This document shows, in pieces, positions 1 to 33,523 of a stretch of 33,523 nt of DNA. A model generated the notes under the pieces. It was not told the DNA's origin. It was given only the letters and a program-made list of their open reading frames with translations, and ran no database searches. Positions within the stretch are counted from its first letter, which is position 1; each line of letters begins with the position of its first letter. The DNA comes from Desulforegula conservatrix Mb1Pa (GTDB taxonomy: Bacteria > Desulfobacterota > Desulfobacteria > Desulfobacterales > Desulforegulaceae): assembly GCF_000426225.1 (NCBI RefSeq), contig NZ_AUEY01000043.1:1-33523 (forward strand), read 5' to 3'. The translations under genes were made by a program, and so were the position numbers.

Positions 1-207
1 CGATACGAACGTGGATCTGTCATGCTCACAAGTAATCTTCCCTTTTCCAAATGGGAGCAGATTTTCAAGGATCCCATGACTACCGCCGCTGCCATTGACA
101 GACTTGTACATCATAGCATCATTCTTGAACTTAACTTGCCAAGCTACAGGCTGGAAAAGTCAAAACAGAAAATTAACGAGGAAAAAAGTGAGGAAAATGC
201 GCCTTAA
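1..207 (+). CDS. istB: IstB-like ATPase of an IS21-family element, C-terminal part
   Basis: The reading frame is open from the first base and ends at TAA 205-207. It encodes the C-terminal 68 residues of an IstB/DnaC-like AAA+ helper protein. The stretch RYERGSVMLTSNLPFSKW is the characteristic sensor-1 region of IstB, followed by the usual 'D..T..A..DRLVHHS' segment and a basic, degenerate tail. IstB is the ATP-dependent target-selection partner of the IS21 transposase IstA. The 5' part and istA lie outside the window. The family call is confident; whether the full element is intact cannot be judged. Confidence 0.85.
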   Translation, partial: RYERGSVMLTSNLPFSKWEQIFKDPMTTAAAIDRLVHHSIILELNLPSYRLEKSKQKINEEKSEENAP

Positions 208-270
208 ATTAGGAAACTGGATCGGGAATTATAACTGTCGCTGACACGGAAAAATAATTGTCGTTGATCA
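1..270 (+). mobile_element. right end of an IS21-family insertion sequence (partial)
   Basis: After the istB stop there are two related direct repeats, ACTGTCGCTGACA (227-239) and ATTGTCGTTGATCA (257-270). Repeated terminal motifs ending in CA are typical of IS21 ends, where IstA binds several sites. I place the end at about 270, just before a REP-like hairpin. The left end is outside the window, so the inverted repeats and target duplication could not be matched. Confidence 0.6.
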
Positions 271-274
271 AAAG

Positions 275-299
275 GGTGCGTGGCGCTTTTCCACGCACC
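275..299. repeat. REP-like hairpin, GTGCGTGG family, copy 1
   Basis: GGTGCGTGG (275-283) and CCACGCACC (291-299) form a perfect 9-bp stem with a 7-nt loop. It is followed by a related half-palindrome (ttggtgcgcaagcc). Two further members lie at about 11940-11990 and 26588-26620. It probably is an extragenic palindromic repeat. The rest of the 271-547 gap shows no gene that I can support. Confidence 0.6.
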
Positions 300-547
300 G
301 CTTGCATCAATCCATTGGTGCGCAAGCCTTAGAGCTTGAGCATCCTACGAATCGGCCTTTGAAATTTGGTTTTCTCCTCACAGAATCCACACAATCTCCT
401 AATCTTTTATGAAAATCCATATTGTTTCCACTTTATCTTCAAAATTTCCACACATTCCTTGTTTAATTTGAAGTCATGAAAGCTGATGCCTTTCTGGGAG
501 AACATCAACTTTATTTAGAACAACAGACATTATTCGTGAGGATGCAA

Positions 548-889
548 ATGAATAGAATATTCCAGAGATCGTGGGTCAGTCCCGTGGTGGCGGTGTCATA
601 CGCTGCGGTTTCCATAACAGGATTAATGATGTTTTTTCACTTAAGAGGCCCTTCCATAAATTTTCTCCATGAATGGGGCGGAATTGTTTTTGTCGCGGCA
701 GGTCTCATTCACCTGTTTATAAACTGGAGGGCTTTTTTGTCATGTATCAGAAAACCATTCGGTATTGCAGCCGTTATAGTCTGTTCCTTGATATGTCTTG
801 GCATAATTCTGAGTCCCGGACAACCAGAGAATCATGGTTCAGATCCGGGTTTTAGGCACGGTCGACACGAAAGCGTTCGTACTGACTGA
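548..889 (+). CDS. DUF4405-like small membrane protein
   Basis: This encodes a protein of 113 residues. I chose ATG 548 because GAGG (538-541) sits six bases upstream; the in-frame ATGs at 476 and 542 have no suitably spaced ribosome site. Three hydrophobic segments are visible: residues about 9-29, 38-60 and 67-87. The motif HEWGGIVFVAAGLIHLFINW, with His residues at both ends of a membrane helix, is typical of DUF4405-type proteins, which resemble membrane cytochrome b subunits. Haem binding is possible but not shown. The C-terminus is short, polar and His/Arg-rich. It lies just upstream of the Ser-rich and CotH genes on the same strand, but a 105-bp gap separates it from them, so a shared transcript is uncertain. 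Confidence 0.6.
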   Translation: MNRIFQRSWVSPVVAVSYAAVSITGLMMFFHLRGPSINFLHEWGGIVFVAAGLIHLFINWRAFLSCIRKPFGIAAVIVCSLICLGIILSPGQPENHGSDPGFRHGRHESVRTD

Positions 890-994
890 TCTAATGCACA
901 AAATGGCCTCGGGTTTTTTTGGATGCGGAGGGCTTTTTTCACAAAAGCTCCACGCTTTCTTTTGATAATCGAACAGAAGGAAAAGGAGAAGGAA

Positions 995-1669
995 ATGTCA
1001 TCAAGCATAAGCAGTCTCTCAAGCGTACTTCAGTCCCAGTATGCCAGATCAGTCAGCAGTGTTTCAAGTATGGTGAATAATAGCGGGTCTTCTGACTCGT
1101 CAGGCACTGTTTCGGGAGTTGATACCGGCGCGACATCGTTCATTTCTGCACTTGAATCGGCACTTGCCCAGATAGGTGTCACTGCCACATCCGATTCCAG
1201 CAGCACCAGCTCATCTTCGGATGAGGATCTCCAGCAGAATCTGGATGCATTCATGAAGAGCCTTTTTGAGGCAATGAGGGAACAAAACGGAGTGTCTGAA
1301 TCAGGTTCAAGTGAACAGTCAGGAATGCAGCCGCCGCCGCCTCCTCCTGAAGGCAGCGCTCCTCCTCCACCGCCTCCGTATGGGAAGTCTGAATCAGGAG
1401 GCATGCAAAAGGATCTCCAGAGTCTTATAAGCCAGTTGTCTTCATCTTCTGACACGTCTGATTCGTCAACAACCGATTCAACAGAAACTACATCAGATGA
1501 TTCTGTCACAAAGCTCCAGGAAACATTCCAGAATCTTTTAAAGTCAATGGGCGCTTCATCTGAAACCGCAGGTACTGATCAGGCTTCCTTGCTCGGCTTT
1601 CTGAAGACTCTTTCACAGAATCTTCAGAATACAAGTTCTGTCGGAACCATAATTGACGTTCCTTCCTGA
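995..1669 (+). CDS. Ser-rich, poly-Pro low-complexity protein of unknown function
   Basis: This encodes a 224-residue protein. Start ATG 995 follows a strong AGGAGAAGG site (984-992); the upstream in-frame ATG 923 has none. I do not recognise a named family. About 59 of 224 residues are Ser, in runs such as SDSSSTSSSSDED. There are two proline blocks (PPPPPPEGSAPPPPPP) near residues 110-127. Two short amphipathic segments, LQQNLDAFMKSLFEAM and KLQETFQNLLKSMG, resemble each other and may be a diverged repeat. There is no signal peptide or membrane helix. The protein is acidic. It lies 324 bp upstream of a CotH-type kinase gene. Known CotH kinases phosphorylate Ser-rich spore-coat proteins, so it is a plausible kinase substrate; that role is inference. 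Confidence 0.6.
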   Translation: MSSSISSLSSVLQSQYARSVSSVSSMVNNSGSSDSSGTVSGVDTGATSFISALESALAQIGVTATSDSSSTSSSSDEDLQQNLDAFMKSLFEAMREQNGVSESGSSEQSGMQPPPPPPEGSAPPPPPPYGKSESGGMQKDLQSLISQLSSSSDTSDSSTTDSTETTSDDSVTKLQETFQNLLKSMGASSETAGTDQASLLGFLKTLSQNLQNTSSVGTIIDVPS

Positions 1670-1688
1670 TTGATTCTCTGTTGCAGGG

Positions 1689-1721
1689 ATTAAGGGCGTT
1701 GTTTTTGAAGGCTCCCTTAAT
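1689..1721 (+). terminator. possible terminator after the Ser-rich gene
   Basis: ATTAAGGG (1689-1696) and CCCTTAAT (1714-1721) can form an 8-bp stem with a 17-nt loop, 20 bp past the stop codon. The following bases are T-rich but not a strict T tract, so termination strength is uncertain. Confidence 0.4.
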
Positions 1722-1779
1722 TTCCTGATTTTATTAATATGTAACTACTCAGTTAGATTTTTTAGGGATGGCTTTATTC

Positions 1780-1813
1780 TTGGAAAACCCTTTTTGTAAA
1801 AAGTGTTTTCCAA
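1780..1813. repeat. T5/A5 hairpin repeat, copy 1
   Basis: The left arm 1780-1795 and right arm 1798-1813 pair over 16 bp with one mismatch and a 2-nt loop (TTGGAAAAC..CTTTTT / AAAAAG..GTTTTCCAA). A close relative at 9243-9272 has the same architecture. Located between two same-strand genes, it could act as a terminator or be a dispersed palindrome. Confidence 0.55.
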
Positions 1814-1882
1814 ACCTTTCCCAAAAATTTTTTATGATATTTTTAAGCAAGTTCTGCTCTACGGGGACTCATGCAAAAAATC

Positions 1883-1966
1883 CAAAACCTGAAGTTTTTT
1901 GCCAAGCTTTTTTTCAAAAAAGCGCCCTTTTAAAAGTTTGAATTTCATAGTTGGTGAATAGTTACA
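1883..1966. repeat. 84-bp dispersed repeat, copy A
   Basis: This segment begins CAAAACCTGAAGTTTTTTGC and ends GGTGAATAGTTACA. It matches 33162-33245 in the same orientation over its whole length with only scattered differences. It contains the internal hairpin GCTTTTTTTCAAAAAAGC. It lies directly upstream of the CotH gene, so it may also contribute to that gene's leader. No coding potential is visible. Confidence 0.65.
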
Positions 1967-1993
1967 TTAATATTTATAAAGGATGCTCTATCT

Positions 1994-3664
1994 ATGGGTT
2001 TTAAAGGAAAAATTATTCCGGTTTTATTTCTGGCTTTGCTTGCAGTCTGGTTTGTGTCCGGATGTAACAGCAGTAGCACCAGCAGCAGCGATACAGACAC
2101 AAAAGACGCCTCATCCGACGAAGATGAAGTGGTTAGGCCAGAAGGCTGGACTGCTAAAACCCATGGGAATAAAGCCGATCCTGATTATTCTGTGGTTTTT
2201 CCTGACAATGCTGTTGGTCGCATAGATATCACGATATCCGCGACTGACTGGCAGGCAATGATGACTGATGAAAATCTTGTGTCTGCCTTCGGGGAATTCG
2301 GCTCAAAGGCCGGAACTGGAACAGGAAATGGTACAGGGACGAGTCCTGGTGGCGCAGGAGTTCCACCTGCTTTGCCGGATGGCTCTAATCCACAGACTCC
2401 GGGAACGAGTCCTGGCGGAACCACTCCGCCTGCAATGCCTGAAGGCATGACTCCGCCTTCTGACGGTACTACTCCTGGCGGCACCACTGCTTCAAGCGGG
2501 ACTGGTCTTCCGGACGCAGGCGCAGCCCTTGAAATGTCGGAAAATCCTGAATGGAAACCATGCACATTTATGTGTAACGGGCTTACCTGGAATTATGTTG
2601 GAGTCCGCTTCAAGGGTAATTCCTCCCTTTCTTCGACTTGGAGCAAAGGCATTTACAAGCTCCCTCTGAGATTCGAATTCGATCAGTTTGAAGATGAGTA
2701 TCCAGCCATAAAAAATCAGCGTTTTTACGGATTCAAGACCCTGTCCATGTCGAGCGGTTACAATGACGACAGTCTGATCCGGGAAAAAGTTGCCGCAGAC
2801 ATATTCAGAAATCTTGGGGTTCCTTCTCCAAAGGCCGCATTTTACCGGGTCTATGTCGATTGCGGAGACGGCTCTGGATCGAAATACTTCGGTCTTTACA
2901 CAATGGTTGAAGTCCCTGACAAGCCAATGTTGAATGCTTATTTCGGGAATTCGGAAGGTAATCTTTACAAACCATCAGGTTCTACAGCTACCTTTGGATC
3001 AGGAGCTTTGTCAGAAGATGATTTTGACAAGGAAAACAATAAGGATGATGCAGACTACAGCGATGTCAATGCGCTTTACACTGCCGTAAATGACAGTTCA
3101 AGCGATGCCTCCACGTGGAAGAGCAATCTCGAAAAGGTCTTTGATGTAGATGGTTTCCTCAAATGGCTTGCCGTCAATACAGTAATCCAGAACTGGGATA
3201 CCTACGGAGTTATGGCTCATAATTATTATCTCTACAATAATGGCGGCAGACTGGCATGGATTCCCTGGGACAATAACGAGTCCCTGAAAGGATCTGATTC
3301 AGGCTTGGCAGGTGTCAATGCGATGGCGGGCGGAATGGGGTCGCGTACCCTTTCCCTGGAGCTTGATGAATCATCACTTGCAAGCTGGCCGCTGATAAGC
3401 CGCATCATAGCCCAGCCTGAATATCGCTCATTGTATGATTCCTATGTGGATAAGACGGTTACGGATTATTTCAATACATCGATCATGCAGCCCATATTCC
3501 TGAAGGCCCATGATCTGATTTCAGATTATGTGATCGGAGATGAAGGCGAAAAAGCAGGATACACTCTCCTCAGCAATGAGGCCGCTTTCCTGGGCAGCGT
3601 GGATTCACTGAACAGTCATGTTGTCAGCCGAACAGAAGCTGTCGGCGCATACCTCGGAAGATAA
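1994..3664 (+). CDS. CotH-kinase family lipoprotein
   Basis: This encodes a 556-residue protein. A signal peptide ends in the lipobox VSGC with Cys24, followed by a Ser/Asp-rich tether, so the protein should be a lipid-anchored envelope protein. A Gly/Thr/Pro-rich insertion lies at about residues 105-176. The CotH fold follows: VGVRFKGNSSLSSTWSKG, then YGFKTLSMSSGYNDDSLIRE, then KYFGLYTMVEVPDK, and NYYLYNNGGRLAWIPWDNNE containing the acidic metal-binding site. CotH proteins are atypical protein kinases; spore CotH phosphorylates Ser residues of coat proteins. ATG 1994 is preceded by AAGGA at 1978-1982, a slightly long spacing. The neighbours (Ser-rich protein upstream; export, VTC and DUF4956 genes downstream) suggest envelope or secreted-protein modification. 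The fold call is confident; the substrate is unknown. Confidence 0.85.
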   Translation: MGFKGKIIPVLFLALLAVWFVSGCNSSSTSSSDTDTKDASSDEDEVVRPEGWTAKTHGNKADPDYSVVFPDNAVGRIDITISATDWQAMMTDENLVSAFGEFGSKAGTGTGNGTGTSPGGAGVPPALPDGSNPQTPGTSPGGTTPPAMPEGMTPPSDGTTPGGTTASSGTGLPDAGAALEMSENPEWKPCTFMCNGLTWNYVGVRFKGNSSLSSTWSKGIYKLPLRFEFDQFEDEYPAIKNQRFYGFKTLSMSSGYNDDSLIREKVAADIFRNLGVPSPKAAFYRVYVDCGDGSGSKYFGLYTMVEVPDKPMLNAYFGNSEGNLYKPSGSTATFGSGALSEDDFDKENNKDDADYSDVNALYTAVNDSSSDASTWKSNLEKVFDVDGFLKWLAVNTVIQNWDTYGVMAHNYYLYNNGGRLAWIPWDNNESLKGSDSGLAGVNAMAGGMGSRTLSLELDESSLASWPLISRIIAQPEYRSLYDSYVDKTVTDYFNTSIMQPIFLKAHDLISDYVIGDEGEKAGYTLLSNEAAFLGSVDSLNSHVVSRTEAVGAYLGR

Positions 3665-3676
3665 GCAGTCATATAG

Positions 3677-3715
3677 AAGCATGGTGTTTCCGGTTTAAGG
3701 CTTTTCACCATGCTT
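3677..3715 (+). terminator. possible terminator after the CotH gene
   Basis: AAGCATGGTG (3677-3686) and CACCATGCTT (3706-3715) form a perfect 10-bp stem 13 bp after the stop codon. It lacks a clean T tract, so it could be a weak terminator or a processing hairpin. Confidence 0.45.
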
Positions 3716-3744
3716 TCAACAGGGAAACGAATTTTGACAAGGCA

Positions 3745-3858
3745 GCAAAAAGTCAGATTTTCGTCATTCCGGTGCAGGCCGGAATCCGGAAATAGCCGAA
3801 AACACTGGATGCCGGATCAGACCCGGCGTGACGCCATCGCCTTATTCTGATTTTTTGC
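3745..3858. repeat. long palindromic intergenic repeat, CGTCATTCCGG family, copy 1
   Basis: Outer arms GCAAAAAGTCAGA (3745-3757) and TCTGATTTTTTGC (3846-3858) pair with one mismatch. Inside, CGTCA (3762-3766) pairs with TGACG (3829-3833) and TTCCGG pairs with CCGGAA. A second member with the same outer and inner motifs lies at 12026-12161. It has the form of a BIME-like or MITE-like element without coding capacity. Confidence 0.65.
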
Positions 3859-3906
3859 GAGTCCCTCAATTTTGTGACCGGCAAATTTTAAACTGGAGTT
3901 ATTAAA

Positions 3907-5898
3907 GTGAATAAAACAGCAAAAGGAAACTGGCCTCTTTATAGTGCGTGGCTCGTGGTTTTAGTTATAACCATCGCTATTTCCTTTGTTTATCATCAGG
4001 AGAGTACAAGCTTTTCAGGAATAGCCGAAACCCGTGAGATCGTTGTTAATTCGGAATCTCCTGTGGATATCAGGCGGATCAATGTCACAGAAGGGCAGAC
4101 GGTTGAAAAGGGAACTCTTCTTGTTGAACTGAGCAGCCCCGAACTTGTGCTCAAGATCAATCATCTCGAGCACCAGCTTGATGAATTGAAAGCCCAGAAA
4201 GGCGTTGACAAGACAGAACTCCAGTCCCGAATCCGCCAGCTCCAGGCTGAAAAGACGGCAAAGGAAAATGAGATCACGAGTCAGATAACAGAGCTTGAGA
4301 ACGAATATAACATAAACAGGAAGTTGATTTCAGATCTTAAGAGCGTGCCTGTGGGCAGCGATGGTGATGTGAGTGATGACAATAACCCAATAAGGCTGAA
4401 AATAAGGAATCTGAAAAAAGAACTCAGCCTGTCCGTGAATTCCCTTGTCGTGCAGATAGAGCTTCTTCAGAAAACCCTGGATTATTCGAATGCTCCGGTC
4501 GAAATCCAGGTTGAAAGGCTTGAAAAAGAACTCGTTCTACTGAAGAAAGAAAACAGCCAGCTAAATATTTACGCCCAGATTTCAGGAGTCATTGGCTCTG
4601 TCAATTTCAAGCCCGGCGAAAAAGCCTCGCCTTTTGCGCCCATTCTTACCCTGCATGCCAAAACGCCGTCATTCATCAAGGGATATATCTATGAAAATGC
4701 CTACGCAAAGATAAAAATGGGCGACAAGGTGGATGTTGCTTCATGCAATGAATCAGGTTGCAGAATCCCGGGGCAGGTTGTGGGTGTTGGCGCGCGCATC
4801 GTGGAATATCCTGTCAGGCTCAGGAAGCATCCTGATTTTCAGGTATGGGGCAGGGAGGTCGTAATAAAGATCCCTGAAAACAACCCTTTCATACTCGGTG
4901 AAAAAGTTTCGATTACTTCACAGAGAAACAAGGGCATAGCTCTAAGGGTGAAAAATATGTTCTCTCCTGATGAGAGCAGGGCAGAATCCCCGGATCAGGG
5001 TTTGGGGTCACAGAAGTCGGAGTTTCTAAGAATTGACAAGAAAGCTATTGAGGCTTCCGGGATTATGTATCTCAAGGATCTTCAGAAATATCTCGTTATT
5101 AGCGATGACACCAAGGACGACAAACCTCTTGTGTGCCTTGTGGATTCAAATGGCAAAGTATCAGATGAAATGCTCATCGAAGGGGCTGACGAGATTGAGG
5201 ACATGGAGTCCATAGCAGAAGCTGATAATGGGATTCTTTATATTGCCTCGTCATCAAGTGCCAATAAAAAGGGCAAGATAAAGGAAAAACGTTCGAGGCT
5301 CTTGTCTGTTCGCAGGGATCAGTCAAGCTTTTCCCTTTTGAGGGAAGTGGATCTGTATTCAGGCCTGAAAAACTGTGCCGAGAGAAACAGAGGCAAGGAA
5401 TGGGCTGATTTTATCCTTAGTGGCATAACAGAAGAGTCCGCCAAAGACTTCATTGATATAGAAGGCATGTTTTACAAAAACGGCTCTTTATTCCTTGGTT
5501 TCAAGGCCCCGCTCGCTGGCGGCCAGTCCGTTATCCTTAGAATTGCAGATATAGACGCTTTCATGCATACGGGCGCACTCGGCGACGATCAGGTGTCAAT
5601 CTGGAAGAAAATTATTCTCCAGTGCGAAGACGGAAGCTTCCAGGAGAGAATATCCGATCTCTGCTATATCGGTGACACCCTTTATATAACCGGAACATCC
5701 TTGGAAAATGATGAAAGTAGCCGCTCAGGCAGCCTCTGGAGGCTTGACGAAATAACCGGAACCTCAACCAGATTGATGATTTTTAACAGCCGCGCGCCGG
5801 AAGGCATAAGCGCTGGCGAGGATTCTGATTCCATAGTCATATGTTTTGATGGCGGTTCAAAGGAAAAATCTGAAATCACAAGGATTCCAAGACCATGA
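3907..5898 (+). CDS. HlyD-type periplasmic adaptor fused to a DUF3616-like propeller
   Basis: This encodes a 663-residue protein with a GTG start supported by GGAG at 3895-3898. An uncleaved N-terminal membrane helix (residues about 12-30) anchors it in the inner membrane. A lipoyl half-motif follows (VDIRRINVTEGQTVEKGTLL), then a long coiled-coil hairpin (about 75-215), the second lipoyl half (AQISGVIGSVNFKPGEKA) and a beta-barrel ending near residue 340. These are the parts of an HlyD/membrane-fusion protein that bridges to a TolC-like channel. The last 300 residues are not part of normal adaptors. They carry DUF3616-like repeats (DMESIAEADNGILYIASSS, DIEGMFYKNGSLFLGFKA, ISDLCYIGDTLYITGTS), suggesting a beta-propeller in the periplasm. 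The downstream TolC-like gene is 89 bp away. The adaptor call is confident; the propeller assignment is moderate. Confidence 0.8.
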   Translation: MNKTAKGNWPLYSAWLVVLVITIAISFVYHQESTSFSGIAETREIVVNSESPVDIRRINVTEGQTVEKGTLLVELSSPELVLKINHLEHQLDELKAQKGVDKTELQSRIRQLQAEKTAKENEITSQITELENEYNINRKLISDLKSVPVGSDGDVSDDNNPIRLKIRNLKKELSLSVNSLVVQIELLQKTLDYSNAPVEIQVERLEKELVLLKKENSQLNIYAQISGVIGSVNFKPGEKASPFAPILTLHAKTPSFIKGYIYENAYAKIKMGDKVDVASCNESGCRIPGQVVGVGARIVEYPVRLRKHPDFQVWGREVVIKIPENNPFILGEKVSITSQRNKGIALRVKNMFSPDESRAESPDQGLGSQKSEFLRIDKKAIEASGIMYLKDLQKYLVISDDTKDDKPLVCLVDSNGKVSDEMLIEGADEIEDMESIAEADNGILYIASSSSANKKGKIKEKRSRLLSVRRDQSSFSLLREVDLYSGLKNCAERNRGKEWADFILSGITEESAKDFIDIEGMFYKNGSLFLGFKAPLAGGQSVILRIADIDAFMHTGALGDDQVSIWKKIILQCEDGSFQERISDLCYIGDTLYITGTSLENDESSRSGSLWRLDEITGTSTRLMIFNSRAPEGISAGEDSDSIVICFDGGSKEKSEITRIPRP

Positions 5899-5987
5899 GC
5901 TTTGCCTTGCATATCTGGGGTTCAAGAATTTTTGGAGCAATTATAATAAAAGACTCAACCCTAAAACACTGTTGTGAAGGTCATATA

Positions 5988-7262
5988 ATGAGAAAGAGTA
6001 ATATTTTATATCTTGTACTGTTTTTTATGCTGGCCCTGTCTTCCCCATCATATTCAGGGGAAGAAGGGGCTGGCTCTCTTTCCATGACAGCGTTCATAAG
6101 AACTTCCGAAGAAGATCATGTGGTCAAAAACCAGAAAGAAATCGCAGACTATCTTGATAATGCGGAAGGAAGCACTCCGTATCTGAACAGGGTAGAGCTG
6201 AGAACAGAGACCGATGAATTTGACATTGACAAGCAGAAATACGGAGTCCGTTTTTATCCGAAGGGCTGGGGTGAGACAAAATATTCGCGAATGCTTTCAG
6301 AGACGGCAAAGGCCTCGGGCAGAACCGAATATGAGGCAAGCTATCATGAAGCCCTGAAAAACAGATATCTGCTGGTTCTGGAATATCTTGAGACCGTCGA
6401 ACTCATCGGACTGAAGGAGAAGCTGGCCCTTGTATGCGAGGACAGAATCAAGGTCTTGAAAAAAAGAAGCGCAGGCAGCCTGTCATTTGACATAAGCGAC
6501 CTTGTTGAAGCCGAAGAACTGCTGACCCGGATCAGGCTGGAGCTTGTGGGGCTGGAAAACAAAAAAAACGGAACTCTTCACCAGATAAGTCTTGCAGCTG
6601 ATTCAAAGGCAGAAGTCAATTTTTCCAGTGAGCCGCTTGTCAGGATAGACAGCGTTAAAAGAAGCGTGGCTGAGGCAAAGGACAGAAAAGACCTGGACAA
6701 TATCAACCTCAAGGACAGGAAGAACAAGGTCGATATGGCCCTGGACAAATACAATCTTGAACAGGCAAAAAGCAGGGATTATATCAGCTTTTTCGAGGTT
6801 GCCTATGACCACGGCAATTACGAGGATGAGGATAAGGCTTATTCCGTGGAAATAGGAGTGAAGCTTCCTTTTATCAATCCTGATCAGGATGAAATCACCA
6901 GAAAAAAAGTCGTATTTATGAAAGAGCGCCTTGCTTTTGAAGAGGAAAAAAGGGCTTTTTCGGAGAAAATTATTGCCTTGTCACGTTCAATAGATCGCCT
7001 GATCAGCCAGTATGAAATAATAGAGCAGAATAAGAAGTATGGAAACGCCCAGGAATCACTCGGCGCTTCTCTTAAAACGGGCGGCACAGACCCCCTGAAT
7101 ATTCTCAAAATAAAAGAGACCCTTCTTAAAAGCGATATCCATATGGTTCAGACTGGATATGAAATCAGAAACAGGTTCGTCGAGTTTCTTGATGTCTCCG
7201 GAAAGCTGTCTGAAAAGCCATTCAAAAATTATCTCGCCGAACAGAGGGAGGCCGTTAGATGA
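5988..7262 (+). CDS. TolC-like outer-membrane efflux/export protein
   Basis: This encodes a 424-residue protein. I start at ATG 5988 because it gives a clean signal peptide (RKSNILYLVLFFMLALSSPSYS) and has GAAGG at 5976-5980; the frame extends upstream to 5895 without such features. The mature part is mainly long charged heptad-like helices in two similar halves, typical of TolC/outer-membrane factors. Examples are the ETAKASGRTEYEASYHEALK region and the GVKLPFINPDQDEITRKKV turn before a helix. TolC proteins form a trimeric beta-barrel and periplasmic tunnel that docks to HlyD-type adaptors such as the one encoded upstream. Its stop overlaps the next start by four bases (ATGA), indicating translational coupling to the VTC gene. 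It is divergent within the family, so I am less sure of the substrate class. Confidence 0.7.
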   Translation: MRKSNILYLVLFFMLALSSPSYSGEEGAGSLSMTAFIRTSEEDHVVKNQKEIADYLDNAEGSTPYLNRVELRTETDEFDIDKQKYGVRFYPKGWGETKYSRMLSETAKASGRTEYEASYHEALKNRYLLVLEYLETVELIGLKEKLALVCEDRIKVLKKRSAGSLSFDISDLVEAEELLTRIRLELVGLENKKNGTLHQISLAADSKAEVNFSSEPLVRIDSVKRSVAEAKDRKDLDNINLKDRKNKVDMALDKYNLEQAKSRDYISFFEVAYDHGNYEDEDKAYSVEIGVKLPFINPDQDEITRKKVVFMKERLAFEEEKRAFSEKIIALSRSIDRLISQYEIIEQNKKYGNAQESLGASLKTGGTDPLNILKIKETLLKSDIHMVQTGYEIRNRFVEFLDVSGKLSEKPFKNYLAEQREAVR

Positions 7263-8071
7263 AACGTTTGCGCCAGAAAGTGATTCCGCCCCTTCTTGAG
7301 CGCTATGAACTCAAATATATTATACCTTACAGCCTGATTGACCCGATATCTGATTTTGTGTCGGCTTACTGTTCGCTCGATCTTTATTGCCTTAACTCTC
7401 CCAAAGGCTTTTATCGTATCAACAGTCTGTATCTTGATTCTCCAGATTGGCTGTTTCTAAGGATGCAGCTTGATGAAATGGATAATCGGATCGTAATGCG
7501 GGTTCGATCCTATGGCGATAGTCCACGCGTTCCTTACTTCTTGGAAATAAAACAGAAGACAGGGGATGTTGTGAGGAAATACAGATCAGCCGTGAAGGAT
7601 ATTAACTGGTTCAGAGCCTATACTGAGCCCGGTTTCTATCCTCGTGAAGTGACTAAGGATAGTTCTGAAAATATCAGCAGAGATCTTTTTGATCGTATGG
7701 TTTTTACGTATAACGCAGAGCCCAAAGTTCTTACCCAATATGCAAGAAAGGCATGGATAAGCAATGTGGACGATTATGCCCGAATTACATTTGATGTGGA
7801 ACAGAGGTTTAGGCCTGAAACAGATTACAGACCGGTTCCGGGTGCTAACCAGATGGTTTCTTGTGACCACTCTCTCGTTTTTGGCAATTATCCCGGATGC
7901 GATGTGATTCTGGAGGTTAAGTGCTATACTTCAAAGGTTCCTATGTGGATAATTGACATGATTCGGCGCTTTGGTCTTCAGCGGACAGGCTTTTCAAAAT
8001 ATCAGACAGGCGCTTTGGAGCTTTTGGGGCTTCATCGTTATGATCCGGCTTTTAGAAAGTCGATTTTATAA
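7259..8071 (+). CDS. VTC-domain protein (polyphosphate polymerase-like)
   Basis: This encodes a 270-residue protein without a signal peptide. The VTC catalytic domain, a CYTH-like tunnel fold, occupies nearly the whole length. The visible basic and acidic strand motifs are RYELKYIIP, SLYLDSPDWLFLR, IVMRVRSYG, YFLEIKQKTG, KYRSAV, LTQYARKAW, ITFDVEQRFRP and DVILEVKC, with a closing FSKYQTGALEL. Yeast Vtc4 uses this domain to make polyphosphate from ATP at a membrane. Bacterial homologues are usually annotated as polyphosphate polymerase domain proteins but are poorly studied. The start overlaps the TolC-like stop by four bases. It is followed at 137 bp by DUF4956, its frequent genomic partner. 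Cytoplasmic action on a nucleotide substrate is the likely role; the product is not established. Confidence 0.85.
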   Translation: MKRLRQKVIPPLLERYELKYIIPYSLIDPISDFVSAYCSLDLYCLNSPKGFYRINSLYLDSPDWLFLRMQLDEMDNRIVMRVRSYGDSPRVPYFLEIKQKTGDVVRKYRSAVKDINWFRAYTEPGFYPREVTKDSSENISRDLFDRMVFTYNAEPKVLTQYARKAWISNVDDYARITFDVEQRFRPETDYRPVPGANQMVSCDHSLVFGNYPGCDVILEVKCYTSKVPMWIIDMIRRFGLQRTGFSKYQTGALELLGLHRYDPAFRKSIL

Positions 8072-8098
8072 TAGTATGCTTTAGCTGATTATTGATGG

Positions 8099-8155
8099 TT
8101 GCTTTGAAAGAGCAAATCGCCACCGAGACGCAATCAGTTTCCTGACTACGGTGGC
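8099..8155 (+). promoter_or_regulatory. candidate structured 5' leader of the DUF4956 gene
   Basis: The intergenic RNA can fold into a hairpin TTGCT/AGCAA (8099-8115). A second stem follows, GCCACCG (8119-8125) with CGGTGGC (8149-8155). This second stem encloses an inner TCAG/CTGA stem and an asymmetric internal loop AGACGCAA/CTA. The GCAAA..GACGCAA spacing recalls core nucleotides of c-di-GMP-I (GEMM) riboswitches, but the standard P2 hairpin and receptor helices are not convincingly present. I therefore call it only a structured leader. It lies about 50 bp before the start codon. Confidence 0.3.
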
Positions 8156-8208
8156 ACATGTATCATGAATTTGTTTTAAATGAAATTTTTTTACGGAGGA
8201 TAATCAAT

Positions 8209-8895
8209 ATGCTGGATATGCTGGCTTTTCAAAGCTCGGCCCCTAATTCAGGGCTTTTGCCTATAATATATACGATTTTGCTGTCCTTTATGCTTTCTTC
8301 GGTCATAGGTGTCACATATATCAAAACATTCCGGGGCTTGTCCTACTCAAGGAATTATGTTCAGGCTGTGATTCTGATTGCCATTATTGCGGCAACAATT
8401 ATTCATGCCATCGGCGACAGCCTTGCGAGGGGGCTTGGGATGATGGGGGCGCTTGCAATAATAAGATTCAGAACCACTCTCAGAGATCCGCGGGATATAA
8501 TGTTTATATTTGCTTCGATTGCTGCAGGCATCGGATGCGGGGTCGGAACGTATAACGCAGCTATTTTCGGAACATTTGGGTTTATTATGACAGCTTTTTT
8601 ACTTTATTACAGTCAATTGGGATTGGCAAGCTCTTTTGACGGTATGTTGCGGTTTAATATTGAAAACACGGATGAAGGCAGGCATGAGCTGGAAAATCTC
8701 CTGAAAAAATATTGCAGGAATTTTGTGCTCATCACTTTGCGTGACATGCAGCAGGGAGAGCGTCTTGATTACGCTTATCATGTCAAACTCAGGAATACCG
8801 GAGAGAGCGCCGCGCTTGTGAAGGAACTGCCGGAAAAAATACCTTCTGTCAGGGGTGTAGGGCTTATGCTCCAGGAAAGCTCGGTCGAGCTTTAG
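8209..8895 (+). CDS. DUF4956 membrane protein
   Basis: This encodes a 228-residue protein. I chose ATG 8209 because CGGAGGA (8194-8200) lies eight bases upstream; an upstream in-frame ATG at 8158 has no such site. The N-terminal 140 residues carry about four membrane helices. They include the family signature GALAIIRFRTTLRDPRDIMF, a Gly-rich, Arg-containing stretch resembling MgtC-type proteins. The C-terminal 85 residues are soluble and look like a small alpha/beta sensor or regulatory domain. DUF4956 genes are commonly next to VTC-domain genes, as here, and a role as the membrane partner of the VTC enzyme is a reasonable inference. No transport activity is established. Confidence 0.85.
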   Translation: MLDMLAFQSSAPNSGLLPIIYTILLSFMLSSVIGVTYIKTFRGLSYSRNYVQAVILIAIIAATIIHAIGDSLARGLGMMGALAIIRFRTTLRDPRDIMFIFASIAAGIGCGVGTYNAAIFGTFGFIMTAFLLYYSQLGLASSFDGMLRFNIENTDEGRHELENLLKKYCRNFVLITLRDMQQGERLDYAYHVKLRNTGESAALVKELPEKIPSVRGVGLMLQESSVEL

Positions 8896-8970
8896 GTGGA
8901 TTTTGTTTGACAAGAAACAACAGTTCTTTGTCTTTCAGATAGGTTAATGCCGGATTTGATAACAAAAACA

Positions 8971-9053
8971 TTCTAAAAATATTGAAACAATTAAATATCA
9001 GGATCTGATCCGGTTATCCCTGGTCAGATAGTCAAGTGAAAGAACTTATGAAA
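8971..9053 (+). repeat. duplicated leader, copy A (upstream copy)
   Basis: This 83-bp segment is about 88% identical by eye to 9333-9416, which is the immediate leader and first codons of the beta-helix gene. It keeps the dyad ATCTGATCCGG (9003-9013) / CCTGGTCAGAT (9019-9029) and an ATG at 9048. That ATG begins a 24-codon frame ending at TAA 9120-9122 whose product (MKGYLLFRCGSYSCEITIKY..) resembles nothing I know. It is probably a duplication remnant. The rest of the 8896-9410 gap holds only this repeat, a T5/A5 hairpin and AT-rich DNA. Confidence 0.7.
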
Positions 9054-9242
9054 GGCTATCTTCTATTTAGGTGTGGAAGTTATTCCTGTGAAATAACTAT
9101 CAAATATTACGGCTTAAAATAACTCCGGCGGGTCGCTTTTTAAAAAAGCTCCGCAAAAATTTTTAGGTAAGCAAGCAGTGCATATACAACAATTAGGATC
9201 TTTGTGCATGATAATAACAAAAACATAAAGTTTTTGAGGGGT

Positions 9243-9272
9243 TTGGGGAACTTTTTACAAAAAGTTCCCCAA
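9243..9272. repeat. T5/A5 hairpin repeat, copy 2
   Basis: TTGGGGAACTTTTT (9243-9256) and AAAAAGTTCCCCAA (9259-9272) form a perfect 14-bp stem with a 2-nt loop. It is the same design as 1780-1813. A smaller GCTTTTTaAAAAAGC palindrome lies just upstream near 9136-9150. It may serve as a bidirectional terminator. Confidence 0.6.
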
Positions 9273-9332
9273 TATTCAGAATCACAAAAAGGTTTAGTAT
9301 CTCGCTTTTCAACATCTAAGGGGAGCATAGCC

Positions 9333-9416
9333 TTCTAAAAATATTGGAACAATTAAATATCGGGATCTGATCCGGTTATTCCAGGTCAGATAATCAAGGG
9401 GAAAGAATTTATGAAA
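9333..9416 (+). promoter_or_regulatory. leader of the beta-helix gene with conserved dyad (copy B)
   Basis: The dyad ATCTGATCCGG (9365-9375) / CCAGGTCAGAT (9381-9391) can form an 11-position stem with one mismatch and one G-T wobble. It ends just ahead of the ribosome site AAGGGG (9396-9401). Both arms are conserved in the second copy at 8971-9053, while bases around them differ. It could be an operator or an RNA hairpin controlling translation. Confidence 0.45.
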
Positions 9417-11792
9417 AAGAGATTGGCCTTATTTTTGTTTTTCATGCTGGCGCCAGCATTTTTATTAACAGGTCAGTGCATTGCATCAGAAACCATTGCA
9501 ATTTCAGGAGTCGATATTTCACCGTCAAGGATGCCTGTCCAGCCGGGCGATTCCGTGTCAGTGACAGTCAATGCCGCATCATCAAGCAATTCCCCTGTTT
9601 ATTACAAATTCTATTATTGTGGAAACTACGGAAGCGCCGAATACGCAAATTCTACATGGGTGACTGTTCAGGAATATTCCACAAATAACACATGCAATTA
9701 TTCTTTCCCTGATTCCGGCGCATATGTTGTTGTCGTAAGAGCTGTCACAGATCCTGTAAACGAGCCGTCAGCCCTTCCGATCGTTGGGGGTGTGGTCGCG
9801 GTCGGAGGTGGAACTGATACCGTCAACATATCATCATTCGCTTCAACGGCTACTCCGTCACTTAAAGCAGGCGAATCAGTTACCCTGGCTCTAAATGCTT
9901 TCACTACCGGAGGTAACCAGGTTTCATACAAATTCTACTACTGTGCCAATTATGGAACGGCAGATTACGAAACAAGTGTCTGGACTGCGGTTCAGGAGTA
10001 TTCTCCGGTCAATTATTCAAGCTACACTTTTCCGGACGCAGGCAATTATATCGTGGTCGCAAGGGCGGTGACAGATCCTTCAAATGAACCTGCAGCTCTG
10101 CCTATTTTTGGCGGACTTATATCGGTTAATCCATCATCTGCCCAGGGCGGATCGGATGCCCTGGCCGAAGAAATTCTTAAAAGTTCAAGTATTACTAAAA
10201 TAAAACTGAACGGAAGTTCCATAAGTGTAGAAGGAACAGGGGCGACTGTTTCCGGGAACAAGGTCACGATAACATCGGGCAGATCATACTATATCAGCGG
10301 GACGCTTTCAGACGGCCAGATAATAGTGGATTCTTCAGATTCGGCAACTGTCGGGCTTGTATTAAACGGCGCCGACATTACCTGTTCGTCAGGTTCTCCT
10401 ATATATGTGAAAAATTCCGCAAAAACAGTGATGGTGCTTGCTGAAAACACCCTGAACAAGATCACTGACGGGGTTTCATACATATTCGAAGATGTTTCCT
10501 CTGATGAGCCAAATGCCGCGGTTTTCAGCAAGGATGAGCTTTTTGTATGCGGCTACGGTACTCTAAACATCAACGGGCAATATAATGACGGAATAGCGAG
10601 CAAGGACGGGCTGACTTTTTCGGGCGGAACCATCAATGTCACATCCGTGGATGACGGAATAAGGGGCAAGGATTTTGTCGCTGTCAAAGGTGGCAGTATA
10701 ACGGTCAATGCCAAGGGAGACGGCTTCAAATCCGACAATTCTGAGGATACGACAAAGGGATTCATTTCAGTTGAATCAGGTGTGATAAACGTGACCGCAG
10801 GAGGTGACGCGTTAGATGCCGAAACAACCGTAACAGTGGCTGACGGAACTCTGAACATATCGTCAGGTGGTGGCAGCGGAAGCGTTATAACCTCAGACCT
10901 TTCTGCCAAGGGCATCAAGGGGAATTCAGGCATTACAATCGGCGGAGGAAATATTTCCATAAATTCTGCGGACGATGCCATCCATTCCAACGGAACCGTG
11001 ACTGTGAACGACGGAACTCTCTCGATCAGCACAGGAGATGACGCGGTTCATGCAGATACTTCAATCGTTGTTAACGGAGGAATCATTTCGGTTTTAAAGT
11101 CTTATGAAGGTATTGAGAGCGCTTTGATAACCATTAACAACGGTAACATACACATAGTCGCAAGTGATGACGGCATAAATGGAGCAGGCGGCAATGACGG
11201 CTCAGGAACCATCGCCGGCCCGGGGATAATGCCGATGCCCGGAGGTGGGCGTCCTGGCCAGGATAGCTTCGCATCCGCAAGCACTTTCGGTCTGTATATA
11301 AACGGAGGCTATGTGTCTGTTGATGCCATGGGTGACGGCATAGACATAAATGGTTATATAGAAATGACAAATGGCGTCGTGCTTGTAAATGGCCCCACCA
11401 ACAATGGCAATGGCCCGCTTGATTATGATTCATATTTTAAAATGACAGGCGGTTTTCTTGTGGCAACCGGAAGTTCAGGCATGGCAATGGCTCCAAGCAC
11501 AAACTCGACCCAGAACTCCGTTCTTGTAAATCTGAGTTCTGCAAAATCGGCCGGAACCATTATTCATGTCAGGGACAGCGCAGGCAGGGAGCTTCTTACA
11601 TTTGCTCCTTCGAAAACATATCAGTCGCTTGCATTCTCGTCTCCTCAGCTTGTGAGCGGAACATACGAGATCTACCTTGGCGGAAGTTCCACAGGCACCC
11701 TTGAGGATTCTCTTTATACAGAAGGAGTTTATACTCCAGGAACAAGATATGCCGGCTTTACTGTCTCAAGTATCGTTACATCTGTAAGATAG
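9411..11792 (+). CDS. secreted beta-helix carbohydrate-binding-type protein (Cthe_2159-like)
   Basis: This encodes a 793-residue protein with a Sec signal peptide (residues 1 to about 26). Two tandem homologous modules follow (about 31-133 and 138-240). Each contains YYKFYYC-N-YG, W..VQEYS, FPD.G.Y.VV.RAVTDP.NEP and ALPI.GG, and each has a Cys pair or single Cys at matching positions. From about residue 255 the sequence is a long run of short strands with recurring DDGI, ADDAIHSNG, GDDAVHAD, SDDGINGAGG and GDGIDINGYI motifs. These are Ca-binding-looking Asp/Gly turns of a right-handed beta-helix, as in Cthe_2159, a clostridial cell-surface polygalacturonate binder. A Gly/Pro/Met-rich loop lies near residue 605. 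Downstream of VTC and DUF4956, it is probably the surface or secreted product of the cluster. The binding target is unknown. Confidence 0.8.
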   Translation: MKKRLALFLFFMLAPAFLLTGQCIASETIAISGVDISPSRMPVQPGDSVSVTVNAASSSNSPVYYKFYYCGNYGSAEYANSTWVTVQEYSTNNTCNYSFPDSGAYVVVVRAVTDPVNEPSALPIVGGVVAVGGGTDTVNISSFASTATPSLKAGESVTLALNAFTTGGNQVSYKFYYCANYGTADYETSVWTAVQEYSPVNYSSYTFPDAGNYIVVARAVTDPSNEPAALPIFGGLISVNPSSAQGGSDALAEEILKSSSITKIKLNGSSISVEGTGATVSGNKVTITSGRSYYISGTLSDGQIIVDSSDSATVGLVLNGADITCSSGSPIYVKNSAKTVMVLAENTLNKITDGVSYIFEDVSSDEPNAAVFSKDELFVCGYGTLNINGQYNDGIASKDGLTFSGGTINVTSVDDGIRGKDFVAVKGGSITVNAKGDGFKSDNSEDTTKGFISVESGVINVTAGGDALDAETTVTVADGTLNISSGGGSGSVITSDLSAKGIKGNSGITIGGGNISINSADDAIHSNGTVTVNDGTLSISTGDDAVHADTSIVVNGGIISVLKSYEGIESALITINNGNIHIVASDDGINGAGGNDGSGTIAGPGIMPMPGGGRPGQDSFASASTFGLYINGGYVSVDAMGDGIDINGYIEMTNGVVLVNGPTNNGNGPLDYDSYFKMTGGFLVATGSSGMAMAPSTNSTQNSVLVNLSSAKSAGTIIHVRDSAGRELLTFAPSKTYQSLAFSSPQLVSGTYEIYLGGSSTGTLEDSLYTEGVYTPGTRYAGFTVSSIVTSVR

Positions 11793-11829
11793 GCTGTCTT
11801 GTGAATATTGTGAAAAAATTAAAATATCC

Positions 11830-11860
11830 GAAAACAGGCATAAACGGCTGTTTTTCCCGC
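11830..11860 (+). terminator. possible terminator after the beta-helix gene
   Basis: GAAAACAGG (11830-11838) and CCTGTTTTC (11852-11860) form a perfect 9-bp stem 38 bp beyond the stop codon, with a T-rich loop. It would end the cluster transcript if functional. Confidence 0.45.
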
Positions 11861-11939
11861 TCCTGTTTTCATAGATATCCATTTTTACAGCCCTGAAAGG
11901 CCAGGATACAATAGCCTGGGGCAACGCTTGTTTTTTTTT

Positions 11940-11990
11940 GCACGCACCACTTGTTTGACGCAGGTGGTGTGTGGGAAAGCGCTACACACC
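11940..11990. repeat. REP-like hairpin, GTGCGTGG family, copy 2
   Basis: CACGCACCAC and GTGGTGTGTG form an imperfect stem (one mismatch), and ACACACCCTG follows. The trailing bases (TTTGCCTTGTTTCAAC) match those after the copy at 26588-26620, which supports a shared repeat unit larger than the hairpin alone. Confidence 0.5.
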
Positions 11991-12025
11991 CTGTTTTTGC
12001 CTTGTTTCAACAATATTGCTGGACT

Positions 12026-12161
12026 CGCAAAAGTCAAAAATGGGCGGTGTCGTCATGCCGGACTTAATCCGGTTCCAGTTTTTTCAGACACTTCTGGATT
12101 CCGGCTCCCTGTTTTCACCGGGACAGGCCCTGCCGGAATGACGGGAATAGGACTTTTTGCG
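12026..12161. repeat. long palindromic intergenic repeat, CGTCATTCCGG family, copy 2
   Basis: Outer arms CGCAAAAGTC (12026-12035) and GACTTTTTGCG (12151-12161) enclose CGTCATGCCGG near 12051 and CCGGAATGACG near 12133-12143. The motifs and order match 3745-3858. A short open frame over this region (11928-12227) is a repeat artefact. The rest of the 11793-12314 gap shows nothing else that I can name. Confidence 0.6.
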
Positions 12162-12314
12162 GCTTTGTCTATATTGCCCCTCCCTGCAACCATGATTCGA
12201 GTACCTTCGCACAATCAACAAATTTAGCTTTGTCATTTTTTCGTACACATTATATATTGACCACAGTTTTTAATTCCCTTTGCCATTCCGTAAAACCATC
12301 CACAGGAGAATAAA

Positions 12315-15300
12315 ATGAAAAGGCTCATCGGATTTTTTATATCTATTATTGCAGCCGTAACAGGCAGATTTTCCTGGACTGCGCCGCCCTGGATTACTTC
12401 CATAAATGGTTTCAGGAAAAATAAACCAGGAGCTTTTTATTCCTTGATGATCCTCTTTTTTTTGATCGTTTGCGGAAGTGTTAGCGGGTATATTTACTGG
12501 AAAAAGATGCCCAAACCTGATCTCATTGTTCTAAAAACAAGGCTTGCCGAAATAAAACCACCATCCGAGGAAATTATTGAGCCAGAGCCTTTGTATATTG
12601 ATTTCAGCAGGGAATCCTCAAAAGGCGGGCCTGCCCTTTCTGCTGCAAGGCTTGATCTCGCTGGGAAGCCCATAACATCTGGAATAGCAATCGAACCTGC
12701 ATTTGAGGGAGCATGGAGCTGGGAAGCGAGCGGCAGGACAATAAAATTTCAGCCTAAGAATAATTGGCCAGCTGCCAGAAAATTTACAGTCAGTATTTCT
12801 CCTGAAATCCTGGAGAAAAAGGCAAAGCTCAAGGAAAACAGAATTGATTTTGAAACCTCTAAATTCAAGGCCACATTTGAAGTTGCTCCCAAATTCTATA
12901 CTGATCCAAGGAACAGATCTGTTCATCAGGCAATTGCTACGGCTGTTTTTACCCATTTTGTCGAAGAAAAAAGCATACGTGAAGGCCTTTCGCTTAGTTT
13001 TCCTGACAAATCTGGCAAAAATGTTCCTGTGAATTATTCGCTTACAATCGATAAGACAGGGCGTAGAGCGCATATTCTTTCAGATCCTCTGAAAATAGGT
13101 GCTGAAGAGCAGTTCATGACAGTTAGTCTTGATAAGAGGCTTAAAACTTCCCAGGGCGGGGCAGGGCTATCTGAAGATCTTTCAGGGAAACTCAAAATCC
13201 CGGCTGTATCGACATTTTTCACGATAAACGAGATGAGGGCCACAATAATTCCTGATCTCAAGAAAGAGCCTGAACAGACAATCACCCTGGCTTTTTCAGA
13301 TTCCATAAAAAGAAAGACTCTGGACGGCAAAATCAAGGCGTGGCTTCTTCCTTTAAAAAATCCGGAAAACGAGGAAGAACACTGGACGAGCCAGAATGAG
13401 GTGACTCCGGCTCTTCTTGAAAAATCCGGCGATTTGCCTTTGAAACTTGCCGAAACCCTCGGTGAGTCTTCGGACAGATTCGGCCTCGTCTTTGACGCTC
13501 CTGAGGGCAGGGATATTTATGTAAAGATAGAGTCAGGAATAAAATCAGACAGCGGTTACGAGCTTTCAAAAAAATACGACGCAGTAATGAGAGCTCCTTC
13601 TTATCCGAAAGAGGCCAAAATTGTGGGCCAGGGCGGTTTTATGGCGTCATCCGGCAGCAAGACACTTTCGATCCAGGCAAGGGGAGTCGAGGCTGTGAAG
13701 GTTTTTGTAAGAAGACTTCTTCCCCAGCAGCTTCACCATCTTGTAACCCAGACATACGGCGATATAACAAATCCTTCTTTCCACAACTGGAATTTTTCAG
13801 AGGCCAATATCAGCGAAGGATTTGAAAAGGTCATTCCGCTTTCTCCAAAGGATTCCAAAACTCCGGTTTATACGAGTCTCAATCTTTCCGAATATATTGA
13901 TCCCAATGGCATTAAACCAGGAGTGTTTTTCATAGAAATAAAAGGCTGGGATACAGAAAACAATGCCCCTGTCACACAGTCTTATGATGATCAGTCTGAA
14001 TACAGCTCATACTCTGCGGCTGCTTCTGGTAATGCGAACAATGCCGCATCAGAAGAAGCATCAGGTGATGAGTCGTCAGACGGAAATGGAGAGGGCAGTG
14101 AAGAAGGCGAGTATGCAGAGGGGGAAGGCTATAATAGCAATAACAGCTATGCCAGAAGCTATCAGCCTTCTTTTGTGGACAAGCGCACGATAATAGTCAC
14201 AGACCTTGCAATTCTAATCAAGAACGGAGTCGATAAGGGCAGGGATATTTTTGTCGAATCTGTTTCATCCGGATCTCCAGCTAAAGATGTTGAAATTTCT
14301 GTTGTGGCAAAAAACGGGCAGGCTCTTCAGAGTGGAAGAACAGGAGAAGATGGACATGTGGTTTTTCCTGAACTTGGGGAGTCGTCAGATCCTGGACGTG
14401 AGGCGGCATTCTGCATGGTTAAAAAAGGTTCTGACATATCTTTTCTGCCTTTTAACAGAAGTCAGCGCCAGCTTGACATGTCCAGGTTCGATATCGGCGG
14501 CGTAAATACAGGTCTTCTCGACAAAAATCAGCTTAACGCCTTTGTTTTTACAGACAGAGGGATATACAGACCCGGAGAGACAGCCAATATCGCTTTTATG
14601 GTCAGATCCAAGGGGCTGGCAATTCCAGCCGGGATTCCTCTTCAGATACATATTTCCGGGCCCCAGGGCACTCTTTTGAAAAAGAATATTCAGGTTCCTG
14701 AAACCGGATTCTTTGATATAAATTTCCCTTCAAATCCAGCATCTGCAACAGGCGCACATCAGGCCGAGTTATTCATTCTATCTGAAAAAGGACAGACTGA
14801 TAGAATGATTGGTAGCGTTTCATTCAAAATAGAGGAATTCGAGCCTGACAGAATGAAAATGGCAAGTGTCCTGTCTGATAAAAATCCTGGCTGGGCTCTT
14901 CCTGAAAATCTGAGCGCAAATGTAACCCTGAAAAATCTTTTTGGTTCACCAGCCCAAAACAGAAAGGTTAAGGGAAAACTGATTCTGCAACCAACAGGAT
15001 TCAGTTTCGATAAATATCCCGGTTATGTTTTTACAGATCCTTTGACAGTGAAAGACAAGCCTTTAAAAGCGGTTATCCAGGAAATCGAGGAAAGCGTAAC
15101 TGACAGTAACGGCCAGACTGAAGTCAAGCTCGACCTCGGGAGATTCGAGAAGGGAACATACAGAATGACCCTTTCCCTGGAGGGTTTTGATGAAGGAGGG
15201 GGCAGGGGAGTCAAGGCTTTCAATACTTCACTCGTTTCTCCGATGAAAGTGATCGCTGGATTCAAGGCGGACGGAGATCTGGCATTTGTAAGGCAGGGTT

Positions 15301-18230
15301 CTGAAAGGAACATCAGCTTTGTGGCTGTCAATAGGCAGCTTGAAGGCGAGGCACTTGAAAAACTGACCATGAAAAAGATAAAGATAGTATCAGTTTCTGC
15401 CCTTGTCCGTCAGCCAAACGGGACATACGCTTACCAGTCTGCCAAGAAGGAAGACACAGTATGGGAAAAACCATTTGCAGTCCCTGTTTCTGGCCAGAAA
15501 ATAGCTCTGGAGACAGAAGAGGCAGGCGAATACGCGCTTGAGATAAAGGATGAGACAGGAACTGTTATATGCCGGGCTTCTTATACAGTCGCAGGTCAGT
15601 CGAATATCAAGGCAGAGATAGAAAAAACGGCCGAGCTTGGAATCAAGCTTGCCACCCAGAGCGTAAAGGCTGGGGAAGAAATTGAACTACAGATAACCAC
15701 GCCTTATAAAGGCGCAGGCCTCATCACAATTGAGACAGACAAGGTTTATGGGTTTTCATGGTTTAAGTCCGAAACCCTTACTTCTGTACAGAAAATCAAG
15801 GTTCCTGAAAATCTTGAAGGGAATGCATATGTAAGCGTGGCCCTAGTGAGATCGCTGGACGATCCTGAAATTTTCACAAGTCCTCTCAGCTATGCCACCG
15901 CGCCTTTCAGCATAGACAGGACAAGGCGGACTCTTACTCCTGAAATAAAAGTTCCTGAAAAGGTCGTGCCAGGAACGAAAATGCCTATTACTTATAAAAC
16001 AGACAGGCCATGCAAAATTGTGGTTTTTGCCGTGGATGAAGGCATATTGCAGTTTGCCGGATACAAGACGCCGATTCCTCTGGATCATTTTCTTAAGAAA
16101 GTCGCTCTCGAAGTAACAACCCAGCAGACAGCGGATCTTATTCTTCCTGAATATTTGCTGCTTCTCCAGAGAATGGGCGCAGGCGGTGACGCTGATGCAG
16201 AAGCTTTGAGGGCTAAACATCTCAATCCTTTTGCAAGAAAAAATAATAAACCGGCCGTATTCTGGTCAGGAATTATAGATTCAGGGCCTGAGGAAAAAAC
16301 GGTCGAATGGGAAACTCCTGACACTTTCAGCGGAGAAGTCCGGGTAATGGCTGTGGCAGTTGACGCTGAAGGCATGGGTTCAAACCAGAAGAGTGTTATT
16401 GTCAGAGGCCCATTTGTGGTGAGCCCTGTCATGCCCCTTGCTGTAACTCCTGGAGATATTTTTACCCTCACGGCTGGTATTGCAAATGTCTCCGAAGGTT
16501 CAGGAAAGGCTTTCCCTGTGAATCTTAAAATTGAAGCTGACAAGTCCCTGACCATTGAAGGCGGAACAGAAAGAAAGCTTAGCATTGACGAGGGAAGCGA
16601 GGCTGTCGAGACATTCAGCGTGAAAACAACCGGAGCGCCTGGCAATGCTACTATTAAATTCATGGCAACATCCGGAGATCTGGCAGCTTCAACTTCTGCG
16701 TCATTAAGTGTGAGGCCTCCGGTTCCTGCCATGACAACACTGAAATCTGGGGTGGCGGATTCAGGAAAAGCAACACTTAAACTGGACAGAAAGATCATTC
16801 CCGAATTCTCAAGCCAGAAGATCAGCGTGTCAGCTTCTCCTCTTGTCCTTGCCACAGGTCTTGAGTCGTGGCTTGTGGGTTTCCCTTACGGCTGTACAGA
16901 GCAGCTTCTTAGCAAGGGGCTTCCTGCCCTTGTTTACGCATCCTATCCTGGAAACAAGGAAATAAAGGAAAATGCTTCTGAAAAGGTCAGGGCTGCTATT
17001 TCCATGTTAAGGGAACGTCAGAATCAGGATGGCGGAATTGCAATGTGGCCTGGCGGTACTACCGACGAGTTTGCATCCCTTTATGCTTCGCATTTTCTTA
17101 TAGACGCGTCCCAGGCAGGATTCCAGATTCCTAAAGATCTGCTTGACAGGGCAACTGGGTATTTAACTACAAAAGTCGGTGAATGGACTGGTCAGGATAA
17201 GCCGAGGCTTAGGGCTTATGCCATTTACCTGCTCACAAGAAACGGGACTGTTACCTCGAATTACCTTATTGATCTTGAAAAGGATCTTGAAAAAATTCAG
17301 GAGCAGAAAAAGACTCAAAAAGACAAGCCTGTATGGAAAGAGGACATAACAGCTTCTTTCATGGCTTCGAGCTATAAATTGATGAAAGAGGATCGGCTTG
17401 CCACTGGACTCCAGGGCAAATTCAAGGCTTCGGACAAGACCGATTTTGACGATGTATTTTTCGGCTCAAGGGCTGCGGATGCCATTGATGTTTATCTGAC
17501 AGCAAAGCATTTTCCTGAAAAACTTGGAAAAGTAACAGAGACAAGGCTTGATCGCATACTCGATCCTGTTCTTTCTAACAGCTATCATACATTTGAAGCA
17601 GCTTGGACTGTTCTTGCACTCGGAGCATGGACTGGCAGCGAACCTGATGACTCTTTTTCAGTTTCAGCCGTAAATGCTGCTGGAGAAGCAAAGCAACTTG
17701 ATACTAAGCCTTCTCCTTTTCCTACAGCTTCCTTTGGAACTGAAATCGCTACACTTGATATCAAAGGAAGCAGAAAGCTTTTCTATGCTGTTTCCCAGGA
17801 CGGTTTTGACAGCGGCATTCCAAAGACAGATATTAAAGAAGGCCTTGAAATTTTAAGAGAATTCAAGCCTGTTCCTGAAAAACTGAACCAGCCAGTGAAG
17901 CCGGGCGATGATATAACTGTAGTCCTTAAGATAAGATCCCTTAATGGGAAGTTCATAAATAACGCGGCTGTCACAGACATGTTTGCAGGCTGTTTCTCGC
18001 CTGATATCAAGTCTGTCAGGGCAAATTCCGGTCTCAGCTATATTGACGTAAGAGAAGACAGGGCTGTTTTCTACGGATCATTCGGGCCTGAAATCAAGGA
18101 GATAAGCTATAAACTCAGGGTGACCGCTGCAGGAGAATTCACGGTTCCTCCGGCATTTGGGGAATCTCTTTATGACAGCCGCGTAAGGGCGAGGAGCTTG
18201 CCAGGTGTTATGAAGGTTGTGGGTAAATAG
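12315..18230 (+). CDS. membrane-anchored bacterial alpha-2-macroglobulin
   Basis: This encodes a 1971-residue protein. ATG 12315 follows AGGAG at 12304-12308. Instead of the lipobox seen in E. coli YfhM it has a single N-terminal membrane helix at residues 41-61, so it is probably held in the inner membrane facing the periplasm. The macroglobulin domains follow, with a DRGIYRPGE motif typical of the family near residue 750. The thioester site is YGCTEQ, with Cys1527 and Gln1530 in the helical thioester domain. A 60-residue acidic Ser/Asn/Gly/Glu linker (about 557-618) interrupts the N-terminal half. The thioester lets such proteins trap attacking proteases covalently. It is the usual partner of PBP1C, whose gene follows after a toxin-antitoxin locus. 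The length is above the common 1500-1700 for the family. The call is confident. Confidence 0.92.
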   Translation: MKRLIGFFISIIAAVTGRFSWTAPPWITSINGFRKNKPGAFYSLMILFFLIVCGSVSGYIYWKKMPKPDLIVLKTRLAEIKPPSEEIIEPEPLYIDFSRESSKGGPALSAARLDLAGKPITSGIAIEPAFEGAWSWEASGRTIKFQPKNNWPAARKFTVSISPEILEKKAKLKENRIDFETSKFKATFEVAPKFYTDPRNRSVHQAIATAVFTHFVEEKSIREGLSLSFPDKSGKNVPVNYSLTIDKTGRRAHILSDPLKIGAEEQFMTVSLDKRLKTSQGGAGLSEDLSGKLKIPAVSTFFTINEMRATIIPDLKKEPEQTITLAFSDSIKRKTLDGKIKAWLLPLKNPENEEEHWTSQNEVTPALLEKSGDLPLKLAETLGESSDRFGLVFDAPEGRDIYVKIESGIKSDSGYELSKKYDAVMRAPSYPKEAKIVGQGGFMASSGSKTLSIQARGVEAVKVFVRRLLPQQLHHLVTQTYGDITNPSFHNWNFSEANISEGFEKVIPLSPKDSKTPVYTSLNLSEYIDPNGIKPGVFFIEIKGWDTENNAPVTQSYDDQSEYSSYSAAASGNANNAASEEASGDESSDGNGEGSEEGEYAEGEGYNSNNSYARSYQPSFVDKRTIIVTDLAILIKNGVDKGRDIFVESVSSGSPAKDVEISVVAKNGQALQSGRTGEDGHVVFPELGESSDPGREAAFCMVKKGSDISFLPFNRSQRQLDMSRFDIGGVNTGLLDKNQLNAFVFTDRGIYRPGETANIAFMVRSKGLAIPAGIPLQIHISGPQGTLLKKNIQVPETGFFDINFPSNPASATGAHQAELFILSEKGQTDRMIGSVSFKIEEFEPDRMKMASVLSDKNPGWALPENLSANVTLKNLFGSPAQNRKVKGKLILQPTGFSFDKYPGYVFTDPLTVKDKPLKAVIQEIEESVTDSNGQTEVKLDLGRFEKGTYRMTLSLEGFDEGGGRGVKAFNTSLVSPMKVIAGFKADGDLAFVRQGSERNISFVAVNRQLEGEALEKLTMKKIKIVSVSALVRQPNGTYAYQSAKKEDTVWEKPFAVPVSGQKIALETEEAGEYALEIKDETGTVICRASYTVAGQSNIKAEIEKTAELGIKLATQSVKAGEEIELQITTPYKGAGLITIETDKVYGFSWFKSETLTSVQKIKVPENLEGNAYVSVALVRSLDDPEIFTSPLSYATAPFSIDRTRRTLTPEIKVPEKVVPGTKMPITYKTDRPCKIVVFAVDEGILQFAGYKTPIPLDHFLKKVALEVTTQQTADLILPEYLLLLQRMGAGGDADAEALRAKHLNPFARKNNKPAVFWSGIIDSGPEEKTVEWETPDTFSGEVRVMAVAVDAEGMGSNQKSVIVRGPFVVSPVMPLAVTPGDIFTLTAGIANVSEGSGKAFPVNLKIEADKSLTIEGGTERKLSIDEGSEAVETFSVKTTGAPGNATIKFMATSGDLAASTSASLSVRPPVPAMTTLKSGVADSGKATLKLDRKIIPEFSSQKISVSASPLVLATGLESWLVGFPYGCTEQLLSKGLPALVYASYPGNKEIKENASEKVRAAISMLRERQNQDGGIAMWPGGTTDEFASLYASHFLIDASQAGFQIPKDLLDRATGYLTTKVGEWTGQDKPRLRAYAIYLLTRNGTVTSNYLIDLEKDLEKIQEQKKTQKDKPVWKEDITASFMASSYKLMKEDRLATGLQGKFKASDKTDFDDVFFGSRAADAIDVYLTAKHFPEKLGKVTETRLDRILDPVLSNSYHTFEAAWTVLALGAWTGSEPDDSFSVSAVNAAGEAKQLDTKPSPFPTASFGTEIATLDIKGSRKLFYAVSQDGFDSGIPKTDIKEGLEILREFKPVPEKLNQPVKPGDDITVVLKIRSLNGKFINNAAVTDMFAGCFSPDIKSVRANSGLSYIDVREDRAVFYGSFGPEIKEISYKLRVTAAGEFTVPPAFGESLYDSRVRARSLPGVMKVVGK

Positions 18231-18247
18231 TAGGGGTTTCGATAGAA

Positions 18248-18282
18248 AAACATGGAGGCTTTTTAAAAAAGCCTCCATGTTT
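18248..18282 (+). terminator. strong terminator hairpin after the alpha-2-macroglobulin gene
   Basis: Arms 18248-18264 and 18266-18282 pair perfectly over 17 bp (AAACATGGAGGCTTTTT and its complement), 18 bp after the stop codon. T/A tracts on both sides make it plausible as a bidirectional terminator isolating the toxin-antitoxin promoter. Confidence 0.7.
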
Positions 18283-18303
18283 CCCTCGGTTTTTAAAGAT
18301 TTT

Positions 18304-18341
18304 TTTATCATATTGACTAATTTTATCATAATGTATATTTT
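18304..18341 (+). promoter_or_regulatory. candidate mqsR promoter and operator
   Basis: TTGACT (18313-18318) and TATTTT (18336-18341) are 17 bp apart. An alternative -10, TATATT, is at 18334. Either would start RNA at about the toxin ATG (18347), which has no ribosome site, so a leaderless transcript is possible. Two direct copies of TTTATCATA (about 18304-18312 and 18322-18330) overlap the promoter and could be a repressor site. The canonical MqsA palindrome ACCT..AGGT was not seen. Confidence 0.35.
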
Positions 18342-18346
18342 GATTA

Positions 18347-18800
18347 ATGGAAAAACGCACACCACATTATAAACTGGTGGATATAAAAGCTGTGGTTGCT
18401 GATCCGGCAAGCAGGCCATTCACCATGACTGCCCTGCGTGGCGGCCTGGAACTCGGTCTTTTGGAAAAAGAGATGCGTCAGATTGTCATGGCTCTTTCAC
18501 GAAAAGATTTTTACAAGTCAATGACAACCAATGCGGACACCCATATATGGCAGGACGTTTATTACGGCAAAACCCAGGAGGAAGTTATTGTTTATGGGTA
18601 CCTCTAAAAATTAGAATTTTTGATGTGGTAGCAAGGAAGCGTTGCACGGAGAACCGGAGTTTATGCGGTATAAATGAGGATTCGAGTACGACGCTGACGC
18701 AGCTAACGCGCAAAAAGGCAATTTTTAGAGGTGGCCTGATCTCAAAATTACTGCATATGAAGATGGGCGGCCTCCTGTCATACAATTTAAGGCAAAATGA
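18347..18800 (+). pseudogene. mqsR: MqsR-family toxin gene interrupted by a MITE-like insertion
   Basis: The N-terminal 83 codons encode a clear MqsR: MEKRTPHYKL, then ALSRKDFYKSMTTN and IWQDVYY, all highly similar to E. coli MqsR, a translation-dependent mRNA interferase. After Tyr83 the frame runs into an inserted element and stops at 18605-18607. Beyond the element, bases 18738-18800 encode DLKITAYEDGRPPVIQFKAK and a stop, the expected MqsR C-terminal strand. Removing the insert restores a protein of about 103 residues, close to the usual 98. The truncated product would lack its last beta-strands and is probably inactive or unstable. Antitoxin mqsA follows at once. Confidence 0.88.
18596..18736. 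mobile_element. 141-bp MITE-like element inside mqsR
   Basis: The ends are 17-bp imperfect inverted repeats: GGGTACCTCTAAAAATT (18596-18612) and AATTTTTAGAGGTGGCC (18720-18736), matching at 15 positions. The interior has no gene. The boundaries come from restoring the toxin reading frame, so they are good to a base or two. No convincing target duplication is seen. Mobilisation by a full-length transposase elsewhere in the genome is the usual mechanism for such elements. Confidence 0.8.
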
Positions 18801-18808
18801 GGTGTATC

Positions 18809-19210
18809 ATGAAATGCCCGGTATGCGGCAATTCTGAAATGATTACAACAACAGTAAATGAGACTCTGTCTTTTGAGGGGCAATCGCTCACCCTCCATGA
18901 TATGAGGGGTGGATATTGTGCATCCTGCGGCGAAGGTATCTGGGACGAAAAAAGCTATCATCGCTACGTTGAAGCGCAGGCGGCTCTTGTCAGATCTGTG
19001 AAGGGGGATGCATGCTCTGATATTAGGCGTATTAGAAAAAAACTTAAGCTGACCCAGCAAGAAATTGCAGAAATATTCGGTGTCGGCAAGGTCGCATTTT
19101 CAAGATATGAGAGAGGTGAAACAAGGCCTCCAGCTCCTTTGATGAAATTGCTTAAACTTATAGAGAGGCATCCGGATCTTTTGGATGAAATGCAGGGAAT
19201 GTCTTTCTGA
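18809..19210 (+). CDS. mqsA: MqsA-family antitoxin, intact
   Basis: This encodes a 133-residue protein. ATG 18809 has GAGG at 18799-18802, overlapping the toxin stop. The N-terminal zinc domain shows CPVCG and CASCG pairs, as in MqsA. The C-terminal helix-turn-helix carries IRKKLKLTQQEIAEIFGVG and AFSRYERGETRP. The N-terminal domain binds MqsR and the C-terminal domain binds operator DNA, making the protein both antitoxin and repressor. No truncation is visible. With the toxin broken, it may persist as a stand-alone regulator or by neutralising another MqsR. E. coli MqsA is 131 residues, so the length fits. Confidence 0.93.
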   Translation: MKCPVCGNSEMITTTVNETLSFEGQSLTLHDMRGGYCASCGEGIWDEKSYHRYVEAQAALVRSVKGDACSDIRRIRKKLKLTQQEIAEIFGVGKVAFSRYERGETRPPAPLMKLLKLIERHPDLLDEMQGMSF

Positions 19211-19319
19211 TGAGAGGCAAAAGCATTATGGAAAATGATTTCAACGTGCAGTCGGTATCTCTTGTTGCAAAATGCCCCCTTTTTTGCTTTGTAGCCCCTT
19301 AATTTCTTGAGTGAAGAAT

Positions 19320-21704
19320 ATGCGGCGCAGTTTCATAACTATTATAATCGCTTTGCTTTTTTTAGTTTCCGCATGGCTGATAATTCCAGATCCCGGCCTT
19401 TACCCACTTAAAACAGATTCAACAGCAATATTTGACAATAAAGACAATCTCATCAGACTCACCCTTAATTCCGAACAATCTTACAGAATTTTTATTCCCC
19501 TTTCCGAAATATCCACAGATCTTGTAAACGCCACGCTTCTGTATGAAGACCGTTATTATTATTATCACCCCGGATTCAATCCTTTTTCAATTATCAGGGC
19601 AATAACAGGACTTGCGACCGATTCAAGGCCTGTAGGCGCTTCAACAATTTCGATGCAGACGGCAAGGATGCGCTTCAATCTGAAAACAAGAACCTTTGCA
19701 GGGAAGCTTGAGCAGATTCTAAGAGCTATCCAGCTTGAGCGCCATTATTCAAAGGATCAGATTCTGGAGGCATATTTCAATCTTGCTCCTTATGGCAGAA
19801 ATATTGAAGGAGTCGGGGCCGCAAGCCTTATTTATTTTGGCAAGAAGCCGGACTCGCTTACATTTCCCGAAGCTCTGACCCTTTCTGTAATTCCGCAAAA
19901 TCCGACAGGCCGATGTCCATTGTCTTCCGAAGGCTATAAAAAAATGGATTCTGCCAGAAATGATCTTTTCACAAGGCTTTCAGCTTTAAAGCCTGAATAT
20001 GCGAAAAATAAAGGTTTCATGGATTTGAAACTTGCCTGCGGTTCGCCTGAAACCCTTCCTTTCAGGGCACCTCATTTTGCGGATTATGTTCTTTCAAACA
20101 GGAATCATAATTCTGAAAAAGAGCCACATAATATGACTGGTAATGTAATCAGAACAACGCTGGATTCAGAAATTCAGGCCGGGTTTGAAAATATAATCAC
20201 AAAGCATGTCAAAAAGAAATATTTCGAAGGCATGAGAAACGCGGCGGCATTTCTTGTAGATTCTGAAACCATGTCGATAATTGCAATGGCAGGTTCCGCA
20301 GATTTTTTTGACAGCTCCATTTACGGTCAGGTTAACGCGGTCACAGCAAAAAGATCGCCCGGATCTGCGCTCAAGCCATTTGTATATGCCCTTGCCATTG
20401 ATCAGGGGCTTATTCACCCAATGACTCTTCTGAAAGACGCGCCTTTGAGGTACGGAGCGTATGCTCCTGAAAATTTTGACAAAAGATTTCAAGGGCCGCT
20501 CTCTGCAACTGATGCCCTGAACCAGAGCAGAAATGTTCCAGCACTGAGCCTTGCAGCTAAACTTACCCAGCCTGATATTTATGACTTTTTGAAGCTCGCC
20601 GGAGTATCAGGAATGAAGGAAAAGGATTTTTACGGCCTTTCTCCTGTTCTTGGAGGATGCGAGGTCTCGATGCTTGAAATGGCCGAGCTTTACGCCATGC
20701 TTGCAAATGGCGGTGTTCTAAAGGCCGTTGATTTTCGTTCTGATCATCATCTTAATAATAATAAATCCGGTTCCGGACAGAGATTGCTGTCTCCTGAAGC
20801 AAGCTTTCTGGTTCTTGACATGCTTCTTGGAAATCCTTCTCCCTATGCTGAATATTCGAGTGATTATGAGATTTCTTCTGAATCTGAACAGTCCGGTATA
20901 GCCTGGAAAACCGGGACGTCATGGGGTTTCAGGGACGCTTGGGCAGCAGGAGTTGCAGGTAAATTTGTTCTTGTCGTGTGGGCCGGTAATTTCACAGGTG
21001 AAGGCAATCCTGTATTTGTTGGAAGAACAGCCGCAGGCCCCATTCTTTTTGACATGCTTGCCCTGCTTGAGAAGAAATACGGAGACTTTAATAGGGCAGG
21101 CAAACATCCGGGGCCGCCGCTTTCTGGTCTTAATCTGAAAAAGATTGATGTCTGCGCTGTCTCCGGCGGGCTTCCGAACAGGTACACTCCAAAGACTGTC
21201 AAAACCTGGTTCATTCCCGGTAAATCACCAATAACTGTTTCAACAATACACAGGGCTGTTCCAGTTGATGTAAAAACACATCTGAGGGCCTGTCAGCATA
21301 ACCCTCCATTAACTAAGCTTGAGATTTTTGAGTTCTGGCCGTCAGACATAAGCAGGGTTTTCCATGAAGCCGGAATATTCAGGCCTGAGCCTCCTCGTTA
21401 TATGAAGGACTGCGGACTTGATCAAAGGGATGAAACCGGCCAGTCTCCCCAGATTATTTCGCCTGACAGCACTGTCACCTATGTAATCAGAAATTCAGGA
21501 AATGGAAATGACAAGATTCCTCTTGAAGCAACAGCTGAAAACGGAGTCGGAACTTTATACTGGTTTGCAGGCGATGCTTTCATTGGTCAGTCTGTCCCTG
21601 GTGAAATGTTCCTGTGGGAAGCACCGACCGGTGAATACCAGATCCGGGTCGTTGATGACAATGGTTTGGCTGCTGTCAAAAAACTAAGCGTGAAGAGAGA
21701 GTGA
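19320..21704 (+). CDS. pbpC: penicillin-binding protein 1C
   Basis: This encodes a 794-residue protein. I prefer ATG 19320, with a weak GAGTG site, over GTG 19311, three codons upstream, which has no ribosome site. An N-terminal membrane anchor (RRSFITIIIALLFLVSAWL) precedes the GT51 transglycosylase, with LLYEDRYYYYHPGFNP and GASTISMQTARM. The transpeptidase follows with SALK (Ser349, Lys352), NQSRN and KTGTSWGFRDAW. The C-terminal BiPBP_C beta domain contains TLYWFAGDAFIGQSVPGE. PBP1C polymerises and may cross-link peptidoglycan and is regularly paired with YfhM-type alpha-2-macroglobulin. Here the pair is separated by the mqsRA locus (about 1.1 kb). All catalytic motifs are present. Confidence 0.95.
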   Translation: MRRSFITIIIALLFLVSAWLIIPDPGLYPLKTDSTAIFDNKDNLIRLTLNSEQSYRIFIPLSEISTDLVNATLLYEDRYYYYHPGFNPFSIIRAITGLATDSRPVGASTISMQTARMRFNLKTRTFAGKLEQILRAIQLERHYSKDQILEAYFNLAPYGRNIEGVGAASLIYFGKKPDSLTFPEALTLSVIPQNPTGRCPLSSEGYKKMDSARNDLFTRLSALKPEYAKNKGFMDLKLACGSPETLPFRAPHFADYVLSNRNHNSEKEPHNMTGNVIRTTLDSEIQAGFENIITKHVKKKYFEGMRNAAAFLVDSETMSIIAMAGSADFFDSSIYGQVNAVTAKRSPGSALKPFVYALAIDQGLIHPMTLLKDAPLRYGAYAPENFDKRFQGPLSATDALNQSRNVPALSLAAKLTQPDIYDFLKLAGVSGMKEKDFYGLSPVLGGCEVSMLEMAELYAMLANGGVLKAVDFRSDHHLNNNKSGSGQRLLSPEASFLVLDMLLGNPSPYAEYSSDYEISSESEQSGIAWKTGTSWGFRDAWAAGVAGKFVLVVWAGNFTGEGNPVFVGRTAAGPILFDMLALLEKKYGDFNRAGKHPGPPLSGLNLKKIDVCAVSGGLPNRYTPKTVKTWFIPGKSPITVSTIHRAVPVDVKTHLRACQHNPPLTKLEIFEFWPSDISRVFHEAGIFRPEPPRYMKDCGLDQRDETGQSPQIISPDSTVTYVIRNSGNGNDKIPLEATAENGVGTLYWFAGDAFIGQSVPGEMFLWEAPTGEYQIRVVDDNGLAAVKKLSVKRE

Positions 21705-22024
21705 TGTGCTTGTTGGGTTTGTTTTTTTGTGTTCCTTTTTTCAGTTTGTGATTATGCGTCTTTAAAAAATCAAACAAAAAAGCTTATTAAATATGAATGA
21801 TTATGTTAGGCTTTAAAAATAATAAACTATTTAAATTCTTTTTTTCAGCAATGCTCTCTTAAAAGCTGTCACTAACATTTCAGCAGAACTTTTTGACAGT
21901 TTCATTTCAATTGAACGGTTTTCTTTCAAAAAAGATTTCAGATTTCTTTTCATAATGTTTGCTTTCAGTGCTCCTCAAAAACAGTTTTAAGGGGCTCGAT
22001 ATAATGACTCCGTGTGGAGGTAAG

Positions 22025-25000
22025 ATGGGCAACATATTCTACAGCCTGAGATTCAGGATAATCATTCTCTCTCTTTTGATTCTGGCGCCCTCTGTCTGGC
22101 TTGCCACGCATAGTGTCCTTGAGCAGAGGGAAGCTCTCAGGCAGAAGGCGTCAGCTGAAACTCTCGGAATAGCAAGGCTTGCCGCAGCCAATCATGAAAG
22201 TCTTGTGGAAGGCGCGCGTCAACTTCTTACGGGCCTTTCCATGCTTGAGGAAATAAACTCGTTCGATGCTGAAAAGAGCAGCGTCATATTCAGGCAATTG
22301 CATAAAAAATTCGGTTTTTACAATAATATTGGTCTTGTCAGGCTAAATGGTGAGGCAGTCGCAAGTGCGGTTCCGCTTGGTAAATCCGTAAATCTTTCAG
22401 ATCGGTTGTGGTTCAGGGAAGCTGTCCGCACAAGAGCTTTTTCTGCCGGTGAGTATCAGATAAGCAGGGCAACTGGAAAGGCAGCCCTAAATTTTGCAGT
22501 TCCGGTTTTTACCAGCACAGGTGATGTCTCAGGCGTTGTTACGGCATCAATTGCCCTAGAATGGTTCGGGCATTTTGCTCCAAGGATCATCACTATTCCT
22601 GGAATGCACCTTGACTTTCTTGACAGAAATGGCGCTGTGCTGGCCGGATATCACCACGATGTAGAAAAAAAATCAGAAGAAAAACCTATGGAAAAAGATT
22701 TAGCTTCTGAAGAAGACGGCTTTGGCAGAAATATTGTTGAGCAACTGAAAATGAAGGACGATCATGGAGTATTTTCTGGATATGGTCCTGACGGCAACAA
22801 AAAGGTCTATGCCTATGCTTCTCTGAAATGGGCAAATGAAAGGTATGCCTATCTGCTCGCTGGCATTGACGAGAAAATCGTATTTGCGGACGCGGTTTCG
22901 TCCATGAAGAGAAACGTATCATACGGAATTATGGTTTTTTGTCTTGCGGCCATAGGCGCGTGGTTTTTTGCAGGTCTTTATATTATCAGGTTTGTGGAAG
23001 AGCTTACAATGACAGCCAGGGAGCTTTCCCGCGGAAACATGAGCGCAAAAACAGGCATCCCTTACAGCTACGGTGAGATTGGTTTCCTTGCCAAAACCTT
23101 TGATTCAATGACAGATACTATCAGGAAAAGGGAAGACGAGCTCAGGGATAGCGAAGCAAAATATCGAATGGTTATGGAGCTTGCTGCTGACGGTATCTTT
23201 ACTACGGATTCATCCGGTTATTTCCTTGACGCCAATAAGCGCGGCTGTGAAATGTTCGGATATGATACAGATGAGCTTAGAGGTCTGAATATAACCAATG
23301 TTATTCCATCCGGAGATCTTGATGCTATGCCTTTAATGTTTGAAAAATTAAACGAAGGCATTAGGGTTTTTTCAGAACGCCGTATAATAAGAAAAGATGG
23401 CTGGACAATCGATATAGAAATCAGCTGTCAGAAACTTCCGGATGGAAGGCTTCTTTCCATAGTTCGGGATGTAACCGAAAGGAAAACGGCTGAACAGTAT
23501 CTCAGAAGGAATGAGGCAATGCTGCGGGCCATAATTGAGAATGCTCCTGTATTCATATCCATTACTGACACCAATGGAAAGGTTCTCATGGTTAACAGGC
23601 AGTTTGAAAGCCTTGGCAGCGCCGGAGATATGGGGTTCATAGACAGAAATATTATGGATATTTTCCCCGAGGCAATTGCTGAAGAACTCATCAGAAATGA
23701 TCTGGAGGCACTTTGCTCAGGGACTTCAATCGAACGTGAAGAGTCTGCTTTTAACAAAGACAAGGAGCTTCACACATATTTTGTGATCAAGTTTCCAGTT
23801 AAAATTGAGGGAGATCAACAGCCCTTTGGTATATGTTCCATTTCAACCGATATAACTGAAAGAAAAAGGACAGAGAGACTTCTTGAATATGAAAGAAGCA
23901 GATTCAAGGGTATTCTTGATGAAATGAACGATGGCGTATGCATCGTTAATAGTGACCTCGATATAGAATATATAAATCCTGCCCTGAAATCTGTTTTCGG
24001 AGAAGTCGGTTCAAAAAAATGCCATCAGTATTTTGTCGGATCTGACTCCCCATGCAATGCCTGCAATTTAAAAGATATCACTGCTAATCTTGCCAATGCA
24101 TCAAGAGAATGGAAGTCTTCATCTGATAACAGGGTTTTTGACGTGTTTTCAACTCCTATAAAGAATGATGACGGTTCTGTTTCCAAATTAACAATCATGC
24201 ACGAGATAACAGATCTGATTACCACGGAAAAGGCGCTTTTTGAGAGTGAGGCTAATTACAGACTGCTTTTTGAAACAGCCTGTGAAGCAATCATTTTGAT
24301 TGATATCACTTCAAGATCAATCATTGACGTCAATTCTGCCGCATCAGCAATGTATGGATATGAGAGGCAGGACTTTCTGCGGCTTTCCGAACTTGATCTT
24401 ATTGCTAAGAATCAGACCCCTCTTTCCGGCTCGGCGGAATGTTCATTGTTTATTCCTGTGGCGTTTCATAAAAAGAAAAATGATGAGGTTTTCCCTGTCG
24501 AGATTACAACTGGTCATATTACTGACCGGGGGATTTTTGTGGCGTTTGTGAGGGATATATCTGAAAGACTCGATATGGAAGCAAAAAACAGCACTCTTCA
24601 GGAACAGCTCATTCAGGCCCAGAAGATGGAGACAGTCGGAAGACTTGCTGGCGGAGTGGCCCATGATTTCAATAACCTTCTTGTGGTGATAATGGGGTAT
24701 TCTGAAATGCTGGTTGAAGAGCCGGCAGCCCAGGATAAAACCGTGCTCGATTATATAGGGGAAATTAGGAAAGCAGGGGAAAAGGCCCAGAATATAACAA
24801 AACAGCTCCTCGCGTTCGGCAGGAAGCAGAACCTGAAAACAGAAACCATCGATCTTGGAAAGGTAACAACTGATTTTCTGAAAATGATGGAGCGTCTCAT
24901 CGGTGAAGATATCATGGTTACCATTGATGCCGAGGCCGGGCTATGGCCGGTTGAGGCCGACGTTTCCCAGATAGAGCAGGTACTCATGAATCTTGCCGTC

Positions 25001-25747
25001 AACGCAAGGGATGCCATGCCAAGGGGCGGTGAGATCGGTATAAGGACAAGCAATCAGCGCGTAACATCCCAGAACCGTTTTTTTTATGGCAATCTTGAGC
25101 CAGGAGATTATGTTTTTCTGGAGTTTTCGGATACAGGATGCGGAATGGACGATGAAACCGCAAAACACGTCTTTGATCCCTTTTATACCACAAAGGAACA
25201 GGGCAAGGGGACAGGTCTCGGGCTTTCGACTGTTCATGGGGTTGTGAAACAGCATGGCGGCGAGGTCTACCTGAAGACCAGAAAAAACGAAGGCACTGTT
25301 TTTACAATCTGTATTCCGAGCTCTGACAAGGGGTATATTGAAAAGACCCGTCCAGCAAAAGAAAAAGACGGGAATGTCAGGGGAGCCGGAACAATAATGA
25401 TAGTAGAGGACGAAACGTCTTTAAGAAGGCTTCTTTGTGATGTTGTTTCCAGGCATGGATATAATGTGATAGAGACAAGAAACGTCTCGGATGCTCTGAA
25501 AACCGGTTTTGAAAATCGCGGGAAAATTGATCTGTTAATATCTGATGTGGTAATGCCTGAAATGAACGGCCCTGAAGTCGCAGAAAAGCTTCTGGAACTG
25601 TGTCCTGAAATGAAGATTCTTTTTATCTCAGGTTATGAGGGTGAAGCCCTCGAGAGCCACGGTATCAAGGAAGAAACTCTTTTGCTCAAAAAACCTTTTC
25701 CAATGGATGAGCTGATAAAGAAGGTTCAGATAATCCTTGAAACATAG
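22025..25747 (+). CDS. hybrid sensor histidine kinase with Cache, HAMP, four PAS and receiver domains
   Basis: This encodes a 1240-residue protein from ATG 22025, which follows GGAGG (22016-22020). ATG 22004 with AAGGGG is an alternative. Membrane helices at about 11-30 and 299-320 enclose a periplasmic dCache-like sensor. HAMP (about 320-372) and four PAS domains follow (about 378-490, 496-615, 622-735, 741-855). The third PAS carries Cys666, Cys677 and Cys680 (C-x10-C-x2-C). The HisKA motif GGVAHDFNN has His880. The ATPase has NLAVNARDAM and DTGCGMD..GKGTGLGLS. A receiver starts near 1122 with phospho-acceptor Asp1174 and the later Lys in LLKKPF. No DNA-binding partner is encoded nearby, so the output is unknown. 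The 254-bp AT-rich gap upstream shows no clear element. Confidence 0.93.
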   Translation: MGNIFYSLRFRIIILSLLILAPSVWLATHSVLEQREALRQKASAETLGIARLAAANHESLVEGARQLLTGLSMLEEINSFDAEKSSVIFRQLHKKFGFYNNIGLVRLNGEAVASAVPLGKSVNLSDRLWFREAVRTRAFSAGEYQISRATGKAALNFAVPVFTSTGDVSGVVTASIALEWFGHFAPRIITIPGMHLDFLDRNGAVLAGYHHDVEKKSEEKPMEKDLASEEDGFGRNIVEQLKMKDDHGVFSGYGPDGNKKVYAYASLKWANERYAYLLAGIDEKIVFADAVSSMKRNVSYGIMVFCLAAIGAWFFAGLYIIRFVEELTMTARELSRGNMSAKTGIPYSYGEIGFLAKTFDSMTDTIRKREDELRDSEAKYRMVMELAADGIFTTDSSGYFLDANKRGCEMFGYDTDELRGLNITNVIPSGDLDAMPLMFEKLNEGIRVFSERRIIRKDGWTIDIEISCQKLPDGRLLSIVRDVTERKTAEQYLRRNEAMLRAIIENAPVFISITDTNGKVLMVNRQFESLGSAGDMGFIDRNIMDIFPEAIAEELIRNDLEALCSGTSIEREESAFNKDKELHTYFVIKFPVKIEGDQQPFGICSISTDITERKRTERLLEYERSRFKGILDEMNDGVCIVNSDLDIEYINPALKSVFGEVGSKKCHQYFVGSDSPCNACNLKDITANLANASREWKSSSDNRVFDVFSTPIKNDDGSVSKLTIMHEITDLITTEKALFESEANYRLLFETACEAIILIDITSRSIIDVNSAASAMYGYERQDFLRLSELDLIAKNQTPLSGSAECSLFIPVAFHKKKNDEVFPVEITTGHITDRGIFVAFVRDISERLDMEAKNSTLQEQLIQAQKMETVGRLAGGVAHDFNNLLVVIMGYSEMLVEEPAAQDKTVLDYIGEIRKAGEKAQNITKQLLAFGRKQNLKTETIDLGKVTTDFLKMMERLIGEDIMVTIDAEAGLWPVEADVSQIEQVLMNLAVNARDAMPRGGEIGIRTSNQRVTSQNRFFYGNLEPGDYVFLEFSDTGCGMDDETAKHVFDPFYTTKEQGKGTGLGLSTVHGVVKQHGGEVYLKTRKNEGTVFTICIPSSDKGYIEKTRPAKEKDGNVRGAGTIMIVEDETSLRRLLCDVVSRHGYNVIETRNVSDALKTGFENRGKIDLLISDVVMPEMNGPEVAEKLLELCPEMKILFISGYEGEALESHGIKEETLLLKKPFPMDELIKKVQIILET

Positions 25748-25796
25748 AAATACAGTTTCATCTGAATGCCATTAAACCAAATTATACGGATTGCCA

Positions 25797-26429
25797 ATGA
25801 CTACTGAAATAAAAATATTTAATGAAAAATACAAGCAGGATCTCGATCATATTTATTCCGATTTCGAGGAATTCTCTGTTTCTTTCAAACAGGAAGCCGC
25901 ATGCGGCCCTGGATGTTCTTTCTGCTGCACAGGTTCAGGACCAATAGACATAACCACCCTCGAAGGCATGGAAATACTTGAAAGACTGGCTTTGATGCCT
26001 AAGCCTATGCAGAAACTTGTTCAGGAGAGGCTAAGGAGAAACATAAGAAACAAGCTTCATCAGAAGGAGTCTGAATGCCCTTTCCTCCAGAAAAATGGGC
26101 TTTGCATGATATATGACATAAGGCCTTTCATATGCAGAAGGCTTTATTCCCTAAAGAAATGCGGGAAGGATCAGGGCGCTGTTATTCATGTGCAGGTGAA
26201 TGAATTTTACAAGGAGTCTTTAAGAAGGCTTCAGTCGCTTGATAATAATGGGTATTCAGGTCATATGGGCTTTATATTAGAGCTGCTCGAAGATCAGTCT
26301 TTCAGGGATTTCTATCTCTCAGGCGGCTTTGACCCGGCGCGGATAATAGAGTACGGAAAGCCGAGAAAGCTCGTCATCAACTGTATGGTTTCTGGTCATG
26401 TCGGTGAGACTGAAACTGAAGAAGAATGA
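25797..26429 (+). CDS. YkgJ-family cysteine-cluster protein
   Basis: This encodes a 210-residue soluble protein. ATG 25797 is preferred over an in-frame TTG six bases earlier; the ribosome site is weak (CGGA). The cluster motifs CGPGCSFCCTG and CPFLQKNGLC..YDIRPFICR are diagnostic of the YkgJ/UPF0153 group, which is thought to bind zinc or an iron-sulfur cluster. It starts 49 bp after the hybrid kinase and is probably co-transcribed with it. The acidic tail ETETEEE is not conserved. Biochemical function is unknown for the family. Confidence 0.85.
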   Translation: MTTEIKIFNEKYKQDLDHIYSDFEEFSVSFKQEAACGPGCSFCCTGSGPIDITTLEGMEILERLALMPKPMQKLVQERLRRNIRNKLHQKESECPFLQKNGLCMIYDIRPFICRRLYSLKKCGKDQGAVIHVQVNEFYKESLRRLQSLDNNGYSGHMGFILELLEDQSFRDFYLSGGFDPARIIEYGKPRKLVINCMVSGHVGETETEEE

Positions 26430-26482
26430 TGGAATAGATTTTATGTTTCTAATCGTCACAAAGTGAAGTTTTTAAAATAGCA

Positions 26483-26548
26483 CCTTCTCCCAGCGCTTCG
26501 GGGGAGAAGGCTTAAGATGAGGGGGCTAAATATTAATCGATTTAGCCC
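26483..26548. repeat. two adjacent intergenic hairpins
   Basis: CCTTCTCCC (26483-26491) pairs with GGGAGAAGG (26502-26510). GGGCTAAA (26523-26530) pairs with TTTAGCCC (26541-26548). Both are perfect with 10-nt loops. The first resembles the widespread CCTTCTCCC..GGGAGAAGG intergenic repeat. They follow the YkgJ-like gene and could end its transcript. Confidence 0.55.
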
Positions 26549-26587
26549 TCACTCTGATCATCAATGATGTTGAATTAACGATTTCCC

Positions 26588-26620
26588 GTAGGGTGCGTGC
26601 CGTCCTTGCACGCACCCTAC
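26588..26620. repeat. REP-like hairpin, GTGCGTGG family, copy 3
   Basis: GTAGGGTGCGTGC (26588-26600) and GCACGCACCCTAC (26608-26620) are perfect 13-bp arms with a 7-nt loop. It is the cleanest member of the family in this window and sits about 90 bp upstream of rlmI. Confidence 0.7.
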
Positions 26621-26708
26621 ATTTGCCTTATTTCAACTTTCAAAAGGGACTTCCAAGGACAAGTATAACAATCTGAATAATTATAATTTTTTAAGATATG
26701 GCAGGATA

Positions 26709-27893
26709 ATGTCAAAAATATTAGTTGTTAAAGAAGGTCGGGAAAAGAGTTTCGCAAGACGCCATCCGTGGGTTTTTTCAGGAGCAGTCAAAAAGGAACC
26801 AAAAGGAGCGGAATCAGGAGAGACTGTCGAGGTAAGAAGCGCAAAAGGAGATTTTCTCTGTCTTGCGGCCTATTCTCCTTTCTCCCAGATCAGGGCCAGG
26901 GTCTGGAGTTTTGATCCGGAAGAATATGTAGACGAAGGTTTTTTCAGGCTGAGAATTGAAAAGGCCGCATCCCTAAGATCAAGGACTGAGAAGGTTTCTT
27001 CAGCGGTTAGGATAGTCAGTTCAGAGTCGGACTATCTTCCAGGAGTCATAATAGACAGGTATGCAGGTTTCCTCGTATGTCAGTTTCTTTCAGCAGGTGC
27101 CGAATTCCAGAAAAAGAGCATAATCGCGGCCCTTGAAAGGCTTTATCCTGAATCAGGCATATTTGAGCGCTCTGATTCATCTTCCAGAAAAAAGGAAGGC
27201 CTCGATCTGATCACAGGCCTCATAAAATACCCTTCTCCTCCTGATTTGCTCGAAATCGATGAAAACGGTTGCAGGTTTCTTGTTGACATCAAAAACGGCC
27301 ACAAGACAGGCTTTTACCTCGATCAGAGGGATAATAGAAGAATCCTTGGAGAGTATTCCGAAGGCAAAAGGGTTCTGAACTGCTTTTCTTACACAGGAGG
27401 ATTCGCCATATCAGCCTTAAAAGGCGGATGCAGCCACGCGACCTGCGTCGACGTTTCAGAAAGCGCCCTTGAGATCTCAAAAAAGAATATGGAGCTCAAC
27501 GGCTTTGAAAATGAAAGGTACGATCATGTAAAGGCCGATGTATTCGCATTCCTGAGGGAAGAGGTTAGGGCTGGAAAAAGATATGACGTAATTGTCCTCG
27601 ACCCTCCCAAGTTCGCGGAATCAGCGGCCCAGGTCGTCAAAGCTGCCAGGGGTTATAAGGACATAGCCATGCTCGCCTTCAAGCTTCTTTCCCCAGGAGG
27701 ATATCTTTTCAACTTCTCATGCTCAGGTCACATGGACAGGGATCTTTTCCAGAAGATAACGGCAGACGCTGCCCTCGACGCAGGAAGAAAAGCAAAGATC
27801 ACAGGTTTCATGAACCAGGCTGAAGATCATCCTATTGCCTTAAATTTTCCTGAGAGCATGTATCTTAAGGGATTTATCTGTGCAGCAGAATAG
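26709..27893 (+). CDS. rlmI: RlmI-like 23S rRNA (cytosine-C5) methyltransferase
   Basis: This encodes a 394-residue protein, nearly the same length as E. coli RlmI (396). The N-terminal PUA domain (KEGREKSFARRHPWVFSGAV) binds RNA. A central EEHEE-like domain leads to GHKTGFYLDQRDNR. The Rossmann methyltransferase has VLNCFSYTGGFAI (motif I), VLDPPKF (motif IV) and NFSCSGHM with the conserved Cys. RlmI makes m5C1962 in 23S rRNA using S-adenosylmethionine. ATG 26709 has AGGA very close upstream. A decayed second copy of the 3' end lies at 28883-29041. Confidence 0.9.
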   Translation: MSKILVVKEGREKSFARRHPWVFSGAVKKEPKGAESGETVEVRSAKGDFLCLAAYSPFSQIRARVWSFDPEEYVDEGFFRLRIEKAASLRSRTEKVSSAVRIVSSESDYLPGVIIDRYAGFLVCQFLSAGAEFQKKSIIAALERLYPESGIFERSDSSSRKKEGLDLITGLIKYPSPPDLLEIDENGCRFLVDIKNGHKTGFYLDQRDNRRILGEYSEGKRVLNCFSYTGGFAISALKGGCSHATCVDVSESALEISKKNMELNGFENERYDHVKADVFAFLREEVRAGKRYDVIVLDPPKFAESAAQVVKAARGYKDIAMLAFKLLSPGGYLFNFSCSGHMDRDLFQKITADAALDAGRKAKITGFMNQAEDHPIALNFPESMYLKGFICAAE

Positions 27894-28086
27894 GCATAAA
27901 CGTTTTCAGCGTGTGGCATTGGTTCTAAAATCAGGTCGGTGGGTTTAGTTCTGGCGACTTAATAAAACATTATTCTTATCGGCCAAGTTTTATTTTCATA
28001 ATCTGTGGTCGTGGCTTTTTTACTGTCAGTGCTTGTGGGGTTTTATTGGTTTATTTTATGCATAAGAACTAAATGAAAGGATAAAG

Positions 28087-28860
28087 ATGAAGCGTTTTTT
28101 GTTACTGATATCAGTTTTAGTATTTTCCCCCTGCATTGGTTTTGCAATTGAAAAAGCCGGTAGCATAATCAATGGCCCTTTACCGTTGATGATGTTTGCT
28201 TATATCCCTCCAGGAGAGTTTTTAATGGGAAGCCCTTTGAGTGAAGAAGGGCGGCTTGATGTTGAAGAGCAGCATCATGTCAGAATTAACAAGGGATTTT
28301 ATATGCAGACTACAGAAGTTACCCAGGGGCAGTGGAAGGCTGTTATGGGTAACAATCCATCTGAATTTAAAGGCTGTGGAGATAATTGTCCTGTTGACAA
28401 TGTATCATGGGAAGACGCAAACGAATTTATAATTGCCCTTAATAAAATGAAGAAGGGTATATTTCGTCTCCCAACCGAAGAAGAATGGGAATATGCCTGC
28501 AGGGCTGGAAGTTCTGAAGCGGTATATGGGAATAAAGATGATATTGCGTGGTATAACAATAACAGTAACAAAACTACTCATCCTGTGATGACAAAAAGAC
28601 CAAACGATTGGAACCTTTACGACATGATTGGAAATGTTTGCGAGTGGTGTTCTGATGACTACGATTATTATCCAAAAGAGAATACTACTAATCGAACGGC
28701 ATCTTCATTAGATCATATGCGTGTTGTTCAGCGTGGTGGAAGCTGGTTTTGTGATACAAGAATCTGCCGAGCCGCCCATCGTGGGAATTTTTCTCCGGTC
28801 TTCAAGTTTAATGATTTTGGGTTCCGTTTGGTTATGGATCAGGCGAATAAGACTCTTTAG
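28087..28860 (+). CDS. exported formylglycine-generating-enzyme-like (SUMF1) protein
   Basis: This encodes a 257-residue protein with a signal peptide (1 to about 20) and AAGGA at 28076-28080. The FGE-sulfatase domain covers the rest: PPGEFLMGSP, TTEVTQGQWKAVMG, PVDNVSWEDANEF, RLPTEEEWEYACRAG, LYDMIGNVCEWCSDDY and RVVQRGGSWFCDTRICRAAHRG. Most bacterial SUMF1-like proteins lack the catalytic Cys pair, but here Cys222 and Cys227 (C-x4-C) align with the copper-binding pair of true FGEs. Whether it activates a sulfatase is unknown, and no sulfatase gene is in the window. It sits between rlmI and a fragment of a second rlmI, so it may have arrived by recombination. Confidence 0.88.
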   Translation: MKRFLLLISVLVFSPCIGFAIEKAGSIINGPLPLMMFAYIPPGEFLMGSPLSEEGRLDVEEQHHVRINKGFYMQTTEVTQGQWKAVMGNNPSEFKGCGDNCPVDNVSWEDANEFIIALNKMKKGIFRLPTEEEWEYACRAGSSEAVYGNKDDIAWYNNNSNKTTHPVMTKRPNDWNLYDMIGNVCEWCSDDYDYYPKENTTNRTASSLDHMRVVQRGGSWFCDTRICRAAHRGNFSPVFKFNDFGFRLVMDQANKTL

Positions 28861-28882
28861 GATTGAATATGACAATCTTTCT

Positions 28883-29041
28883 GCTCAGGACATAGGCCAG
28901 ATCTCTTCCAGAAAATAACCGCTTGACGCTGGCAGAAACGTAAGAATCACTGGTTTCATGAATCAGGCTGAAGATCATCCTATTGCCCTCAATTTTCCTG
29001 AGAGCATGTATCTTAAGGGATTTATCTGCGAGGCAGAATAG
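28883..29041 (+). pseudogene. remnant of a second rlmI 3' end
   Basis: This 159-bp stretch aligns with rlmI bases 27721-27893 from GCTCAGG to the stop codon TAG (29039-29041). It has an 11-base deletion and other small gaps near its start. In the conserved last 100 bases most differences are synonymous (AAC/AAT, TTA/CTC, ACA/ACT), which indicates divergence as a working gene before decay. It is not translated as a useful frame. Confidence 0.85.
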
Positions 29042-29063
29042 AGATTTCTTATAGGTGAAGGCT

Positions 29064-29168
29064 ATGAAGCATCCGGAAACATTTGCTGATATACCTGCTC
29101 ATGAATCTTTTCTTGATTCAAATATTCAACCTTTTCAGAAAGAATTCCGGAAATGCCCTGGCATTTGA
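29064..29168 (+). CDS. possible 34-residue ORF, unknown
   Basis: A short frame starts at ATG 29064 with GAAGG only two bases upstream, and encodes KHPETFADIPAHESFLDSNI and a further 13 residues. Composition looks protein-like, but the ribosome-site spacing is poor and I recognise no family. It could be a fragment of a lost gene. Confidence 0.2.
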   Translation: MKHPETFADIPAHESFLDSNIQPFQKEFRKCPGI

Positions 29169-29192
29169 ATATCTGTATCACAGCCCTGTAAG

Positions 29193-29215
29193 TTGGGTTG
29201 AGGCACGAAACCCAA
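29193..29215. repeat. TTGGGTT/AACCCAA hairpin, copy 1
   Basis: TTGGGTT (29193-29199) and AACCCAA (29209-29215) form a 7-bp stem just past the 3' end of argO. A related hairpin lies at 30013-30030 on the other side of the gene. Confidence 0.45.
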
Positions 29216-29244
29216 ATTTCGTTGTGATCGAAAATCCACGGTCG

Positions 29245-29859
29245 CTAAGCAGAAAGCCCATGAATGGTTAGTGATGCGGCAATCGTCCACATGGTCGCGC
29301 ATACCAGGCTGTCGAGAATACGCCAGGATATCTGCTTCTTAAACATAGGCGCGAGCAGTTGGCCACCAAGGCTCAGGCTGATGAACCAGAGTGTGGATGC
29401 GCAAATGGCTCCCATCATGAAATACAGCCTGCTTTGTCCCTGGAACTGGCTACTCACACCGCCAAGAAGAATTACCGTGTCCAGATAAAAATGAGGATTG
29501 AGCAGGGTGACGGCCAATGTCGTGATTATGGCTGTTTTCAGCGTCTTCACCGCCATGACGTTTGTATCCATGCTCCCTCCCAGCAAGGCTGAACGAAGAG
29601 ATCTAAGGCCGTAAAAAAAGAGAAAAGCTACGCCGCCCCATGCCACCCACTGAGTTAAAATGGGATTTTGGGATACCACGCCTCCAAAACCTGCAACTCC
29701 GGCGAAGATAAAAATAGCGTCGCAGACAATGCAGATCAATGCGATGATCAGATGGTGGTTTTTCCGAACCCCTTGAGAAAGAACAAAGGCATTCTGCGCT
29801 CCAATGGCAACAATCAAGCCCCCCCCTGTTCCGAATCCCTGTATGAATGGCGCAAGCAT
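29245..29859 (-). CDS. argO: LysE/ArgO-family amino-acid exporter
   Basis: This encodes a 204-residue inner-membrane protein with about six hydrophobic helices. The N-terminal signature GTGGGLIVAIGAQNAFVLSQG and the mid-protein LLNPHFYLDTVILLGG are diagnostic of ArgO/LysE exporters, which expel arginine, lysine or analogues by exchange with protons. The start ATG has AAGGGG five bases upstream on the minus strand. It is divergent from an ArgP-like regulator, the usual arrangement for argO/argP and lysE/lysG. Exact substrate preference cannot be read from the sequence. Confidence 0.9.
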   Translation of the reverse strand: MLAPFIQGFGTGGGLIVAIGAQNAFVLSQGVRKNHHLIIALICIVCDAIFIFAGVAGFGGVVSQNPILTQWVAWGGVAFLFFYGLRSLRSALLGGSMDTNVMAVKTLKTAIITTLAVTLLNPHFYLDTVILLGGVSSQFQGQSRLYFMMGAICASTLWFISLSLGGQLLAPMFKKQISWRILDSLVCATMWTIAASLTIHGLSA

Positions 29860-29879
29860 TATTACCCCTTCTTGTATGT

Positions 29880-29990
29880 CGTTTTATTCCATTTCGAATT
29901 CAAGCGGCACCTGCGTTGGCGTTGTCGTCAGCTCCTCGATGTACAAACAACGTACACCTCCGGCGCTTCCTCCTCGGTGTCATCTTTAAT
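29880..29990. repeat. GC-rich intergenic block, repeat-like, unassigned
   Basis: Within the 254-bp argO-argP gap, about 29900-29985 is richer in GC than its surroundings and contains TGTAC..GTACA (7-nt loop). Its complement loosely resembles the interior of the mqsR MITE (GGAAGCG..CGGAG..GAGGA..CTGACG order). I cannot define ends or coding function. Confidence 0.25.
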
Positions 29991-30012
29991 GCATAACGAA
30001 ATTAGCCTGTTG

Positions 30013-30030
30013 GTTGGGTTGAAACCCAAC
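30013..30030. repeat. TTGGGTT/AACCCAA hairpin, copy 2
   Basis: GTTGGGTT (30013-30020) and AACCCAAC (30023-30030) form a perfect 8-bp stem with a 2-nt loop between argO and argP. Confidence 0.45.
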
Positions 30031-30091
30031 ATGTTTCTGGGAAGATAGGGCAGGAATAATCAGAAGTAAAATTAATTGTTTTAATCAAGCA

Positions 30092-30104
30092 TTAGCTATG
30101 CTAA
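30092..30104. promoter_or_regulatory. LysR-type operator (T-N11-A) in the argO-argP gap
   Basis: TTAGC-TAT-GCTAA is a perfect interrupted palindrome with the T-N11-A form bound by LysR-type regulators. It lies 10 bp before the argP start codon and upstream of argO. Control of both genes by ArgP is inferred. Confidence 0.5.
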
Positions 30105-30113
30105 TTATTGGTC

Positions 30114-31004
30114 ATGCTTGATTATAAACTCATTGAAGCTCTATCCATGGTTGCCCGGGAAGGCGGGTTTGACAAGGCTGCCAAGGCACTTAATATCACC
30201 CAGTCTGCTGTTTCCCAGCGCTTGAAATTATTGGAGGAACAGACCGGACAGATATTGATTGCAAGGACAACACCGCCAAAAGCAACTTCGGCCGGACAAA
30301 AACTCCTGAACCACTATCTCAAGGTCAAGAGACTCGAAGATGATCTGTTCAGGGAGCTGGACGAGTCCGGCAAAAAGGATTTTACGTCCATTGCGGTCGG
30401 TATTAATGCAGACAGTCTCGCTCTTTGGCTTTTGGATGCAATCCATCCTTTCCTGCTTGAGGAAAAGGTGCTTCTTGACATTCGGGCGAACGATCAGGAA
30501 CAGACCCATAAGCTCTTGAAAGATGGCGAGGTAATCGGCTGCATCAGCAGTCAGGATCAAGCCATGCAGGGATGCAGAATAGAATATATAGGCCTGATGA
30601 ATTACCGTATGATGGCCTCACCTGAGTTTGCCGCCAAGTGGTTCCCTGAAGGCCTCAACGTGGAAGATGTCCGCAGGGCTCCGGCTGTCATCTTCGACAG
30701 GCATGACGAGCTGCATCACAAACTCCTTTTTCAGGCCCTTAATGAGGCCCCATCTTTTTTCCCGAACCATTATGTTCCATCAGTAGAGAAGTTTGCGGAT
30801 TTCATTTCACTGGGTCTTGCTTACGGAATGCTGCCGGATCAACAGAGTGCGTCTTTGGTAAAGGCTGGGAAAATGATCAATCTCTCGCCTGATTGCCATG
30901 TACCTGTTAAACTCTACTGGCATTGCTGGAACTTGAAATCAGACTTACTCGAAAAGCTGACAAAACATTTAATACGAAAAGCAAAAACTGTGTTGGTGAA
31001 ATAG
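30114..31004 (+). CDS. argP: ArgP/LysG-type LysR-family regulator
   Basis: This encodes a 296-residue protein. I use ATG 30114 because LDYKLIEALSMVAREGGFDK aligns with the ArgP N-terminus; an in-frame TTG two codons upstream adds nothing. The winged helix-turn-helix is AAKALNITQSAVSQRLKLLE, and TTPPKATSAGQKLL matches the ArgP linker. The effector domain includes VGINADSLALWLLDAI, also ArgP-like. ArgP senses lysine/arginine and activates argO. It is divergent from the exporter gene. No ribosome site is visible, and the operator at 30092-30104 is almost at the start codon, fitting autoregulation. Confidence 0.9.
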   Translation: MLDYKLIEALSMVAREGGFDKAAKALNITQSAVSQRLKLLEEQTGQILIARTTPPKATSAGQKLLNHYLKVKRLEDDLFRELDESGKKDFTSIAVGINADSLALWLLDAIHPFLLEEKVLLDIRANDQEQTHKLLKDGEVIGCISSQDQAMQGCRIEYIGLMNYRMMASPEFAAKWFPEGLNVEDVRRAPAVIFDRHDELHHKLLFQALNEAPSFFPNHYVPSVEKFADFISLGLAYGMLPDQQSASLVKAGKMINLSPDCHVPVKLYWHCWNLKSDLLEKLTKHLIRKAKTVLVK

Positions 31005-31086
31005 AACGCGCTCGGATTTTTTTCTGGCGCCTTGCTCTATAAACATCTTAATTCTGATTTAGCTTGTATTGCCAAACGCCTAAATC

Positions 31087-31683
31087 ATGTTGAAAGAAAG
31101 CATGGAAAAATATCTTGAATGTAGCGAGTATATTGATTGGATGCATCCTCTGGTTGGTTTTAAGGCAAAGGAGCTTGCCGAAGGCTGCTATTCTGATGAG
31201 TCTATAGCTAAGGCTTGTTACGAGTTTGTCAGGGATTCCATATTACACAGTTGGGACCATCAGAAAAATCCCGTTACCTGCAAAGCCTCTGACGTACTGA
31301 TTCATGGCACAGGTTTTTGTTATTCCAAAAGTCATTTGCTGGCCGCACTTCTAAGGGCAAATGGAATTCCTGCGGGGCTTTGTTATCAAAGATTGTCGGC
31401 TGGTAGCGGCGGGCCTCCATATTGTTTACATGGCCTGAATGCAGTGTTTCTAAAAGAATATGGCTGGTATAGAATTGACGCCAGAGGCAATAAACCTGGT
31501 GTCGCCGCAGCATTTAATCCTCCCCAAGAGAAACTGGCTTTCCCAATAATTGAGGCGGTAGAAAGAGACCTGTCTGAAATTTGGGCTGAACCTCTTCAAA
31601 TTGTTGTGGAGGCATTGATCCAGAATAAAACCATTGAGCAGCTTTATCAGAACCTGCCTGATATTGAGGTAATTGCAAAGTAA
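31087..31683 (+). CDS. transglutaminase-like (papain-fold) protein
   Basis: This encodes a 198-residue cytoplasmic protein. The transglutaminase-like core has the catalytic triad candidates Cys78 (HGTGFCYSKSHLLAALLRANG), His115 (CLHGLNAVFL) and Asp131 (WYRIDARGN), in the usual order and spacing. Such domains act as peptidases or amide-transferring enzymes; no substrate can be inferred. No ribosome site is clear before ATG 31087. It follows argP by 82 bp on the same strand. Downstream, an IS4-type element is inserted about 50 bp past the stop. Confidence 0.85.
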   Translation: MLKESMEKYLECSEYIDWMHPLVGFKAKELAEGCYSDESIAKACYEFVRDSILHSWDHQKNPVTCKASDVLIHGTGFCYSKSHLLAALLRANGIPAGLCYQRLSAGSGGPPYCLHGLNAVFLKEYGWYRIDARGNKPGVAAAFNPPQEKLAFPIIEAVERDLSEIWAEPLQIVVEALIQNKTIEQLYQNLPDIEVIAK

Positions 31684-31727
31684 CTATTCAATCTGCTTTT
31701 TTATGCGGCTATATTTTTGGAAAATCT

Positions 31728-31736
31728 CTTCGCAAC
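31728..31736. repeat. left target-site duplication of the IS4-type element
   Basis: CTTCGCAAC directly abuts the left inverted repeat and is repeated exactly at 33074-33082 next to the right one. A 9-bp duplication fits IS4-family elements. Confidence 0.9.
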
Positions 31737-33073
31737 CAGCACTGTCCGGCTTGGAAATTGCCCTAATTGGAAAGCATCTTATATGTCAATTTCCAAAAGA
31801 GTAACGTACACAACAAGACTATATATTGTTGCAAGCGTTGATTCTTATTTGGGCCTATATCATTGGCAATAGAGGATCTTAGCTCTCTGACTCTATTGAT
31901 GGAAACAGGTTCATCAAACTGTTTTCTGCAATATATGACCATAAGAAGGTATGTAATCAGACCGCCAAGTATCTGTACTATAACTCCGTGTTCAGTTCTT
32001 GACATGATGTGATAAACTTTCAGATGCTGTTTCCACCACCGGAAGAAAGTTTCAATTTTCCATCTGAGCTTGTATATGGTGGCAATCTGTTCTGCGGAGA
32101 GGTCACAGCGGTTGGTGGCAACGAAGTACTCGACGTTTCCGACTTTGTATCCAACAACCCTGAGAGGATATTCAGTCTGATTAATGCCTGAGGTTCCGAG
32201 CAGAACGATAGCATCAAAAAATATATAAGAGCCAGGCTTTATTGGATTTTCTTTGATAACAGTTTTCGTAGTGCATTTTTTGATTCTGCATACGAAGAAT
32301 TTGTCATCTTTCTGAAGTAGATCAAAACTTCTGTGACATTGATAACCTCGATCCATAACGCCAGCTTGGCCCTTTGTAAGAATCATGGGAACGAATGGTC
32401 GTTCAGGATCTTTGCCAGCGGTTAGATAAATACTGGATGGTATAGACTGATTGATGTTTAAGCCAAAATGGCCTTTAGCCTTTTTTCGTTTTGCTGTAAT
32501 CGGCCCAGTACATTGTCATGACGGCATCGATAAGAGTTCCATCGATCGCGATGAGTTCTCCAAGCTCTTCATATTTTTTAGGAATGACTTCGGCAGCTTT
32601 CTCATACAGCTCCTTAAATATATAAAGAAGCTGTTCAGATCCTCGGTGGTTCAAGGTTTCTCCAAGGGTGCTGCGACGAAGACCTTTTTCAGGAGCAATG
32701 CGTTGCCGGGCGAAGTTGTTTTTTTCAAGATCCTGGATAAGATGTCTGGCTGAATCGTATTCCTGGAGATGGTAATATATCAAGGCATTAACAAGGTGCG
32801 TGGTTTTTATTGCCAAGGGATGATTGCCTCTTGACAGAAGTGCCGGAGATTTTGGGACTATATCATTTAAAGGCGCGATAAATTTATCGTATGTTTCAGA
32901 TTGGATCTTTTTCTTGGGTGGCATAGAATAGCGCATATATTTATAACCACTTGTAATTAAAGTAAAAATTACAAGCCGCCCCAAAAATATTTTTTAAGTC
33001 GTCAATAAAAAAATGCGCTGTTTTATAAAAAATTTGAAGTAATTATTTGCAAGGGTTAAGCCGGACAGTGCTG
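31737..33073 (-). mobile_element. complete IS4-type insertion sequence, 1337 bp
   Basis: Perfect 16-bp terminal inverted repeats, CAGCACTGTCCGGCTT (31737-31752) and its complement (33058-33073), are flanked by the 9-bp duplication CTTCGCAAC. A DDE transposase gene runs on the minus strand but is frameshifted. A CTTGTAATT/AATTACAAG hairpin (32950-32975) lies just upstream of the transposase start and may limit read-through translation. Exact terminal repeats and duplication argue for recent insertion. Confidence 0.93.
31763..32936 (-). pseudogene. IS4-family transposase, frameshifted
   Basis: The two halves are in different frames. The upstream half (32477-32936, starting at MRYSMPPKKK or the Met four codons later) contains LIAIDGTLIDA with the first catalytic Asp. 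The downstream half (open from about 32480 to 31763) has VMDRGYQ with the second Asp and YKLRWKIETFFRWWKQHLKVYH with the catalytic Glu. The shift falls in a run of six A's (32481-32486, minus strand); one fewer A would join them as KTKKAKGHFGLNI, the normal family sequence. This is either a slippage mutation or a site of transcriptional slippage. Confidence 0.88.
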
Positions 33074-33082
33074 CTTCGCAAC
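33074..33082. repeat. right target-site duplication of the IS4-type element
   Basis: CTTCGCAAC is an exact copy of 31728-31736. Confidence 0.9.
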
Positions 33083-33161
33083 ATATTTTTATATGGTTCT
33101 GATTATCATGATTAAGCTTTTGGTAAGCTGAATATCGCAAGCAGAGAAAAGATAATGCTTT

Positions 33162-33245
33162 CAAAACCTGAAGTTTTTTGCCAAGCTTTTTTTTCAAAAA
33201 AGCGTCCCTCCATAAGTTGAATTTCAAGATTGGTGAATAGTTACA
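33162..33245. repeat. 84-bp dispersed repeat, copy B
   Basis: It matches 1883-1966 in the same orientation and contains GCTTTTTTTT-CAAAAAAGC. It ends 28 bp before the IS3-type end. No coding role is visible. Confidence 0.65.
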
Positions 33246-33273
33246 TCAACTCAAATAACAATATGTTAATAAG

Positions 33274-33523
33274 TGGTCGGTTTTGATTGGACAGATTTTC
33301 TGAAAATATAAGTGAAAATCCTATCAACAAATCCTTATATAATTTTGACCTCTGTGTCTCATATTTTTAATAAAAGCTTCAAGCGGCGATTGGAATTTCC
33401 AGACCTTCAAAATATGTTTTATCAGGCGTATTATTCTTAAAGCTCTGGTGAGGCCTTTTTGTGTTGTAGAACCTCAGATAATCGCCAATTTTGTGTCTCG
33501 CTTCTGACATGCTTCCATAGGCC
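33274..33523 (-). mobile_element. end of an IS3-family element (partial)
   Basis: From about 33274 the sequence TGGTCGGTTTTGATTGGACA resembles the terminal repeats of IS150-group IS3 elements. Inside it, on the minus strand, is the C-terminus of an IS3-type transposase. The other end lies beyond the window, so the boundary is approximate. Confidence 0.6.
33379..33523 (-). CDS. IS3-family transposase OrfB, C-terminal fragment
   Basis: Read on the minus strand, the last 47 codons of the gene enter from the right edge and end at a TGA (33379-33381). The motif GDYLRFYNTKRPHQSFKNNT followed by P is the hallmark C-terminal end of IS3-family integrase-core transposases. The catalytic DDE residues are outside the window. 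Confidence 0.88.
   Translation of the reverse strand, partial: AYGSMSEARHKIGDYLRFYNTKRPHQSFKNNTPDKTYFEGLEIPIAA

Follow-up and report, generated by a model that had tools for sequence, protein, structure and literature searches.

A recurrent gene module joining HlyD-type and TolC-like proteins to a VTC-domain enzyme, DUF4956 and CotH in Desulforegula conservatrix: a candidate system for polyphosphate export

In the window, the 33,523-nucleotide stretch of Desulforegula conservatrix Mb1Pa DNA analysed here, genes for an HlyD-type adaptor, a TolC-like protein, a VTC-domain enzyme, a DUF4956 membrane protein and a CotH-type kinase lie close together, and the association of these five genes is well supported. 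We propose, with about even confidence, that they form a trans-envelope polyphosphate export system coupled to the polymer synthase. The seven same-strand genes reported in the preliminary description were all confirmed, five by Pfam matches and the TolC-like one by its predicted fold:

995 to 1669, forward strand: Ser-rich, Pro-rich protein (224 aa, in an ORF open from 923; a purine-rich stretch precedes the ATG at 995)
1994 to 3664, forward strand: CotH-kinase lipoprotein (Pfam CotH, 1.4e-64; lipobox VSGC identified by eye)
3907 to 5898, forward strand: HlyD-type periplasmic adaptor with a C-terminal probable beta-propeller (Pfam)
5988 to 7262, forward strand: TolC-like outer-membrane factor by predicted fold (signal peptide identified by eye; the ORF opens at 5895)
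7259 to 8071, forward strand: VTC-domain enzyme, predicted cytosolic polyphosphate polymerase (Pfam and Vtc4 alignment)
8209 to 8895, forward strand: DUF4956, MgtC-like membrane protein (Pfam, hhalign and model; the ORF opens at 8158)
9411 to 11792, forward strand: secreted Cthe_2159-type beta-helix protein, an occasional partner (Pfam Cthe_2159, 2.1e-92)

The likely starts at 995, 5988 and 8209 differ from those of the longest ORFs and are based on start codons, a signal peptide and relatives. Pfam matches for the CotH, HlyD, VTC, DUF4956 and Cthe_2159 proteins all exceed the cut-offs; in NCBIfam, the adaptor had only matches below cut-off and the CotH, TolC-like, VTC and DUF4956 proteins had none. 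The Ser-rich and CotH genes lie 324 bp apart, CotH and HlyD 242 bp, and DUF4956 and the beta-helix gene 515 bp, so one shared transcript for all seven is not implied, and neither promoter-like sites (22 vs 20.0 in shuffled sequences) nor terminator-like sites (11 vs 12.3) were in excess. No Rfam match reached the gathering scores, and a 16S search of the source genome returned no match.

HlyD, TolC-like and VTC genes were found clustered at 18 loci, namely the window and 17 others, of which 13 are in the order of the source organism, three elsewhere in its phylum and one in Thiotrichaceae. The order HlyD, TolC-like, VTC is kept at 16 of the 18, being swapped at locus L025, and at L028 the HlyD and TolC pieces are joined within one frame. 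DUF4956 is present at 16 of these loci and CotH at 13; L025 has neither, and both are encoded elsewhere in that genome. The 4-bp overlap between the TolC-like and VTC genes, already described for the window, was verified there and recurs at 11 of the 18 loci. Some copies of the module are not intact, since the VTC gene of L032 is broken into two frames and the HlyD/TolC genes of L028 are damaged or misassembled.

Across the 291 genomes of the order, VTC was detected in 25, DUF4956 in 23 and both in 22; the sole DUF4956 genome without a VTC match (G067) carries DUF4956 beside an HlyD gene truncated by the contig end. CotH is absent from seven of the 25 VTC genomes and occurs in five genomes without a VTC match. 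The TolC-like family was found in 14 genomes and adjoins VTC every time, and VTC/DUF4956 can exist without it, since 11 of the 25 VTC genomes have no TolC-like gene. The co-occurrence search named in the preliminary description thus gave a strong association of VTC, DUF4956 and CotH by Fisher tests, which ignore shared ancestry, and HlyD and TolC-like genes join these families within one clade, so the lack of co-occurrence named there as refuting was not observed. The result fits the earlier idea that the cassette has been adapted to an envelope of two membranes. PPK1 occurs in one of the 17 genomes with HlyD/TolC loci, a count to which no weight is given. Plasmid searches returned three distant VTC matches at E 1e-3 and no HlyD-propeller match at E 1e-10. 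The VTC genes at L056 and L061 were found by Pfam beneath an opposite-strand frame.

In phylogenetic trees, the VTC (17 rows) and DUF4956 (15 rows) sequences of the HlyD/TolC loci each formed one side of a single branch, with SH-aLRT values of 100 and 99, respectively, from a quick tree search that gave long-branch warnings, mostly for rows outside these loci. Coverage of the HlyD/TolC loci was 15 of 16 in alignment A1 and 17 of 18 in A2, A3 and A4, with L032 (split VTC, long DUF4956 frame) left out of A1 and A2 and the damaged L028 left out of A3 and A4; among the frames at other loci, 24 of 32 for VTC and 20 of 27 for DUF4956 were included.

The VTC protein is probably a polyphosphate-making enzyme, as judged from its match to the VTC domain PF09359 (127.7 bits vs a cut-off of 23; E 6.9e-37) and from the alignment of its profile with Vtc4 structures (3.6e-28). 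Residues R81, R83 and E219, which align with Vtc4 R264, R266 and E426 (a chain numbering offset of 3 was checked), are invariant across 41 VTC sequences. The VTC domain has a triphosphate tunnel fold, which is common to hydrolases, and bacterial VTC proteins have Glu (E17, in RYELKY) at the position of a Vtc4 Thr, a replacement that might favour hydrolysis. The three Vtc4 residues are described as jointly substituted in a catalytically impaired yeast complex, and the yeast polymerase and membrane channel as acting together in one unit whose path is positively charged (PMC9911596). The window genes resemble the eukaryotic VTC complex (Vtc1/Vtc3/Vtc4) in the catalytic domain family, the active-site residues and the combination of a polymerase with a membrane component, but DUF4956 stands in place of the Vtc membrane domain, the window VTC protein has no SPX domain by Pfam, HlyD and TolC-like genes are added and the activity is putative. 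A search of the open-licence literature, preprints excluded, found no paper in which a bacterial VTC protein is reported to have enzyme activity.

The DUF4956 protein (Pfam, 1.1e-13) is MgtC-like by profile comparison: hhalign gave 94.1% (E 1.3e-7) against an alignment of three MgtC proteins and 0.1-0.2% for three controls, and single MgtC sequences gave 92.6% in one case and 15.0% in the other. Its model has five helices followed by a C-terminal ACT-like domain, the same layout as MgtC, from which it differs in being a separate Pfam family, in an invariant RFR motif and in its linkage to VTC. The arginines of this motif, R86 and R88, show no variation among 35 sequences and lie at the predicted cytosolic face, with conserved basic residues downstream. 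MgtC itself has a described action on ATP synthase and on the regulation of phosphate (PMC12345266), which counts against the conduit role proposed below. DUF4956 was the sole Pfam family at E up to 0.01, with no match to MgtC (PF02308); a PDB sequence search gave chance-level matches only, and the 50 matches listed by VIA-align lay mainly over residues 139-228, the ACT-like part, with MgtC not among them.

Of the two proteins that would span the periplasm and outer membrane, the adaptor matches HlyD_D23 (6.6e-12) and HlyD_3 (4.4e-9), and HlyD_D23 was found in all 17 adaptor rows. Its C-terminal part, present at 10 of the 18 loci (10 of the 17 rows), is a probable beta-propeller on the basis of weak Pfam matches to DUF3616 (E up to 0.01; five of 17 rows) and SdiA-regulated (one of 17); when compared with PDB sequences, the adaptor had a single weak match (0.016). 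Assignment of the TolC-like protein by Pfam alone was dropped, as its OEP match (E 0.0028) is under cut-off and nine of 17 rows have no OEP match at E up to 0.01 (the other eight do). A PDB sequence search returned nothing for it at E up to 0.1, and the assignment uses the fold instead: Foldseek matched the model to 43 entries (E up to 0.001) whose titles name TolC/OprM-type channels or P. aeruginosa membrane proteins of unspecified kind, and the fold of an outer-membrane factor is therefore predicted.

An HlyD-type adaptor and a TolC-type outer-membrane factor are shared with tripartite efflux and type 1 secretion systems, but here the adaptor often bears a probable propeller and no pump was seen nearby in a crude screen. 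At none of the 18 loci did the motif screen show an ABC-type ORF within 5 kb of the module, and motif and hydropathy analysis (91 unassigned ORFs, 272 six-frame ORFs) found no ABC, RND or MFS pump within that distance, turning up one CLC-like protein, at L025. The screen is crude, in that it recognises just three hydrophobic segments in the DUF4956 protein of the window itself; nine of the 18 loci extend for under 5 kb on at least one side, and pumps at distant genomic sites lie outside it.

The CotH protein (PF08757, 219.1 bits) aligns with the spore coat protein H structure 5jd9 at 2.8e-13. The motif QN[WF]D...HN...PWD occurs in it and in nine of the 14 further CotH proteins encoded at HlyD/TolC loci, being absent from those of L037, L038, L039, L053 (truncated by the contig end) and L058. 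The catalytic residues of spore CotH include D228 in B. subtilis; in a motif alignment, QNWD and PWD of the window protein correspond to QNFD and PWD of 5jd9, and the PWDYD of the spore protein is PWDNN here.

In the proposed system, the cytosolic VTC enzyme would polymerise phosphate from ATP, the chain would cross the inner membrane via DUF4956, and the HlyD(-propeller) and TolC-like proteins would continue the path over the periplasm and outer membrane. Outside, the CotH lipoprotein, together with the beta-helix protein in some genomes, would phosphorylate, bind or anchor the product. We infer polyphosphate as product, DUF4956 as conduit, the export direction and the role of CotH. A more speculative extension, which we put forward tentatively as possible rather than probable, is a further class of trans-envelope machine in which export is driven by polymer synthesis and not by an ABC, RND or MFS pump, VTC and an MgtC-like channel pushing the chain into the HlyD/TolC conduit, and in which the exported polyphosphate is the phosphate source for CotH, where there is no obvious extracellular ATP. 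The preliminary description had envisaged a phosphorylated or polyphosphate-linked surface polymer, as may indeed be the case; of its interpretation, the co-occurrence of families and the two-membrane fit stood, and the Ser-rich and constant beta-helix parts were not supported.

The CotH/VTC/DUF4956 cassette itself is already published for Gram-positives, where it adjoins pelDEADAFG in streptococci, clostridia and bifidobacteria (PMC7112168). In Streptococcus intermedius, deletion of the CotH or DUF4956 homologue is described as reducing Pel-dependent aggregation, and the VTC homologue is not among the aggregation-reducing deletions (PMC12345266); the earlier statement that these families have no assigned function must be read with this qualification. 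It is thus conceivable, if unlikely, that the genes are accessory to an exopolysaccharide, with VTC, DUF4956 and CotH tuning phosphate metabolism or modifying a matrix polysaccharide that HlyD and TolC export or anchor. At two VTC loci without TolC the module is flanked by a glycosyltransferase gene, in L040, and by one for polysaccharide export, in L042, and a glycosyltransferase gene also occurs at HlyD/TolC loci L055 (beyond CotH) and L058 (about 4 kb beyond DUF4956). Against this, no pelDEADAFG, pel-type or other polysaccharide glycosyltransferase family was found when 21 of the window's 39 ORFs with 100 aa or more were scanned as proteins (the window begins 475 bp before the first of these), the sole transglycosylase among them being that of a PBP1C-like protein, and none of the 10 neighbour proteins first scanned at HlyD/TolC loci matched a polysaccharide synthase (two had no match). 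The window also has CotH, VTC and DUF4956 near each other, and the Pel-cassette DUF4956 homologue is likewise described as MgtC plus ACT (PMC12345266), but the window adds HlyD and TolC-like genes between CotH and VTC. PMC12345266 states that its analyses found no such synteny away from Pel; the window, scanned for pel-type families as above, runs counter to this. C. perfringens NELoc-2 (PMC2879425) is probably the same cassette, and the VTC partner labelled tubulin/FtsZ there may be DUF4956.

Phosphate homeostasis without export, in which VTC is a triphosphatase or serves internal polyphosphate storage, DUF4956 is an MgtC-like regulator and HlyD/TolC belong to a different pump, has a rather low probability. 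It draws on the relatedness of DUF4956 to MgtC, on the triphosphate tunnel fold that VTC shares with hydrolases and on a weak match of VTC to the inorganic triphosphatase 5a60 (E 0.73). Against it, the TolC-like family was never found away from VTC in 291 genomes, and the TolC-like and VTC genes overlap at 11 of the 18 loci.

A rather low probability also attaches to protein secretion, by which HlyD and TolC would carry out of the cell a protein that lacks a signal peptide, for instance the Ser-rich one, for phosphorylation by CotH, with VTC/DUF4956 giving phosphate or energy. The Ser-rich protein (35% Ser/Thr) has no signal peptide visible by eye, and B. subtilis CotH is described as phosphorylating Ser-rich repeats (PMC7821199), so it is a possible CotH substrate; yet Ser-rich or EF-hand neighbours of similar look occur at just two of the 18 loci (the window and L028), and the crude screen found no ABC-type ORF within 5 kb. 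The protein had no Pfam match within E 0.01, and a profile seeded with it found no relative in the loci examined. An EF-hand protein adjoining L028 resembles it by eye only. The Ser-rich gene, earlier counted as part of the system, was thus rejected as a core part.

The beta-helix gene was likewise rejected as a core or constant part: the Cthe_2159 family occurs in eight of the 291 genomes, four of them also with VTC, and among these four a shared contig was found only in the window, though drafts may hide neighbours. Cthe_2159-type genes do adjoin VTC/DUF4956 at L003, L008 and L062, so the neighbourhood claimed earlier exists and is not constant. That the genes are merely unrelated same-strand neighbours, as the wide gaps flanking CotH and the beta-helix gene might suggest, is highly improbable, since the set recurs at 17 further loci in different family codes, Thiotrichaceae included, which refutes chance adjacency for HlyD, TolC-like, VTC, DUF4956 and CotH; the Ser-rich and beta-helix genes may still be chance neighbours.

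The open-licence literature without preprints, covered for broad queries by the top-ranked entries, gave no publication describing a VTC system linked to HlyD/TolC, which is weak evidence of absence. If the synthase-coupled export reading is true, some diderm bacteria would own a dedicated two-membrane polyphosphate exporter with a eukaryotic-type polymerase domain, an HlyD/TolC conduit would serve a polymer synthase instead of a pump, and the recurrent, poorly understood CotH/VTC/DUF4956 cassette would gain a testable function.

ORF and Pfam scans confirmed the seven plus-strand genes described in the window (the complete contig C43, 33,523 bases, from a draft genome of 4.47 Mb) and the families assigned to them. 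The least secure of these assignments, the TolC-like protein, was settled by structure prediction (pLDDT 82.2, pTM 0.72; two repeats, each with a strand pair between long helices) and by 43 Foldseek matches at E <= 0.001, whose titles include TolC, OprM, CusC, SilC, VceC and their kin, six rows bearing the title 'membrane protein from Pseudomonas aeruginosa' and nothing more. The dsr genes are associated with sulfate reducers; dsrA was above the cut-off in 6/6 genomes (the window's own and five relatives tested), and in the window's own genome a dsrB-like frame and a gene for DsrD (Pfam 9.8e-29) come after it, which points to a sulfate-reducing host. The order is presumably Desulfobacterales. 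Also encoded in the window are:

12315-18230, bacterial alpha-2-macroglobulin, thioester motif CTEQ
18347-18607, MqsR toxin-like (Pfam 1e-23, model positions 1-79 of 95)
18797-19210, MqsA antitoxin-like (Pfam 2.8e-48)
19311-21704, transglycosylase/transpeptidase, PBP1C-like

Alpha-2-macroglobulin and PBP1C-like genes are commonly paired; here, the MqsR/MqsA-like pair lies between them, splitting that pairing.

Of the 291 order genomes, 25 contained VTC (PF09359), as did 13 of the 395 phylum genomes; two of these 13 also lie within the order. Profiles built here were used to annotate the regions around most VTC matches, together with seven loci from named genomes picked up using the window VTC as query. 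HlyD, TolC-like and VTC genes occurred together at 18 loci including the window: 14 in the order, three in the rest of the phylum (G330, G365 and G574) and one, L002, in an uncultured Thiotrichaceae bacterium. The order HlyD, TolC, VTC is kept in 16/18 and the 4-bp TolC-VTC overlap in 11/18; locus L025 has HlyD, VTC, TolC, L028, close to a contig end, carries pieces of HlyD and TolC within one frame, and L032 has VTC broken into two frames. DUF4956 is present in 16 of the 18, CotH in 13 (counting L037 on a weak match, E 2e-6) and the propeller part in 10. Most loci lacking CotH or DUF4956 have a contig edge near the module (L028, L035, L036, L053 and L002), L025 being an exception. The predicted co-occurrence of CotH, VTC and DUF4956 with HlyD and TolC-like genes in Gram-negatives was seen at these loci.

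In the reverse searches, the TolC-like family was found in 14/291 order genomes; VTC shared its contig in each of them, and no solitary relative turned up among the 291. The profile used was made for the most part from HlyD/TolC loci and is biased towards them, but solitary close relatives should still have shown up with it. Of 23 order genomes with DUF4956, 22 also have VTC; in the other (G067), the next gene after DUF4956 is an HlyD gene truncated at the end of the contig. In the three VTC genomes lacking DUF4956 (G115, G209 and G235), the VTC contigs are 4 to 8 kb long. CotH occurs in 23 order genomes (22 above cut-off), 18 with VTC, and Cthe_2159 in eight, four with VTC and on the same contig in the window only. 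Fisher P values over the 291 genomes, which ignore shared ancestry, were 8e-29 for VTC-DUF4956, 2e-17 for VTC-TolC, 7e-19 for VTC-CotH and 0.002 for VTC-Cthe_2159. Across the searched genomes, this is a genuine and specific gene association. PPK1 (PF02503) was found in just 1/17 HlyD/TolC/VTC genomes, some incomplete, in a count confined to these 17.

In the phylogenies, a single branch set apart the VTC proteins of the HlyD/TolC loci (17 rows; SH-aLRT 100), and likewise their DUF4956 proteins (15 rows; SH-aLRT 99), consistent with a single origin of the association among the rows sampled. In the six Bacillota and Mycoplasmatota loci VTC adjoins DUF4956 without TolC; a Cthe_2159-type gene lies at two of these (L003 and L008) and at L062. 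Variant arrangements include:

L059, 8927-11682, consecutive VTC, DUF4956 and separate divergent HlyD-like gene; no TolC-like gene; VTC outside the HlyD/TolC clade
L030, 6951-9654, consecutive VTC, DUF4956 and 395-aa probable beta-barrel protein (OMP_b-brl 1.6e-5, below cut-off)
L062, 7197-9906, the same arrangement, also with a 395-aa probable beta-barrel protein (OMP_b-brl 9.7e-5, below cut-off)
L034, 1178-2284, beta-helix-like protein gene between VTC and DUF4956 (Pfam Beta_helix 1.5e-4, below cut-off)
L064, 1865-2944, after VTC and DUF4956, membrane-anchored protein, one stretch of which looks VTC-like by eye; no Pfam match
L054, 2227-3885, two tandem VTC domains in a single 552-aa frame
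L037, 3947-5164, calcineurin-like phosphoesterase between CotH and DUF4956 (weak purple acid phosphatase match)

The beta-barrel protein may be another outer-membrane partner for the VTC/DUF4956 pair, and these genes and the L059 HlyD-like gene, all three at loci from within the phylum, are possibly independent solutions to the second membrane. The phosphoesterase fits a phosphate theme.

A VTC profile of 41 sequences matched yeast Vtc4 at 3.6e-28. R81, R83 and E219, invariant in 41/41, align with Vtc4 R264, R266 and E426, whose replacement leaves the yeast complex catalytically impaired (PMC9911596); the nearly invariant E17 has no Vtc4 counterpart. The DUF4956 model (pLDDT 80.3, pTM 0.60) combines five main helices with an ACT-like domain at the C terminus; its top Foldseek match is an ACT domain (E 9.6e-4), and the C-terminal domains of two MgtC proteins match at 0.012 and 0.027. 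In hhalign, DUF4956 scored 94.1% against three MgtC sequences (E 1.3e-7, 196 columns), 92.6% and 15.0% against two of them singly, and 0.1-0.2% against the controls (reversed MgtC, LysE and DUF4405); a streptococcal neighbour gene product is described as MgtC plus ACT (PMC12345266). Conserved basic residues come after the invariant R86 and R88, and by the positive-inside rule this face would be cytosolic, resembling the basic cytosolic entrance of the yeast polyphosphate channel (PMC9911596). The window CotH is alignable with spore CotH, with PWDNN versus PWDYD in the spore protein, and shares a QN[WF]D...PWD motif found in 10 of 15 CotH proteins of HlyD/TolC loci, itself among the 10. Two single proteins combine CotH with a beta-helix region:

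L042, 9831-12419, CotH domain 1.1e-6 (over cut-off), beta-helix region 1.8e-7
L046, 9159-11783, CotH domain 1.1e-4 (just below cut-off), beta-helix region 0.0014 (below cut-off)

These combinations are a hint of joint action by CotH and beta-helix proteins.

The analysis established the genes of the set, their recurrence, the folds predicted for them and the conserved residues; product, conduit, direction and use are proposals. Judged by sequence, VTC would lie in the cytosol, DUF4956 and HlyD in the inner membrane, HlyD and its propeller in the periplasm, the TolC-like protein in the outer membrane, and the CotH lipoprotein and beta-helix protein at the surface or in the periplasm. In screens of 91 unassigned ORFs and of 272 six-frame ORFs (120 aa or longer), no ABC-type ORF was found within 5 kb of the module. 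One ORF there, at L025 and chloride-channel-like by eye, has at least five hydrophobic segments, in a screen insensitive enough to give the window's DUF4956 three and with less than 5 kb on one side at 9/18 loci. In yeast, polyphosphate synthesis and translocation are coupled within one complex (PMC9911596). Because of the compartments, the lack of an ABC-type ORF near the module in these screens and this coupling, we favor a polyphosphate synthase that would thread its product out via adaptor and outer-membrane factor; such export is the best single explanation, with about an even chance of being correct. It is rather improbable that VTC, DUF4956 and CotH serve a matrix polysaccharide exported or anchored by HlyD and TolC, a reading kept in play by glycosyltransferase genes inside the stretches of two loci (L055 and L058).

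A CotH/polyphosphate polymerase/DUF4956 set has been described next to Gram-positive pel operons (PMC7112168), and in NELoc-2 of Clostridium perfringens CotH accompanies VTC genes and a gene whose membrane protein product is labelled tubulin/FtsZ (PMC2879425). In Streptococcus intermedius, deletion of SIR_1592 or SIR_1594 (CotH) reduced aggregation and altered Pel levels, and cells mutated in SIR_1593, which encodes a polyphosphate polymerase domain, still aggregated (PMC12345266); the SIR_1592 product, with four transmembrane segments and ACT (PMC12345266), is probably DUF4956. That paper states that its own analyses fail to find cassette synteny outside the Pel locus, and the window is at odds with this statement, since no pel-type gene was found among the window proteins scanned with Pfam. 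Whereas the Gram-positive cassette comprises CotH, VTC and DUF4956, the window-type loci add HlyD and TolC; with these genes, a cassette that is known but poorly understood takes on a new, diderm form.
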